A stretch of 57,500 bases of DNA, taken from the NCBI GenBank assembly GCA_902571095.1, contig CACGAV010000003.1:1-57500 (forward strand), in the 5' to 3' direction. Under the pieces are notes generated by a model that made no database searches, had not been told where the DNA came from, and saw nothing but the letters and a program-made list of their open reading frames with translations. The stretch comes from an uncultured Pelagibacteraceae bacterium (lineage in GTDB: Bacteria; Pseudomonadota; Alphaproteobacteria; Pelagibacterales; Pelagibacteraceae). Positions 1-57,500 of this stretch are shown piece by piece. The translations under genes were made by a program, and so were the position numbers. Position 1 is the stretch's first letter. Each line of letters opens with the position of its first letter.

Positions 1-371
1 TCATAGATAGATTGGCTCTCTTCGACCATTTTTTTAAATTTCTCTAACTCATGATTTAATTTTGAAATTTCAGTTTCTTTTCCTTCTTTATAATCGATTA
101 CAAGTGTTTTCATTTCTTTAAATTTTTTGGATAAATTTTCAAAGTTATCTTTCTGCGCATTTACTCTTTTTTTTAAATCAAAGTACTCATCTATTACTTG
201 AATAGAGGTAATTAATAAAAGTTTATTTTCTCCAATATTTCCAAGTTTTTCTCTTAGAGTTGAATATTTCTTATCTAAAAATTTAGTCAAGTTTTTTAGA
301 TCTTCTTCCTGCCCGTCATCACAAGATAGCAGGTAATCTTTGTTGTTAAATTTTATATTTATATTTGCCAT
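1..371 (-). CDS. zapA: Cell division protein ZapA (partial, C-terminus beyond window)
   Basis: The reverse strand reads open from an ATG at 371 to the window edge with no stop, giving about 123 residues. The start MANINIKFNNKDYLLSCDDG is a typical ZapA opening: a short beta-strand head domain that meets its substrate as a dimer, followed by a helical, charged tail (from about residue 70) expected to form a coiled coil. ZapA bundles FtsZ filaments at the division ring in the cytoplasm. The gene overlaps the 3' end of the upstream coiled-coil gene by 13 bp, so the two are almost certainly co-transcribed. Its true C-terminus is not visible. Confidence 0.8.
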   Translation of the reverse strand, partial: MANINIKFNNKDYLLSCDDGQEEDLKNLTKFLDKKYSTLREKLGNIGENKLLLITSIQVIDEYFDLKKRVNAQKDNFENLSKKFKEMKTLVIDYKEGKETEISKLNHELEKFKKMVEESQSIY

Positions 372-682
372 TTTTCTATTTCTTCTACCAAAGATTCTGT
401 TTCTTCGCCAAGCTCATCTATATCTTGGTTGAATTGGTCTTGCGTTTTTTTTGCTTTTTTTTGTTCTTCATCCATTTTTTTTATACGAATTTTTAATTCA
501 TTATACTTTGAAAACAGATCATTGTACTTTATCTCTAATTCAATTTTTTCGCTTTGTAATTGATTTTTCTCTTCGCTAAGTTGCTCTATCTCGCTAGTTT
601 GAACAGTTGTAGAGCCACTTAAACTTTTTAATTTATCTAAAATTGTTTCAAGTCTCTTTTCTTTGCTGTATAAACTTTCCAT
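359..682 (-). CDS. Small coiled-coil protein upstream of ZapA (ZapB/DUF4164-like)
   Basis: A 107-residue protein, almost entirely charged and helical, with heptad-like spacing of L/I residues from about residue 8 to 105 and no membrane segment or signal peptide. Many alphaproteobacteria carry a small coiled-coil (DUF4164-type) gene just before zapA, and the tight overlap with zapA here fits that. A role as a division-ring accessory coiled coil is inferred from position; sequence alone only supports coiled coil. It starts 65 bp from the divergent transketolase gene, so both promoters must lie in that short gap. Confidence 0.6.
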   Translation of the reverse strand: MESLYSKEKRLETILDKLKSLSGSTTVQTSEIEQLSEEKNQLQSEKIELEIKYNDLFSKYNELKIRIKKMDEEQKKAKKTQDQFNQDIDELGEETESLVEEIEKWQI

Positions 683-747
683 CTTAACTTTTTTTTTATA
701 TCATATTATTGATATCATGAATTGAAGTCTATATAGGTAATTTATAA

Positions 748-2730
748 GTGGATCCAAAATTAAAAGATTTATCAAACGCAATTAGATTTTTATCAATTGA
801 TGCCGTACAGAAGGCAAATTCTGGCCATCCTGGCATGCCGATGGGTATGGCAGATGTTGCTACGGTTCTTTTTAAATACTACCTGCGGTTTAATCCAAAA
901 AATCCAAACTGGATTAACAGAGATAGATTCATTTTATCTGCTGGTCATGGTTCAATGCTTTTATATTCGATACTTTACTTAACGGGTTACGATAAATTTA
1001 AAATTGATGACCTTAAAAATTTTAGGCAGTTAAATTCAATTTGCGCAGGGCACCCCGAGTATGAAAAAGGATCAGGCATTGAGACAACTACAGGACCCTT
1101 GGGGCAAGGATTATCAAATTCTGTTGGTATGGCAATAGCTGAGGAGATTTTAAAAAAGAGATTTGGGTCAGATTTAATTAATAATAAAACTTATGTTATT
1201 GCAAGTGATGGTGACTTGATGGAAGGAATAAGTCACGAGGCTATGAGTTTAGCAGGACATCTAAATTTAAAAAATTTAATAGTTTTTTTTGATAATAATA
1301 AAATTTCAATAGATGGTCCAACATCACTAAGTGTATCAGATAACTATAAAAAAAGATTTGAGAGCTATGGATGGTCATTTCAAGAAATTAACGGACATAA
1401 TTTCAAGCAAATTTTTAATTCAATAAAAAAAGCAAACAAATCAAACAAACCTACTATAATTTCATGTAAAACTGTCATTGGTTTCGGTTCGCCAAATAAA
1501 TCTGGTAAAGCCTCATCTCATGGTTCCCCGCTAGGTGATGATGAAGTCAAATTAGTTAGAAAAAAACTTAATTGGAAACATGAGCCATTTGAAGTTCCAG
1601 AAGAAATTATGGAGTCTTGGAGAAAGATAGGAGAAAAGGGGGAAAGTTTAGAAAAACAATGGAGAAATATTTTCGAAAAAAAAAATAATAAAATTAAAAA
1701 TGAATTTGAAAGGCTTTTAAAAGGTGAACTTCCTTTGTCCTTGGATAAATTTTTTGGAGACGAAAAACTAAAATCTTTCAAAATCAAACCTAAAATGGCT
1801 ACAAGACAGTGTTCTTCTTCTGTAATAAAAGAATTAACCGAAACTTTGCCCGAATTAATAGGTGGGTCAGCAGATTTGAGTGGATCGAATAATACAAAAA
1901 CTGAAAATTCAAAAGTAATAAGTTCTAAAAATTTTTCTGGAAACTATATACACTATGGTGTTAGAGAGCACGCAATGGCAGGTGTAATGAATGGTATAGC
2001 ATTATACGGTTGCTTGATACCTTTTGGAGGTACTTTTTTAATTTTTTCTGACTACCTCAAACCAGCTATGAGATTGTCTGCTCTAATGAAACTTAGAGTA
2101 ATTTTTGTTTTTTCACATGATTCTATTGGCCTTGGGGAAGACGGTCCAACTCATCAACCAATAGAACAGCTAGAGCATCTTAGGGCAATTCCAAACCTAA
2201 ATGTATTTAGACCAGCAGATTTAAATGAAACTCTTGAGTGCTGGGAAATTGCTCTTAAAAGTAAAAGCAACCCAAGTGCTATAGCTTTATCTAGACAAAA
2301 ATTACCTTACGTTACAGAGAATATAACTGGTGAAAATATGTCCTCTAAAGGTGCGTATGTATTAAAAAAAACTTCTGATACAGCTAACGTGTCTCTAATC
2401 GCATCTGGATCTGAGGTTGAAATTGCGTTAGAGGCTCAAAAAAAACTCAAAGAAATAAATATTGATTCTAAAGTAATTTCAGTTCCAAGCTATGATTTAT
2501 TTCAAAATCAAAACCAAGATTATAAAGATGAAGTTCTCGGAAAAAATACTTTTAAAATCTCTATTGAGGCATCAACTGAAAGTGGATGGAGGAGTATTGT
2601 TGGAAAAAATGGTGCAACACTTGGAATGTCAACATTTGGTAAAAGCGCTCCATATAAAGAAATATATAAACTTTTTAATCTAACAAGTGAAGAAATTTTT
2701 AAAATAGTGAAATTAAATTTAAATAAATAA
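748..2730 (+). CDS. tkt: Transketolase
   Basis: A 660-residue thiamine-diphosphate enzyme of the pentose phosphate pathway, transferring two-carbon ketol units between sugar phosphates. The N-terminal domain has the substrate-site GHPGMPMG motif at about residues 26-33 and the ThDP/metal motif beginning GDL near residue 155. The Pyr domain follows (YGVREHAMAG near 408 carries the catalytic Glu), then the C-terminal transketolase domain. Length is normal for bacterial transketolases. The start is GTG at 748, preceded by an AGGT about 10 nt upstream. It heads a tight run with pgk (8 bp gap) and the aldolase, linking pentose phosphate and lower glycolytic or gluconeogenic steps. Confidence 0.95.
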   Translation: MDPKLKDLSNAIRFLSIDAVQKANSGHPGMPMGMADVATVLFKYYLRFNPKNPNWINRDRFILSAGHGSMLLYSILYLTGYDKFKIDDLKNFRQLNSICAGHPEYEKGSGIETTTGPLGQGLSNSVGMAIAEEILKKRFGSDLINNKTYVIASDGDLMEGISHEAMSLAGHLNLKNLIVFFDNNKISIDGPTSLSVSDNYKKRFESYGWSFQEINGHNFKQIFNSIKKANKSNKPTIISCKTVIGFGSPNKSGKASSHGSPLGDDEVKLVRKKLNWKHEPFEVPEEIMESWRKIGEKGESLEKQWRNIFEKKNNKIKNEFERLLKGELPLSLDKFFGDEKLKSFKIKPKMATRQCSSSVIKELTETLPELIGGSADLSGSNNTKTENSKVISSKNFSGNYIHYGVREHAMAGVMNGIALYGCLIPFGGTFLIFSDYLKPAMRLSALMKLRVIFVFSHDSIGLGEDGPTHQPIEQLEHLRAIPNLNVFRPADLNETLECWEIALKSKSNPSAIALSRQKLPYVTENITGENMSSKGAYVLKKTSDTANVSLIASGSEVEIALEAQKKLKEINIDSKVISVPSYDLFQNQNQDYKDEVLGKNTFKISIEASTESGWRSIVGKNGATLGMSTFGKSAPYKEIYKLFNLTSEEIFKIVKLNLNK

Positions 2731-2738
2731 TTGGACAA

Positions 2739-3932
2739 ATGTCTAATTTAAAAATATTTTCTAAAGATATAATTGTCAAAGATAAACGAGTTATTTTGAG
2801 ATTAGATCTTAATGTTCCAATTAAAAATTCAAATATAGACGACTATACTAGAATCGAAGTTGTAGAAAATTTTATTAACGAATTAATTAAAAATAAAGCT
2901 AAAATTATTTTGATATCTCACCTAGGTAGACCAAAGGGAAAAGTTATTTCTAGTTTGTCAATGAAGCCGATATTTCATTATTTTGAAAAAAAATTAAATG
3001 GAAAAATTTATTTTTATAAAGAAAGAATCGACACTAAAGCTATAGATGCATCTAATAAATTAAAACCTGGTGAGGTTTTATTAATTGAAAATATTCGTTT
3101 TTTCAGCGAAGAGGAAAATGACGATGAAATTTTTGCTAAAAATCTTGCAAAATTAGGTGATATTTATATTAATGAAGCCTTTTCTTGTTCTCATAGAAAA
3201 CAAGCTTCTTTGCATAACATTGCAAAATTTATTGATAGTTATGGAGGTCCCAATTTGGAGAAAGAGCTTAAGTCAATTAATTTAATTATAAAAAACAAAA
3301 AAAAACCGGTCACCTGTATAATTGGCGGTTCAAAAGTCTCCACAAAAATTAATGTTTTATCGAGTTTGATTAAGATTTCAGATAATCTGGTGATTGTTGG
3401 AGCAATGGCTAACAACTTTATTAAGTTTAAAGGTATTAATGTTGGTGCATCTCTTGTTGAACAAGATGTTGAAAATAGTGTAAAAAATATAAATGAACTA
3501 GCTGAAAAAAATCAATGTAAAATTATTATTCCTTTGGATTGTAATGTGTCATCTAATTCTGGTGGGGATCCAACTTATAAATTATTAGAGGAAATCAGCT
3601 CAAATGATATGATTTTAGATATTGGAAAAAACACTATAAATTTAATAAGAACAATTATTGATAGTTCAAACACTGTATTTTGGAATGGTCCAGCTGGGTA
3701 TTACGAAAATAAAAGTTTTTCTAAAGGTTCCATAAGTATTGCTAAAAAAATTGCTGAAAACACAAAATCTAAGTCTTTAATATCAATTGTTGGTGGTGGT
3801 GACACAATTGCGGCAATTAAAAATACTGGGCTAGAGAGAACTTTTACGCATTTATCAACAGCTGGTGGTGCTTTCTTGGAATCTCTTGAAGGAAAAGAGC
3901 TGCCTGGTATAAAAGTGTTAAAGAGAAATTGA
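2739..3932 (+). CDS. pgk: Phosphoglycerate kinase
   Basis: A 397-residue enzyme interconverting 1,3-bisphosphoglycerate + ADP and 3-phosphoglycerate + ATP in the cytosol. Visible family features are the N-terminal RLDLNVP substrate motif (about residues 21-27), ISHLGRPKG (about 60), the GGSKVSTK nucleotide-domain segment (about 196) and the C-terminal GGGDT nucleotide loop (about 350). Length is standard. The ATG lies 8 bp after the transketolase stop and the 3' end touches the aldolase start. A gap (GAPDH) gene, often the neighbour of pgk, is not present in this cluster. Confidence 0.96.
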   Translation: MSNLKIFSKDIIVKDKRVILRLDLNVPIKNSNIDDYTRIEVVENFINELIKNKAKIILISHLGRPKGKVISSLSMKPIFHYFEKKLNGKIYFYKERIDTKAIDASNKLKPGEVLLIENIRFFSEEENDDEIFAKNLAKLGDIYINEAFSCSHRKQASLHNIAKFIDSYGGPNLEKELKSINLIIKNKKKPVTCIIGGSKVSTKINVLSSLIKISDNLVIVGAMANNFIKFKGINVGASLVEQDVENSVKNINELAEKNQCKIIIPLDCNVSSNSGGDPTYKLLEEISSNDMILDIGKNTINLIRTIIDSSNTVFWNGPAGYYENKSFSKGSISIAKKIAENTKSKSLISIVGGGDTIAAIKNTGLERTFTHLSTAGGAFLESLEGKELPGIKVLKRN

Positions 3933-3937
3933 AATCT

Positions 3938-4954
3938 ATGAGCATAGAGGAAATAGCAAAACAGATGGTAGCGAAGGGCAAAGGAATACTTGCAGCAGAT
4001 GAAAGCACAGGAACAATGGAGAAAAGATTGAAGAGTGTTAACGTAGAGTGTACAGAAAAAAATAGGCTTCACTTTAGAGAAACATTGTTTACTTCATCTT
4101 CAATGAAAAGTTGTATAAGTGGTGTTATCTTATTTGATGAAACCATAAGGCAAAAATCTAGTAATGGTAAATCAATTCCAGAATTAATAAATGAAAGCGG
4201 ATCTATACCTGGGATCAAAGTTGATAAAGGTGCAAAAAGTTTAGCTGGATCAAATAATGAAAAAGTTACAGAAGGCCTCGATGGTTTAAGAAATAGAATG
4301 GAAGAGTATTATAAGTTAGGAGCCAGATTTGCAAAATGGAGAGCTGTTTATTCTATTTCATCTGTCTATCCAAGTGAACAATGTATAAAATCAAATGCTC
4401 ATGCTCTAGCGAGATACGCATCCTTGGTACAGGAAGCAAAAATGGTTCCGATCGTTGAACCAGAAGTTTTGATGGATGGAGATCACACAATTGATAAATG
4501 CTACGATGTTACTAGTAGAGTATTAGCTGAATGTTACAGGGAGCTCAAAATTCATAATGTTAATCTTAAAGGAACAGTTTTAAAACCCAATATGATACTT
4601 CCTGGAGCGAGTTGTAAACAAAAAGTCACACCGGAAGAAATAGCAAAAAAAACTTTAGAATGTATTAAAAAAAATATGCCAAGTGAGGTACCTGGTGTCG
4701 CTTTTTTATCAGGAGGACAAAATGAGGTGGAGGCAACAAAAAATTTAAATGAAATAAATAAGATAAACGATACCTCTTTCCATTTTACATTTTCTTATGG
4801 CCGAGCACTACAACAATCGGCATTAAAAACCTGGGCAAAGTCAATGAAGGATATATCAAAAATCCAAAAGGTTTTTAATCATAGAGCCAAAATGAATGGA
4901 GCTTCAACAGAAGCAAAATGGAATGAACAGATTGAACAAAGTTTTGCAGCTTAA
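3938..4954 (+). CDS. fbaB: Class I fructose-bisphosphate aldolase
   Basis: About 338 residues, matching the eukaryote-like class I aldolase family that uses a Schiff-base lysine rather than a metal. It has the early GKGILAADEST motif, the KWRAVYSI segment, and LKPNM carrying the expected Schiff-base lysine at about residue 212. It cleaves or forms fructose 1,6-bisphosphate in glycolysis/gluconeogenesis. I place the start at the ATG at 3938, which gives the family-typical beginning MSIEEIAKQM. An in-frame TTG at 3929 overlapping the pgk stop would add only three residues. The end lies 2 nt before the next gene's TTG. Confidence 0.93.
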   Translation: MSIEEIAKQMVAKGKGILAADESTGTMEKRLKSVNVECTEKNRLHFRETLFTSSSMKSCISGVILFDETIRQKSSNGKSIPELINESGSIPGIKVDKGAKSLAGSNNEKVTEGLDGLRNRMEEYYKLGARFAKWRAVYSISSVYPSEQCIKSNAHALARYASLVQEAKMVPIVEPEVLMDGDHTIDKCYDVTSRVLAECYRELKIHNVNLKGTVLKPNMILPGASCKQKVTPEEIAKKTLECIKKNMPSEVPGVAFLSGGQNEVEATKNLNEINKINDTSFHFTFSYGRALQQSALKTWAKSMKDISKIQKVFNHRAKMNGASTEAKWNEQIEQSFAA

Positions 4955-4956
4955 AA

Positions 4957-5589
4957 TTGAGAAGATTTTTATATCTAATATCACCTAAAAAAATCAATGA
5001 GAAATTCTATAAGAATTTAGATGAGGTTCTTTCATTTAAAAATGTGGAATATTTCCAATTAAGACTTAAGAAACAATCAATTATAAAAATCACCAATATC
5101 GCAAAAAAAATTAAAAAAATTACAAAAAAATATAGAGTAAAATTGATTATAAATGACTCAGCCTTTTTGGCTAAAAAAATAAATGCCGATGGGTGTCACT
5201 TGGGGCAGTCAGATGGTACATTAAAAAATGCCAGAAAATTATTAAAAAAAGGAAAAATAATTGGAATAACATGTCATGGATCAAAAAAATTAATATTAAA
5301 TGCTATCAAAGAAAAACCTGACTATATAGCAATTGGGTCATTCTTTAAATCAAGATTAAAACCAAATGCAAAGAAAGCCAAAAAAAAATTAATTAAATGG
5401 TCTAAACAAAAAACAAATTTACCGATTGTCGCAATTGGAGGAATTGATAATAAAAATTACAAAAACTTAATAAAATCTGGAGTAAATTATCTTGCAATAT
5501 CAAGTTTTATTTGGAATAACCCTCGCTTAAAACCAAAGTTAGCTATAAAAAAATTTAAATATCATGAAAATACAAGGAAACGAAATTAA
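4957..5589 (+). CDS. thiE: Thiamine-phosphate synthase-like protein (ThiE family)
   Basis: A 210-residue TIM-barrel protein. Visible ThiE features are the substrate segment VEYFQLRLK, IINDSAFLAKKINADGCHLG near residues 60-85, GITCHG near 108, DYIAIGSFF near 128 and PIVAIGGID near 155, all in family order. ThiE joins HMP-diphosphate to the thiazole phosphate to make thiamine phosphate. Several stretches are very lysine-rich, as in many proteins of this genome. The start is a TTG at 4957, 2 nt after the aldolase stop. The 3' end overlaps efp by 26 bp, indicating translational coupling. SAR11 cells are known to need an external HMP-type thiamine precursor, which would make this late step useful. 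Confidence 0.75.
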   Translation: MRRFLYLISPKKINEKFYKNLDEVLSFKNVEYFQLRLKKQSIIKITNIAKKIKKITKKYRVKLIINDSAFLAKKINADGCHLGQSDGTLKNARKLLKKGKIIGITCHGSKKLILNAIKEKPDYIAIGSFFKSRLKPNAKKAKKKLIKWSKQKTNLPIVAIGGIDNKNYKNLIKSGVNYLAISSFIWNNPRLKPKLAIKKFKYHENTRKRN

Positions 5590-6127
5590 ACCTGGAATGA
5601 TCATTGAGATAAATAATGATTTCTGGACAGTTTTGAAAACTCAACACGTTAAACCTGGAAAAGGCGGGGCTTTTAATCAGGTGGAACTTAAAAGTTTAAC
5701 AAGAGGAACAAAATTGAACCAAAGATTTAGATCTAGTGAAAGTGTAGAAAGAAGTCAATTAGATGAAAAAGAATTTAATTTTTTATATCACGATGGGGAC
5801 GGATGTTTTTTTATGGATCCAGAAAGTTTTGAGCAAATTTCAATTAAAAAAGATTTGTTAGGAAATAAATTAAAACTACTTAGTGAAAATTTAAAAGTAA
5901 CTATATCCTTCTTAGATGAAAAACCAATATCTGTTGATTTACCTACAAATATTGAATGTGAAATAGAAAGTACAGAAGGTGTCGTTAAAGGTCAAACAGC
6001 TGCATCTTCATATAAGCCAGCAAAATTAAAAAATGGTTTAGATATTATGGTTCCTCCTTTTATAGAAGAGGGAAATAAGATTATTTTAGATACAAGAAAT
6101 TTAGAATACGTAAAAAAAATAAATTAA
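5564..6127 (+). CDS. efp: Elongation factor P
   Basis: 187 residues with the three beta-barrel domains of EF-P. The N-terminal KOW-like domain has the loop PGKGGA, whose lysine (residue 33) sits where EF-P is modified in many bacteria. OB-fold domains follow, with the conserved C-terminal VVKGQTAASSYKPAKLKNG stretch near residues 145-163. EF-P relieves ribosomes stalled at polyproline. No modification enzyme is seen nearby. The gene starts inside the thiE end and its TAA overlaps the next ATG by one base. Confidence 0.96.
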   Translation: MKIQGNEIKPGMIIEINNDFWTVLKTQHVKPGKGGAFNQVELKSLTRGTKLNQRFRSSESVERSQLDEKEFNFLYHDGDGCFFMDPESFEQISIKKDLLGNKLKLLSENLKVTISFLDEKPISVDLPTNIECEIESTEGVVKGQTAASSYKPAKLKNGLDIMVPPFIEEGNKIILDTRNLEYVKKIN

Positions 6128-6918
6128 TGCAATTTAATTCACCACAATTTAATTTGATGTATAAAGCTTGTATGAAGGCCTCAAAAGTTTTGATCAGGGA
6201 TTTTGGGGAAATAGAAAAACTTCAAGTTTCTGAAAAGGGTCCGGGCGATTTTGTTACGGCTTCTGATAAACGTGTTGAGAAAATACTAATAGAAGAATTA
6301 AGTATAGATAAATCAGGCTATTCAGCTTTAACAGAAGAAACTGGAAAAATAGAAGGTGAGAAAAAAAATAACAGATGGATAATAGATCCTATAGACGGAA
6401 CAACAAATTTTTTAAATGGTGTCCCACATTTTTGTATTTCTATTGCATATGAGGAAAATGGAAATTTAGTTTCTGGCATTATATTTGATCCAATTAAAAA
6501 CGAGATGTTTATAGCTCAAAAGGGTTCTGGTGCGTATTTGAATAATTCAAGGATGAGAGTTTCTAATAAGTCAGATTTTAAGAATTCACTAATTGTAACT
6601 GGCGGACCAAGGGCATCTAGTTCAAATGAAATTAGGGATTTAGCATTCAAGGAGTACCAAAAAATTTCATCTGTAATTCGTCCTCCTTTAAGAAAATCTG
6701 GGAGTGCTGCTTTAGATTTGGCGTATATTGCGGCAGGAAGATATGATGCATGTTGGCAAAGAGAGTTAAATTATTGGGATATAGCTGCAGGTATTATCAT
6801 CCTTAGAGAGTCTGGAGGTTTTGTAGAAAATCTGAAAGGCAATGACTTTCACAGCAAAAAAATTGATATTATTGCTAGCAATAGCAAAATTCATGAGAAA
6901 ATGAAGAATTTATTGTAA
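6127..6918 (+). CDS. suhB: Inositol-1-monophosphatase family protein
   Basis: 263 residues of the Mg-dependent sugar-phosphatase superfamily. Metal-binding motifs are in order: TEETG (about residue 70), the WIIDPIDGTTNF signature (about 84-95) and NYWDIAAG near 222. The enzyme would dephosphorylate inositol-1-phosphate or a related sugar phosphate. In E. coli the SuhB homologue also acts in rRNA transcription, but nothing here shows that. Start ATG overlaps the efp stop (TAATG), so translation is probably coupled. The family call is firm; the exact substrate cannot be read from sequence. Confidence 0.88.
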   Translation: MQFNSPQFNLMYKACMKASKVLIRDFGEIEKLQVSEKGPGDFVTASDKRVEKILIEELSIDKSGYSALTEETGKIEGEKKNNRWIIDPIDGTTNFLNGVPHFCISIAYEENGNLVSGIIFDPIKNEMFIAQKGSGAYLNNSRMRVSNKSDFKNSLIVTGGPRASSSNEIRDLAFKEYQKISSVIRPPLRKSGSAALDLAYIAAGRYDACWQRELNYWDIAAGIIILRESGGFVENLKGNDFHSKKIDIIASNSKIHEKMKNLL

Positions 6919-6925
6919 AAAATTA

Positions 6926-6952
6926 TTGAGCAACTTTAGATATTATTATAAT
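6926..6952 (+). promoter_or_regulatory. Possible sigma70 promoter for rpmE
   Basis: In the 44-bp gap before rpmE there is a perfect TATAAT at 6947-6952, with TTGAGC at 6926-6931 as a possible -35, spaced a short 15 bp. The ATG begins 10 bp after the -10 hexamer, so the leader would be only a few nt. AT-rich background makes chance matches common. Confidence 0.35.
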
Positions 6953-6962
6953 AGTCGTAAAA

Positions 6963-7190
6963 ATGAAAAAGAAAATTCATCCTAATTATCATAAAATCAA
7001 TGTCGTTATGACAGATGGTTCTAAGTTTGAAACTATGTCTACTTGGGGTAAAGAGGGAGACACTTTAAAATTAGATATCGATCCAAAATCTCACTCTGCA
7101 TGGACCGGGGGGACACAAAAAATTTTGGATAAAGGTCGTGTAAGTAAATATAATAAAAAATTTACTGATTTAAGAAAAAAAAAGAGCTAA
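6963..7190 (+). CDS. rpmE: 50S ribosomal protein L31 (cysteine-free form)
   Basis: 75 residues beginning [20 protein letters not shown], the L31 pattern, with the conserved SHSAWTG segment near residue 42. It is a large-subunit protein bridging to the small subunit. No cysteines are present, so this is the zinc-independent (C-minus) form lacking the CxxC ligands of classic L31. It sits just before trcR (3 nt gap) and may have its own promoter in the preceding 44 bp. Confidence 0.93.
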
Positions 7191-7193
7191 ACT

Positions 7194-7829
7194 ATGTCTG
7201 AAGCACCATTTATGCCAAAAGCAACTGCTGTTTGGTTAGTAGAAAATACAACATTAAGTTTTAAACAAATTGCTAACTTTTGTAAATTACATGAGTTAGA
7301 AGTAAAAGGTATTGCTGATGGAGATGTAGCAAAAGGCATTAAAGCTTATAATCCAATTTTAGCTGGGCAAGTAACTAGAGAAGAAATCAATCTTTGTTCT
7401 AAAGATCAAGAAAGACCACTTAAATTAGAAAAAAAGAGTCAGGATGTAGTTATATCTGAAGGAAGAAAGAAAATAAAATACACTCCATTATCTAAAAGAA
7501 AAGACAGGCCTGATGCAGCATTGTGGTTGTCCAAAAATTTTTCCCAATTATCAGATGGACAAATTGCAAAACTGGTTGGGAGTACAAAAGCAACTGTGGG
7601 ATTAATACGTAAAAGAACATATTGGAACTTTTCAAATTTATCAGCCAAAGATCCTGTTGTTCTTGGTTTGTGTAGTCAATTGCAGTTCGAACAAGCTGTC
7701 GGAAAAGCGAATAGAAGAGTAAAAAGATTAAAAAAATTGAAAGAGAAAGAATTAAAAATGCAAGAAAAAAAAGATGAAGTTAAAAAAGAAGATGAAGAGA
7801 AAGTAGAAGTTGCAAATGAAAACGACTAA
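7194..7829 (+). CDS. trcR: TrcR-type cell-cycle transcriptional regulator (DUF1013)
   Basis: 211 residues closely following the alphaproteobacterial DUF1013/TrcR pattern: the opening FMPKATAVWLVENT, LEVKGIADGDVAKGI near residue 37, KYTPLSKRKDRPDA near 94, and TVGLIRKRTYWN near 132, then a charged, lysine/glutamate-rich tail. TrcR proteins associate with RNA polymerase and influence cell-cycle transcription in alphaproteobacteria, where the gene is widely conserved. The ATG is 3 nt after the L31 stop and the end overlaps purE by 14 bp. Confidence 0.88.
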   Translation: MSEAPFMPKATAVWLVENTTLSFKQIANFCKLHELEVKGIADGDVAKGIKAYNPILAGQVTREEINLCSKDQERPLKLEKKSQDVVISEGRKKIKYTPLSKRKDRPDAALWLSKNFSQLSDGQIAKLVGSTKATVGLIRKRTYWNFSNLSAKDPVVLGLCSQLQFEQAVGKANRRVKRLKKLKEKELKMQEKKDEVKKEDEEKVEVANEND

Positions 7830-8307
7830 AGAACCTACGGTTGGAATAATAATGGGTAGTAAGTCTGACTGGAAAGGTGTTATGGAGCACTGTAGTGAGG
7901 TTTTTAAGGAATTTGGAATAAATCACGATGCAAGAGTAATATCCGCCCACAGAACTCCAAAAAGATTAGAGAAATTTATTGAAGAGGCTGAAAAAAAAAA
8001 TTACGAGGTAATTATTGCAGCAGCTGGAGGAGCGGCACATTTAGCAGGAGTTACAGCTGCATTAACAACTATACCTGTTCTTGGTGTGCCAATGCCAAGT
8101 GTAACTAACGGTGTGGATAGTCTTTATTCAACTGTACAGATGCCAGCTGGAGTTCCTGTTGCTACTTTAGCAATTGGAAAAGCTGGAGCCAAAAATTCTG
8201 CTTTGTTTGCAATTGCTATTTTAAGTCGTAAATATCCAAAAATTAAAGAAAAGCTTAAAAAATTTAGATCTGAATTTGAAAGTAAAATTCCCAAAAGACC
8301 ATATTAA
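7816..8307 (+). CDS. purE: N5-carboxyaminoimidazole ribonucleotide mutase (PurE)
   Basis: About 163 residues, the normal class I PurE length. Signature motifs are IIMGSKSDW near residue 11, ISAHRTP near 44 with the catalytic His, and AAAGGAAHLAGV near 70. It converts N5-CAIR to CAIR in purine biosynthesis. I use the ATG at 7816; a TTG at 7810 would add two residues. It overlaps trcR by 14 bp. The usual partner purK is not next to it: a ribosomal protein gene follows instead. Confidence 0.93.
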   Translation: MKTTKEPTVGIIMGSKSDWKGVMEHCSEVFKEFGINHDARVISAHRTPKRLEKFIEEAEKKNYEVIIAAAGGAAHLAGVTAALTTIPVLGVPMPSVTNGVDSLYSTVQMPAGVPVATLAIGKAGAKNSALFAIAILSRKYPKIKEKLKKFRSEFESKIPKRPY

Positions 8308-8358
8308 ATCACATATAGACAATATCATCTCATCATGATAACTAAGCTCTGAATTTGC

Positions 8359-8363
8359 GGAGG
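8359..8363 (+). promoter_or_regulatory. Strong Shine-Dalgarno GGAGG for rpsU
   Basis: A perfect GGAGG lies 4 nt before the ATT codon that must start the S21 reading frame. Most genes in this window have weak or no such site, so it stands out and helps fix the unusual start. Confidence 0.7.
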
Positions 8364-8367
8364 ATTT

Positions 8368-8562
8368 ATTAAAATAGACGTTAAAGATAACAATGTAGAA
8401 CAAGCTTTAAGAGTTCTTAAAAGAAAGCTTCAAAAAGAGGGCTTTTTTAAAATAATTAAAATGAAAAGCAATTACGAAAAGCCATCTGAAAAAAAAAAGA
8501 GAATTAAACTTGAAAATCTTAAAAGAGTAAAAAAATTCCAACGTCTAAAAAATAGAATATAA
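8368..8562 (+). CDS. rpsU: 30S ribosomal protein S21, apparent AUU start
   Basis: A 64-residue S21: (M)KIDVKDNNVEQALRVLKRK, then the helical basic tail with YEKPSEKKKR near residue 36 and a very basic end. The frame has an in-frame TGA at 8350 and no ATG, GTG or TTG before an internal ATG at 8461, which would cut off the conserved N-terminal half. The ATT at 8368 gives exactly the alphaproteobacterial N-terminus length and is preceded by GGAGG 4 nt upstream. S21 binds near the anti-Shine-Dalgarno end of 16S rRNA and is needed for initiation. AUU starts are classically known for infC, where they permit feedback control; control of S21 by this route is inference. Standard ORF callers would miss or truncate this gene. 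Confidence 0.85.
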   Translation: MKIDVKDNNVEQALRVLKRKLQKEGFFKIIKMKSNYEKPSEKKKRIKLENLKRVKKFQRLKNRI

Positions 8563-8585
8563 CTTAGCCAAACATAGGAGAAATT

Positions 8586-8798
8586 ATGCCTTCAGGAAGG
8601 GTAAAGTGGTTTAATTCAAAAAAGGGATACGGTTTTATAACTCTCGATGATGACGATAAAAAAGATGTTTTTTTGCATGTTTCGGCACTTGAGAAATCAA
8701 AATTTAGAATTTTGAAAGAAAATCAGAAAATTCAATTTGAAATTAAAGAAGAACGAGGTAAGTTACAAGCTATAAACCTCAAAAGACCAACAAAGTAA
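8586..8798 (+). CDS. Cold-shock-domain RNA chaperone (Csp family)
   Basis: 70 residues forming one cold-shock OB fold. The opening GRVKWFNSKKGYGFI includes RNP1 (KGYGFI, about 13-18) and DVFLHVSAL includes RNP2 (about 28-36). It binds single-stranded RNA/DNA and melts secondary structure. An AGGAG five nt before the ATG is a good ribosome binding site. The stop codon is only 4 nt before the initiator tRNA gene, with no room for a terminator, so tRNA processing may define the 3' end of this mRNA. Confidence 0.93.
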   Translation: MPSGRVKWFNSKKGYGFITLDDDDKKDVFLHVSALEKSKFRILKENQKIQFEIKEERGKLQAINLKRPTK

Positions 8799-8802
8799 TT
8801 AT

Positions 8803-8879
<77 letters not shown>

Positions 8880-8884
8880 ACAAA

Positions 8885-9853
8885 CTAATTTTTATTTGCT
8901 AGTTCTTTATAAATGTTATTCACCCGATAAACTTCTCTAGAAATATTAAAATATCCCTCATATTGAATCTCTTCAGGAGTTACATCAAAGTGATAGTGGC
9001 CAGCATCTTTATCATTATTATAAGAGTGAAAATGAGTATGCTCACCTGAGTCTCTTAAATTTAATTTTCCTCCTGAAGGATCTCCTGTCCATAAAACTGA
9101 ATAACATTGAAGTTCGGAACCAACAGGCTCATAAAATTGTAGAAAATCTTTTGTACATTTCATTAATTTCGGATCGTAGTAATCAACTTTGATGTCTTTA
9201 TAGTCGGGTTGAACATGGCTTTTTATTTTTCCTTTAAGAATTCTAAAAACCCCAGCTAAAGATACATGTTTATTTTTTGAAATTTTTAAATGTTTGCTTA
9301 AAGCAGATCTCATTGATTGGGGTAAGGAGCCCTGTTTGCCGGTTCTAATATTAATATTAATTTTAATCACTTTACCTTTTTTTCCATCAGAAAAGTAAAT
9401 ATTTGAGAGGCCTCCATGTTTTCTAGCAGAATATTTTTGAACTATACATTTTTTATTTTTATCAACTCTTGCAACAATAGATTTAGATTCAGAAGTGATT
9501 AAATTTTCGTTTATTGTAAGTTCTCCACAATGCCCATCCATACATGACATAGCGCTTGAACCAGCCCCCAGAGCATATGATTTTTCTGAGCCAATTTTTT
9601 TTGAGATTACCTCATAATCAAATTCTGTACCTAAAAATTCTGGGTCATGCATATAAGGTTCTCCGCCTACGTCTATTATTTTCTCATTTCCAGAAATACC
9701 CTCAGCAGGACAACCCCAAAGTTTAAGGTTTGGACAATCAACAACTTCTACATTTACATCTTTGTAATTTTCCTTTAGGCCAATATTTAATGACTCTGCT
9801 ACCTTTTCTAAGGAAGGGATATCAAATTTTTCACTTTCAATATTTAGCTTCAT
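8885..9853 (-). CDS. DUF1907 (C11orf54-like) putative metal-dependent ester hydrolase
   Basis: About 322 residues from the ATG at 9853 (MKLNIESEKFDIPSLEKV). An upstream in-frame start at 9904 would run into the divergent gene and is unlikely. Family marks: NLKLWGCPAEGISG near residue 45, GGEPYMHDPEF near 63, YALGAGSSAMSCMDGHCGEL near 92, and the HFHSYNNDKDAGHYH segment near 280, which fits the HxHx9H zinc motif of the human homologue PTD012/C11orf54. That protein has ester-hydrolase activity in vitro; the bacterial substrate is unknown. Its start is only 17 bp from the divergent hydratase gene. Confidence 0.75.
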   Translation of the reverse strand: MKLNIESEKFDIPSLEKVAESLNIGLKENYKDVNVEVVDCPNLKLWGCPAEGISGNEKIIDVGGEPYMHDPEFLGTEFDYEVISKKIGSEKSYALGAGSSAMSCMDGHCGELTINENLITSESKSIVARVDKNKKCIVQKYSARKHGGLSNIYFSDGKKGKVIKININIRTGKQGSLPQSMRSALSKHLKISKNKHVSLAGVFRILKGKIKSHVQPDYKDIKVDYYDPKLMKCTKDFLQFYEPVGSELQCYSVLWTGDPSGGKLNLRDSGEHTHFHSYNNDKDAGHYHFDVTPEEIQYEGYFNISREVYRVNNIYKELANKN

Positions 9854-9870
9854 GTGATTACTTATAGGAT

Positions 9871-10641
9871 ATGAGTACATTAGCAGAAAAATTAGTAGAT
9901 GCATGGATAAAAAGAGATTTGATTAAACTTAAATCTGAAGAATTGCCAAAAAATAGAGAAGATTCACATAACATTCAAAAGCAATTTCATTCTGTTTTGA
10001 AGAAAAAAACTGTTGGCTGGAAAATTGGATTAGTTTCAAAAAATTTGCAAGATGGAGCAAAAGTCAATGGTCCTATGATAGGAAAAATTATCGATGAAAC
10101 AGTTTTAATGAACCCGCAGAAAGTAGAGTATAGCAAAGTTCCAGATTGTATTCTTGAATGTGAATTTTGTTTAAAATTTTTAGAGGATACAAAAATGGTT
10201 CCCGGAGCAGAAAATAAAAAAGGAAACTACGAGGCTTATATAGCTTTAGAACTTGTATCTACAAGAGTTCATTCGGATTCTAAAAAAGGTTTAGATCCAG
10301 TTGGAATGATGAATTTAAATATTGCAGATAATGGCGGAGCTGGAGCAATTGTCGTTGGAGACAAAATACCAAATCTTGAAAAAATAAATTTAGATTCTAT
10401 TCAAGTTGAAATAAACTTAAATGGAAAAGTAACTGAGCCTTTTTTTAAGGGAGAAAAGAGAGCTGGGCCAATTGAAGCTATTAAGTGTATAATTAATGAA
10501 TTTAAAGATAATCCTGTGACTTTTAAAAAGGGAGATTATTTTATGACTGGTTCGGTCATACAACCATTTAAGGTAAGTAAGGGAGATAAACTCAAAGTCG
10601 ACTTTAGAACCTTAGGAAAAATAAATTTAGATTTTGTTTAA
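9871..10641 (+). CDS. 2-oxopent-4-enoate hydratase / fumarylacetoacetase-fold protein
   Basis: 256 residues of the MhpD-like family. Visible features are VGWKIGLVSKN near residue 49, CILECEFCLKF near 93 (acidic metal ligands), YIALELVSTRV near 122, IADNGGAGAIVVG near 150, and the C-terminal GDYFMTGSVIQPFKVSKGD near 225, the usual TGS...P..v..GD ending. Members hydrate 2-hydroxypenta-2,4-dienoates or decarboxylate related keto acids with Mg2+. The substrate is not determinable. Its stop overlaps the SDR start (TAATG), so the pair is coupled. Confidence 0.8.
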   Translation: MSTLAEKLVDAWIKRDLIKLKSEELPKNREDSHNIQKQFHSVLKKKTVGWKIGLVSKNLQDGAKVNGPMIGKIIDETVLMNPQKVEYSKVPDCILECEFCLKFLEDTKMVPGAENKKGNYEAYIALELVSTRVHSDSKKGLDPVGMMNLNIADNGGAGAIVVGDKIPNLEKINLDSIQVEINLNGKVTEPFFKGEKRAGPIEAIKCIINEFKDNPVTFKKGDYFMTGSVIQPFKVSKGDKLKVDFRTLGKINLDFV

Positions 10642-11387
10642 TGAAAATTGCACTAATAACTGGTGCCAGCCAAGGGATAGGTGCATCGATTGCAAAAGTA
10701 TTAAATAAAGCTAAATTAAAAGTAATTTTAGTAGCAAGATCCAAAAAAAATTTAAAAAAAATTCAAAAAAATTTAATTTTTCCAAAATACTCTAAAATAA
10801 TTTCAAAAGATCTTAGATCCTTGTCTGCATGTAAAAGCTTAAATAAAAAGGTTAAAAAAATTAATTTTTTGATAAATGTTGCGGGTGCAACAAAAGGAGG
10901 TCACTTTGAGAAATTAAGTGATAAATTGTGGGATGACGGGTTCAATTTAAAATTTAAATCTGCTTTAAGATTATCAAGAATATTTTGGCCGACTTTAAAA
11001 AGAAATAAAGGTAAAATTATTAATATAGGTGGAGGAGCGGGAGCTTGGGAAAAACCATTACGCACATTTATGATAGGTGGTGCAGTAAACGCAGCTTTAA
11101 ACCATTTCTCTAAAAGTCTCGCGTTACAGGGAAAAATCGATAAAGTTTCTGTGTCAACAATTAATCCAGGTATGACTTTAACCGGCAGGCTTAAAAAATT
11201 ATTAAAGGCTGAGTCAAAAGTGACAAAAAAGAGTAGTTCGCAAATTTTAAAAGAAAGGTCTAAGGCAGCAAAAATTACTAGACCTACTAAACCAGAGGAA
11301 ATAGCAAATCTTGTATATAAACTAATCAAAGATAAAAATTCTAATGGTAAAATTATTAAAATAGATGGTGGTAAAGTTAAACTTTGA
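10641..11387 (+). CDS. Short-chain dehydrogenase/reductase family protein, atypical active site
   Basis: 248 residues with a Rossmann N-terminus, ITGASQGIGASIAK at about 5-18, and NVAGATKGG near 83 in place of NNAG. The position of the catalytic YxxxK reads FMIGGAVNAAL (about 147-157), so the usual Tyr and Lys are missing. The ending GKIIKIDGGKVKL is SDR-like. It may therefore bind NAD(P) but lack classical oxidoreductase chemistry, or use another residue. It is translationally coupled to the hydratase and its 3' end overlaps the convergent Gfo/Idh gene by 11 bp. Confidence 0.8.
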   Translation: MKIALITGASQGIGASIAKVLNKAKLKVILVARSKKNLKKIQKNLIFPKYSKIISKDLRSLSACKSLNKKVKKINFLINVAGATKGGHFEKLSDKLWDDGFNLKFKSALRLSRIFWPTLKRNKGKIINIGGGAGAWEKPLRTFMIGGAVNAALNHFSKSLALQGKIDKVSVSTINPGMTLTGRLKKLLKAESKVTKKSSSQILKERSKAAKITRPTKPEEIANLVYKLIKDKNSNGKIIKIDGGKVKL

Positions 11388-12414
11388 TTTTTTTACCTGT
11401 CTTCGAACTTTTAATTATAGCTGCAAAAATTTTTAGAGATTGCAAACCATCATTTCCTGTTACTTTTGGTTTTGCTTTCCCTTCAACTACATCGCACAAA
11501 TGATCGATTTGGTTCACTAGTGTATATCTACTATCTCTAGTGCTTGCGTCTTGGTGATATATTTTTTTCCACCAGCTTCTCTCATTTTTATTAAACCACT
11601 CTTTGTAATTTGGGAATTGTATGGAACTCTTAGTACCTCCAATATAATAAGCTGATTGATCAGTTACAGGATAGGCTGGATTTTCTCCTGCGGTTAATTC
11701 GTAACTCCAAGGTGAAACTATAGTATCTGAAACACTTAAAGTCCCTAATACACCTGACTTGAAAATAAAGTTAACGATCGCTGTATCTTCAACTTTATAT
11801 TTTCGGATTTTGTTTGATGAGAATGCCTGAACATAAACAACTGGACCTAACAAATAACAAATTAAATCAATATCATGTACGAGGTTTATACCTAGTGGAC
11901 CTCCACCTTTTTTAATCCTCCATTTTTCTTTGAACCATTCTTTGTTTTTGTATAACCAGCACATCACATTAACTGAAACTATTTTTCCCAATTTTCCTTC
12001 AATAATTTTATTCTTTACTTTCGTTGCAATTGCGTTGTGTCTTCTATGATATCCAATTAACAGATTGGTTTTATTTTTTTTTGATGAGGAAATTATTTTT
12101 TTTGCTTTTTCAATATTGCTTGAAATTGGTTTTTCTAATAAAACTGGGATTTTGGCATTTAAAAAACTAATAGTATGTTTTTCATGAAATTGATTAGGGG
12201 TAGCAACAATAACGGCATCTGGCTTATTGTGTTTTATTAATGCTGAAGAGTTTTTGTAAAAAGGTACTTTAAATTTTTTTGCATGAACTCGTGACTTTTC
12301 ATTAATATCAACGATTGAATGTAAAACTGCTTTTTTAGAATTTTTAATTGCTTTTAAGTGTTGACTGCCCATCAACCCAATTCCAACAACTGCTATTTTG
12401 GTTTTTTTCCTCAT
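11377..12414 (-). CDS. Gfo/Idh/MocA family oxidoreductase
   Basis: 345 residues. The N-terminal Rossmann domain has VVGIGLMGSQHLKAI (about 8-22) and the EKPIS motif with conserved lysine near residue 93. The C-terminal alpha/beta domain includes the GGPLGINLVHDIDL helix near 168-181, with the His-Asp usually involved in sugar substrate binding. Members oxidise or reduce sugars or inositols with NAD(P). It is the last gene of a minus-strand catabolic operon and overlaps the upstream HpcH/HpaI gene by 4 bp (ATGA). Substrate unknown. Confidence 0.85.
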   Translation of the reverse strand: MRKKTKIAVVGIGLMGSQHLKAIKNSKKAVLHSIVDINEKSRVHAKKFKVPFYKNSSALIKHNKPDAVIVATPNQFHEKHTISFLNAKIPVLLEKPISSNIEKAKKIISSSKKNKTNLLIGYHRRHNAIATKVKNKIIEGKLGKIVSVNVMCWLYKNKEWFKEKWRIKKGGGPLGINLVHDIDLICYLLGPVVYVQAFSSNKIRKYKVEDTAIVNFIFKSGVLGTLSVSDTIVSPWSYELTAGENPAYPVTDQSAYYIGGTKSSIQFPNYKEWFNKNERSWWKKIYHQDASTRDSRYTLVNQIDHLCDVVEGKAKPKVTGNDGLQSLKIFAAIIKSSKTGKKIKV

Positions 12415-13070
12415 GAAAAAATTTTATTTGAAATATCAATTTGGTCTGGATGAATACAGGCCTTACCCCCAAAACCCATCTTTTTGGCAATTAAGCATGA
12501 AGATTTAAAACCATCTAAATTTTTAAAGTTTAGATATGAAGTGTCTAAAGGTTTTTTTAAATTTTTTGAGTGGTCAATAATTTTCTGTCTAAAATTAGTA
12601 ATTTCCTTTTCATCATCGGAAACTTTGAGGTTTATAGATTTTGCTAAATCATGTGATCCGAGTGACAACAAATTTATCCTATAAGAGCTCTTAGAATTTG
12701 AGATTTCTTGTAGCGAAGAAATTCCCTTCATGCTCTCAATAATAGGGATTATATCTGTTTTTTTATGCTCCCAAGAATGTAATTCAACATTTATTGCCTC
12801 AAGTTGTAATGCACTTTCAGTAAAAGGCAAAAAAATACCAGGAAAACTTTCAATTGCCACAAATTCCAAGTCTCTCGGGTCATTAATTCTTATATATGTT
12901 TTTTCTTTATTTATTTCACAATTTTTAATTATTTTTTTTGCAAAGTCTTTTTTATCTCTTGGGACTGTAGACTCAAGATCCAAAACAATAAGATCAGCGT
13001 TTAATGTGTATGCCTTTTTTATTTTTTTTTCTTCGTGACCTGGTACAAACAAAACAGATCTATATTTCAT
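12411..13070 (-). CDS. HpcH/HpaI aldolase / citrate lyase beta-like protein
   Basis: 219 residues, somewhat short for CitE-like proteins (usually about 270-290). It has RSVLFVPGHEEKKIKKA at the start, DLIVLDLEST (acidic metal site) near residue 26, PIIESMKGI near 110, and FGGKACIHPDQIDISNKIF at the end, the family C-terminal signature. It would cleave or form a C-C bond of an acyl-CoA or 2-keto acid with Mg2+. Overlaps at both ends (4 bp downstream, 11 bp upstream) place it in the same transcript as the enolase-superfamily and CoA genes. Confidence 0.8.
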   Translation of the reverse strand: MKYRSVLFVPGHEEKKIKKAYTLNADLIVLDLESTVPRDKKDFAKKIIKNCEINKEKTYIRINDPRDLEFVAIESFPGIFLPFTESALQLEAINVELHSWEHKKTDIIPIIESMKGISSLQEISNSKSSYRINLLSLGSHDLAKSINLKVSDDEKEITNFRQKIIDHSKNLKKPLDTSYLNFKNLDGFKSSCLIAKKMGFGGKACIHPDQIDISNKIFS

Positions 13071-14148
13071 ATTTGCTAAGCTTTCTGTAATCTAAATCGA
13101 TACCTAAACCTGGTCCTGATGGTAGTTTGTATTTTCCGTTAGATGCTTTTTTAAAATCAGGGTAAAACTCTTGGTCGATATCTAAATAAAATCTTTCGAT
13201 ATACGTTTCTTTTTTCATTAACGCTGCTAATTGTAAGGTCGCTAAAAATCCAGGTCCAAAGTAAGCGGTATGAGGCATTACTGAAATATTTTTATCTTCT
13301 GCAATGTTGATTATCTTAAACATTTCATAGATACCTCCAACCTTAATTACAGACGGCTGAACAAATGAAACAGCTTTCTGATTTATCATCGATTTAAACT
13401 CATATTCGGTGCAGGCATTTTCTCCACACGCCAAAGGTATTCCAAGTTCTTTATTCAATTTTGCTAAGTTTTGATAATCTTCTGGCGGATAAATTGGTTC
13501 TTCAAGCCAAGTTAAATTCATGCTTTTAAGAAAATCTTTTTTTGCTAAGGTTTGTTCATAAGTCCAAGGACAATTTGTATCTAGCATCATTGGAAGATCT
13601 CCAGTTCCTTTTCTGCCAGCTTCGATACAATTATTTTCTATTTCGTGCAATTTAATAGCCCTATAACCATCATCTAAAGATTGTTTGCATTTTTGCTCTA
13701 TAATTTTTGGGTCTCCGTATCTAAAAAGACTTGAATAAGCTTTAAAGATATCATTATTTTTTTTTCCTAATAACTCATGAACAGGTTTATTTTTTTCTTT
13801 ACCAAACGCATCCCATAAAGCTATTTCAACACCTGATATGGCGAACATTGTTATTCCATATCGACCAAAAAGGTGTAAAGATTTTTGTAGATTTAATAAA
13901 AGTTCTGGAATGTTGCTCATATCTTTGCCGATTATCATTGGAGCAACCATTTCCTCTATTGCTACTCTAACAGCTTTCCAACTTGAGAAACCAAAAGCTT
14001 CACCCCACCCTACTATTCCTTTATCAGTTTCTAATCTTATTAAATTAAATTCTAAACTTTTCCATTCTTTTCCATGAAAAATAACTTTCTTCCCACCGTG
14101 GCTGAACGGCATACTCAAAGTGATTGCTTTGATTGATTTTACTTTCAT
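13060..14148 (-). CDS. Mandelate racemase/muconate lactonizing enzyme family (enolase superfamily)
   Basis: 362 residues. The capping domain covers about 1-125. The barrel has YRAIKLHE near residue 143 (base Lys), metal ligands in MLDTNCPW (near 166), LEEPIY (near 193) and CGENACTEYEF (near 218), and the general-base His in VMPHTAYFGPG near 295. The Asp that usually pairs with this His is a Ser in VQPSVIKVGG. Most related enzymes dehydrate or racemise sugar acids, so an acid-sugar dehydratase is the best guess. It is tightly packed between crotonase (1 bp overlap) and the HpcH/HpaI gene. Confidence 0.85.
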   Translation of the reverse strand: MKVKSIKAITLSMPFSHGGKKVIFHGKEWKSLEFNLIRLETDKGIVGWGEAFGFSSWKAVRVAIEEMVAPMIIGKDMSNIPELLLNLQKSLHLFGRYGITMFAISGVEIALWDAFGKEKNKPVHELLGKKNNDIFKAYSSLFRYGDPKIIEQKCKQSLDDGYRAIKLHEIENNCIEAGRKGTGDLPMMLDTNCPWTYEQTLAKKDFLKSMNLTWLEEPIYPPEDYQNLAKLNKELGIPLACGENACTEYEFKSMINQKAVSFVQPSVIKVGGIYEMFKIINIAEDKNISVMPHTAYFGPGFLATLQLAALMKKETYIERFYLDIDQEFYPDFKKASNGKYKLPSGPGLGIDLDYRKLSKYEI

Positions 14149-14918
14149 TAACGAAATTTTTTAAAATTCGGTTTTCTTTTCTCTAAAAAAGCTTTAGCAC
14201 CCTCAGACTGTTCCCCAGTTTTGAAAAAATTAGGAGCAACTTCATCAACCATACTTTTTTGGGTTATTTTTAAAATTTCATCAAATTGTTTTCTAAAACT
14301 AGCTTTTAAAATTTTCAGACAAGTTGGGGCAGCTTTTAATATTTCATCCCCGTATTTTTTTACTTCCTCATCTAATTTTTCTTTTTTTACAACAGAGTTG
14401 ACTAATCCCCAATTCATCATTTCTTTTGCAGAATACCTTTTACACGTCATCCACATTTCTCTTGCTCTTTTATGTCCAAGAATATTTGCAGAATGAGCGA
14501 CGATTGCTCCACCAGCTGGCGAACCAACTCTTGGGCCGTTTTGTCCAAAAATAGAATTCTCACTTGCAATTGTTAAGTCACAGAAATACGCCATATGGTT
14601 TCCTCCCCCGATTGCATATCCATCTACTTTTGCAATAATTGGTTTAATACATTTTGTTAAATGGATATGAAATTCATATTCATGGTCTTGAAATTCTTTT
14701 GAACTTTCCCAGTTCATATCTCCACCTGCACAAAAAGCTCTATCTCCAGCACCAGATAAAACAATTACGCCAACATTTTTATCTTTTTCAGCACTATCTA
14801 AAGCCGTTTTCAATTCTTGAAGAGTAACGGGTGTGAACGCGTTTAATACTTTTGGTCTATTTATAGTGACATGAGCATAATCACTTTTAACTTCATATAT
14901 TATATCTTTAAATTGCAT
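14148..14918 (-). CDS. Enoyl-CoA hydratase/isomerase family (crotonase; MenB/BadI-like)
   Basis: 256 residues with the crotonase oxyanion-hole segments FCAGGDMNW near residue 63 and KVDGYAIGGGNHMAY near 95. The stretch DLTIASENSIFGQNGPRVGS with AREMWMTCKRYSAKE later resembles the MenB/BadI branch that handles ring-forming or ring-opening CoA thioesters. No other menaquinone genes are present, so MenB itself is unlikely. It overlaps both the acyl-CoA synthetase and the enolase-superfamily gene, so it likely acts on the CoA thioester made by its neighbour. Confidence 0.85.
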   Translation of the reverse strand: MQFKDIIYEVKSDYAHVTINRPKVLNAFTPVTLQELKTALDSAEKDKNVGVIVLSGAGDRAFCAGGDMNWESSKEFQDHEYEFHIHLTKCIKPIIAKVDGYAIGGGNHMAYFCDLTIASENSIFGQNGPRVGSPAGGAIVAHSANILGHKRAREMWMTCKRYSAKEMMNWGLVNSVVKKEKLDEEVKKYGDEILKAAPTCLKILKASFRKQFDEILKITQKSMVDEVAPNFFKTGEQSEGAKAFLEKRKPNFKKFR

Positions 14919-16827
14919 GTTGTTTTATTTCCTCTACTGAGTCTGGATTTAATAAAGTTGAAATATCTCCAGGGTCCTCATTCGTTAAACACGATTTTAT
15001 TACTCTCCTCATTATTTTCATATTTCTTGTTTTAGGTAAATCCCTAACAAATATTACTTTATCAGGCTTAAATGATTTTCCTAAATCTTTTATAATTAAA
15101 TCAATAAACAAGTTTTCTTTAAGGTTTTTTTCACTTTCTAGAGGAACTATAGATAAAATTATCTTAGATCCTTTTCCTTCATCTGGAATTCCAACAGCCG
15201 CAACCTCTTTAACTTTACCGCTTTTCACAATTACACTTTCTAATTCTGATGGACCAATTCTTTTACCAGAAATTTTAATTGTATCATCTGACCTGCCGTG
15301 AAGATACCAGTGACCGTCTTTATCCTTACTAGCTAAATCGCCATGAACCCATAAGTCATTTTTTATAACCTTCCAATAATTCTGTATGTATCTTTCATCA
15401 TCATTCCATAAACTTTTAGTTAATCCTATTGATGATTTTCTCATTACCAATTCTCCCATTTGATCAGCAGATACTTTTTCACCTTTTAAGTTCACAATAT
15501 CTGCACTCATTCCAGGAATGGGTGCATTAAAAGAACCAACCTTAAAAGGTCTATGCAAGCAACAGTGCAGTATAGACCCAGATACTTCAGTTCCACCAGC
15601 TGAATTCATTATAGGAACTTTTGATTTACCAATAAATTCAAACAACCACTTCCAGGGTTTTTCTGTCCATGGTTCACCACCTGTGCAAATAATTCTTAAT
15701 GAACTTAAATCTAAATTTTCAAAAAGTTTTTTATCTTTTGTCATTTGGTTTCTTATTAGTGCGGGGGACAGTTCAGTCCAAGTTACTTTATACTTTTCAA
15801 TTAATTTCCAAAATCTTAATTCATCTGGAAAGTCGGGAACACCTTCTGCAATAATCATTTTTGCACCATGAGAAGATGCAATTGTTGCTGATTTTGAACC
15901 AACCATCCAACCCATATCTGCCATACATAAGTGCACATCTGTTTGTTTAAAGTCAGCTAGTATCCCTTCATCAAAAGCCATTTTAGTTACAAGTCCTATG
16001 TGGGTATAAACACATCCTTTTGGTTTTCCTGTTGTGCCTGAAGTAAAATGAATAATAGCTGGATCCTCAGTATTCATCTCTTCAGTTTTTAATTTATCTG
16101 ATACATTGTCAAAGTTTTCCCAATTGAATATTTTTTTACCTTTATCTTTTCCTAGAAGAAATATTTTTTCTAATGACTTAACTTGATCAAGATCTCCTTT
16201 AATTTGATCAAACATTCTAATTTCCTTAGCTTTTCTAAAAGTTTTTTCTACGGTGAAAATACCTTTAGCTTTAGCAATATTTAATCTTTCAATTACAGCT
16301 TTTGAGCCATAGCCGGAGAAAAGGGGTAAAACGATACAGCCTATTTTTAAAATAGAAAAATAAGCAATATAAGTTTCAATAAATTGGGGCATATAAAGTG
16401 CGATTACATCACCTTTTTTAAAACCATTGTTTTTTAGTGTATTTCCTACTTTAGAAATTCTTTTATTAAATTCTTCATAGGTAATTGAAGTTTCTGTTCC
16501 ATCCTCCTGTTCTGAAAAAATAAAAGTATCCTTAAAAAAATCTTTATCTTTATGACGATCAATGCAATTAAGAACTATATTCGTCTTTCCATCTACGCAC
16601 CATTTTGTCCAAGGGATACCTTTGCTTTCATCTATAATTTTTGAATAGGGTTTAAAAAACTTTAAATCAGAAAACTTGATAACGTTATCCCAAAGCCAAC
16701 CAGGGTCTGTCAGGCTTTTTTTCTCAAGTTCATTGTAATCTTGAATTTTAGAAAAGTTTAAAAACTTGGTCAGTTTTGAATTTTCAACTAGATCTTTTGA
16801 TGGTTTCCAGATTATTTCTTTAGACAC
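14908..16827 (-). CDS. Acyl-CoA synthetase (acetoacetyl-CoA synthetase-like, AMP-forming)
   Basis: 639 residues of the ANL superfamily. The N-terminal extension (about 1-110) has the LWDNVIKFSDLKFFKPY type seen in acetyl/acetoacetyl-CoA synthetases. The P-loop is HFTSGTTGKPKG near residue 262. NSAGGTEVSG near 412, WVHGDLASKDKDGHWYLHGRSDDTIKISGKRIGPSELE near 494-531 and a C-terminal lysine-containing end complete the ATP and CoA half-reactions. It activates a carboxylic acid to its CoA thioester. The start is GTG at 16827, 4 bp after PanE. Placed before crotonase and HpcH/HpaI genes, it probably opens a carboxylate catabolic route. Confidence 0.88.
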   Translation of the reverse strand: MSKEIIWKPSKDLVENSKLTKFLNFSKIQDYNELEKKSLTDPGWLWDNVIKFSDLKFFKPYSKIIDESKGIPWTKWCVDGKTNIVLNCIDRHKDKDFFKDTFIFSEQEDGTETSITYEEFNKRISKVGNTLKNNGFKKGDVIALYMPQFIETYIAYFSILKIGCIVLPLFSGYGSKAVIERLNIAKAKGIFTVEKTFRKAKEIRMFDQIKGDLDQVKSLEKIFLLGKDKGKKIFNWENFDNVSDKLKTEEMNTEDPAIIHFTSGTTGKPKGCVYTHIGLVTKMAFDEGILADFKQTDVHLCMADMGWMVGSKSATIASSHGAKMIIAEGVPDFPDELRFWKLIEKYKVTWTELSPALIRNQMTKDKKLFENLDLSSLRIICTGGEPWTEKPWKWLFEFIGKSKVPIMNSAGGTEVSGSILHCCLHRPFKVGSFNAPIPGMSADIVNLKGEKVSADQMGELVMRKSSIGLTKSLWNDDERYIQNYWKVIKNDLWVHGDLASKDKDGHWYLHGRSDDTIKISGKRIGPSELESVIVKSGKVKEVAAVGIPDEGKGSKIILSIVPLESEKNLKENLFIDLIIKDLGKSFKPDKVIFVRDLPKTRNMKIMRRVIKSCLTNEDPGDISTLLNPDSVEEIKQHAI

Positions 16828-16831
16828 GGGT

Positions 16832-17776
16832 CTAGATATACATTCCTTCTTTGATTTTAATAATATTATACATGAGATCGTTTAGAGGAGTTTTTACCCC
16901 ATGTTTTTTTCCAATTTTTGAAACAGCACCACTTATAAAATCTATTTCTGTTTTTCTATTCTTCAATACATCAAATGCCATTGAGGATTTATTAGTTTGT
17001 CTGGAGTCTACTATTCTATTAAACATTTCTAGACAGTCTTTCTCGCTGACATCTACCCCATCTGCTTTAGCAACTTCTCTTGTCTCTAAGATTATTTCTT
17101 TGCCTAGATTTCGTGACATGTCCTGATTTTTATTTGCGATATACAGATCTGTGTGATGGAGATCAAATATTGCAGAAAGTGGTCCTATCGCTGTAAGTGC
17201 AAATAATTTCATCCATTTTCTTCTTTTAATATCTTCTTCCGCGATAGTTTCTAAACCGTGTGATGTAAATGTTTCTGCAAGATCTTTTACCCTTTGGCTG
17301 TGGCCACCATCATACTCTCCAATCCAAGATGGTAAACTTGCATGATTTTGAATAATGCCAGGGCCTTGAATACTAGATGCTTGAGTAGTTGATCCTCCCA
17401 AAACTTTATCTTTTCCAGCTATATTTTGCATTATTTCCTCATGTCCTATTCCATTTTGAAAAGACATAAGCATAGTTTTATCACCTATTATATTTTTTGA
17501 ATTTGTAAGTGCCTTCTCTAACGCAGTTGCTTTACACATTATAATTATGGCATCAACTGGTTGTAAAGTTTTTGGATCTGTTGTTGCTTTGATTTTTACA
17601 ATTCTATCGCCACCATGACCCATCATTTTGAGACCTTTATTATTTATCTCATCAACATGGTCTTTCCACACATCAATTAAAACTACACTTAATCCTTTTT
17701 CTGCAAGCAAACCTCCGAAGAGACAGCCCATAGCGCCCGCACCTAGTACAGCGACTTTGAGATTTTTATTAACCAT
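16832..17776 (-). CDS. Ketopantoate reductase family oxidoreductase (PanE/ApbA-like)
   Basis: 314 residues. The N-terminal NADP-binding VLGAGAMGCLFGGLLAEKG is at about 9-27, SFQNGIGHEE near 104-113 holds the conserved Asn-Gly of the family, and the KRRKWMKLFALTAIGPLSAI segment near 184-203 carries the usual catalytic-lysine region. Classic PanE reduces 2-dehydropantoate. Here it lies between LivH (0 bp spacing) and an acyl-CoA synthetase rather than with pantothenate genes, so reduction of another 2-keto acid is plausible. Confidence 0.8.
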   Translation of the reverse strand: MVNKNLKVAVLGAGAMGCLFGGLLAEKGLSVVLIDVWKDHVDEINNKGLKMMGHGGDRIVKIKATTDPKTLQPVDAIIIMCKATALEKALTNSKNIIGDKTMLMSFQNGIGHEEIMQNIAGKDKVLGGSTTQASSIQGPGIIQNHASLPSWIGEYDGGHSQRVKDLAETFTSHGLETIAEEDIKRRKWMKLFALTAIGPLSAIFDLHHTDLYIANKNQDMSRNLGKEIILETREVAKADGVDVSEKDCLEMFNRIVDSRQTNKSSMAFDVLKNRKTEIDFISGAVSKIGKKHGVKTPLNDLMYNIIKIKEGMYI

Positions 17777-18814
17777 TTATGCTTTCATTTTAACTTGCAC
17801 ACCAAAGAAACCAGTTGGTTTTATAAGTAAGACTACTATCATCAATAAAAATGCGTAAGCGTCTTTATGACTTCCAGAAATAAAAAAAGCACATGATGTT
17901 TCAAAAAGACCCACGGTGAAACCACCAACGATTGCACCTGGCAAACTTCCAAACCCTCCGACAACTGCAGATGCAAAAGCTTTTAATAAAATTATATAAC
18001 CCATATAAACTACTACTTGATATGTAGGTCCAACTAAAGTTCCTGCTAATCCTGCAAGAGCACAAGCTATTCCAAATATAATCGAAATATAAAGTGGAAC
18101 GTTAATTCCAACTAAGTTGGAGATTACCTTTGAGTGCGCTACGGCTCGAACACCTAAGCCCATTTTAGTTTTATTTAAAAAGAAATATAAAGCTCCTGCC
18201 ACAGTAAATCCTGTAACCAACATCCATAAATATGTCATTGGCAACGTCACGCCACCTATATTAATTGGTAATCCTAAATCTGCATGAAAAGGATGTGCTG
18301 TTGGATTCCAAATTATGTAAGCTAAGTTTAATAAGACAACTGATAAGCCAAAACCACAAATAATAATTCCCATTCCAGCAACGGTATAACCACCACCTTT
18401 TTTTGTTAATGGTCTTAAAAAAACCCTTTCTATTAAAACACCAAAGAGACCCATGATAACAAATGCAAAAAATAATCCAATTACATAACCTACCCATCCG
18501 TAAGCATCAGGAAAAATTGCGTAAATTAATTCTCCATCGATTAGAAAATTATAAACTGTTAAACCAGTAAATGCTCCAAGCATGAAAAATTCTCCGTGTG
18601 AAAAATTAACTACATCTAGTCCTGTATAAATTAGAGAAATTCCTACAGCTACTAGTCCGTAAATTATTCCCACAGTGATACCGATAATTAATACACCTTT
18701 AAGAGACTCTAGGTTCATATCTGGGCTCATACTGATGTATCCTAGAAAAATTAATGTAAAAACTAACATCAAAGTATTTTCAACTTTTCTTGTAAGTTTA
18801 AAACCTTTAAACAT
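17777..18814 (-). CDS. livH: Branched-chain-type ABC importer, permease LivH
   Basis: About 345 residues from the ATG at 18814; an upstream in-frame GTG (18835) would extend it into livF. At least eight hydrophobic segments are visible. The LivH marks are GLVAVGISLIYTGLDVVNFSHGEFFMLGAF (about 60-90) and the EAA-like loop KAFASAVVGGFGSLPGAIVGG near 290-310. The N-terminus is longer than in E. coli LivH by some 30-40 residues. It is the inner-membrane half of the importer completed by LivM, LivG, LivF and LivK in this window. Confidence 0.9.
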   Translation of the reverse strand: MFKGFKLTRKVENTLMLVFTLIFLGYISMSPDMNLESLKGVLIIGITVGIIYGLVAVGISLIYTGLDVVNFSHGEFFMLGAFTGLTVYNFLIDGELIYAIFPDAYGWVGYVIGLFFAFVIMGLFGVLIERVFLRPLTKKGGGYTVAGMGIIICGFGLSVVLLNLAYIIWNPTAHPFHADLGLPINIGGVTLPMTYLWMLVTGFTVAGALYFFLNKTKMGLGVRAVAHSKVISNLVGINVPLYISIIFGIACALAGLAGTLVGPTYQVVVYMGYIILLKAFASAVVGGFGSLPGAIVGGFTVGLFETSCAFFISGSHKDAYAFLLMIVVLLIKPTGFFGVQVKMKA

Positions 18815-19532
18815 TTGCTGTTGTACCTCCCCCACCTAAATATGAATCTTTCACAGACTCGTCGTACATCAATTTTTTAGACTCTCCCTCAACATTAATT
18901 ACTCCGTCCTTTATTACATAACCGTAATCTGCAAGCAAAAGAGCCATTCTAACATTTTGTTCTACTACCAAAACTGTTAGGCCATCTTTTCTAATTTTAT
19001 TAATATTTTTAAAAATATCTAAAACAATTTGGGGTGCTAGCGCTGCACTTGGTTCATCTAGCATGATCATCTTAGGATTTGACATTAAACCTCTCCCAAT
19101 ACAAAGCATTTGTAATTCACCACCTGATAAAGTTGCAGCCAACTGGCTTTTTCTTTCATTTAATCTTGGAAAATAATTAAAAACTTTTTCTATATTATCA
19201 TTTAATGTTTGCTTTGATTTAAGTGTAAAACCTCCTAATCTTAAATTTTCCAAAACTGTCATAGCAGGAAAAACGTCTTTTCCTTGAGTGACTTGAACCA
19301 AACCTTTTTCTACAATGTTGTGTGGCGGTAAATTTTGAATGTCTTCTCCATTAAAATTTATACTTCCTTTCCAAGTTCTAATTATTCCTGAGCAAGCTTT
19401 TAATATAGTGGACTTGCCTGTTCCATTTCCGCCAAGCAGTGCAACTATAGATTGATTGTCTACTTTCATATTGGCTCCGTTTAGTATCTGTACTGAGCCG
19501 TAGCCTGAAATTAAGTTTTTTATTTTGAGCAT
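18807..19532 (-). CDS. livF: Branched-chain-type ABC importer, ATPase LivF
   Basis: 241 residues with Walker A GGNGTGKST near residue 34, the Q-loop VQVTQGKDVFP near 79, signature LSGGELQML near 135, Walker B MIMLDEPSAAL near 155 and switch His replaced in VVEQNV near 190 as usual for LivF. It energises import together with LivG. First gene of the minus-strand arm; its ATG is 105 bp from the divergent livK start. The 3' end overlaps livH slightly. Confidence 0.93.
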   Translation of the reverse strand: MLKIKNLISGYGSVQILNGANMKVDNQSIVALLGGNGTGKSTILKACSGIIRTWKGSINFNGEDIQNLPPHNIVEKGLVQVTQGKDVFPAMTVLENLRLGGFTLKSKQTLNDNIEKVFNYFPRLNERKSQLAATLSGGELQMLCIGRGLMSNPKMIMLDEPSAALAPQIVLDIFKNINKIRKDGLTVLVVEQNVRMALLLADYGYVIKDGVINVEGESKKLMYDESVKDSYLGGGGTTANV

Positions 19533-19537
19533 AGCTG

Positions 19538-19566
19538 TTGACTTAAAATTGTTTATTTAATCTAAT
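19538..19566 (+). promoter_or_regulatory. Sigma70-type promoter for livK
   Basis: TTGACT at 19538-19543 and TCTAAT at 19561-19566 are separated by exactly 17 bp, close to the consensus. The predicted start near 19573 gives a leader of about 65 nt that contains the hairpin at 19586-19612 and the strong Shine-Dalgarno of livK. Confidence 0.7.
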
Positions 19567-19585
19567 ACATTTAATTAAATTAATG

Positions 19586-19612
19586 CTTTGGCGTCAATTA
19601 AAAACGCCGAAG
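19586..19612 (+). other. Stem-loop in the livK leader
   Basis: CTTTGGCGT and ACGCCGAAG can form a 9-bp stem (one T-G pair) around a 9-nt loop, in a leader that is otherwise AT-only. There is no U-run after it, so it is not a terminator in the livK direction. It may protect the 5' end of an abundant mRNA or be a small regulatory element. Confidence 0.6.
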
Positions 19613-19626
19613 ATATAAATTAAAAA

Positions 19627-19633
19627 AAGGGGG
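19627..19633 (+). promoter_or_regulatory. Strong ribosome binding site of livK
   Basis: AAGGGGG lies 4 nt before the ATG of livK, one of the strongest purine-rich sites in the window. It fits the expected very high expression of a periplasmic binding protein. Confidence 0.7.
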
Positions 19634-19637
19634 AAAC

Positions 19638-20834
19638 ATGAAAAAAATAAATATAATTTTTTCAAGTTTATTACTCGCTGTTAGTTTACTGGTTACTTCA
19701 GTAGCACAAGCTAAAGACATCAAAATTGGTGTTTCATTTAGAATGCTTTCTGACGTTGGCTATAAACATGGTGAGTTAATTCAAGATACTGTTGCGGAGT
19801 GGAATTCTTCTGGCGGTATTAACGGAAAAAAAGTTGATTTGATACTTTACAATGATGAATGTAAATCTGAGAAAGGTGTTGCAAATGCTACGAAGCTTGC
19901 ATACCAAGATAACGTTCACGTTATAATCGGATCTAGCTGTAGTTCAGTTACTTTACCAATGGTACCAGTAATTACTAAAGCTAAAGTTCCACAAATCATT
20001 CCGCATTCAACAAGTTCAAAAATCACATTAACAGGAAGTGAATGGATATTCAGAGTTCCTGTTTCATCTAGATTTTACAAAATAGTACAAGCTAAGTTCA
20101 CAGCAGAAAATGCTGGTACGAAGATAGCTCATATCTATGTACCTGACCAAGCTAGTATGGACTTTTCTAAATCTATGATTGCTTACGTGAAAGATGAATA
20201 CGGTGTTGATCCTGTTTATGAAGCGCAAGCTGGAGAAAAAGAAACTGACTTTAGATCTTACTTATTAAAAGCTAAAGCAACAAATCCAGACGCACTTGTA
20301 TGTTCAGGTTTAGTAGATGAAACAGTTCGTTGCTTAGTTCAATCTTACGAAGTGGGAATACCTAAGAGCGTAGCTAGAGTTGCAAACTCTGTAGCATCAA
20401 AAGTAGAAGTACCGACTAACGCTGGTAAAGCAGCTGTTGGTGTATCTTATGCTGCTGCTTTCGCTGCTTCTGACACAAGACCAATCGCTAAAAAATTTGT
20501 TAAACATATTAAAAGTACATATGGCGTAGTACCTGGCCATGACTTCTCTCAAATGGAGGACTTATTAACTATGTTAAAACCTGCTTTAGAAAAAGCAGAA
20601 AAAGGATTTAGCGGTGATCTTACATCTGATAGAAAAGCTGTAAGAGACGCTATTGCTGGTATAACTAACTTTACTGGTTTAGCTTCAGGACCAATCAGCT
20701 TCTGTGCTGCTGGTTCGCCTGAGTGTAGAGATGGTAATAGAACACCTGTTATGATCGAGTACACAAAAGGTGGTAAAAACTGGAAGACTAAAGTAGCTGG
20801 TACAGTTACGTTTAACGCTAGTGCTGGTCTTTAA
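19638..20834 (+). CDS. livK: Periplasmic substrate-binding protein of branched-chain-type ABC importer (LivK-like)
   Basis: 398 residues. A clear signal peptide ends at SVAQA-KD (cleavage after about residue 25), followed by KIGVSFRMLSDVGYKHG and a type I periplasmic-binding fold (peripla_BP_6). IIGSSCSSVTLPMVPVI near 98-114 is the ligand-binding part of lobe 1. It delivers amino acids or related carboxylates to LivHM. The coding sequence is richer in GC and cysteine than its neighbours, suggesting strong selection for expression. It has its own promoter and a strong terminator. The ligand cannot be stated; linkage to a carboxylate catabolic operon suggests it may not be a branched-chain amino acid. 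Confidence 0.9.
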   Translation: MKKINIIFSSLLLAVSLLVTSVAQAKDIKIGVSFRMLSDVGYKHGELIQDTVAEWNSSGGINGKKVDLILYNDECKSEKGVANATKLAYQDNVHVIIGSSCSSVTLPMVPVITKAKVPQIIPHSTSSKITLTGSEWIFRVPVSSRFYKIVQAKFTAENAGTKIAHIYVPDQASMDFSKSMIAYVKDEYGVDPVYEAQAGEKETDFRSYLLKAKATNPDALVCSGLVDETVRCLVQSYEVGIPKSVARVANSVASKVEVPTNAGKAAVGVSYAAAFAASDTRPIAKKFVKHIKSTYGVVPGHDFSQMEDLLTMLKPALEKAEKGFSGDLTSDRKAVRDAIAGITNFTGLASGPISFCAAGSPECRDGNRTPVMIEYTKGGKNWKTKVAGTVTFNASAGL

Positions 20835-20847
20835 TAACTAAAATTTA

Positions 20848-20882
20848 TGAGCGGTAGTTTAATTACTACCGCTCATTTTTTA
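20848..20882 (+). terminator. Rho-independent terminator after livK
   Basis: GAGCGGTAGT and ACTACCGCTC form a perfect 10-bp GC-rich stem with a 6-nt loop (20849-20874), followed by ATTTTTTAA. It is the clearest intrinsic terminator in the window and would reduce livM/livG transcription relative to livK. Confidence 0.93.
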
Positions 20883-20901
20883 ATCTTAAGGCAATAAAAT
20901 A

Positions 20902-21891
20902 ATGGATAAATTTAAAGAAATTATAAGACAATATCCTTTCTTAGGTTTTATTATTGCTTTTATAATTTTAATGTTAGTGCCATCTGTTTTTTTTACAGAT
21001 TTATATCAATCACATTTAGCAAGTTTAATTTGTATCAATATCATTGTTGCTGCAGGACTAAATATTGTGAAAGGGTTTTGCGGTCAGGTTACTGTAGGAC
21101 ATGTTGGGATATATGCAGTCGGTTCATACACCGCTGGATGTATGTTTTTATATTTAGGTTCCGGTTTATGGTTAACCTTGCCTGCAGCAATATTAATAGC
21201 TGGTTTATTTGGTATGGCTTTCGCAATTCCATCTTTTAGATTAGAAGGTCCATATTTAGCCTTAGCTACCCTTGGTGGTGGAGAAGCAATACGATTGTTT
21301 ATTGAAAACGGAGATTTTTTTATGTCAACTTATGGAATTTCCAATATACCTCAGCCAATAATTTTTGGAGTACCTTTTGATACTCCTGATAAATATTACT
21401 ACATCGCAATGCCTATAATGCTGATAGCAATATATTTTTCATTTAGTGTTTTAAGATCGTCAGTTGGAAGAGCTTTTATGGCGGTTAGAGAAGATCCAAT
21501 TTCTGCAGCAGCATCAGGAATAAATGTAAAAAAACATAAAATGTTAGCTTTTGTTTTAAGCGCAATGTTTGCAGGAGGCGCAGGTGCAGTATACGCTCAT
21601 TTACCTCCAGGATATATTCATCCAAATAATTATACTGTAATTGAAATGGTAACTTTCTTAGCGATGGTTGTTTTTGGTGGTTTGGGTCATATTTGGGGAG
21701 GAATAATTGGAGCGATTATTATTACGATTGTTTATGATTTAACAAGGCCACTTTATGAGTATCAATTATTTATTTTTGGATTAACAATAGTATTTACAAT
21801 TCTATTTATGCCCAAAGGCATTGGTGGATTTATTGACAAATACTTTATTGATAGAAGATTTAAAACCAAAACAGGAGCATCGAGTAAATAA
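20902..21891 (+). CDS. livM: Branched-chain-type ABC importer, permease LivM
   Basis: 329 residues with about eight to nine membrane segments. LivM marks: NIIVAAGLNIVKGFCGQVTVGHVGIYAVGSYTAG near 48-80, FRLEGPYLALATLGGGEAIRLF near 110-130, and the EAA loop MVVFGGLGHIWGGIIGAIII near 250-270. Second permease half of the importer. It is 67 bp after livK, beyond the terminator, and its last base pair overlaps the livG start. Confidence 0.92.
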   Translation: MDKFKEIIRQYPFLGFIIAFIILMLVPSVFFTDLYQSHLASLICINIIVAAGLNIVKGFCGQVTVGHVGIYAVGSYTAGCMFLYLGSGLWLTLPAAILIAGLFGMAFAIPSFRLEGPYLALATLGGGEAIRLFIENGDFFMSTYGISNIPQPIIFGVPFDTPDKYYYIAMPIMLIAIYFSFSVLRSSVGRAFMAVREDPISAAASGINVKKHKMLAFVLSAMFAGGAGAVYAHLPPGYIHPNNYTVIEMVTFLAMVVFGGLGHIWGGIIGAIIITIVYDLTRPLYEYQLFIFGLTIVFTILFMPKGIGGFIDKYFIDRRFKTKTGASSK

Positions 21892-22688
21892 TGCTATTAA
21901 AAACAAATAAATTAATGAAAGCATTTGGTGGATTAAAAGCAATAAATAAAGTTGATTTTGAATTGCCAGCAAACGAAATTAGAGGAATTATCGGCCCAAA
22001 TGGTTCGGGAAAAAGTACTTTTTTTAATTTAGTATCTGGTGTTTATGAGCCAGATCCAGGTAGCTACATCGAGTTTGATGGTAAGGATATTACTAATGAG
22101 CCTCCACACAAGGTTGGAGAGCTTGGATTAGCTAGAACATTTCAATTACTGAGGTTGTATCAAGATATGTCGGTAATAAATAATGTAATGTCCGGTTATC
22201 ACACTTTAGTGCCATATAGTTTTATTGATGCTGTTACTGGTAGAAAAAAAATATGGGATCAAGAGAAAAACATTAAAGAGGAAATGATGGAACTTCTTTC
22301 TTTTGTAGGCTTGGCTGACTACGCAGAGTTAAATGCAAGTGAACTATCAGGAGGTCAAAGAAGACTTCTTGTTTTAGCTAGAGCTATTGCAGGAAAACCA
22401 AAATTATTAATGTTGGACGAACCTGCTGCAGGTCTATCACCAGTGAACGTTGATAATTTGATGAAGATATTAATGCGGTTAAAAGAAAAATACGGCTTAA
22501 CACTAATTATAATTGAGCACATATTAAAAGTGGTTATGGATACCTGTAGTAAAGTTACAGTTCTTGATCATGGTGAAAAGATAGCAGAGGGTACCCCTAC
22601 CCAGATCAAGGATGATAATGCTGTAATTGAGGCTTATTTAGGTAAAAAAATGGATGACGAAGAAATGAGAAAGGCACTTGCGGTTTAA
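21891..22688 (+). CDS. livG: Branched-chain-type ABC importer, ATPase LivG
   Basis: 265 residues. Walker A GPNGSGKST near residue 36, LARTFQLLRLY near 78, signature LSGGQRRLL near 153, Walker B LLMLDEPAAGL near 176 and IIEHILKVVMD near 206 follow the LivG family. The C-terminus is slightly longer than average. Overlaps livM by one base (TAATG). It completes a full LivKHMGF set spread over two divergent arms. Confidence 0.92.
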   Translation: MLLKTNKLMKAFGGLKAINKVDFELPANEIRGIIGPNGSGKSTFFNLVSGVYEPDPGSYIEFDGKDITNEPPHKVGELGLARTFQLLRLYQDMSVINNVMSGYHTLVPYSFIDAVTGRKKIWDQEKNIKEEMMELLSFVGLADYAELNASELSGGQRRLLVLARAIAGKPKLLMLDEPAAGLSPVNVDNLMKILMRLKEKYGLTLIIIEHILKVVMDTCSKVTVLDHGEKIAEGTPTQIKDDNAVIEAYLGKKMDDEEMRKALAV

Positions 22689-22734
22689 TACAAAGAGTAT
22701 ATGATTTTAGTTAATAAACTAAGATTCTAAGACT

Positions 22735-23724
22735 GTGAAAAACAAAATAAATAAAGAGCTAAAAGCCAAAGGTTTCATAAGAATAAGAAACGTCCTTAAT
22801 TTTCAAAAAGATATCAAGCCAGTACTCAATGATTTAGAAGCAAAAGCTGATAAACTAATAGAAAAATACTTTACAACAAAGGAAGCGAAAAGATTATTTA
22901 AATTAAAGTTTCAGGATAAGTACTTTGCATTAACTAAAAAATCTGGGTTAACTTTTGAAAAGATTTTTAATAGTAGACCCCCACAAAACTTTAAAAAACA
23001 TGAAAATGTTGAATATTTTAATCCTGAATCAATATTCAATCTAATTAAATCGGATAAAATTTTAAATGTGGTTGAGAAAATTATTGGTAAAGAAATTTTT
23101 TCAAACCCAATACAAACTTTTAGGGTGAAAAAACCAAATATAAATTCAGGCAAAAATTTTATGGATGGTTTAATTGGTAGAACACCATGGCACCAAGATG
23201 AAGGAACTATGAATAAAAAAGCAAGATTCAAAACTGACTTGGTGACAGTCTGGATACCATTTACAAAAACTAATGCTAAGAATGGTTGTATGTTGGCTGT
23301 ACCTAAAAGTAATAAACTAGGTCTTTTAAATCACCATCACGGATCAAAAGGTCAGGTGGAAATAAAAAATTCAGAACTTATCCATAAATATAGCAAAATG
23401 GTTCCGCTTGAAGCTGACGTTGGCGATATAATTATTTTAGATAAAAGATTGATTCACTGTTCTCTTCCAAATGTTTCGAAAAATATTAGGATAAGTATGG
23501 ACATTAGGTTTCATAAAGCTGGTCAAAGTTCAGGTAGAGAACCACTACCAAGTTTTTATGTAAGAAGTGCCAAAAAAGAAAAAATCAAAGTTAAAACTTA
23601 CCAGCAGTGGGTCGCTCTTTGGAACAAAGCTTACATGAAATCATTAAACAAGGGTTATACATTTAAATATTATTTACCTATTTATAAACATTCCAAGCAA
23701 GATTATTCTAAGAAATTAAATTAA
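22735..23724 (+). CDS. Phytanoyl-CoA dioxygenase (PhyH) family protein
   Basis: 329 residues of Fe(II)/2-oxoglutarate-dependent dioxygenases. The HxD half of the iron triad is in TPWHQDEG near residue 149, the distal His in DKRLIHCSLPNV near 241, and the 2-oxoglutarate Arg in NIRISMDIRF shortly after. Such enzymes hydroxylate small organic substrates. The start is GTG at 22735. It follows livG by 46 bp and precedes a DMT exporter by 3 bp, so it probably works with imported or exported metabolites. Substrate unknown. Confidence 0.8.
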   Translation: MKNKINKELKAKGFIRIRNVLNFQKDIKPVLNDLEAKADKLIEKYFTTKEAKRLFKLKFQDKYFALTKKSGLTFEKIFNSRPPQNFKKHENVEYFNPESIFNLIKSDKILNVVEKIIGKEIFSNPIQTFRVKKPNINSGKNFMDGLIGRTPWHQDEGTMNKKARFKTDLVTVWIPFTKTNAKNGCMLAVPKSNKLGLLNHHHGSKGQVEIKNSELIHKYSKMVPLEADVGDIIILDKRLIHCSLPNVSKNIRISMDIRFHKAGQSSGREPLPSFYVRSAKKEKIKVKTYQQWVALWNKAYMKSLNKGYTFKYYLPIYKHSKQDYSKKLN

Positions 23725-23727
23725 TTA

Positions 23728-24651
23728 ATGAAATCAGTTACGGAAAGGGTCTACCTTACAGACTTTATTCTTGCATGCTTTGCTTATTTCCTGTTTGTAG
23801 GAAGTGACTCTATTGTTAAATATTTAGGTTCAGATTATTCAATTGTTCAAATTATTTTTGTAAATTCCTGGTTCGCTTTAATCCCAATAGTTTTATACAC
23901 ACAAACTTTAAACGGTTGGAGAAAATTAAAAAAAGCTAACTTTACAGTTCATTTTTTTAGAGCTTTAACAATGGCTTTAGCATTATTTTTCGGTTACACC
24001 GGTTTTTACCGATTACCAATGGTTACGATGTACAGCATTGTATTTTTAATTCCTTTGTTAATCACTCTTGGATCAGTTTTCTTTTTAGGTGAGGTGGTAA
24101 GATGGAAAAGGTTTACAGCAATATTGATTGGTTTTATTGGAGCAATAATTTCAATTAATCCTTTTGGTACAGAGTATGATAATTATATTTTTTTGGCGCT
24201 TTTCTGCCCAATATTTGCATCAGCAAGTTATTTAATAGTTAGAAAGTACGGCTTTAAAGAAAATTTATTTTCATTTTTGATTTATGGAAAAATATTAATG
24301 CTTGTTTTAACAGGAGTTTTTGCCTTATTTATTTTTAAGCCAGTCTCTTTAGACCACTTAATGTTAAATGGAGCGGCAGGATTAATGAGGGGAATTGCAA
24401 CAATTTTTGTGGTAAATGCAGCAAGACATTTACCCGGAGCTATTTTTGGCTCAATTCTATATGTACAAATATTTGGTGGGGTTTTAGTGGGTTATTTTGT
24501 TTTCTCTGAAATTCCAACACTAAATAATTATATCGGAAATATAATAATAATAGGCGCAGGTTTATATATTGTGTTTAGAGAAATGCAGCTTAAGAAAAAT
24601 ATTGTTACTTCAACAGCTAGACACCCGACTATCCCTATTAAAAAAGATTAA
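23728..24651 (+). CDS. DMT/EamA-family membrane transporter
   Basis: 307 residues with ten hydrophobic segments in two EamA repeats (about 15-145 and 155-290). The loop GEVVRWKRFTAILIGFIGAIIS near 124-145 and the matching second-half segment VFSEIPTLNNYIGNIIIIGAG are typical of this exporter family. Likely an inner-membrane permease for a small metabolite or amino acid. The 3' end overlaps the convergent PanB-like gene by 4 bp. Confidence 0.85.
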   Translation: MKSVTERVYLTDFILACFAYFLFVGSDSIVKYLGSDYSIVQIIFVNSWFALIPIVLYTQTLNGWRKLKKANFTVHFFRALTMALALFFGYTGFYRLPMVTMYSIVFLIPLLITLGSVFFLGEVVRWKRFTAILIGFIGAIISINPFGTEYDNYIFLALFCPIFASASYLIVRKYGFKENLFSFLIYGKILMLVLTGVFALFIFKPVSLDHLMLNGAAGLMRGIATIFVVNAARHLPGAIFGSILYVQIFGGVLVGYFVFSEIPTLNNYIGNIIIIGAGLYIVFREMQLKKNIVTSTARHPTIPIKKD

Positions 24652-25460
24652 AGTTTCTTTTTAAAATTTTCTAGAATTTCTTCACTAACATTTACTGAAT
24701 TTTCAGGCCTAGGAAACTTCCCCTCTAAACTATCTTTAATAAATGCTTTTAAGGCTTTAACTCTTTCGATTTCAATTTCATCTTTCATCTTTTTTAAATT
24801 TGTATAAGCTTTTGCATGTCTAGGGGACTTTTCTTGCTCACCACAGATATCATTCATGAAGAGATACATAACATCGGCTTTTTTTCCAGATCCAAGAGAT
24901 ACAGTAACAATACTTGTCCTTTTTGATATTTCCCCCATAATATTTTCAGGAATAACTTCACATTCGGCTGAAAAGGCCCCAGCATCTTCTAAACGTTTAA
25001 ATTTTTTATATAATTCGTATGCTTCATCAGCAGTTTTACCTACAGCTCTTAATCCACCAATCCATGTTGATTTTCTAGGAACTAAACCTAAATGACCCAT
25101 AACTGGAACATCTTCTTTTGCAAGTATAGTAACAACATCCATACTTCTAGCAGTCATAACCGCATCAGCACCATTCTCTAAAGCTTTAAAGGCACCACGT
25201 AACACATCTTCGGCTGTAGGATAATTATGTAGTTCAAGTGCTGCTGTATAAAAAAGAGATTTAGATCCTTCCCGAACCTTCTTAACATTTGAAGCACTTC
25301 CTATTATCATGTCAAAACCAGCTTCTTCAGCTGCTTTTGCCTCTAATGAATTATTTGCAGTTACTTGTGTAAGAATTTTTTTTCCTTTAGCTTTTATAAT
25401 ATCACCTACAGTGACAGTTCTTTTTGCAGGATTAGCCGCCCAAGTATAGATATTTTTCAT
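24648..25460 (-). CDS. PanB-like (ketopantoate hydroxymethyltransferase fold) protein lacking key residues
   Basis: 270 residues matching the PanB barrel over most of its length: VPVMGHLGLVPRKSTWIGGL near 118-137, then a Glu-containing segment AECEVIPENIMGEI near 163. The metal and substrate residues of true PanB are not found: the GDSLG loop is IIGSAS, the ADLPF aspartate is absent, and KIEGG reads MTARSM. It therefore probably acts on a different substrate. It is separate from pantothenate genes and lies 61 bp downstream of transaldolase on the same strand. Confidence 0.7.
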   Translation of the reverse strand: MKNIYTWAANPAKRTVTVGDIIKAKGKKILTQVTANNSLEAKAAEEAGFDMIIGSASNVKKVREGSKSLFYTAALELHNYPTAEDVLRGAFKALENGADAVMTARSMDVVTILAKEDVPVMGHLGLVPRKSTWIGGLRAVGKTADEAYELYKKFKRLEDAGAFSAECEVIPENIMGEISKRTSIVTVSLGSGKKADVMYLFMNDICGEQEKSPRHAKAYTNLKKMKDEIEIERVKALKAFIKDSLEGKFPRPENSVNVSEEILENFKKKL

Positions 25461-25521
25461 TTTTATATTTAACCAAATTATTCTATATTTTTCAATTTTG
25501 ACTATATTTTTTTGAGAAAAC

Positions 25522-26223
25522 CTAAATTCTAAACTTTGATTTTCTACTATCTTTTAAGAATGCTATCACAGTATCTTTGGTTAGTCGGTCAAATGACTTT
25601 CCGAAATTAGATACTTTTTCAATTATTTTAGGTGGCATTGTAATGATTTGGCAACCTAATTGCTTGGCTTGAATATAGTTATACGGCTCTCTTACGCTTG
25701 CCCAAAGTATTTCAACCTTATTTTTTTTATTGGTCATTTGAACAGCTTTTTTGATAATGGGTACTGGATCTTTTCCAACATCAGCCATACGACCAGAAAA
25801 AATTGAAATGATTGAATTAGTTTTATTATCCAGACATCTATTGATTTTCTTAACTTGAGCAATTGTATAAACAGCAGTTATATTAAGTTTAATTCTTTTT
25901 TTGTTTAATTTTCTTATCAATTGACCGGTGAACTTGCCTTTACTGTTTACTACAGGGATTTTAACGTAAATATTTTTTCCCCAAGAGTTTATTTTTAAAG
26001 CTTGTTTTTCCATATCTTTAAAATTGTCTGCAAAGACTTCTAAAGAAATTGGTTTCTTTTTACAAATTTTTAGTAAAATTTTTGAATATTTTTCGTAACT
26101 TTTGGCGCCAGCTTTTCTCATTAAGCTAGGATTGGTAGTAAAACCATTAACAATTGATTTTTTATTAAACTTATTTATTGCCTTACTGTCGGCAATATCA
26201 CAGAAGATTTTTGTTTTTGGCAT
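25522..26223 (-). CDS. tal: Transaldolase family protein
   Basis: 233 residues, the length of the short bacterial transaldolase/fructose-6-phosphate aldolase group. CDIADSKAIN at the start has the family Asp; GFTTNPSLMRKAG near 27-39 is the signature, and the Schiff-base lysine is in YVKIPVVN near residue 86. It moves a dihydroxyacetone unit between sugar phosphates. It begins 2 bp after pntB, so it shares the transhydrogenase transcript, tying pentose phosphate flux to NADPH balance. Confidence 0.85.
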   Translation of the reverse strand: MPKTKIFCDIADSKAINKFNKKSIVNGFTTNPSLMRKAGAKSYEKYSKILLKICKKKPISLEVFADNFKDMEKQALKINSWGKNIYVKIPVVNSKGKFTGQLIRKLNKKRIKLNITAVYTIAQVKKINRCLDNKTNSIISIFSGRMADVGKDPVPIIKKAVQMTNKKNKVEILWASVREPYNYIQAKQLGCQIITMPPKIIEKVSNFGKSFDRLTKDTVIAFLKDSRKSKFRI

Positions 26224-26225
26224 TT

Positions 26226-27623
26226 TTAAATGTTTTTAACTATGTCTTCTGTCATTTTTTTAGCGTCAGCAAATAACATCATGGTATTTTCACGGTAGAA
26301 GAGTTCATTGTCAACACCTGCGTACCCTGGGGATAAACTTCTTTTAACAAATAAGACAGACTTACATTTTTCCACATCTAATACTGGCATTCCAAAAATT
26401 GGGCTCTGCGGATCTGTTTTTGCGACAGGGTTAGTAACATCGTTAGCACCAATGACAAAAGCAACATCTGTATTTGCAAAGTCATTATTAATATCATCTA
26501 ATTCAAATACCTCATCATATGGTACGTTTGCTTCTGCTAATAAAACATTCATATGTCCAGGCATTCTTCCAGCTACAGGGTGAACAGCATAAGAAACTTT
26601 AATATCATTCTTCTTTAAAGTATCTACCATCTCCCTTAATGCATGTTGAGCTTGTGCAACTGCCATACCATACCCTGGTACTATAATTACTGAAGAAGCA
26701 TTTTTTAAAAGAAATGCTGCGTCTTCTGCATTACCGCTCTTAACTGGCTTTTGATCTTTTTTCTTATCTTTGCTAACGCTTGAATCTCCGCCAAATCCAC
26801 CAAGTATCACACTAAAGAATGATCTATTCATTCCTTTACACATTATATATGAAAGAATTGCACCAGATGATCCTACAAGTGCTCCTGTAATTATTAATGC
26901 TGTATTTTCTAAGGTAAAACCAATACCAGCTGCTGCCCAACCAGAATAAGAATTCAACATTGAAATTACCACAGGCATATCTGCTCCTCCAATTGGAATA
27001 ATCAAAAGAACACCAATTAAAAAAGATATTGCAATCATGCTCCAAAAGAAGCTTTCTGACTGTGAACTACATAAAAAATAAATTAGTACAAAAATAGATA
27101 TTCCAATTAATAAATTAACAATGTGTTGGCCTGTAAAAGTAATAGGAGATCCTGACATTATTCCTCTAAGTTTTAAAAAAGCTATTATTGAACCAGAAAA
27201 AGTTATTGCACCTACTGCTGCACCAATTGACATCTCTATTAAGCTAGCTAGTTTTATATCGCCCGGCACACCAAGGTTAAAAGCTTCTGGGTTTTTAAAT
27301 GCGGATATTGCTACAAAAACTGCAGCTAAACCAACAAGACTATGAAATCCAGCTACTAACTCTGGCATAGCAGTCATTGGAATTTTGAAAGCAATAAATG
27401 CTCCAATTGCCCCACCAATAAGTAAAAATATAAACACATAAATTGTTGAAGTAGAAAAGTTACCTACTGTTAGAAAAGTAACAGTTATAGCAATTATCAT
27501 TCCTAAAATTCCAAAAAGATTTCCTTGTCTGGATGTTTCGGGCGAAGATAAACCCCTAAGTGCAAGAATAAAAAGTATTCCAGAAACTAAATAAAATATT
27601 GCTGATAAGTTTGCTGAGATCAT
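26226..27623 (-). CDS. pntB: NAD(P) transhydrogenase subunit beta
   Basis: 465 residues. About nine membrane helices occupy residues 1-270. The soluble NADP(H)-binding domain III follows, with VIIVPGYGMAVAQAQHALREM near 313-333, HPVAGRMPGHMNVLLAEA near 350-368 and GYAGVDNELFY near the end. Together with PntA1/PntA2 it uses the proton gradient to transfer hydride from NADH to NADP+. It abuts pntA2 (1 bp overlap). Confidence 0.95.
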   Translation of the reverse strand: MISANLSAIFYLVSGILFILALRGLSSPETSRQGNLFGILGMIIAITVTFLTVGNFSTSTIYVFIFLLIGGAIGAFIAFKIPMTAMPELVAGFHSLVGLAAVFVAISAFKNPEAFNLGVPGDIKLASLIEMSIGAAVGAITFSGSIIAFLKLRGIMSGSPITFTGQHIVNLLIGISIFVLIYFLCSSQSESFFWSMIAISFLIGVLLIIPIGGADMPVVISMLNSYSGWAAAGIGFTLENTALIITGALVGSSGAILSYIMCKGMNRSFFSVILGGFGGDSSVSKDKKKDQKPVKSGNAEDAAFLLKNASSVIIVPGYGMAVAQAQHALREMVDTLKKNDIKVSYAVHPVAGRMPGHMNVLLAEANVPYDEVFELDDINNDFANTDVAFVIGANDVTNPVAKTDPQSPIFGMPVLDVEKCKSVLFVKRSLSPGYAGVDNELFYRENTMMLFADAKKMTEDIVKNI

Positions 27624-27931
27624 TATTTATTTTTCTTCTTTTTCTTGTACATTTGAAGCATTCTTTGAGTGACTAAGAATCCACCAAAAATATTTACTGC
27701 TGCTAAAACTATTGCTAAAAATCCAAAAATGCTTGATATTTCGAAAATATTTTCTGATGACCCTGCTAAAGCAGCTATAATTGCACCAACAATAATTACT
27801 GAAGAAATTGCATTAGTTACAGACATTAGAGGAGTATGAAGTGAAGGTGTAACGCTCCAAACAACATAATAACCAACGAAAATTGCTAAAATAAAAATAC
27901 TAAATCTAAATATAAACGGATCAATTTCCAT
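27623..27931 (-). CDS. pntA2: NAD(P) transhydrogenase subunit alpha part 2 (membrane)
   Basis: 102 residues with three to four hydrophobic helices. YYVVWSVTPSLHTPLMSVTNAISS near 22-45 and GFLVTQRMLQMY near 84-96 are conserved in the membrane part of the alpha subunit. It is a separate gene, as in the three-subunit enzymes of Rhodospirillum and other alphaproteobacteria. It starts 7 bp after pntA1. Confidence 0.94.
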   Translation of the reverse strand: MEIDPFIFRFSIFILAIFVGYYVVWSVTPSLHTPLMSVTNAISSVIIVGAIIAALAGSSENIFEISSIFGFLAIVLAAVNIFGGFLVTQRMLQMYKKKKKNK

Positions 27932-27938
27932 AATAATT

Positions 27939-29018
27939 CTACTCCTTTAATAAAGTGTTTTTAATAATTTCATCTTCAAGATTAATAACGAATTGTTTTT
28001 TTTCTTTACTATAAAGATTTCTAACAAAACTGAATAAATTTTTTGCATATAAATTTGACGCTGTTAAAGGTAATTTATTCATTACATTAGATATTCCAAT
28101 TATTTTTGTCCCTTTTTTATTAACAACTTTATCTACTTCTGAGTAAGCTGCATTACCACCTTGAGCAACAGCTAGATCAAAAATAATAGATCCAGATTTC
28201 ATCTTGTCTATCATTTTTTCAGTTATAATTCTTGGTGCAGGTCTTCCGGGTATTAAAGCTGTACAAATAATAATATCACTTTTTGATGCTGCGTTTTCCA
28301 ACATTTCTGCTTGCTTCTTTTTAAAATCATCACTTGCTTCTTTAGCATAACCACCTTTTGTCTCTAAATTTTCAGAACCCTCTACTGTTAAAAATTTTCC
28401 ACCTAAACTCTCAACTTGTTCCTTTGCCGTTAATCTTACATCTGTAGCAGAAACTATTGCTCCTAATCTTTTTGCAGTTGCAATTGCCTGTAATCCTGCA
28501 ACTCCCGCACCAACTACTAGAACTTTTGCTGCAGGAACTGTACCTGCTGCAGTCATCATCATTGGAACTGCCTTTTGGTATTCATATATTGACTCTATAA
28601 CAGCTCTATAACCTGCTAGGTTAGCTTGAGAAGAAAGAACATCCATTGATTGAGCTCTTGTTATTCTTGGAAGTAAATTTAATGCAAAAATATTTAATTT
28701 ATTTTTAAGAAATTGTTTTTCTTTTTCAGGATTGTAATTTGATACAATTAAGTGAGAGTTTTCTTTAATTTGTCCTAGTTCTTTAGCATCAGGAAAATTA
28801 ACTTTACAAACTAAGTCTAATTTAGATAAAACTTCTGAGGAATTGTTTAGAATTACAACGCCATTATCAGTATAATTCTTGTCACTAAAACCCAAACTTT
28901 CTCCAAATCCTTTTTCTAAAAAGACTTTTAATCCTAAATTTTTAAAGCTTTTTGATGTTTCTGGGGTAATTGAAATTCTTTTTTCTGGATTTGATTCTTT
29001 TGTTGACCCAACATTCAT
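27939..29018 (-). CDS. pntA1: NAD(P) transhydrogenase subunit alpha part 1 (NAD-binding)
   Basis: 359 residues, soluble domain I related to alanine dehydrogenase. RISITPETSKSFKNLG sits near the start, the mobile region NLLPRITRAQSMDVLSSQANL near 113-133, and the NAD-binding VLVVGAGVAGLQAIATAKRLG near 166-186 with the following TDVR. It binds NADH and docks on PntB. It follows L36 by 8 bp, so pnt genes probably share transcription with the ribosomal gene and possibly with 5S rRNA. Confidence 0.94.
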   Translation of the reverse strand: MNVGSTKESNPEKRISITPETSKSFKNLGLKVFLEKGFGESLGFSDKNYTDNGVVILNNSSEVLSKLDLVCKVNFPDAKELGQIKENSHLIVSNYNPEKEKQFLKNKLNIFALNLLPRITRAQSMDVLSSQANLAGYRAVIESIYEYQKAVPMMMTAAGTVPAAKVLVVGAGVAGLQAIATAKRLGAIVSATDVRLTAKEQVESLGGKFLTVEGSENLETKGGYAKEASDDFKKKQAEMLENAASKSDIIICTALIPGRPAPRIITEKMIDKMKSGSIIFDLAVAQGGNAAYSEVDKVVNKKGTKIIGISNVMNKLPLTASNLYAKNLFSFVRNLYSKEKKQFVINLEDEIIKNTLLKE

Positions 29019-29026
29019 AGCTAAAA

Positions 29027-29152
29027 TTAACCCTGTCTAGCTTTAAATTTTGGTTTTTTTTTATTAATTATATAAATCTTTCCTCTTCTTCTAACCAACT
29101 TCGAATCGAGATCTCTCTTCTTTATAGATTTTAATGAACTAGCTATTTTCAT
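29027..29152 (-). CDS. rpmJ: 50S ribosomal protein L36 (cysteine-free form)
   Basis: A 41-residue protein too short for many ORF callers: [20 protein letters not shown] followed by [21 protein letters not shown]. It matches the L36 pattern KxRxSLKSxKxRD...VRRRGxxYxINKxxPxFKARQG. The Cys/His zinc ligands of the classic form are absent. The ATG is 5 nt downstream of the 5S rRNA 3' end, with the only purine-rich stretch (AGG) inside the 5S sequence itself. The stop is 8 bp before pntA1. Confidence 0.92.
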
Positions 29153-29157
29153 AATTT

Positions 29158-29276
29158 AAGCCTGGCAACGTCCTACTCTCCCGTATCTTAAGACAAAGTA
29201 CCATCGGCGCTGAAGGGCTTGACTTCCGAGTTCGGAATGGGATCGGGTATTACCCCTTCGCAATAATCGCCAGGCA
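29158..29276 (-). rRNA. rrf: 5S ribosomal RNA
   Basis: About 119 nt on the minus strand. Ends GCCTGGCG and GTTGCCAGGC pair as helix I. The conserved CCGAACTCGGAAGTCAAGC loop B/C region, GCGCCGATGGTA and GGGAGAGTAGGA segments are all present. No 23S or 16S gene is nearby: upstream lies a glycosyltransferase and the glycan region. This matches the SAR11 arrangement where HVR2 separates 5S from 16S-23S. The exact ends are set by helix I pairing, with 1-2 nt uncertainty. Confidence 0.97.
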
Positions 29277-29280
29277 GAGT

Positions 29281-29309
29281 TTTATAATATTTTTAATCGG
29301 AGTTGTAAA
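29281..29309 (-). promoter_or_regulatory. Promoter for the detached 5S rRNA gene
   Basis: On the minus strand TTTACA (29304-29309) and TATAAA (29281-29286) are exactly 17 bp apart. The -10 ends about 5 nt before the mature 5' end of 5S, so transcription could start at or next to the mature end. This would make 5S independent of the distant 16S-23S promoter. Confidence 0.6.
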
Positions 29310-29320
29310 TAGAATAAAAA

Positions 29321-30079
29321 TTACTTAAATCCGTATTTTTTTATAGAATTTATTGATATTAGTAAAACGGATATAAGATTTTTAAAGAAATTAAATTTAT
29401 TAAATTTCTTATTTATTATCCATAAATTAGAAACATTTTTCAGTCTTTTACTAGATCTAGAATTTTCAATTATTCTATAATAATCAAAATTTTTATTAAA
29501 TTTATAAGCTATGACTCCTCTCTTTAATAGCTCACACTTAAATAGATAATCTTCAAGTAATGGGAGTTTTTTAAAAAAAATACCCTTTGTAATTTTTCTT
29601 CTCAAAATCATCGTTGAGGAGTTTATTGATGAGTTTTTAGTAAATTTATCAAAGTTAAATTCTGACACAATATTTGTTTTGCCAATATTTTTCTTTTTTC
29701 CGTTATCAAGAAACGAATGATAATCATTGAATGTGAAATCATAATTGTTGTCTTCCATAAATTTTATCTGGCCCGATAATTTTTTTTCTGACCAAAAATC
29801 ATCTGAATCTAAAAAAGATATAAATTCAGATTTCGACAATCTTATTCCAAGATTTCTACAAAAACTTGGTCCTTTATTTTTACTAAGTTTAATTATTTTA
29901 ATTTTTGGATTAGTTTCAAATTTTTCCAAAATTTTAAGTGATTTATCGGTAGAATTATCGTCTATTATATATAAATTCCAGTCTTGATAGTCTTGATTAA
30001 TTACAGAATTAATACTGTCATTTAAAAATTTTTCTTTGTTAAAATTAGGTATTATTACATCAATTTTTGGGTGCTTCAT
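29321..30079 (-). CDS. Family 2 glycosyltransferase
   Basis: 252 residues, GT-A fold. DVIIPNFNKEKFLNDSINSV opens the nucleotide-binding domain, YIIDDNSTDKS near 34-44 holds the first acidic motif and SFLDSDDFW near 88-96 the DxD metal site. LLEDYLFKCELLKRG near 175 provides the ED catalytic-base region. It would add a sugar to a lipid-linked glycan at the inner membrane face. It is the last glycan gene before 5S rRNA, 115 bp downstream of tRNA-Val on the same strand. The intervening 30080-30194 is AT-rich with no gene seen. Confidence 0.88.
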   Translation of the reverse strand: MKHPKIDVIIPNFNKEKFLNDSINSVINQDYQDWNLYIIDDNSTDKSLKILEKFETNPKIKIIKLSKNKGPSFCRNLGIRLSKSEFISFLDSDDFWSEKKLSGQIKFMEDNNYDFTFNDYHSFLDNGKKKNIGKTNIVSEFNFDKFTKNSSINSSTMILRRKITKGIFFKKLPLLEDYLFKCELLKRGVIAYKFNKNFDYYRIIENSRSSKRLKNVSNLWIINKKFNKFNFFKNLISVLLISINSIKKYGFK

Positions 30080-30194
30080 TTTGAATTTTAAATTTTGAAG
30101 AATAACACAGTTCTAATAAAAAACATAAGAAAATTTAAATTTTAAAACTTAAATAAGTTTATTTAGGAAAGTAAAATATGATTAATTATAAAGT

Positions 30195-30269
30195 TGGTGG
30201 GCGTGATAAGAATCGAACTTATGACCTCTACGATGTCAACGTAGCGTTCTACCATTGAACTACACGCCC
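30195..30269 (-). tRNA. tRNA-Val (GAC)
   Basis: 75 nt with a perfect 7-bp acceptor stem GGGCGTG/CACGCCC, anticodon stem CTACG/CGTAG with loop TTGACAT (anticodon GAC), T-stem ATAAG/CTTAT with TTCGATT loop, and encoded CCA. It stands alone inside the glycan region near the 5S boundary. Confidence 0.96.
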
Positions 30270-30336
30270 TAATTAAAATAAATAAAAAACATTTGATATA
30301 TCATGTTTTTTATGAAAAAGGATATAAAATATTTGT

Positions 30337-31719
30337 ATGAAAATAAAAAATTTAAATTTAATACATAAGAACACATTAAATTTTTTATTTATCTTTTTTC
30401 CTCTGACTTTCATATTAGGTAATCTTTTCGTAAATATACAAATTTTACTCATCTCAATAATTGGTTTTTTTTATTATAAAAAAAAATTATTTGATTTTAA
30501 GAAAAATCAGTTACTAGTATTTATAGCTATATTTTTTCTTATAATTATTTTAACAACAATTTTAGAAAATTTATTAAATAGTAATAATGGTAATATATTG
30601 AAATCTTTTTTATATTTAAGATATTTTATTTTGTTACTTGTCTTAAGATCCATGGTCGTTTCTAGAGAATTAAATTTTAATAAACTTTTTTTATCTTGCC
30701 TGATATTTTCTTGTTTAGTCGCAGGAGATATTATTTTTCAGCATTTTGCTGGATTTAATATTTTAGGATTTGAGTCTGCTAATGCATATAAAAATTCTGG
30801 CTTATTCGGAGATGAGAGAATTGCGGGAGGATATATCCAAAGATTTTGTATCCTAGGTTTTTTTGCAATCCCACTGTTTATAAATAAAAAAAATTTAAAG
30901 TCATACTTAATTTATTTTATTTTGATAACTTTATGTTTTTTTGGAATTTTGTTATCTGGAAACAGAATGCCAACTGTTATGTTTTTAATATTTCTTTTTT
31001 TAGCACCATTAGTATGGGGATTAAAAAAATTTAATTATACCGTAATTATATCTTTTTTTATAATAGTTTTCTTGAGTGTTTTAATATCAAACAACCAAAG
31101 TTTAAAAAGTAGATATAATAGTTTTATTGATGGTATTCCAAGTTTTACGGAAATTAATGATGAGCTTAAAAGAGAATATCCAGAATTTACGAAGTATAAA
31201 AATTCAGGAAAAGCATTTTATCAAACTGAAACATTTGAAAAAAATAAGGAAAATATTTTTATAATATCAAAATACTCAGGGCATACTGTAATTTTTATTA
31301 CATCAATAGACATTTTTAATGATAGCCCATTTTTAGGTAGAGGTATAAAATCATTTAGATATACCTGTTTAGAGAAAAAACATTTACCAAATAGAATGTG
31401 CGAAAATCATCCACATAACTTTTATTTAGGTATTTTAAACGATGTGGGAATAATTGGTTTCTTTTTTCTTATGGTAACCATTGCCTGCTCAATTTTTGTT
31501 GTTTTATACAACTTAGGTTATAAACAAAAAAAAGATATTAAAAGTTTTAAATTGTTTTTTAATGCAATTTTACTTTGTTTGATATTAGAATTTTTTCCAT
31601 TCAGAAGTCATGGGGATTTTTTCTCGACTGTAAATTCCGCTTATATTTTTTTCTTAATTGGAATTCTTTTGGGTTTATATGAATTAAAATTTAAAAAAAG
31701 ATTTAAAAAAATATTTTAA
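30337..31719 (+). CDS. O-antigen polymerase/ligase-like membrane protein (Wzy/WaaL)
   Basis: 460 residues with about twelve hydrophobic segments. One large periplasmic loop (about residues 250-355) is followed by ENHPHNFYLGILNDVGIIGF, the HxHNxxL-type motif of the O-antigen ligase/polymerase (Wzy_C) family. FLGRGIKSFRYTC before it is also typical. Such proteins polymerise undecaprenol-linked repeat units or transfer O-antigen to lipid A core. It is the only plus-strand gene of the glycan region, and its 3' end overlaps the convergent glycosyltransferase by 36 bp. Sequence cannot separate polymerase from ligase. Confidence 0.85.
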   Translation: MKIKNLNLIHKNTLNFLFIFFPLTFILGNLFVNIQILLISIIGFFYYKKKLFDFKKNQLLVFIAIFFLIIILTTILENLLNSNNGNILKSFLYLRYFILLLVLRSMVVSRELNFNKLFLSCLIFSCLVAGDIIFQHFAGFNILGFESANAYKNSGLFGDERIAGGYIQRFCILGFFAIPLFINKKNLKSYLIYFILITLCFFGILLSGNRMPTVMFLIFLFLAPLVWGLKKFNYTVIISFFIIVFLSVLISNNQSLKSRYNSFIDGIPSFTEINDELKREYPEFTKYKNSGKAFYQTETFEKNKENIFIISKYSGHTVIFITSIDIFNDSPFLGRGIKSFRYTCLEKKHLPNRMCENHPHNFYLGILNDVGIIGFFFLMVTIACSIFVVLYNLGYKQKKDIKSFKLFFNAILLCLILEFFPFRSHGDFFSTVNSAYIFFLIGILLGLYELKFKKRFKKIF

Positions 31720-32475
31720 TTGAAGTTTATATAGGTAAATTTTTTGATCGGTTATTTTAAACCCTTTTTTTTTAAAATTTTCTTCATTTTTTTTAATCCA
31801 GCTTTTTAATTCATCTATATAAATTTTTATTCTTTTATTTGAATAGTTCGATGAGTGATTTCTATATATGGATAAGGGTTTTTGAATACTTCCAATTTTA
31901 TAAATTTGACTAAGTGCTATAAAAAAATCGAAGTCTCCTACAATATTATAATCCTTATCAAACTTATGACTATCAAAAATACTTCTTTCCATAAAAACTG
32001 TGAGAATTCCTATCGAATAATAATTAAGTAAATTCTGAGTTATGTCTCCTGATGGTAAATTAATTTTATGTCTTATTTTTTTAGTATTTTTCAATTCATC
32101 TAAAATGTAGAAATTCGAGAATATAATTTTAAAATTTTTATTTTTTGTAATAAAATTTATTTGCTGATCTAATTTATCTTTTAACCATACATCATCAGTA
32201 TCTAAGAAGGTAATATATTTACCTTTGCATTCCTTTACAGCAAGATTTCTTGCCTCATATAAGTTACAAAATCTATTAGAAAAAAAATATTTGATTCTTT
32301 TATCTGAAAAACTTTTAACAATATCCTTGCTGTTATCACTAGATGAATTGTCCCAAAAAATTAATTCCCAGTTTTTATAAGTTTGTGATAAAATGCTATT
32401 TATACTTTCTTGAAGATATTTTTCACCATTATGACAGTTCATAATAATACTGATTAAATTATTAGATTGTTGCAT
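31684..32475 (-). CDS. Family 2 glycosyltransferase
   Basis: 263 residues. ISIIMNCHNGEKYLQESINS begins the GT-A domain, FWDNSSSDNSKDIV near 39-52 is the first acidic motif and YITFLDTDDVW near 87-97 contains the DxD-type site. NIVGDFDFFIALSQ near 178 supplies the ED-like acceptor-side motif. Likely transfers a sugar to a growing lipid-linked oligosaccharide in the cytoplasm. It is the last gene of the long minus-strand operon, with 11 bp to the upstream RfbF-like gene. Donor and acceptor are not predictable. Confidence 0.88.
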   Translation of the reverse strand: MQQSNNLISIIMNCHNGEKYLQESINSILSQTYKNWELIFWDNSSSDNSKDIVKSFSDKRIKYFFSNRFCNLYEARNLAVKECKGKYITFLDTDDVWLKDKLDQQINFITKNKNFKIIFSNFYILDELKNTKKIRHKINLPSGDITQNLLNYYSIGILTVFMERSIFDSHKFDKDYNIVGDFDFFIALSQIYKIGSIQKPLSIYRNHSSNYSNKRIKIYIDELKSWIKKNEENFKKKGFKITDQKIYLYKLQLKYFFKSFFKF

Positions 32476-32486
32476 TTAAAATTATT

Positions 32487-33173
32487 TTAAAGGGGATTTT
32501 TTTTTAAAATTTGCTCAATTCTATCCTTGTCTCTTTTAGTGTCCATACATTCCCAGAATCCGTAATGTTTAAAACCAGCTAATTCATTTTTTTTACAAAC
32601 TTTTTCAAGTGGTTCTCTTTCTAGATAAGTTTTGTCATTTTGAATAAAATTTAAAAACCTTGGCTCAACAACAAAAAATCCTCCGTTTATCCATCCCTCA
32701 TCCATTCTTGATTTTTCTTTAAAATAACTAACACGATTACCTTTTAGTTTTAATGCTCCAAACCTTGCGGGAGGTCTTACTGCTGTAAGCGTAATCATTT
32801 TTTTATTTTTTTTATGAAAACTTAATAATTTTTTCAAATTAATATTTGATATGCCATCACCATATGTCAGCATAAAAGTTTCATCTTTTAAATAATTTTT
32901 CAGTCTTTTAATACGACCTCCGGTCATTGTATTTTTACCTGTATCTATTAATTTAATTTTCCAATTATACAAATTTTTTTTAAAATATCTCTTGATGACA
33001 TCTCCTTTATAACCAAGAGCAATAATAAAATCTGTAAACCCATATCTTGCATATTGTTTCATAATATAAAATATTAAAGGTTTTCCTCGTATCTCAATCA
33101 TCGGTTTTGGCTTTGTTTTTGTATATTCAGAAATACGCGTACCAAGACCTCCAGCTAAAATAACAACTTTCAT
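32487..33173 (-). CDS. rfbF: Glucose-1-phosphate cytidylyltransferase (RfbF-like)
   Basis: 228 residues, about 30 shorter than Salmonella RfbF. The nucleotide-binding VVILAGGLGTRISEYTKTKPKPMIEIRGKP opening, the TYGDGISN motif near 108, LTAVRPPARFGAL near 128-140 and GWINGGFFVVEP near 160 all follow RfbF rather than RmlA. It makes CDP-glucose from CTP and glucose-1-phosphate. It overlaps the dehydratase by 4 bp, so the pair should produce CDP-4-keto-6-deoxyglucose, a precursor of dideoxy and branched sugars. Confidence 0.88.
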   Translation of the reverse strand: MKVVILAGGLGTRISEYTKTKPKPMIEIRGKPLIFYIMKQYARYGFTDFIIALGYKGDVIKRYFKKNLYNWKIKLIDTGKNTMTGGRIKRLKNYLKDETFMLTYGDGISNINLKKLLSFHKKNKKMITLTAVRPPARFGALKLKGNRVSYFKEKSRMDEGWINGGFFVVEPRFLNFIQNDKTYLEREPLEKVCKKNELAGFKHYGFWECMDTKRDKDRIEQILKKNPL

Positions 33174-34255
33174 TTTAAATTAATTCTTTTTTCTAAAATT
33201 TTTTCAAATTTTTTTAATTGTTTTTCGGATATGATTTTTTTATTTTTTAAAAAGTAATTTTTATACCAATCTGAAACAAAATATATAGTTTCATCAAAAT
33301 TTAAAACAGTCTTCCATTTTAATAATTTTCTTGCTTTTCCACTATTTAATTTTAACAATTTAGACTCTACCATATTATCTTTTTCATTTTTTATTTTCCA
33401 AGAAATTTTTTTCCAGAACTTATTAATTTTTTTTACTAATTGAATCACTGTAAAATTATTATTTTTACTAGGTCCAAAATTAAATACTTCTCCATGGAAA
33501 TTGCTATTATTACTAAGTTTTTTTGCAAAAATTAAATATCCAAAAAGTACCTCTAAAACATGTTGCCAGGGACGTGTGGATTTTGGATTTCTTATAATTG
33601 CTTTTTTATTTTTACCCCAAGCTTTTACGCAATCAGGTATTAACCTATCTTTTGACCAATCCCCACCACCAATTACATTTCCTGCTCTTGCTACGCCAAC
33701 TCTTATTTTTGAATTTTTTTTTGAAAAAAAAGAGTCAATGTAAGATTGAATAATTAACTCGGCTGAGGCTTTAGAGGCGCTATAAGGGTCTTTACCCCCA
33801 AGTAAGTCATTTTCTTTATAACCCCTAGAGATTTCAAGATTTTTGTAACTTTTATCGCTGGTTATAATAATTGCAGTACACCTTTTTTTAAGAAATCTTA
33901 AAGACTCTAAAATATTTAATGTTCCAACAGAGTTTGAAGTAAAAGTCTTTACAGGGTCATTATATGATTTTTTAACAAGTGACTGTGCAGCTAGATGAAA
34001 AATAATATCAGGTTTATGTTTTAGAATTATTTTTTTTAATTTTTGTAAATTTCTTACGTCTGATCTTATATCTCTATAAATTTTATTTCCTAAAGAATTT
34101 ATAGTAAAATGAGAATTTTTACTTTGATTATCAATTGAAATACCTACGACTTTAGCACCTAAACTACTTAGCCACAAACTAAGCCACGATCCTTTAAATC
34201 CTGTATGCCCAGTTACTAATACTTTTTTATTTTTAAAAAAAATTAACGATTTCAT
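33170..34255 (-). CDS. rfbG: CDP-glucose 4,6-dehydratase
   Basis: 361 residues, extended SDR. NAD-binding VTGHTGFKGSWLSLWLSSLG near 14-33, FHLAAQSLV near 84, ITSDKSYKN near 127, and the catalytic YSASK near 158 with following AELIIQSY are the RfbG pattern. VARAGNVIGGGDWS near 189 and RPWQHVLEVLFGYL near 228 match CDP-glucose dehydratases. It forms CDP-4-keto-6-deoxy-D-glucose. No RfbH-type 3-dehydrase is adjacent, so later steps must use other genes in the region. Confidence 0.9.
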   Translation of the reverse strand: MKSLIFFKNKKVLVTGHTGFKGSWLSLWLSSLGAKVVGISIDNQSKNSHFTINSLGNKIYRDIRSDVRNLQKLKKIILKHKPDIIFHLAAQSLVKKSYNDPVKTFTSNSVGTLNILESLRFLKKRCTAIIITSDKSYKNLEISRGYKENDLLGGKDPYSASKASAELIIQSYIDSFFSKKNSKIRVGVARAGNVIGGGDWSKDRLIPDCVKAWGKNKKAIIRNPKSTRPWQHVLEVLFGYLIFAKKLSNNSNFHGEVFNFGPSKNNNFTVIQLVKKINKFWKKISWKIKNEKDNMVESKLLKLNSGKARKLLKWKTVLNFDETIYFVSDWYKNYFLKNKKIISEKQLKKFEKILEKRINLK

Positions 34256-34260
34256 ATCAA

Positions 34261-35058
34261 CTAATCAAAAATTATATTTTCCTCTATTTTATTTTTATCA
34301 TTTGGCTGATCAATCGATGGGTTAGGAAAAATTTTTTCCTCATTTGATCTTTTTTGATTATACGTATTTTTTGAAAAAGTTGCTTCTACTACCTTCGCAT
34401 ACCCTTGGCTATTACAACCACCAAAGTTATTAACATGAACATGTACCAAATCTAATTTAAAATTTTTTATAAAATTTCTAATATGAACTTCCATCAAATC
34501 AATATTATGAAATTCTATAGCTAAACACTCTAATCCATCTTGGTTTTCTACAATCGCATCTAAAATTCTATACTCATTACCTTCAATATCAACTTTAAGG
34601 AAAAATTTATCTTTTCCGTAAGATGATAAAATAGATTTCATTGTTGATGATTGAATATTTTTATCTTCAGATAAATTATTATTTTGTTCTACAATATTTT
34701 GTTTTATATGGGTTACTCTTTTTTTACTAAAGAAAATAAGATAATGAAAATAGCAAAAAAAATCTTTAATAAAATTTTTAATTGTTTTTTTCATTTTTAA
34801 TAATTCTATAAAGTCTTTAATAAGCTTTTTAATCCAAAATTTCCAATTAACAGAGCAATCAAATACATAAATATCTGTATTTTTATTCTTGACTAAAAAA
34901 TTTTCTTCAAACGACCAGTCATCTGCCAACCCAAAACTGTATAAAATTTTTGTATTTTTTAATGCCTCTTCAGAAATACAATATCCGCCGTCATTATCTC
35001 TTCCAACTCTTATTAGTTTTGTTTTAAAGTTTGGGCAAAGAAAGTTTTTTAACTTCAT
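34261..35058 (-). CDS. FkbM-family methyltransferase
   Basis: 265 residues. IRVGRDNDGGYCISEEAL near 17-34 and ILYSFGLADDWSFEENFL near 39-56 are the FkbM N-terminal part. FFLKVDIEGNEYRILDAI near 157-174 is the acidic SAM/metal region typical of the family, followed by CLAIEFHNID. It probably O-methylates a sugar hydroxyl of the surface glycan. It overlaps the upstream 533-residue gene by 4 bp (ATGA). Between the two conserved halves lies a lysine-rich stretch (about 80-125), longer than usual. Confidence 0.8.
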   Translation of the reverse strand: MKLKNFLCPNFKTKLIRVGRDNDGGYCISEEALKNTKILYSFGLADDWSFEENFLVKNKNTDIYVFDCSVNWKFWIKKLIKDFIELLKMKKTIKNFIKDFFCYFHYLIFFSKKRVTHIKQNIVEQNNNLSEDKNIQSSTMKSILSSYGKDKFFLKVDIEGNEYRILDAIVENQDGLECLAIEFHNIDLMEVHIRNFIKNFKLDLVHVHVNNFGGCNSQGYAKVVEATFSKNTYNQKRSNEEKIFPNPSIDQPNDKNKIEENIIFD

Positions 35059-36656
35059 TTTAGTTTATTTATTATTTTCCAAAATCTTGTTGAAGCTTTA
35101 TTGTCTAATTTGTAATAAAAGAAATTTTTAATTTTTTTATTATCTTTTGGTAAAAAAGTTGAAAAATTGTTTCTTGATAAAATTTTTTTTAATTTTCTTT
35201 CATGAGATATAATTTTTATTTTGTCTCTTGGGTCGTGGTAAAATGGTTCAGATAAATCAAGAATCCTTAATGCAGGTATACCAGCAATCATCGCCTCATC
35301 TGCTATGGATGAAAAACCACATACAACTAGATCGGCATCATATAACAAGTCATAAGTAGTTTTTTGTTTACTATATGAAAAATTGCATAAGTCACTGAGA
35401 ACTTTTTTATATCTTTTTACAATATGTCTAAAAGTAGGGTGCGGAGAAATAATAAATTTATGTTTTTGATTAACAGATTTTTGCAACATATTAAGCAATG
35501 TATCCTCATCACCTATCGATGGGCAAATTAAAATATTTTTTTGTTTTTTATTTTTTTTTATAATTTTTTTTTTTTTATTTGTAACAAAGTGATGATCGTA
35601 TTTTATGGGGCCTATAATTAAATTTTTCGCAAAATATTTACTTAAGAGATCATTAAATTGCTTTCCATGTGTTAAATAAATATCTGGGGATGGAGAAAAA
35701 TATTTGCCTTCCTGGATTTTTTTATTGTTCGAAAACTCATTTTTTTTGTTAAATGTGTAAAGCAAGTTATAGTTTGAATTACTATGTTGAATAGTAATTA
35801 TTTTTGGATTATTTGGAATATTTTTTAAAAAATAATAAATTGATCTATAGCCGGGTGTAAACTCACCATAATTTATAAAAATATCTATCTTATTTTTTTT
35901 ATAAAAATTTTTAATCCCATGTGCCATAATAATAGAATTTTGTATTTCTCCTGAAAAGGAAGATAGTAAAAATGGCTCCAAAACTCCTTTGCAATTTTTA
36001 TTTTTAATAAAAAATATCTTATTTTTATCTTTTAAATACTTCAAAAGTTTAAAAAAACATGTAAGTGTGTTTAAATAAATTTGAAAAATTTCACTGAAAG
36101 ATACATATTCATCAGCTATTATATATGTATTTTTATTTGTTTTATATTTTACATAATTCTGAAAAAAGTTACTTTTGTTAATTATATTTATTAAATAGAA
36201 ATTATTTTTATTATTTATTTTAAAAATATTTTTATAACATCTATCAGTAAAAGTTTTTTGCTTTTCATCCCAAAAAAAATTATAGTTGTATGAGTGAAAA
36301 CAATTTGATTTTTTAATGTTTTTTAACCTTGTATAAGAGATTAATTTTATCAAAAACAACCATATAATTTGATAAATAAAGTTTTTAATAAATTTAAGTA
36401 CAAAAATTACAGAAAACTTAAATTTATTATAATGATTTTGACCAGATTTTTTATCATATAAATTTTTTTTAAGATCTACATACCAAGTTTTATTATTTAC
36501 ATTATCTTTAGAAACTAAAGTTGTAACCCACCATAATGAAAATCCATTTATAAGTAATTCGTTTGAGAAAAAATTTCTTAACTCTGTTTTCGAAACCCAT
36601 TCGACATATAAATTTCTGACATTATTCCAAACAATTTTGTTTTTTTGTTTAGTCAT
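35055..36656 (-). CDS. Large surface-glycan protein with C-terminal GT-B-like domain
   Basis: 533 residues. The first 200 or so are lysine/asparagine-rich with several aromatic, membrane-touching stretches and no family I recognise. The last 250 resemble capsule or glycerophosphate transferase GT-B folds: PKIITIQHSNSN near 277, YLTHGKQFNDLL near 312, ILICPSIGDEDTLLNML near 362, FIISPHPTFRHI near 386 and LVVCGFSSIADEAMIAGIPAL near 440-460, the usual nucleotide-sugar contact. It likely transfers a sugar or polyol phosphate to the glycan. Very AT-rich. It is 41 bp downstream of the SDR gene. Confidence 0.6.
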   Translation of the reverse strand: MTKQKNKIVWNNVRNLYVEWVSKTELRNFFSNELLINGFSLWWVTTLVSKDNVNNKTWYVDLKKNLYDKKSGQNHYNKFKFSVIFVLKFIKNFIYQIIWLFLIKLISYTRLKNIKKSNCFHSYNYNFFWDEKQKTFTDRCYKNIFKINNKNNFYLINIINKSNFFQNYVKYKTNKNTYIIADEYVSFSEIFQIYLNTLTCFFKLLKYLKDKNKIFFIKNKNCKGVLEPFLLSSFSGEIQNSIIMAHGIKNFYKKNKIDIFINYGEFTPGYRSIYYFLKNIPNNPKIITIQHSNSNYNLLYTFNKKNEFSNNKKIQEGKYFSPSPDIYLTHGKQFNDLLSKYFAKNLIIGPIKYDHHFVTNKKKKIIKKNKKQKNILICPSIGDEDTLLNMLQKSVNQKHKFIISPHPTFRHIVKRYKKVLSDLCNFSYSKQKTTYDLLYDADLVVCGFSSIADEAMIAGIPALRILDLSEPFYHDPRDKIKIISHERKLKKILSRNNFSTFLPKDNKKIKNFFYYKLDNKASTRFWKIINKLK

Positions 36657-36697
36657 TATTAATATTTTCTTTAAATATGAAATTGAAATACTATCTT

Positions 36698-37414
36698 TTA
36701 CTCTCCACCTGCTACTGTGATGGTTTCTCCTGTCATATAAGAATTTCTTTTAGAAATTAAGTTAAGTATATATTCTACAATTTCTAATGGATTAGCTGCT
36801 CTTTTCATTGGTATTAGGTTAATTCTGTTTTTACCTTTAAGATTCTTCTTCATTCTTTTATGTATTTTGGTGTTCGTATATCCAATCCGCAGATTGTTAA
36901 CTAAAATATTTTTTTTTGATAAAATTTTTAAATATTTAGGAACAAACTCTAAAGAATGTTTTGATAAATTGTAATTATATGAAAAATCACCACCCCCAAA
37001 TTTTATTCCTATGCTTGTACAATTAAGTATACGACCATAATTTATCTTGGTCATATAATCCAAATTTTTTCTTATAATAAAAATTGGTATCAACATATTA
37101 ATTTTTAATGAGTTTATAGTTTGATCCATACTTGTATTATTAAATGTTTTATTATCCATGAAACCTATAAGGTTTATAATGGTATCATTATTACTAACTT
37201 CTTTAATTTTTAAAAATCTGTTTAAATTTGAATTTGATAAGTTTGAAAAATCTTTTTTAAAAATTTTAAGATTTTTATTTTTTTTCATTAAAGAGTTTAA
37301 TCTTTTACTATTTTTTGAGTAGTGTGCAGTTACCTTGCATCCTCGATTCAATAATTTAGGTATTAATTCAAACGCTATATCTGAACTTCCGCCCAATATA
37401 AGAATATTTTTCAT
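36698..37414 (-). CDS. Short-chain dehydrogenase/reductase
   Basis: 238 residues with an unusual but recognisable Rossmann start ILGGSSDIAFELIPKLLNRG (about 5-24), a catalytic Ser in NCTSIGIKFGG near 132 and Tyr/Lys in YNYNLSK near 145-151. It ends with YMTGETITVAGGE, a classical SDR ending. It probably reduces a keto sugar or related intermediate of glycan synthesis. It follows the radical SAM gene by 7 bp. Substrate is unknown. Confidence 0.83.
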   Translation of the reverse strand: MKNILILGGSSDIAFELIPKLLNRGCKVTAHYSKNSKRLNSLMKKNKNLKIFKKDFSNLSNSNLNRFLKIKEVSNNDTIINLIGFMDNKTFNNTSMDQTINSLKINMLIPIFIIRKNLDYMTKINYGRILNCTSIGIKFGGGDFSYNYNLSKHSLEFVPKYLKILSKKNILVNNLRIGYTNTKIHKRMKKNLKGKNRINLIPMKRAANPLEIVEYILNLISKRNSYMTGETITVAGGE

Positions 37415-37421
37415 AAAATTT

Positions 37422-38564
37422 TTATGTTACAACGCATCCTTTACAAGGACTAATTTTGGATCTTTCTTTTTTTAAATGCTTCTCTCTATAATCATTATAT
37501 TTTTTTGAATTCCATAATTCTTTTAGATCAAAATTTTTAACATTTCCAATGCTTAATTGTGATTTGTAATCTGTATCGCAAGGATTTACTTTTCCATCCC
37601 ACCAAATAAACATTCTTCGCCACAAATCAGAACATGGTGTGGTGATCTCATTTGGTTTATTATTATAAACATTTTCCCAAGGGTTATAATCTACAAAAGC
37701 AACTTGATTTACGAGTTTGCTCCAAAAACTATTCATTTCTTTAAAATCTTGTTTATCATTTACTTTAACTCCAGAAACTCTCGTAATAATCTTGCTGTTT
37801 GGATATTTCTTTTCTTTTATATCATTAAAGAGCTCAATGTTTTTTAAAACTGTTTTTAAATTTCCATTTACTCTAAGTTCAGAGTAAAGTTTTTCATCAG
37901 CTGCGTCAGCTGAGAAAACAAGAGTTTTTACACCACCAGATAAAATTGCGTGAATTTTTTCTTCATTAAGTAATGATGCATTAGTATTTAATTTTAGGTT
38001 TAGAAATTTTCCTTCGGTGTATCTTAGCATATCATTTATTGATTTTGATACTAATGGTTCACCTCTAGAAGCAAGAGATAAAAATTCAATATTTCCCACT
38101 GCTTTATCGATTATACTTTTAAATAAATCTAAATTCATTGTCCCCATGAACCCAGATTTTTTATTGGTGAATGATTTATCACTTTCAAAACAAAATACAC
38201 ATCTGTAATTACATATTGAACTTGGCTCTATTTGAAGATACGGCGGATATTCATCTAAAATGTTCTTCTCGGGATGAATTTCATATCTGTATCTGTGAAA
38301 TAAATATAATAATAATTTATCATCTGGAATTGTCTTAATTTCTTCAATGACGTAATTATTAAGTTTGAAAGTTGAATTTTTTTTTAAAAACAATTCTTCT
38401 TTAACATCTAAAATGATTTTTTTTTCATAATCCGATAATTTCGTAATAAACGTATTATCATCAAAGATTTTTTTAATTCTTTCTGTCTCAGAATTAAAAT
38501 TTAAATTGTCTAAGTTAATATTTTTAAAACTACCTAATTTTTTATATATTTTTGTTTCTGTCAT
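37422..38564 (-). CDS. Radical SAM protein with SPASM-like domain
   Basis: 380 residues. The radical SAM cluster motif CNYRCVFC is at about residues 118-125, preceded by an LQIEPSSI strand. FLSLASRGEPLVS near 158 and LKLNTNASLL near 186 follow the barrel pattern. The C-terminal part has NPCDTDY near 328 and a final CKGC, plus an earlier CSDLW, giving enough cysteines for an auxiliary [4Fe-4S] cluster as in SPASM proteins. An N-terminal extension of about 100 residues is unassigned. Flanking genes are sugar-modifying, so it may dehydrate, epimerise or otherwise modify a glycan building block. It abuts the methyltransferase (0 bp). Confidence 0.8.
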   Translation of the reverse strand: MTETKIYKKLGSFKNINLDNLNFNSETERIKKIFDDNTFITKLSDYEKKIILDVKEELFLKKNSTFKLNNYVIEEIKTIPDDKLLLYLFHRYRYEIHPEKNILDEYPPYLQIEPSSICNYRCVFCFESDKSFTNKKSGFMGTMNLDLFKSIIDKAVGNIEFLSLASRGEPLVSKSINDMLRYTEGKFLNLKLNTNASLLNEEKIHAILSGGVKTLVFSADAADEKLYSELRVNGNLKTVLKNIELFNDIKEKKYPNSKIITRVSGVKVNDKQDFKEMNSFWSKLVNQVAFVDYNPWENVYNNKPNEITTPCSDLWRRMFIWWDGKVNPCDTDYKSQLSIGNVKNFDLKELWNSKKYNDYREKHLKKERSKISPCKGCVVT

Positions 38565-39500
38565 TTAATACCCGATAGTTTTTTGTCTCAGCTCCATCCA
38601 CTTTTCCTCAGATGATGTTGGACCTGGTCTTGTCATTTCATCAATATTTTCTATTTTCTTCGCTAAAATTATTTGATGGTTATTAAAATGAGGAAAGAAA
38701 TAAAAAATTTTTTTCAGTAAAAATTTGATAATACCTTTAATTGATAAATTCAAATTATTTTTTTTTAATTTATTATTTAAAATACTAAATTCACCTTGCA
38801 TCCTATCAAAATATTCATGTCTTTCTATTTCAAAACCAGTGTGATTTAATAAAAATTTAAGTTCCCCTTTGCTATATTCCTTATTATGAGGCCTGTGATT
38901 ACCTTTAAAAAACATTGAAGATAAAATTGGATGTACATTTGGACTATCACCTTTTGTGATCATTCTGAATATATAAAAAAAATTTGTAATATTGTCTGTT
39001 GTTATAATCAAATATCCACCAGGTTTGAGGGACTTATTAATTTTTTCTAAACAAAATATCGGATCAACCAAATGCTCGATTGTATCTAATAAATAACAAA
39101 TATCGAAATTATTTAAATTCCATGCTTTTGTATTTTTCGCATCAGGAAAATTTGGATCTATCTCTGTATCGATACATTTTACATCATATTTTTTTACTTT
39201 ATCAACAAATTCTTTATCTAAATCCAAACCAACAGCTGTGTAATCATTATAATCATTAAAAACTTCTTTGCTTAATTTAATCATGTTTCCCGGAAATGCT
39301 CCTACATCAATTATTTTAGGTTTTGAGAAACGTGTATTTAATTTTTTTAATAATTCAAATACTTTAAAAAATCTTATAAAACCTATTTCAAAACTATGCT
39401 TATTTTTAATATTTTCTCTTTTATCCTTTTTTCTGACCTCCCAGGTGAAAGGTTTGTAATTCAGAACAAATTTTATATATTCTTTTTTAATTTCTTTCAT
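38565..39500 (-). CDS. Class I SAM-dependent methyltransferase
   Basis: 311 residues. SAM-binding motif I is IIDVGAFPGNMIKLSKEVF near 64-82, the acidic loop GLDLD near 93, FDICYLLDTIEHLVDPIFCLEKI near 130-152 and KPGGYLIITTDNITN near 157-171. The C-terminal third contains a hydrophobic, lysine-rich patch (about 245-275) that may contact the membrane. Probably methylates a sugar or lipid-linked intermediate. Located between a CMP-sugar synthetase (24 bp) and the radical SAM gene. Confidence 0.83.
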   Translation of the reverse strand: MKEIKKEYIKFVLNYKPFTWEVRKKDKRENIKNKHSFEIGFIRFFKVFELLKKLNTRFSKPKIIDVGAFPGNMIKLSKEVFNDYNDYTAVGLDLDKEFVDKVKKYDVKCIDTEIDPNFPDAKNTKAWNLNNFDICYLLDTIEHLVDPIFCLEKINKSLKPGGYLIITTDNITNFFYIFRMITKGDSPNVHPILSSMFFKGNHRPHNKEYSKGELKFLLNHTGFEIERHEYFDRMQGEFSILNNKLKKNNLNLSIKGIIKFLLKKIFYFFPHFNNHQIILAKKIENIDEMTRPGPTSSEEKWMELRQKTIGY

Positions 39501-39524
39501 TATTAACTTCCTGGTAATGAAAAT

Positions 39525-40256
39525 TTAAATATTTTTTTTTATCCAATATTCAACTAAAGGAATTTGCCACTCAAAATCTACGTCGCAACCACCCCAAGAT
39601 CTGATAGGTGCAATTTTTTTTCCCATCCATTTTTGTGGTAACAAACCTTTTTTAAGATTTTCTAAACACCTGGGTCTTACTACTGAAACGGACATGTCTG
39701 CATAATAAACATTGCCTTGGGAGTCTCGGTCGCAATTTAAAGTCTTGGGATTACCAAAATAATTAAAATCTACAAAAGGCACTAGGTTACCTTTCTTGCT
39801 TAGTTTCCTCGCTCTAAGTGGACTCCACATATTATAAATTGACGTTGAAACAGCAGAGTCAAATTTATTATTTTTTTTCAAAAGCTTAATTCCTTTATCA
39901 ATAATTTTTGCATTGATTGTTGGTGCATTTGCAAATAGTAAAACAACAAGTTTAATTTTTTTATTTTCTTTTATTAATTTTTTTTTGATTTGAAAGTAAG
40001 TATATTCAAAAACATGATCACCTAACGCTTTACTATTATTTAATTTTGAGGGTCTATCTATAAACTCAGTATTGTATTTTTTGGATATTTTTTTTATTTT
40101 ATTACAATCAGTAGCTACATATATTTTATTTACAAATTTTGATTTTTTTGCAGCTATCAAAGGATATTCGCACATTGCTTTCCCTAAAACTTTTTTTGTG
40201 TTTTTCCCTGGAAAACCTCTGCTCCCTGCCCTTCCAATCATTATAGCAATAATCAT
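39525..40256 (-). CDS. Acylneuraminate cytidylyltransferase family protein
   Basis: 243 residues. IAIMIGRAGSRGFPGKNTKKVLGKAM at the start is the CTP-binding region of the NeuA/KdsB family (R-x-G-S-x-G-x-x-x-K-N pattern), KIYVATDCNKIKKI near 44 and VVLLFANAPTINAKII near 103 follow. It activates an acidic or other sugar to its CMP form. It pairs with a downstream-oriented NAD-dependent epimerase (4 bp gap). It is a second copy type distinct from the cytidylyltransferase at about 49 kb, implying two different CMP-activated sugars. Confidence 0.82.
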   Translation of the reverse strand: MIIAIMIGRAGSRGFPGKNTKKVLGKAMCEYPLIAAKKSKFVNKIYVATDCNKIKKISKKYNTEFIDRPSKLNNSKALGDHVFEYTYFQIKKKLIKENKKIKLVVLLFANAPTINAKIIDKGIKLLKKNNKFDSAVSTSIYNMWSPLRARKLSKKGNLVPFVDFNYFGNPKTLNCDRDSQGNVYYADMSVSVVRPRCLENLKKGLLPQKWMGKKIAPIRSWGGCDVDFEWQIPLVEYWIKKNI

Positions 40257-40260
40257 AATT

Positions 40261-41133
40261 TCAAATATTCTTAATCATATTTTTTAAATCATCTTCAAAT
40301 TTATATTTTGACTTAAATTTTAAAATTTTACCATAATTAGGTTTAAATGTGTTTGGGTTTTTAATATAATGCCCTGGTATTTCTCTCTTTTTATATAATA
40401 TTTTATTTTTTATATTAAGAATTTTAGATATCATTTTTAACATTTTATTGATTTTAATTATTTTACTGCCTGTAATAACTAGATGTTTATTTATATATTT
40501 TTTATTTAGGGCTAAGGCGCTTAGTTTTGCAGCATCTTTTACATTGATATAGCGTCTTTCAGTTTTTTTATTACCATGATACTCAATTTTTCTTTTTTTG
40601 ATGGTATTTTCTATAATTTTTTTAAGGCCATTACTTTTATCAGCCCTTTCACCATAAAGAGATCCATATCTTAAAATGGTGAATTTGAGATTGAATCTCT
40701 TACTATACTCCTCAATATAATCTTCAGCAGCTTTCTTGCTACTTCTATAAAATCCACCATCAATACTATTTACATAAATTGAACTTGCAAAAATAAATCT
40801 TTTTAGTTTGCATTGTTTAGCAGCCTCAAGAGCAAAAGTTGTTCCTAAAATATTTTGATTAACAGTATCAACAGGACTATTCCAAGCCCTATTTAGATCA
40901 GCTAAAGAGGCGAAATGAAAAACAATATCTTGCTTTTTGCAAGTTTTTTTCAATTTTTTAAAGTTAAGTATACTTCCTTTTATAAATTTTTGTTTTTTGT
41001 TAATCCATCTCGATTTTTTAATATCATATATGGTAACCTCGTATTTTTTTGAGCTTAATTCATCAGCAAGGTGCGATCCTAGAAAACCACTTCCTCCAGT
41101 AATTAAACATTTAATTTTATTTTTTTTTACCAT
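40261..41133 (-). CDS. NAD-dependent epimerase/dehydratase
   Basis: 290 residues, extended SDR. LITGGSGFLGSHLADELSSKKYEVTIYD near 10-37 binds NAD, FHFASLADLNRAWNSP near 72-87 is the usual fHlAa region, SSIYVNS near 116 holds the Ser, and the catalytic YxxxK is YRSSK near 128-132. LRYGSLYGERADKSNGL near 155 fits nucleotide-sugar epimerases. It overlaps the upstream cupin gene by 7 bp. It likely supplies an epimerised or dehydrated nucleotide sugar for the glycan. Confidence 0.87.
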   Translation of the reverse strand: MVKKNKIKCLITGGSGFLGSHLADELSSKKYEVTIYDIKKSRWINKKQKFIKGSILNFKKLKKTCKKQDIVFHFASLADLNRAWNSPVDTVNQNILGTTFALEAAKQCKLKRFIFASSIYVNSIDGGFYRSSKKAAEDYIEEYSKRFNLKFTILRYGSLYGERADKSNGLKKIIENTIKKRKIEYHGNKKTERRYINVKDAAKLSALALNKKYINKHLVITGSKIIKINKMLKMISKILNIKNKILYKKREIPGHYIKNPNTFKPNYGKILKFKSKYKFEDDLKNMIKNI

Positions 41134-41546
41134 TTGAAATTAATTTCATTTATTTTTTTATTATTTATATCTTTTGTGTTGTGAGTAATATTTAAAATAT
41201 TCATTATTTCGCTTTTGTTTTTAGACAAGTTCTTAAATCCATACCAATTTTTTGGTGGAACAGCTAAACCAAAACTTTTATTTTGATTTAGTATAAAATA
41301 CTTAAATTTAGAACTTTTATCATCAAAAAAAACGAATTTAACTTTTCCTTTAATAACAAATAGATTCATAAAGGCCTTTTTATTTTTTTTCCATGCACGT
41401 ATTTCTTTTTTGGCTAAAACTGAAATATAAACTTCACCAAAACCTTTAAATATTTTATCTTTTTTTGTTAGATATTTAAAAATTTTTCCTTTTGACTTCT
41501 TAATTACTTTGTAATTAAATAATTTTATCATTTTAAAATTGTTCAT
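41127..41546 (-). CDS. RmlC-like cupin (dTDP-4-dehydrorhamnose 3,5-epimerase-like)
   Basis: 139 residues, shorter than RmlC (about 180). A single cupin barrel is suggested by KGFGEVYISVLAKKEIRAWKKNK near 34-56, NLFVIKGKVKFVFFDD near 61-76 and GLAVPPKNWYGFKNLS near 93-108. The catalytic His of true RmlC is not obvious in the first strand, so chemistry may be 3- or 4-ketoisomerase-like, or the protein may only bind sugars. It precedes the epimerase gene in a coupled pair and follows the GT4 gene by 11 bp. Confidence 0.6.
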   Translation of the reverse strand: MNNFKMIKLFNYKVIKKSKGKIFKYLTKKDKIFKGFGEVYISVLAKKEIRAWKKNKKAFMNLFVIKGKVKFVFFDDKSSKFKYFILNQNKSFGLAVPPKNWYGFKNLSKNKSEIMNILNITHNTKDINNKKINEINFKW

Positions 41547-41557
41547 ATATTTTTAAT

Positions 41558-42766
41558 TTAATTTTGATTTAATTTTTGCTCTAAATGACTTTTATATTCG
41601 TCTGCCATTTTTTCAGCACTAAAATTTTGTTCAATATATTTTTTTGCTTTGATTGACCTGTTTATCCAATTAGCTCGGTTTTTATGATAATCTAAAATCG
41701 ATTCTTTGATTTGATCAATCGAACCTGGCTCTATGATTTCACAGTATTCTTTAGTTAAATATTCTTCTATTGCCCCAACTTTAGTTGTAATGACAGGAAT
41801 ATTGGACATTATTGACTCTACAATTGCTAAGCCAAAACCCTCAAAAGTTCTAGTAAGGGAAACCACTAAATCAAAATCTTTTACAATTTCTTTAATATCT
41901 TTATCTACATATCCTTTAAAAATAACATACTCACTTAGATTAAGTCTTTTAGTAAGTTCTTTCAAGTTAGCCACAAAATCTTTTGTTCCACCCCCAATAA
42001 ATATAAAATTAAAATGACTCAATTCTTTTTCAGGAATTTTCTTCAAAGCCCAAATTAAATCTTCATGACCTTTATATTTTTCAAGACGTGAGATAAGACC
42101 AACATTAATTTTTTTTCTTTTGATCGGATTATTTATTGTTTCTTTTATTTCTGTATCAACGCCATTATAAATGACAACATCATGAAGCAGCTGACTATCC
42201 AACAAATTTGACTTATAAAATACACTTTCTCTTGTCGCTTTAGAAACTGAAATTAAACTTGTCAATTTTTTAGAAAGTAAGAAATTTATAAATCTAACAA
42301 ATAAAGTCATAAAAGGTGGTGGAAATGTACAGGCGTGATGTATGACCATTGAATTAATTTTTATTTTGTCTCTATTTGTTGCTAAAATTGCAGCCATTTC
42401 CTCTCTTATAGTTCCATAACCTCCACATTGGGCTAATAAAATATCATATTTTTTTTGTGCAAAAATAAATTTAAATCTTAAAAATGAGATTAGGAATAAT
42501 AAAGGTCTAAAAAAAAATACTATTTTTTTTAAGAGGAAACTATTAATATGTGGTTGAATAATATTATTATACTCAATTATTTTAATTTCTCTTTTTAAAA
42601 GTTTTTTTAATCTTTGTATTCCTTGGTTATTTTTATTTGTATATATCGTAATCGAAATATTTTTAAAAGAATTTGAATTTAATAAATATGCAATATAAGT
42701 ATCGACTCCACCCCAAGAAATTTGATCCCAAACAATGGCAAGATTTTTAATTTTTTTTAGTTGCAT
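41558..42766 (-). CDS. Family 4 glycosyltransferase
   Basis: 402 residues, GT-B fold. The N-terminus IVWDQISWGGVDTYIAYLLN carries the glycine-rich acceptor loop. IYNGVDTEI near 201, VGLISRLEKYKGHEDLIWAL near 223-242, and the EFx7E-type EGFGLAIVESIMSNIPVITT near 312-331 are characteristic of GT4 retaining transferases. It would add a hexose or similar sugar to a lipid-linked glycan. Overlaps the next upstream gene by one base. Confidence 0.9.
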   Translation of the reverse strand: MQLKKIKNLAIVWDQISWGGVDTYIAYLLNSNSFKNISITIYTNKNNQGIQRLKKLLKREIKIIEYNNIIQPHINSFLLKKIVFFFRPLLFLISFLRFKFIFAQKKYDILLAQCGGYGTIREEMAAILATNRDKIKINSMVIHHACTFPPPFMTLFVRFINFLLSKKLTSLISVSKATRESVFYKSNLLDSQLLHDVVIYNGVDTEIKETINNPIKRKKINVGLISRLEKYKGHEDLIWALKKIPEKELSHFNFIFIGGGTKDFVANLKELTKRLNLSEYVIFKGYVDKDIKEIVKDFDLVVSLTRTFEGFGLAIVESIMSNIPVITTKVGAIEEYLTKEYCEIIEPGSIDQIKESILDYHKNRANWINRSIKAKKYIEQNFSAEKMADEYKSHLEQKLNQN

Positions 42767-44484
42767 TAAAATATTATTTTTTGTAGATCGTTAGTTGGAT
42801 TAGAACTAAATTTTGCAAATTGAAAACAAAATTTACTTCTTAATTTCTGTAAACTTTTATCTAGCCACCAATTATCAATATTATTCTGTATTTTGTTTAA
42901 AAAATTTGCAGCTTTTTTAGGATCATAAAAAATTATTCCTTTTTTTTCAAAACTTTTATAAAATTGTTTTGAAATTTTTCTAAATCTCTCAAATTTTTTA
43001 TTAAGTATCAATATTGACGGCTTGTTCATATACATACTTAATAAGAAAGCTGTCGAATCATTATCATGAACAATAATTTTATAATTATTAATTATTTTTT
43101 GTAAATTCTTTTCACCATGATCAAATTTTACATAATTTGGAAATAATTTTTCATTAAATTTAAAATTCCAAAACTTCTCTGTATATTTTTGATATCGAAT
43201 TCTTATATTTGAATTAGTATTTAAATTTTCAATGAATTTTACAATTTGATAAAGTTTAAATAACCTATCATAATTTGTTTTTGGTAGAGAGCTTATTTTT
43301 GATGAAAATTTACTATGGAAATGACTACATATTAAAATTTCATTTTCGTTATTTGTTTTTCTTTTTTCAAAAAAATTAAACTGAAAAGCATTAAATTTCA
43401 CAACATTTTTAAAATACTTATCGTTCCAACCCCAACTTAAAAACTTATCAGCTATTTCTTTTTGATAATCTTCTTCTAAAAGATATTCAGCAGTACCAAA
43501 ACTACCACCGTGTTGAATTATAAAATACTTTGATTTATTCCTAACCATATTTGCACACCAAATTTTAAATATATCATTTAATTTGTATTCGTAAGCTGTA
43601 ACAATTTTTTTACAATTATTAGGCCAGTAAGATTTTTTAATTGAATTATTAATTGAATAAAAATCTTCTAAATAACTTTTGGGAATAAATAAATATATTA
43701 TTTGATCAAAAAAATTCTCGAAGTTTTTAGCTTTATTATCTTTTTCTTTTTTTAAATATTTTTTTCTTTTTTTTAAATTTTTTTCAAATTCCATATATGT
43801 TGGGTCGATCCATATAAAAGGCCATTGCTTGTAAGATAAGTTAAGTTTTATGTATTCATATAGACTAATTCCAATATTGTTAAAAACTATTTTGTTTGAT
43901 GCGAAAATTGATAAGATTTTTAAAAGTTTAGAATGCAAAGTATCAAAAATACTAAAATTATTTTTCTGATATTTATCTAATTTAAGAGTTTTTTCTTTTA
44001 CTGTTTTTTTATTTGTATAGTCTAATATAAGGCTATAAATCATTAAATTAAAATTTTCGTCAACATACCTTAAATCTCTAAAATTTTTTGGAATAAGTTC
44101 TGCTTTATTGAATTTATAAGAATGAAAAATAAAACTTTTATTTTTTACAGAATTTATCATTTCCCATCTATCATACAAAATATAGGTAATTGTTGTGAGC
44201 CAGGGTAGAATAATAATTTTCCAATACTTTTCATTTTCTTTCATGGAATGAAACTTATTAAGATTTAATGAAATCTCTTTAGTTTTCTTTTTAAGAAATC
44301 TTTTTAAAAAAATATAATCTTTTTTAACTTTTTTTTGACTATCCCAATGATATTTGCAAATCAATTTAGATTTAAAATTCTTCAGAGAGTTCATGGATAA
44401 GTTTTCTGGATCACTCAAGCAGTGATCGCTAAGAAAATAAGAGTTTTTTTTATTTACTCTTTCAAAGTATATATTCTTAAACAT
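42766..44484 (-). CDS. LIC12162-family transferase-like protein
   Basis: 572 residues. The opening (SYFLSDHCLSD, then YWKIIILPWLTTITYILYDRWEMI near 88-111) and later segments (KYFIIQHGGSFGTAEYL near 318-334, KFLSWGWNDKYF near 347, KIIVHDNDSTAFLLSMYMNKPSIL near 475-498) match my memory of the LIC12162 (TIGR04331) putative transferase family, found in glycan clusters of diverse bacteria. The reaction is not established. The C-terminal half looks GT-B-like. It sits with a sugar O-methyltransferase candidate (28 bp) and the GT4 gene. Confidence 0.65.
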   Translation of the reverse strand: MFKNIYFERVNKKNSYFLSDHCLSDPENLSMNSLKNFKSKLICKYHWDSQKKVKKDYIFLKRFLKKKTKEISLNLNKFHSMKENEKYWKIIILPWLTTITYILYDRWEMINSVKNKSFIFHSYKFNKAELIPKNFRDLRYVDENFNLMIYSLILDYTNKKTVKEKTLKLDKYQKNNFSIFDTLHSKLLKILSIFASNKIVFNNIGISLYEYIKLNLSYKQWPFIWIDPTYMEFEKNLKKRKKYLKKEKDNKAKNFENFFDQIIYLFIPKSYLEDFYSINNSIKKSYWPNNCKKIVTAYEYKLNDIFKIWCANMVRNKSKYFIIQHGGSFGTAEYLLEEDYQKEIADKFLSWGWNDKYFKNVVKFNAFQFNFFEKRKTNNENEILICSHFHSKFSSKISSLPKTNYDRLFKLYQIVKFIENLNTNSNIRIRYQKYTEKFWNFKFNEKLFPNYVKFDHGEKNLQKIINNYKIIVHDNDSTAFLLSMYMNKPSILILNKKFERFRKISKQFYKSFEKKGIIFYDPKKAANFLNKIQNNIDNWWLDKSLQKLRSKFCFQFAKFSSNPTNDLQKIIF

Positions 44485-44512
44485 AAAATGTTTTAAATAA
44501 AAAGGTAATTAT

Positions 44513-45532
44513 TTATTTATCGAATTCTCCAAAAAAATAAATATTTTTATCTTCCCTCAAGCCCTCAATTACATAATTATTTTTTTTTGGTTTTATATCT
44601 TTATTAAAGTATTTTATATACTCATAAGGATTGGTGATTTTATAATTTTTTTGATCTTGATCGTTTATTGAAAAACTTTTTGCCTTGTTTTTTTTTAAAA
44701 AATTTAAATATTTTTTTATCTCATCTATTTTTAAATGTGAAAATGAATCCCCATTGTGAAAATGGTCAATTTCAACATCAATTTTGTCTATTGACCAAGA
44801 CGGCATTACAATAATTTCAAGATCGTTATTTTTTGAAAACGATACCTTTTTACTATTAACTAGTTGAGTATATGAAATTACAGACTTACCATAAAACTTC
44901 TCTAGGTATTTGGTAGCAACATAAATTGTCGGAAAAGTATCGATTAATAAAAATTTTTTAATGTTTATAAAATTTTGTTGAATTAAATGAATATTAGCAC
45001 CAAACCCGCCTCCGATTTCACAATAAGTTTTATTTTTTTTTAAGTCACAGTGAGTATTTATAAAATCTAATTTATTGCATAATTCTAAATAATAGGGTGA
45101 GTAATATTTACCGTTTTTTTTAAATTTATTATCACATCCAAAATCTGTAGAATTTTCAATTTTGTAACTTTCCAATAAATCTTTTACTTTTTGATTCTGT
45201 GAAAAAATAAAATTTAAATAACGAATCCAGTTATCAAATATTCTTTTATTTAAAATTCTTTGTTCCTTAAAAATCTTACCAAAAGTAAAAAAATTTATTA
45301 AATGAATTAAAAAACTTTTTATTTTACCAGATGTAGCTTCAACATCTAAAATTACTGAGTCAGAATAACCTAGACCACTTCCATTAGAAGATTTTCTAAA
45401 ATTTTTAATTCCATACTTTTTTATTTTTAAATAACTAATTTTTCCTATTTTGGAGTAGTGATTTTGTTTTTCCAATTTAGAACTATATTTAGAATAGTCT
45501 TTTTTTAAAATTTCTAATAGATCATTATTCAT
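44513..45532 (-). CDS. Putative sugar O-methyltransferase
   Basis: 339 residues. The SAM-binding GxGxG region is YCEIGGGFGANIHLIQQNF near 170-188, followed by LLIDTFPTIYVATKYLE near 195-211 and DHFHNGDSFSHL near 256-267. This pattern resembles the TIGR04371 sugar methyltransferase family. The N-terminal 150 residues are helical and lysine-rich without a clear match. It likely methylates a glycan sugar. It starts 10 bp after the ABC exporter gene and so belongs to the same transcript. Confidence 0.7.
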   Translation of the reverse strand: MNNDLLEILKKDYSKYSSKLEKQNHYSKIGKISYLKIKKYGIKNFRKSSNGSGLGYSDSVILDVEATSGKIKSFLIHLINFFTFGKIFKEQRILNKRIFDNWIRYLNFIFSQNQKVKDLLESYKIENSTDFGCDNKFKKNGKYYSPYYLELCNKLDFINTHCDLKKNKTYCEIGGGFGANIHLIQQNFINIKKFLLIDTFPTIYVATKYLEKFYGKSVISYTQLVNSKKVSFSKNNDLEIIVMPSWSIDKIDVEIDHFHNGDSFSHLKIDEIKKYLNFLKKNKAKSFSINDQDQKNYKITNPYEYIKYFNKDIKPKKNNYVIEGLREDKNIYFFGEFDK

Positions 45533-45542
45533 AAAGAAGTTA

Positions 45543-47294
45543 CTAAATATTTTTAAAAGAGTTAATAGACTTTTTTGATGCTATTAATTTTCCATTCTTT
45601 ATTAAGAAAATTTTGTTGAAATTTTTAAGGGTTTCAAGTCTATGGGATATAGAAATTAGTGTTTTTCCTTTTAATTTAAAAATATTTTTTAATATTTGTT
45701 TTTCAGTAAAAGAGTCTAAAGAACTTGTTGCTTCATCTAAAATTAAAATTTCTGGATTATGGACTAAAGCTCTGGCAATTCCAAGTCGTTGTATTTCACC
45801 TCCAGATAAATTAATACCTCGCTCACTTAAATTAGTGTTCAATCCTTTTGGAAGTTTTTTGTACCAATTGCCTAATCCAACTTGTTGTAAGATATTTATA
45901 AAGTATTTATCCTGATAATTTTTATATTTGTCATTTAAGCAAATATTATTTTTTAAGCTATCTTCTAAAATATAAATTTTTTGAGGTATATATCCAATAA
46001 TGCTTCTCCATGAGTTTACAAAGTTTCTCGTGGAATTATTATCAAGTGTTATATCTCCATGTCGTAAATATAAAATATTAATTAACAATTCTACAATTGT
46101 GCTCTTGCCTGATCCAGTTGGGCCAATAATTCCAACCCTTTCACCTTTCTTTATTGCGATTTTAATGTTTTTTAATTCAAAAGACGAATCTGACTTATAT
46201 TTAAATTTTTTAATATTGATATTTATTAATTTCTTTAAAAATATTTTTTTGGAAATTTCGTTTTTTTTCTTTGACAAAGCTTGATACTCTTTAATTTTTT
46301 TGAAAACTACATTTAGAGAGGGTTTGTTTAGTCTCATGGACTGTAAACTGGCAATTATTTTATTTGCAGAAGGAAATAGACGAATAAATGCTAGAAGATA
46401 AATTGGTAGAGCAACACTTAATGAATCAAAGTTTAACCCTGTAAACTTAACGAAAGATAAGTAAATAAATAGTAACACCACCAAAATAAATTCAAGTAAA
46501 TATCTCGGTAAAATATTATACAAGGCGTTTTTTCCCATCACTTCAGCAATTATTGAATTAAACTGATTAAATTTACCAAAAAAGTAGTTTTCACTAAAAG
46601 ACATTTTAATATCCTTAATTCCTCCAAATGCAGAATTTAAAAATTGTATTTTTTTATTTTCAAATTTTTGTTTTGTTAATCCAATTTTTAAGATTTTAGA
46701 TCTTAGTATTATGTAATAAAAAAACAAAAAAAATAAAATTAAAAGTGAGACGATTAGGGTAGGTAAAAAATTATATACAAAAAGGAAGATTGTAATTATC
46801 GAAAAAGTAATGACTTCGGTTATTAACCTAAGATTATTAATTAGAAACTCAGTTAATTTATCAATTTCTAAAATTGAATTTCTAATAAATTCTGAACTAC
46901 TTAAATCATTTAATGAAAAATAGTTTTTATTTAAATAATTTTGATAAAAATGATTGGACAATTTTTTATTGAAATTAAAACAATAAACTGCTTGATACCA
47001 GTTTGTATAAATTAGTAGTAAGATTTTTATCAGGTATGATCCTACAAAAAATAATATTAAAATCTCAAACAAATTTTCGTTTAATGTTAAATTTAAAGAC
47101 GAAAAAATTTTGTCAAATATATAATTATCTTGAATTAAAGTATTGTTTAAAACTATACTTGAAATAGGAATAAGAATTCCAAGACTTAATATTTCAACAA
47201 AACCACCAAAAGTTACTATACTTATTAAAAAAGGTAGCTTCTTTTTATCCTCATATTTTAACAAGGATGCCAATTTTTTATTTAAAAATAACAT
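45543..47294 (-). CDS. ABC exporter, fused permease-ATPase (flippase candidate)
   Basis: 583 residues. Six hydrophobic helices occupy about 20-320. The nucleotide-binding domain has Walker A GPTGSGKST near 392, Q-loop GYIPQKIYILE near 432, signature NLSGGEIQRLGIARAL near 492-507, Walker B ILILDEATSSLD near 514 and the switch His in ISISHRLETL near 545. The order fits MsbA/PglK-type exporters. As no Wzx is present in this window, it may flip the lipid-linked oligosaccharide across the inner membrane. It is 46 bp downstream of the aminotransferase. Confidence 0.87.
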   Translation of the reverse strand: MLFLNKKLASLLKYEDKKKLPFLISIVTFGGFVEILSLGILIPISSIVLNNTLIQDNYIFDKIFSSLNLTLNENLFEILILFFVGSYLIKILLLIYTNWYQAVYCFNFNKKLSNHFYQNYLNKNYFSLNDLSSSEFIRNSILEIDKLTEFLINNLRLITEVITFSIITIFLFVYNFLPTLIVSLLILFFLFFYYIILRSKILKIGLTKQKFENKKIQFLNSAFGGIKDIKMSFSENYFFGKFNQFNSIIAEVMGKNALYNILPRYLLEFILVVLLFIYLSFVKFTGLNFDSLSVALPIYLLAFIRLFPSANKIIASLQSMRLNKPSLNVVFKKIKEYQALSKKKNEISKKIFLKKLININIKKFKYKSDSSFELKNIKIAIKKGERVGIIGPTGSGKSTIVELLINILYLRHGDITLDNNSTRNFVNSWRSIIGYIPQKIYILEDSLKNNICLNDKYKNYQDKYFINILQQVGLGNWYKKLPKGLNTNLSERGINLSGGEIQRLGIARALVHNPEILILDEATSSLDSFTEKQILKNIFKLKGKTLISISHRLETLKNFNKIFLIKNGKLIASKKSINSFKNI

Positions 47295-47340
47295 TTAATC
47301 AAAAGCTTTATAATTTCTGGTTGAGGTAATAAAATGATTA

Positions 47341-48525
47341 TTAGATTTTTTTCAATTCTATCAAGGCTTGTTTGATAGATCTAATTAAGTATTGAACGTC
47401 TTTTTCTTTCATCCATATGTGGAAAGGGAAAGAAATCATATTGTCATAAAATTTATCTGTGTTAGGACATTTGTTTTTTTTAATACCCATTTTTTTGAAT
47501 AGTGAATATCTATACAATGGATAATACTGAGTGGCACACTGGATTCCATATTTGTTATAAAGCAATTTAATAAGGTTATTTCGATTCACTCTATTTTTAG
47601 GTTGATAAAATGCACTTAGTAGATGATAAACATGTCTTTTTTTCATAAAAGATGAATTAAAGTGTAATTCATTAAAATCAGAAAGACTTTGAATAATTTT
47701 TTTGGCCCTTTTGATTCTTGTTAGATTTAATTGATCAAGTTTTTTCAACATAACAATACCAGCTGCACATTGAATTTCGCTTATAGTAAATTTATAAGGC
47801 CATTTATTTTTAATATCTAAATCTAAATTACCCATTGCTGGAAGCCAATAATATTTCCTGTTTTTTTTAAAATTAGTATGTCCGTTGTGTCTTAGCCCTT
47901 TTACTTTTTTTGAGAGAAAATTATCTCGAACATAAACCATACCACCCTCACCTAATGTTGTAATATTCTTTTGAGCATGAAATGAAAAGCAAGAGAAATC
48001 ACCGATTGTTCCAACTTTTTTTCCATTTACTTCGGCACCTAACGCTTGGGCGCAATCTTCTATAATTTTTATTTTTTTATTTTTTAAGTATGAAATGATT
48101 GGATTAAAATTTACAGCAAAACCGTATAGATGCACAAAAACTACTGCCTTAGTTCTTTTTGTAATTTTCTTTTTAATATCTGCTAAGTCAACAACTCTAG
48201 TATTAAAATCTATATCTGACCAAACTATTTTAGCTCCATTTCTTGCAAAAGGGATAGCCGATGCACAGTAAGTATGGGCGGGTATGATTACCTCATCTCC
48301 TTTTTTAAGATCTAATAATAATGCTATTATTTCTAGAGCAGCTGCAGCTGAACTTACTGCAAATGTATTCTTTTTTCCTATATATTTAGAAAATTGATTT
48401 TCAAATTTTTTCAAGTAAAAACCTTGCGTAAGTGGGTCAGCAAACTTTATTACATTAGTAAGATATTTAATATCTTTTGAGGTATAATTGTGTGATCTTC
48501 CAGACCAAATAATTGAGTTTCTCAT
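47341..48525 (-). CDS. DegT/DnrJ/EryC1-family sugar aminotransferase
   Basis: 394 residues, PLP fold type I. FAVSSAAAALEIIALLL near 56-72 is the cofactor phosphate region, IIEDCAQALGAEVNGKKVG near 151-169 contains the PLP-ring Asp/Gln, and the Schiff-base lysine lies in CFSFHAQKNITTLGEGGM near 175-192. The presence of this lysine argues against an RfbH-type dehydrase, which has His. It would transfer an amino group to a keto sugar. It lies 2 bp from the CMP-sugar synthetase, suggesting they share a pathway. Confidence 0.88.
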   Translation of the reverse strand: MRNSIIWSGRSHNYTSKDIKYLTNVIKFADPLTQGFYLKKFENQFSKYIGKKNTFAVSSAAAALEIIALLLDLKKGDEVIIPAHTYCASAIPFARNGAKIVWSDIDFNTRVVDLADIKKKITKRTKAVVFVHLYGFAVNFNPIISYLKNKKIKIIEDCAQALGAEVNGKKVGTIGDFSCFSFHAQKNITTLGEGGMVYVRDNFLSKKVKGLRHNGHTNFKKNRKYYWLPAMGNLDLDIKNKWPYKFTISEIQCAAGIVMLKKLDQLNLTRIKRAKKIIQSLSDFNELHFNSSFMKKRHVYHLLSAFYQPKNRVNRNNLIKLLYNKYGIQCATQYYPLYRYSLFKKMGIKKNKCPNTDKFYDNMISFPFHIWMKEKDVQYLIRSIKQALIELKKI

Positions 48526-48527
48526 CT

Positions 48528-49208
48528 TTAGTTTATTAATTTTTTTATAATATTAATATCTTCATAATCATCTACCTCAAATGACTTAGATTTGGGCATT
48601 ATATAAGTTTGATGATCATTTAAGTCGTATATTTTCTTTTTTTTTATCAAATCTTTATGTGCAATATATATAGCACCATTAATGAAGTATGATTTTAAAT
48701 CAAAATCTTGCCTTCTAAAAAATTTATTTGACCTTTTTAGAATTGGTTTCCATTTATTTTTTCCAAAATTCTTTATAACCTCGTAAGGATGTTCCAGGGA
48801 CTCGGAAATGCTGAACAAGCTTAATGGTTTGTATTTTTTTACAATCTTTATTGAATTATTAATATCAAGAGAAGATCGTAAAGGTGATGTGGGTTGAAGG
48901 ATAATTATATAATCAAATTTTATTCTATTTAACTTAGTCCAATTATAAAAATGATACATCGTTTCTGCGAGAGAAGTTTTGTCAAGTGAGTATTTTTTTG
49001 GTCTTATATAGTCTGTAATTATATTAAATTTTTTGGATAATTTTTTTATTTTTTTATTATCACTTAATAAATAACTTTTTTTAATGAAAGATTTTTTTGC
49101 CGCCTCAAAAGTAAATTGTATAAGTGGTTTTCCTTTAAATGGATAAATATTTTTATTTTTAATGCCTTTTGAAGATGATCTAGCAGGTATTGCAATTATA
49201 AACTTCAC
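48528..49208 (-). CDS. Acylneuraminate cytidylyltransferase family (NeuA-like)
   Basis: 226 residues with IIAIPARSSSKGIKNKNIYPFKGKPL at the start (CTP-binding RxxSKGxKxKN), SYLLSDNKKIKKL near 45 and YIIILQPTSPLRSSLDI near 100-116, the conserved LQPTSPLR. It activates a nonulosonic acid or related sugar with CTP. It is flanked by the aminotransferase and by the PhyH dioxygenase (0-1 bp), and two genes from a short NeuB homologue, so these four probably make one CMP-activated acidic sugar. Confidence 0.88.
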   Translation of the reverse strand: MKFIIAIPARSSSKGIKNKNIYPFKGKPLIQFTFEAAKKSFIKKSYLLSDNKKIKKLSKKFNIITDYIRPKKYSLDKTSLAETMYHFYNWTKLNRIKFDYIIILQPTSPLRSSLDINNSIKIVKKYKPLSLFSISESLEHPYEVIKNFGKNKWKPILKRSNKFFRRQDFDLKSYFINGAIYIAHKDLIKKKKIYDLNDHQTYIMPKSKSFEVDDYEDINIIKKLIN

Positions 49209-49961
49209 CTATCTATTATTGCTTAAAAAATTAATATTTTTTTTTACGTTAAGCTTATAATCTTTTAGCAATTTTGAATTTGGTTTTGAATTATTAGCTT
49301 TGTAACTAATCACCAAACCTTGTCTATTTTTATTTGATTTATTTTCGTGGCTGCCGTGAATTACTTCACAATGATGAACAAGCATATCGCCTGGATTTAG
49401 TTTGGGATAAATTTTTTCAAATTTAAGCTTTCTAATAACATGAAGGGGTATTTTATAAGAGCTTCCGGGTGCATATGAAGTAACATGTTTTTTTAAACCA
49501 CTTTTATGAGATCCTTTAAGATAGAATACTCCTCCGTTACTCTTGCTCGACTTATCGCAAGCTATCCATACATTTAGGGCTTTTTTATCTTCAAATTTCC
49601 AATAATAGTTATCTTGATGATGAGGTGATTTTAGACCAGTTTTTTTAGGTTTTGAAAAAAATTCTATATTTCTAACTTTAGGATTTGCTTTTAAAAGATT
49701 TTTAATAATATTTAGTATTTTTTTATCTTTTGAAACCTGAATTATTCTCCCTTTTTTAAGATACTTATTTATATCATGAACTGTATTGATTTTATTATCT
49801 TGTGTAAGATGTAAATGAGGATTTTTGATCTTAATTGAAATTTTTTTAACCTTTACAATCTCCTTTTGAATATTTCTTATACTGGCTTTTGACAAAATAT
49901 TTCTAACAACAACAAAACCGTCATTATAAAAGTTGTCTTCGATTTTACTAAAATTTTTCAT
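49209..49961 (-). CDS. PhyH-family Fe(II)/2-oxoglutarate dioxygenase in sugar pathway
   Basis: About 250 residues from the ATG at 49961. A longer in-frame start at 50063 would overlap the NeuB gene by about 100 bp and is rejected. DNFYNDGFVVVRNILSK is the PhyH opening. The iron triad is HQD in SPHHQDNYYW near residue 140 and the distal His of VHHCEVIHGSHENKS near 205. Arg follows in NRQGLVISYK. It could hydroxylate the sugar made by the neighbouring NeuB-like enzyme or its precursor. Dioxygenases are uncommon in nonulosonate pathways. Confidence 0.78.
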   Translation of the reverse strand: MKNFSKIEDNFYNDGFVVVRNILSKASIRNIQKEIVKVKKISIKIKNPHLHLTQDNKINTVHDINKYLKKGRIIQVSKDKKILNIIKNLLKANPKVRNIEFFSKPKKTGLKSPHHQDNYYWKFEDKKALNVWIACDKSSKSNGGVFYLKGSHKSGLKKHVTSYAPGSSYKIPLHVIRKLKFEKIYPKLNPGDMLVHHCEVIHGSHENKSNKNRQGLVISYKANNSKPNSKLLKDYKLNVKKNINFLSNNR

Positions 49962-49965
49962 AAAT

Positions 49966-50817
49966 CTACCAGTATTTAAATTTAGATATAAGTTTCTTTT
50001 CATCCATTGTAATTTTTTTTCTCCCGTTTCCAAGTATTTTAGGCATTTTTTTAATTGTATCACTCAAATATCTCATACCCTCAGATGAAAGAGAAGCAGA
50101 TTGGTCTGTTCCCCACATTGATCTATCTAGTGTGATGTGTCTTTCTATATAATCTGCGCCAAGAAACCACGCTCCGATTGATGGCGAAACACTTGGTTCA
50201 TGACCGCTATATCCAATTTTGCATTTAAAAATTTGTTTTAAATTTTTAATTACATTCAAATTCAAATCTTCTTCCTTTGAAGGGTAACTTGAAACACAAT
50301 GCATTAGAACATAATCACAATTGTTTTTTTTAAATATTTTCACTGCTTTTTTAATATCATTCATATTTGACATTCCTGTAGAAATAAATGTTAATTTTTT
50401 CTCTTTTGAAATTTCATTTATAAGTTTAAGATTTGTTAGCATTGCAGATGCAACTTTGTTGTATTTCATCTTAAATTTTTTCAGGAATTTTAGACTATTT
50501 AGATCCCATGCAGAACAGAACCAATCAATTTTTAACTTCTTACAATATTTTGAGATTTCATTAAATTCCTTATTACCAAATTCAATTTTTTTCTTATAAT
50601 TTAAATACGTAATTCTCCCCCAAGGAGTATCCCTTAAAATTTGTTTTTGATCATCTGGGATACATATATTTAAATCTCTTTTTTGGAATTTTACTGCATC
50701 AAAGTTGCACTCTTTAGCGAGATCAATTAATTTTTTTGCGAGTTTTATTGATCCATTATGGTTGATTCCAATTTCTGCGATTAAATATGGTTTTTTTCTC
50801 TGTTTAATATCTTTCAT
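49966..50817 (-). CDS. Short NeuB-like synthase lacking the SAF domain
   Basis: 283 residues matching the TIM barrel of the NeuB family: LIAEIGINHNGSIKLAKKLIDLA near 12-34, DAVKFQKRD near 40, FISTGMSNMNDIKKA near 138-152, LMHCVSSYPS near 165, KIGYSGHEPSVSPSIGA near 200-216 and IERHITLDRSMWGTDQSASL near 226-245. It stops soon after the barrel, missing the C-terminal SAF (antifreeze-like) domain of about 60 residues that covers the active site in sialic acid synthases. It likely condenses phosphoenolpyruvate with a sugar. The start has GGAG 9 nt upstream. Confidence 0.85.
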   Translation of the reverse strand: MKDIKQRKKPYLIAEIGINHNGSIKLAKKLIDLAKECNFDAVKFQKRDLNICIPDDQKQILRDTPWGRITYLNYKKKIEFGNKEFNEISKYCKKLKIDWFCSAWDLNSLKFLKKFKMKYNKVASAMLTNLKLINEISKEKKLTFISTGMSNMNDIKKAVKIFKKNNCDYVLMHCVSSYPSKEEDLNLNVIKNLKQIFKCKIGYSGHEPSVSPSIGAWFLGADYIERHITLDRSMWGTDQSASLSSEGMRYLSDTIKKMPKILGNGRKKITMDEKKLISKFKYW

Positions 50818-50833
50818 AATCCATAGCTCCGCA

Positions 50834-50857
50834 CTTTGTAAAAAGCTGTTTTACAAG
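50834..50857. other. Hairpin between NusG-like gene and neuB homologue
   Basis: CTTTGTAAAA and TTTTACAAG pair with one bulged T around a 5-nt loop, in the 60-bp gap between the antiterminator gene and the next operon gene. Read on the minus (operon) strand it has no U-run behind it; read on the plus strand it is followed by TATTTTTTT, but no plus-strand gene ends there. It may be a pause or recruitment element in the operon. Confidence 0.45.
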
Positions 50858-50877
50858 TATTTTTTTCATTTAAATTC

Positions 50878-51375
50878 CTACGCTGGGTAAAATAAAAATT
50901 CTTTTTTTCTTACTTTAGTTTTTAAATTACCCATTAAAATATTCATCTTATCTTTTTGAATATTTATAATCTTAAAAATCTTACCAACAAATGGTCCTGA
51001 CGAGAATTTGTAATTTGAGAAAATATTAATTTCAAACATACCTTCTGAAATTAGACCTTTTTTATTTTCACAATTTCTACATTTTTTAATAAATTCAATT
51101 ATCTCGTCCTGAAAACCTATATAGCCATCTAACAAATATTTTAAACCTTTTATGTACTTTAGTTCATTTATGAAGGAATATTTGTTTAAATTTTTATGGT
51201 AAAGGAAGAGATAATCGCCCAAAATATCAATTTCTTTATCTACAAGCTTATTTTTATAATATTTTTGTATTGCAATTTTTGGACGATAAATTTCAAAATC
51301 TTTTCCAAATCGTTTTTCAAGATCATATTTTAGCAAATTGAAATATTTTCTATCAAATTTTATCACAGCCCACAT
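50878..51375 (-). CDS. NusG-like transcription antiterminator paralogue
   Basis: 165 residues. The opening MWAVIKFDRKYFNLLKYDLEK is the NGN-domain start (Trp followed by short beta-strand), with IYRPKIAIQKYYKNK near 30-44, GDYLFLYH near 54 and YIKGLKYLLDGYIGFQDEII near 74-93. The C-terminal KOW segment SGPFVGKIFKIINIQKDKMNIL is near 127-148. Specialised NusG paralogues (RfaH, LoaP, UpxY types) bind RNA polymerase and prevent premature termination of long polysaccharide operons. Its place near the front of a 21-kb glycan operon supports that role. It is 2 bp after the MarR-type gene. Confidence 0.83.
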   Translation of the reverse strand: MWAVIKFDRKYFNLLKYDLEKRFGKDFEIYRPKIAIQKYYKNKLVDKEIDILGDYLFLYHKNLNKYSFINELKYIKGLKYLLDGYIGFQDEIIEFIKKCRNCENKKGLISEGMFEINIFSNYKFSSGPFVGKIFKIINIQKDKMNILMGNLKTKVRKKEFLFYPA

Positions 51376-51377
51376 TT

Positions 51378-51683
51378 TTATTTGTCTCCTTTTAGCTCTT
51401 TTTTAAGTTCATCATACTCTTTCATTTTTCTTTTCATAAAATTAATGGTAAGCTTGGTCTTCTCGGATATGCCTTTGGGTGTCAAAACATAAATATAATT
51501 GATTTTTTTAGGATTTTTTTTAAAATTATTTATCTTTACCAACCCTTTATTTTTAAGTGCATTTAAACAATAATTTAGCTTTCCTAAACTAAAACCGAGC
51601 TCTTCTGCTAGCTCCCTTTGGGAAGAGTCGGGTTTGTTTTTAATCTTTCTTAACAAATTTAGATAATCTTGGTTATTTTTCAT
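51378..51683 (-). CDS. MarR-family EPS-associated transcriptional regulator
   Basis: 101 residues: a winged helix with SQRELAEELGFSLGKLNYCL near 20-39 (recognition helix) and the wing NNFKKNPKKINYIYVLTPKG near 52-71, then a coiled C-terminal helix for dimerisation. It matches the pattern of the EPS-associated MarR type (TIGR04176) typically found beside polysaccharide genes. A dimer of this kind would bind palindromes such as the two at the operon promoter. Located between the frameshifted first gene (1 bp) and the NusG-like gene. Confidence 0.83.
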   Translation of the reverse strand: MKNNQDYLNLLRKIKNKPDSSQRELAEELGFSLGKLNYCLNALKNKGLVKINNFKKNPKKINYIYVLTPKGISEKTKLTINFMKRKMKEYDELKKELKGDK

Positions 51684-51684
51684 A

Positions 51685-52566
51685 TTAATTTAAAAACTGG
51701 CTAATTTTATTCCTCATTATATTTGCTGTTTCAAGAGTCGGTAACATTAAATAATTTTTATTTTCTCCTAATTGGTTAAAATATTCTTCATGCGAAATTG
51801 ACAAAATTTTCAAAACTCTTTTTTCAAAAAGCTCAAAAGAGGGTTTTTTTAAAATACAAATACTCTCATCATTAAATTGGGAGTCTAGTCCAGGAAATGC
51901 AACATCTGGGTGTCCAGTAAAATTACATGATAGTATTTTTTTTTCAAAGGAAATTGCTTCTCTAAGTATAGTTGAGATAAAACCTATTGTAATCCTACTT
52001 TGCATTATGTTTGTGTAAGAAGGATATTCTTTTGATCTATTTGATGATTGAAAAATATTAAAATTGTAATCTTTAAGATAATGTTTATAAAAATAGATTT
52101 CATTAAGAGCGTTTGATTTTCCTTTTTCACCCTCACCACTAAAAACCAAACTTAAGTTATGTTTTTTACAGAGCCTATGTGTGAAATTTGCAACTAATCC
52201 AGCACTTTCATCCATATTTTTAACTTGTGAAAAATCACCATTAAGATTGCTGTGAGGTTCAGATATTAAACAAATATCAAATTTTTCAGGATTAATTTTA
52301 ATTTTATTAAATTTTAAATATTCATAACTCAAGGCTGACCTTACTGATCCTATAACTTCAAGTGTGTTTACCTTAATTTTATTTTTTATATAAAATTTTT
52401 TATCATATTCGCTGAAACAAAAAAGTGTTGGGACAAAGAAATTTTTAAGCATACTTTTGGACATAAATGTAAACTCATTTGATGTACCGCTTTGTATCGC
52501 AATAAATTTAATTTTTTTTGTGTAATATTTTCGATATAATATGAAAATCTGCTGAATGAGAAACAT
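51685..52566 (-). CDS. Surface carbohydrate biosynthesis protein, C-terminal fragment
   Basis: 293 residues in the +1 frame relative to the gene just upstream, which it overlaps by 59 bp. The conserved part starts at KIKFIAIQSGTSNEF near residue 17, with FCFSEYDKKFY near 48, ICLISEPHSN near 98, LSLVFSGEGEKG near 138 and IGFISTILREAISFEKKIL near 194-212, resembling GT-B-like surface carbohydrate (TIGR04396-type) proteins. The first 15 residues look like out-of-frame translation. Removing one A from an eight-A run (52512-52519) joins it in frame to the upstream fragment. Confidence 0.6.
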   Translation of the reverse strand: MFLIQQIFILYRKYYTKKIKFIAIQSGTSNEFTFMSKSMLKNFFVPTLFCFSEYDKKFYIKNKIKVNTLEVIGSVRSALSYEYLKFNKIKINPEKFDICLISEPHSNLNGDFSQVKNMDESAGLVANFTHRLCKKHNLSLVFSGEGEKGKSNALNEIYFYKHYLKDYNFNIFQSSNRSKEYPSYTNIMQSRITIGFISTILREAISFEKKILSCNFTGHPDVAFPGLDSQFNDESICILKKPSFELFEKRVLKILSISHEEYFNQLGENKNYLMLPTLETANIMRNKISQFLN

Positions 52567-53014
52567 GTGTTAATACAACTTTAGGAGAGATTTCATCTAT
52601 TAAAGCAATTAAATAATTTTGTTTTAATGAACGCTTTAAAAAATTTTTTAAAATATAAAATATTATTTTTTTAGATATATATATTTTGTTTATTCTGTTT
52701 GCTCTTGTAGAAATTATTGTATAGTTATCTTTTTGTAAAATTTTTTCGAGATCGTTTGTGCTTTGACAGTCAAAAATTACAACATTTTTTTTATCAATTT
52801 TATTGAAATAAAATTTTGACCTAATTAATAATAAAGTTAAAGCTTTGATCTTTCTTAAAATTCCTGAATTCACTAAATTAATGAAAAAATTCAGGTATGC
52901 CTTTTTAAGCGGCCTAAAGCCAATTTGTTTATAATATTCTTCCATAAAACTTTGGCAAATTACTTTTTGGGCTCCGTCTGATGAGATTAAAATACTTTTC
53001 TTATCGTGAATCAT
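52508..53014 (-). CDS. Surface carbohydrate biosynthesis protein, N-terminal fragment
   Basis: 168 residues from the ATG at 53014 (MIHDKKSILISSDGAQKVI). A TTG at 53059 upstream lies inside promoter elements and is rejected. VVIFDCQSTNDLEKILQ near 93 and PKVVLTHVSHSADFHII near 145-161 fit the N-terminal half of the same family as the next gene, where the HVSHSADF part is normally followed by the QSGT region. It ends at a TAA just after the A8 run. First gene of the operon, directly below the palindromic promoter; a break here would leave the protein in two pieces. Confidence 0.6.
   Translation of the reverse strand: MIHDKKSILISSDGAQKVICQSFMEEYYKQIGFRPLKKAYLNFFINLVNSGILRKIKALTLLLIRSKFYFNKIDKKNVVIFDCQSTNDLEKILQKDNYTIISTRANRINKIYISKKIIFYILKNFLKRSLKQNYLIALIDEISPKVVLTHVSHSADFHIISKILHKKN
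52512..52519 (-). other. Homopolymer A8 run at frameshift junction
   Basis: On the minus strand eight A bases separate CAC from TTAA. Read with eight A the frame hits TAA; read with seven A it continues as HKKIKFIAIQSG and joins the C-terminal fragment. Options are a real pseudogene, slippage-based on/off switching, slippage by RNA polymerase, or a sequencing/assembly error. Confidence 0.7.
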
Positions 53015-53029
53015 AAATATTTTATAAAC

Positions 53030-53044
53030 GTTCAATATTTGAAC
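53030..53044. promoter_or_regulatory. Operator palindrome, copy 1 (start-site side)
   Basis: GTTCAATATTTGAAC: 6-bp arms GTTCAA/TTGAAC around 3 nt. It begins one base after the -10 hexamer of the minus-strand promoter and covers the expected start point, 16 bp upstream of the first ATG. Confidence 0.75.
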
Positions 53045-53045
53045 A

Positions 53046-53074
53046 TATATACCGTTCAATATTTGAACTGTAAA
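53046..53074 (-). promoter_or_regulatory. Promoter of the 21-kb glycan operon
   Basis: TTTACA (53069-53074) and TATATA (53046-53051) on the minus strand, spaced exactly 17 bp. The spacer is almost entirely the second palindrome. Expected start near 53039, giving a leader of about 25 nt. Confidence 0.7.
53054..53068. promoter_or_regulatory. Operator palindrome, copy 2 (in the -35/-10 spacer)
   Basis: Identical 15-mer GTTCAATATTTGAAC, 24 bp from copy 1, immediately after the -35 hexamer. A protein bound here would block RNA polymerase. Placement of both copies indicates repression. Confidence 0.75.
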
Positions 53075-53133
53075 GACTTTTTTGTGAAAAATTGATAAAA
53101 TTTCCTCTATTTGGGGCTCAAAATTATTATTTT

Positions 53134-54171
53134 CTAATTTGATATAATTTTATTAGCGATTTTAAGTTCTTTAGGATTTCCGATCTCAATCCACTTTTCA
53201 TGGATAACGTAAACCATTACTCTTTTTTTATACCTCGTAAGTAATTCAAAAAGATCTGGCATATCCATTTTTGCATTTTTTTTAATTAATTTTAAAATTT
53301 TTGGATTCATCGCGTATACTCCAGCATTTATAAATGTTTGATTTAATGGTTTCTCAAAAATACCACTGAACTTAATTCCTTTGTTAACCACTACTCCAAA
53401 TGGATTTTTATATACATGTAAACGAATGCACATAGTTGCATCAGCTTTATTGGTTTCATGAAATTTTATCAGCTCACCAAAGTTAATATCCGTTATTATA
53501 TCTCCATTAATAACTACAAAACTCTCATTAATTTTTTTTAAATTAGATAATGATCCAGCAGTTCCTAGTGGTTTATTTTCATCTATATATTTTATTTTAA
53601 TGTTCTGTTTTTTTCCATCCTCAAAGAAAGACCTGATTTTCCTTTTTTTGTAGTTCACGCTAATTGTAAAATTTTCAAATCCTTGATTTACTGCTCTATT
53701 TAATATGTGTTGTAATATTGGTTTGCCTTTAACTTTTAACATAGGTTTAGGATTTTTTTTGGTAAGGGTTCCCATTCTTTTACCCTTTCCTCCTGCCATT
53801 ACTACAAATTCATTTGGTAACTTCTCCCTTTTAATAAAATTTTCGATATTAAAAAGATTTATAACTCTTCCTTTTTTATCCAATTGTGGAAGATGTTGAA
53901 TTTTGTATAGACGCATTAAATTAAGAATTTCCTTCATATTACTAAATTTTTTTATTGTTTTACTTTTTGATTGAGTAATAGACATTACATTTGAATTCAG
54001 ATCATTATTCTTTGATATGTATCTTCTTATATCTCCATCGGTTATTGTTCCTACAAAACGTTTTTTTTTATCGATTACTATTACGATTTTCATTAAACTT
54101 TTGTTTAAGCTGTTTATTGCATCCATCACAGTTTTATTATTTATTAAAATAGTTTTTTTCCAAGATTTCAT
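53134..54171 (-). CDS. ptmE: CBS-domain nucleotidyltransferase (PtmE-like)
   Basis: 345 residues. Two CBS repeats occupy about 1-115 (VIVIDKKKRFVGTITDGDIRRYI near 30-52, then KIQHLPQLDKKGRVINLF near 90-107). The nucleotidyltransferase follows: EFVVMAGGKGKRMGTLTKKNPKPMLKVKGKPIL near 121-153, FVVINGDIITD near 217 with the metal Asp. The same architecture is found in PtmE of the Campylobacter legionaminic acid route, which makes GDP-glucosamine. It lies 2 bp after the NeuC-like gene, supporting a nonulosonate role. Confidence 0.85.
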   Translation of the reverse strand: MKSWKKTILINNKTVMDAINSLNKSLMKIVIVIDKKKRFVGTITDGDIRRYISKNNDLNSNVMSITQSKSKTIKKFSNMKEILNLMRLYKIQHLPQLDKKGRVINLFNIENFIKREKLPNEFVVMAGGKGKRMGTLTKKNPKPMLKVKGKPILQHILNRAVNQGFENFTISVNYKKRKIRSFFEDGKKQNIKIKYIDENKPLGTAGSLSNLKKINESFVVINGDIITDINFGELIKFHETNKADATMCIRLHVYKNPFGVVVNKGIKFSGIFEKPLNQTFINAGVYAMNPKILKLIKKNAKMDMPDLFELLTRYKKRVMVYVIHEKWIEIGNPKELKIANKIISN

Positions 54172-54173
54172 AA

Positions 54174-55331
54174 TTATCTAATATCTTTAAAATTCTTTTT
54201 TATTATTTTGTTTAATTTTATTTTTTTTAAAACTTTAATTATATTTTTTGTAGTATTTTTTTTGTAGTAGGGGTTTTTATAAGAATTTAGTTTTGACTTA
54301 AAACTATTTGATAAGAGTTTTATTATGGCTTTTTTGATTTCAATTTTATTTGGTTTGCAATTTATAATACTTTTAGACATTATTCTTCCAGTTTGGCGGT
54401 CACCTATGTTCACAGATCCTTTGTTTAAACTCGGAACTTCTATTATACCGCTGGAAGAATTGCCAATCACACCATCAAAACATTTAATGCATGAAAAAAA
54501 ATTTTTTTGTCCTAACGAGTGGAATAAATATGAATTAGTATTTTTTTTAACAAATTTTTTAATTTTTTTTATTATTATACCACTTTCAGAATCTATATTT
54601 GGCATTGTAAAAATTAGACTTGAGCTTTTGAAAAACTTTAATGCACTCAAAATTTCAGATATATGTTTTTTATTTTGATTTTTTTCTAAAGTTACAGGAT
54701 GGTAAGTTATAAGTAAATTTTGTTTTCTAAATTTTATTTTAAGTTGTTTTTCAAGGCTCGTTTTACTGATAAAATTAGTTTTTTTAATGGCCTCTACTCC
54801 TAGTGAGCCAACGTTGAAAACATTTTTCTGACACTCGCCCAATTGAATTACTCTCCTTTTATACTCATTTGTACTGACAAAATGAATATGCGAAAGTTTT
54901 GTAATACAATGACGAAGATTATTATCGATAGCGCCTCTCGACAACTCGCCTCCATGAATATGTGCAATAGGAATATTTAAAAAATTTGCGCAAACAGCTA
55001 CGGAAAAGACCTCAAATCTATCTCCTAATAATATTAAAATATCAGGTTTATTTTTTCTAAATTCATTTAAAAATTTGTTATATGTTTTGCCCATAAAGTC
55101 TTGAATACCCAAATCATCATTTTTCATGTATGGAATTTTAATACTTCTATTAATTTTAATATTGTCTTTTAAAATTTCTTTATAAGTAAGACCATATCTT
55201 TTTAAATAATGTGAACCTGTTACAATAAGTTTAAAAATAGTACTTTTTTCTTTTCTTAAATCTCTAATTAAGTTTTTTAAAATATGATAATCTGCTCTTC
55301 CTGTTGTTACTAAAGTAATTTTTCTTTTCAT
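54174..55331 (-). CDS. UDP/GDP-sugar 2-epimerase, hydrolysing (NeuC/LegG-like)
   Basis: 385 residues. LVTTGRADYHILKNLIRDL near 6-24, PDILILLGDRFEVFSVAVCANFLNIPIAHIHGGELSRGAIDNNLRH near 93-138 (substrate and catalytic residues), LLITYHPVTLEKNQ near 209 and VIGNSSSGIIEVPSL near 288-302 are the NeuC family. It converts a nucleotide sugar to free ManNAc-type sugar by hydrolytic epimerisation, for the NeuB-like enzyme next door. It overlaps the NeuB-like gene by 4 bp. Confidence 0.9.
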   Translation of the reverse strand: MKRKITLVTTGRADYHILKNLIRDLRKEKSTIFKLIVTGSHYLKRYGLTYKEILKDNIKINRSIKIPYMKNDDLGIQDFMGKTYNKFLNEFRKNKPDILILLGDRFEVFSVAVCANFLNIPIAHIHGGELSRGAIDNNLRHCITKLSHIHFVSTNEYKRRVIQLGECQKNVFNVGSLGVEAIKKTNFISKTSLEKQLKIKFRKQNLLITYHPVTLEKNQNKKHISEILSALKFFKSSSLIFTMPNIDSESGIIIKKIKKFVKKNTNSYLFHSLGQKNFFSCIKCFDGVIGNSSSGIIEVPSLNKGSVNIGDRQTGRIMSKSIINCKPNKIEIKKAIIKLLSNSFKSKLNSYKNPYYKKNTTKNIIKVLKKIKLNKIIKKNFKDIR

Positions 55332-56338
55332 ATTTTTATAAACTCATCTTTCATAAAATCCCTTATAGCTTTTTTGCCCATAACTTTTTCATAATAAATA
55401 GGTGATAATCCTGTACCTGGTCTTTTAGATGTAATATTTTTTTTATTAAACTTCTGACCTTTTTTTATGAATGTACTGGCCACTAAAGACTTTCTTACAA
55501 TTTTAATATTTTTTTTTTCACTGATTGTTGCCTTTTTAACTGAGCTTCCTAAAACTTTTTCCATTATTCTAATTTTTTTACAGAATTCTCTCAACTCTGT
55601 AGGATTAAGACTTGCTTTGTGATCTGGTCCCTGCATTTTTTTATTTAAAGTAAAGTGTTTTTCAATAACTTTTGCACCTAAAGCTACAGCTCCAAGAGCA
55701 GCTATAAAACCATCTGTATGGTCTGAATAACCAATATTTACTTTTAATTTTCTTTTTATGTTTAACATCGCTTTTAAATTTACATCCGACAGCGGAGTAG
55801 GGTAAGCAGTATTGCATTGAAGTATCGTAATTTTATTTTTTTTTGTTCCAGAATTATTTATCAAAGTTAGGGCTTTTTTTATTTCTTTCATGTTTGACAT
55901 ACCTGTAGATAAAAAAATATTTTTTTTTAGTTTTCCTGCAAATTTTAAAAAAGGTGTATTTGTAATTTCACCCGAAGGAATTTTTATAATTTGTAATTTA
56001 AAAGAATTTAAGTATTTTAAATTTTCTATACTAAAAGCTGATGACAAAAATAAAATTTTTTTCTTCTTACAGTATTTAAAACACTTATTGTGCATTTTTT
56101 TTGTAAACTCTAGTTTTTTAAGCATTTTAAATTGACTTTCTTTATTAAAAGAATTTTTAATTTGATAACTTGCTTTCGGCGCATCATGTTTGGCTAATGA
56201 CTCTGCATCAAAAGTTTGGAATTTTATAGCATCAGCACCTGCTTTAGATGCTACATCAATCAATTTTTTTGCTATATTGAGGCTGCCATTATGGTTAACA
56301 CCAGCTTCTGCGACTATAAAAACTTTATTACTTGTCAT
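55328..56338 (-). CDS. Nonulosonic acid synthase (NeuB/LegI-like) with SAF domain
   Basis: 336 residues. Barrel motifs FIVAEAGVNHNGSLNIAKKLIDVA near 7-30, DAIKFQTFDAESLAK near 36-50, IFLSTGMSNMKEIKKAL near 140-156, ILQCNTAYPTP near 173 and VIEKHFTLNKKMQGPDHKASL near 223-243. The SAF domain follows (RKSLVASTFIKKGQKF near 280). It condenses phosphoenolpyruvate with a ManNAc-like sugar to a nine-carbon acid. It overlaps the LegC-like aminotransferase by 11 bp and the NeuC gene by 4 bp. Confidence 0.92.
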   Translation of the reverse strand: MTSNKVFIVAEAGVNHNGSLNIAKKLIDVASKAGADAIKFQTFDAESLAKHDAPKASYQIKNSFNKESQFKMLKKLEFTKKMHNKCFKYCKKKKILFLSSAFSIENLKYLNSFKLQIIKIPSGEITNTPFLKFAGKLKKNIFLSTGMSNMKEIKKALTLINNSGTKKNKITILQCNTAYPTPLSDVNLKAMLNIKRKLKVNIGYSDHTDGFIAALGAVALGAKVIEKHFTLNKKMQGPDHKASLNPTELREFCKKIRIMEKVLGSSVKKATISEKKNIKIVRKSLVASTFIKKGQKFNKKNITSKRPGTGLSPIYYEKVMGKKAIRDFMKDEFIKI

Positions 56339-57500
56339 AACTTTTTATTCCTAAATATGAACTACTAGGTAAGTTTATTATTCTTTTTTCCAAATTTTCA
56401 GAGTTGGAAAGATTGTCTTTTGGAAATTTCATTAAAAATTTTTGCTTGTGCAGAAGTTTCCAAACAGGTCTTATAAAAACCTTTTTTTTATGAAATTCAT
56501 TTAAAAAAAAGTTTCTTTTTTTAGAAAATTCTTCTTTTAAAACAACCGTTTGAAGCCAATAATTACTTTTAGAGAAAGGTGGTTCTTCTACCAAAGTAAG
56601 GTAATTTTTATAGGGATTTATTAGTTTTTTATAAATTCTGAATAAATTTCTTTTTAAAATAAGATTTTTTTTAAAAGTTATTAACTGTGAAACACCAAGT
56701 GCTGCATTTATATTTGGTAATCTAAAGTTATATCCTAATTTATTATGTATATAATCCCATTTATGTTTTTTTCTAAAAGTCGTGGTTAAATTAAGTGCTT
56801 TATTAGCAAGTGATTTTCTTTTTGTTAAGATAGCCCCACCCCCGCCGGTCGTTATTATTTTATTTCCATTAAAACTGAGTATTCCAACATCGCCAAAAGT
56901 TCCTAAATGCTTTCTATTATTAAAGCTGCCGAGCGCCTCTGCTGCGTCTTCTATAACTCTTACTTTGTATTTCTTGGCTATTTTGATTATTTTTCTTATT
57001 TGTGCTGAATGACCAAATACATGAACAACGATTAAAGCCCTTATAACTCTTGTAGTTTTTTTATTTATACAAAGATTGTTTTTTACTTTTGTTTTTGTTT
57101 CAAAAAATTTTTGCAATTTATCTGGATTCATCCCAAAATGATTCATTTCAATATCTACAAAATGAGGAATTCCATTATTATAAAGAACAGAATTGGCTGT
57201 AGCTATAAATCCGATAGAAGGTAACAAAACTTCCTCGTTTTTTTTTAATCCCACTAATTGAAGTGCTATTTGTAAGCTAGATGTTCCGTTCACGGTAGCT
57301 ACTACAAAATTTGATTTAGTTATTTTTTTTATTTTTTTTTCAAATAAACTGACAAATTTTCCTACAGAAGAAACATAACCAGACTTTAAACATTTTTTTA
57401 GACTTTTTTGATCATGATAGGTTAAGATTGGCTCATGTAGGGGAAGCTGTTTTAATTTATTTATTTTTTTTTGTTTATTAAAAAAAATATTTAATTTTTG
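56328..57500 (-). CDS. DegT/DnrJ-family aminotransferase, LegC-like (5' end beyond window)
   Basis: The frame is open from 57500 to the stop at 56328, about 390 residues, so nearly complete; only the start is missing. LHEPILTYHDQ, SGYVSSVGKFVSLFE and VATVNGTSSLQIALQL are near the N-terminus, RVIEDAAEALGSF in the middle, and the PLP lysine sits in LSFNGNKIITTGGGGAI. This pattern fits LegC, which aminates the 4-keto sugar in legionaminic acid synthesis. Calling the start at the internal GTG (57293) would wrongly remove about 70 residues. First visible gene of the nonulosonate set; the upstream dehydratase and acetyltransferase would lie outside the window. Confidence 0.87.
   Translation of the reverse strand, partial: QKLNIFFNKQKKINKLKQLPLHEPILTYHDQKSLKKCLKSGYVSSVGKFVSLFEKKIKKITKSNFVVATVNGTSSLQIALQLVGLKKNEEVLLPSIGFIATANSVLYNNGIPHFVDIEMNHFGMNPDKLQKFFETKTKVKNNLCINKKTTRVIRALIVVHVFGHSAQIRKIIKIAKKYKVRVIEDAAEALGSFNNRKHLGTFGDVGILSFNGNKIITTGGGGAILTKRKSLANKALNLTTTFRKKHKWDYIHNKLGYNFRLPNINAALGVSQLITFKKNLILKRNLFRIYKKLINPYKNYLTLVEEPPFSKSNYWLQTVVLKEEFSKKRNFFLNEFHKKKVFIRPVWKLLHKQKFLMKFPKDNLSNSENLEKRIINLPSSSYLGIKSYDK

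Follow-up and report, generated by a model that had tools for sequence, protein, structure and literature searches.

Paired palindromes in the promoter of a Pelagibacteraceae glycan operon as probable operators of a co-encoded TIGR04176 regulator

Introduction

The window analysed here, a stretch of 57,500 nt from an uncultured Pelagibacteraceae bacterium, carries two identical palindromes in the promoter region of a long array of glycan genes, which raises the question of what protein would recognise them and with what effect on transcription. A first-pass annotation had proposed that they are twin operators of a MarR-type regulator encoded in the same transcript, that is, an autoregulated switch of surface glycan expression. 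MarR-type autorepressors are small winged-helix proteins with palindromic operators lying over their own promoter.

Results

The 15-mer GTTCAATATTTGAAC is present in two identical copies, at 53030-53044 and 53054-53068, in a register of 24 bp, and each copy is a near-palindrome in which the 6-bp arms GTTCAA and TTGAAC flank TAT. The minus strand of this region reads TTTACA-[GTTCAAATATTGAAC]-GG-TATATA-T-[GTTCAAATATTGAAC], followed 15 bp further on by the ATG at 53014. That is, between a putative −35 hexamer (TTTACA, 53074-53069) and a putative −10 hexamer (TATATA, 53051-53046) the normal 17-bp spacer is filled exactly by one palindrome (operator 1, 53068-53054) plus GG, and the other (operator 2, 53044-53030) begins 1 bp after TATATA and covers the expected transcript start. 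The geometry given in the first-pass annotation, from the 24-bp repeat to the filled spacer and the copy just past the −10, was therefore correct to the base. A generic sigma-70 scan did not list the promoter at 53046-53074, the −10 hexamer TATATA being weak; it is called here because the −35/−10 layout is conserved in relatives. In an alignment of eight sequences including the window, neither TTTAC nor the TA in the −10 varied. Upstream of the promoter the genes have the same orientation as the operon, and no terminator-like site was found in the 120-bp gap between them and the promoter, so that read-through into the operon is possible.

When the whole assembly was searched (901,930 bp, about 80% complete), the pattern GTTCAA-N3-TTGAAC matched only at these two sites, and a backwards control pattern gave 0 matches. 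Among the one-mismatch sites of this genome there was no convincing second promoter of a regulon; two of them fell within coding frames and one within a tRNA gene. A LexA box was also considered and rejected, since in Alphaproteobacteria LexA recognises a direct repeat, GTTC-N7-GTTC, whereas the repeat found here is inverted. Matches to GTTCAAGATTTGAAC or its complement (family f2) were likewise set aside: at 11 of 12 loci they fell within a single conserved coding gene, and the remaining one was coding as well, which points to chance.

Downstream of the palindromes, 23 ORFs run collinearly on the minus strand from 53014 to 31684, with intergenic gaps of −98 to +60 bp, so the 21-kb operon proposed earlier holds as a predicted transcript in the form of a collinear array. 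The first two ORFs (52508-53014 and 51685-52566) are the 5′ and 3′ parts of a single surface-carbohydrate biosynthesis gene, weakly LA_1612-like, broken in the overlap of the two ORFs (52508-52566), where the frame shifts by 1 nt at an A8 tract. In another uncultured Pelagibacteraceae genome (AG-439-H11, locus L140) the homolog of the split gene is intact in one frame, at the same place between twin sites and regulator; a sequencing error, slippage and a real mutation would look alike here. The regulator gene (51378-51683) had been placed two reading frames downstream. Two frames do precede it, but as they form one split gene it ranks second in the operon. It is followed by a gene for a 165-aa protein (50878-51375) and by the rest of the array (31684-50817), which is annotated as encoding NeuB, a PhyH-like protein, a cytidylyltransferase, a DegT aminotransferase, an ABC transporter, glycosyltransferases, epimerases and radical SAM proteins. 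The displaced layout, with the carbohydrate gene between operators and regulator, was seen in the window and in one close relative, L140.

The regulator scored 131.5 bits against the NCBIfam family TIGR04176 (MarR_EPS), above the curated cut-off of 88, and it lies, as the family name would have it, in a polysaccharide locus, with NeuB, NeuC, aminotransferase and glycosyltransferase genes around it. Its best Pfam match was HTH_24 (39.6 bits, cut-off 21.9), whereas MarR_2 gave 25.1 bits, below the 27-bit cut-off; a regulator of the EPS family is thus encoded in the operon as first claimed, but the "MarR" part of the description is weak and amounts to a family label. The SAR11 form is 101 aa long, shows no obvious sensor domain, and contains a nearly invariant segment, SLGKxNYC. 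Our literature searches found no mention of TIGR04176, a single mention of an "EPS-associated transcriptional regulator" in each of two papers, and no description of a GTTCA-N5-TGAAC operator.

If the palindromes are operators of this regulator, they should accompany its gene elsewhere. Loci from named SAR11 genomes were collected through their similarity to the regulator, and a site was scored when a palindrome with no more than one mismatch in its 12 arm positions lay at most 130 bp from the regulator start codon. Among the 79 loci with readable upstream DNA, which are related to one another, 78 carried such a palindrome, compared with 0.075 expected from Markov resampling; control blocks farther upstream matched in 6 of 1346 cases. 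Two or more sites (at least 10 of 12 arm positions) were present at 65 loci, mostly 22-24 bp apart and in the same promoter layout. Within 61 pairs of sites from relatives, the GTTCA-N5-TGAAC core was invariant (61/61) and TTTAC directly preceded the upstream copy, its T, T, T, A and C being found in 61, 59, 50, 59 and 54 pairs, respectively. Furthermore, 61 genomes were compared from the same family: 24 of the 30 with the regulator had exact sites, as did 6 of the 31 without it (Fisher p 2.5e-6). The first-pass annotation had named absence of the palindromes beside the regulator in relatives as the result that would speak against it; the opposite was found. A SAR11-type regulator with twin operators (L172) was found on a contig labelled Candidatus Neomarinimicrobiota (MED589), which is probably mis-binned SAR11.

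Some points count against reading the sites as operators of the regulator. The 79 loci were chosen by similarity to the regulator and are kin, not independent trials; the regulator of the window does not lie directly behind the operators, and a second related regulator may be encoded in this genome, the assembly being incomplete. The kinship is answered by a deeper comparison in distant Proteobacteria, where the site was found as well, in three groups for each of which at most 0.01 occurrences were expected. Outside SAR11, TIGR04176 members scoring over the cut-off had an exact GTTCA-N5-TGAAC within 200 bp upstream at 16 of 22 loci (0.010 expected); the exact site was absent from the 200 bp examined at the other 6, which also speaks against the reading, though one of these had nearly no upstream sequence. 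A group of alphaproteobacterial relatives of about 220 aa that score below the cut-off (L069-L091) had been meant as a negative control, but carried the same operators in 20 of 23 cases, mostly as pairs, and so became evidence. In a Rhodobacter-type branch (L109-L118 and L068), all 11 loci had GTTCA-N4-TGAAC upstream. Here the TIGR04176 winged helix is fused to a bifunctional ATP sulfurylase/APS kinase (domains checked in L110), which makes a self-regulating metabolic enzyme possible. The C-terminal domain of the 220-aa proteins appeared Rossmann-like in weak Foldseek matches only and is possibly nucleotide-binding. Because the site stays with a single protein family in settings this diverse, and its spacing changes with a branch of that family, the GTTCA/TGAAC motif is best read, from these comparisons, as the family's own binding site. 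The link between palindrome and regulator gene thus extends beyond SAR11.

Additional sites were found in several relatives. In one genome (G054), five sites, four exact and one with one mismatch, were distributed across some 36 kb of glycan genes, and others (G036, G026, G025 and G016 among them) had extra intergenic sites where glycan operons begin. Several such single sites lay directly behind TTTACT or TTGACT. Extra copies at the heads of other glycan operons would be expected of a small regulon.

The 165-aa product of the gene directly after the regulator is predicted to adopt a NusG/RfaH fold. Its AlphaFold model (pLDDT 91) had NusG and RfaH as best Foldseek matches (E 7e-8 to 1e-5), pointing to the NGN and KOW domains of the NusG fold. 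Sequence support was weak: 7 of 23 members of the partner family matched PF02357 (NusG), at best with 3.8e-4, the window protein by itself had no NusG match in Pfam, and searching the PDB with a sequence profile of the partner returned nothing, structural matches coming only from the comparison of folds. Against the RfaH family (TIGR01955, cut-off 144.5), partners in six distant loci scored 97-124 bits and the window protein had no NCBIfam match at E 0.001. Homologs of the partner adjoin the regulator as the next gene in most SAR11 loci. The gene directly after the regulator was clearly NusG/RfaH-like in many distant loci, including RfaH-like in the eight loci of the 220-aa group that were examined, and a sugar-metabolism gene in others. 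Since the next gene in SAR11 usually encodes a protein of this predicted fold, the SAR11 cassette probably controls both initiation and elongation. This neighbour and the extra sites in relatives had been overlooked in the earlier reading of the locus, which was right about the palindromes and, to the extent that sequence can show, about how they work.

Discussion

The two palindromes very probably serve as a pair of operators for the TIGR04176 regulator, which is encoded in the operon that they head and would repress its own transcription through them. A conserved palindromic site is consistent with binding by a dimeric winged helix, and both copies overlap the promoter of the regulator's own predicted transcript. 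With one dimer bound to each site, and the two separated by about two helical turns on the same DNA face, both the −35/−10 spacer and the transcript start would be occupied and RNA polymerase blocked. Repression would then extend alike to the regulator, the NusG-like partner and the glycan genes of the array, and all would be induced together when some inducing signal releases the regulator. The NusG-fold protein may then act as an antiterminator, riding with the polymerase and keeping it going through the long AT-rich operon, and in relatives the single sites in promoter spacers would place other glycan operons under the same repressor. The autoregulated glycan switch first proposed is supported by what the sequence shows of the sites, their geometry, conservation and linkage to the regulator, from which binding and repression are inferred.

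Alternatively, the sites could belong to another transcription factor, the regulator being linked to them only as a member of that factor's regulon. Some relatives do have sites before glycan operons with no adjacent regulator, and in five genomes (G003, G012, G016, G046 and G048), most of them incomplete assemblies, sites but no regulator were found. Several nearly complete SAR11 genomes that lack the regulator also lack the site, however, and the site tracks the regulator family across distant Proteobacteria, up to the ATP sulfurylase/APS kinase fusion with a spacing of its own, which renders such a factor unlikely. It is very unlikely, too, that the regulator binds these sites as an activator. 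There are winged-helix regulators that can both activate and repress, and the −10 is weak here, but neither site lies upstream of the −35, the usual position for activators; one takes up a spacer of the normal 17 bp and the other lies over the start region. RNA hairpins or recombination sites for promoter inversion, as paired inverted repeats in a variable glycan island might suggest, are highly improbable, given that the copy between −35 and −10 would be outside the transcript, that spacing, promoter orientation and base-specific core are fixed across relatives, and that no recombinase was seen among the annotated genes next to the promoter.

With the operators assigned to the TIGR04176 regulator, the locus resembles MarR-type autorepressor systems in that its palindromes overlap the putative −35, −10 and start and the regulator is encoded within the transcript it is predicted to control. 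It differs in the length of the regulator (101 aa only), its best match to HTH_24, the fixed spacing of the paired sites and the NusG paralog next to it. NusG paralogs encoded in the long operons on which they act are known from UpxY, TaA and several RfaH clusters (PMC7593976), and the window has in common with them that a long operon for a cell-envelope glycan encodes a protein of the NusG fold; unlike those, the SAR11 partner is so diverged that the window protein has no Pfam NusG match by itself. The main text of that paper contains neither "MarR" nor "repressor". We lean slightly towards a broader proposal, that a Proteobacteria-wide cassette, in which a small autorepressor of the winged-helix type acts on paired GTTCA-N5-TGAAC operators and a NusG/RfaH-type elongation factor is encoded alongside, gates initiation and elongation of long surface-glycan operons; in SAR11 it would serve as the private regulon of the variable glycan island.

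What is added here is a candidate operator that appears to be family-wide, together with a NusG-type partner and a likely small regulon. The uncharacterised TIGR04176 family thereby gains a specific candidate DNA site, and in many genomes its regulon can now be read off the sequence. SAR11 cells have relatively few transcriptional regulators (PMC13198564). A dedicated surface-glycan switch, if true, suggests that the cell surface is among the few things that some SAR11 still regulate, and a regulated surface would bear on phage adsorption and grazing.

The window also holds a 5S rRNA gene, at 29160-29274, beyond the end of the glycan array. The hypervariable region of SAR11 lies between rRNA genes, and the position of this gene near the glycan genes resembles, and is consistent with, that arrangement.
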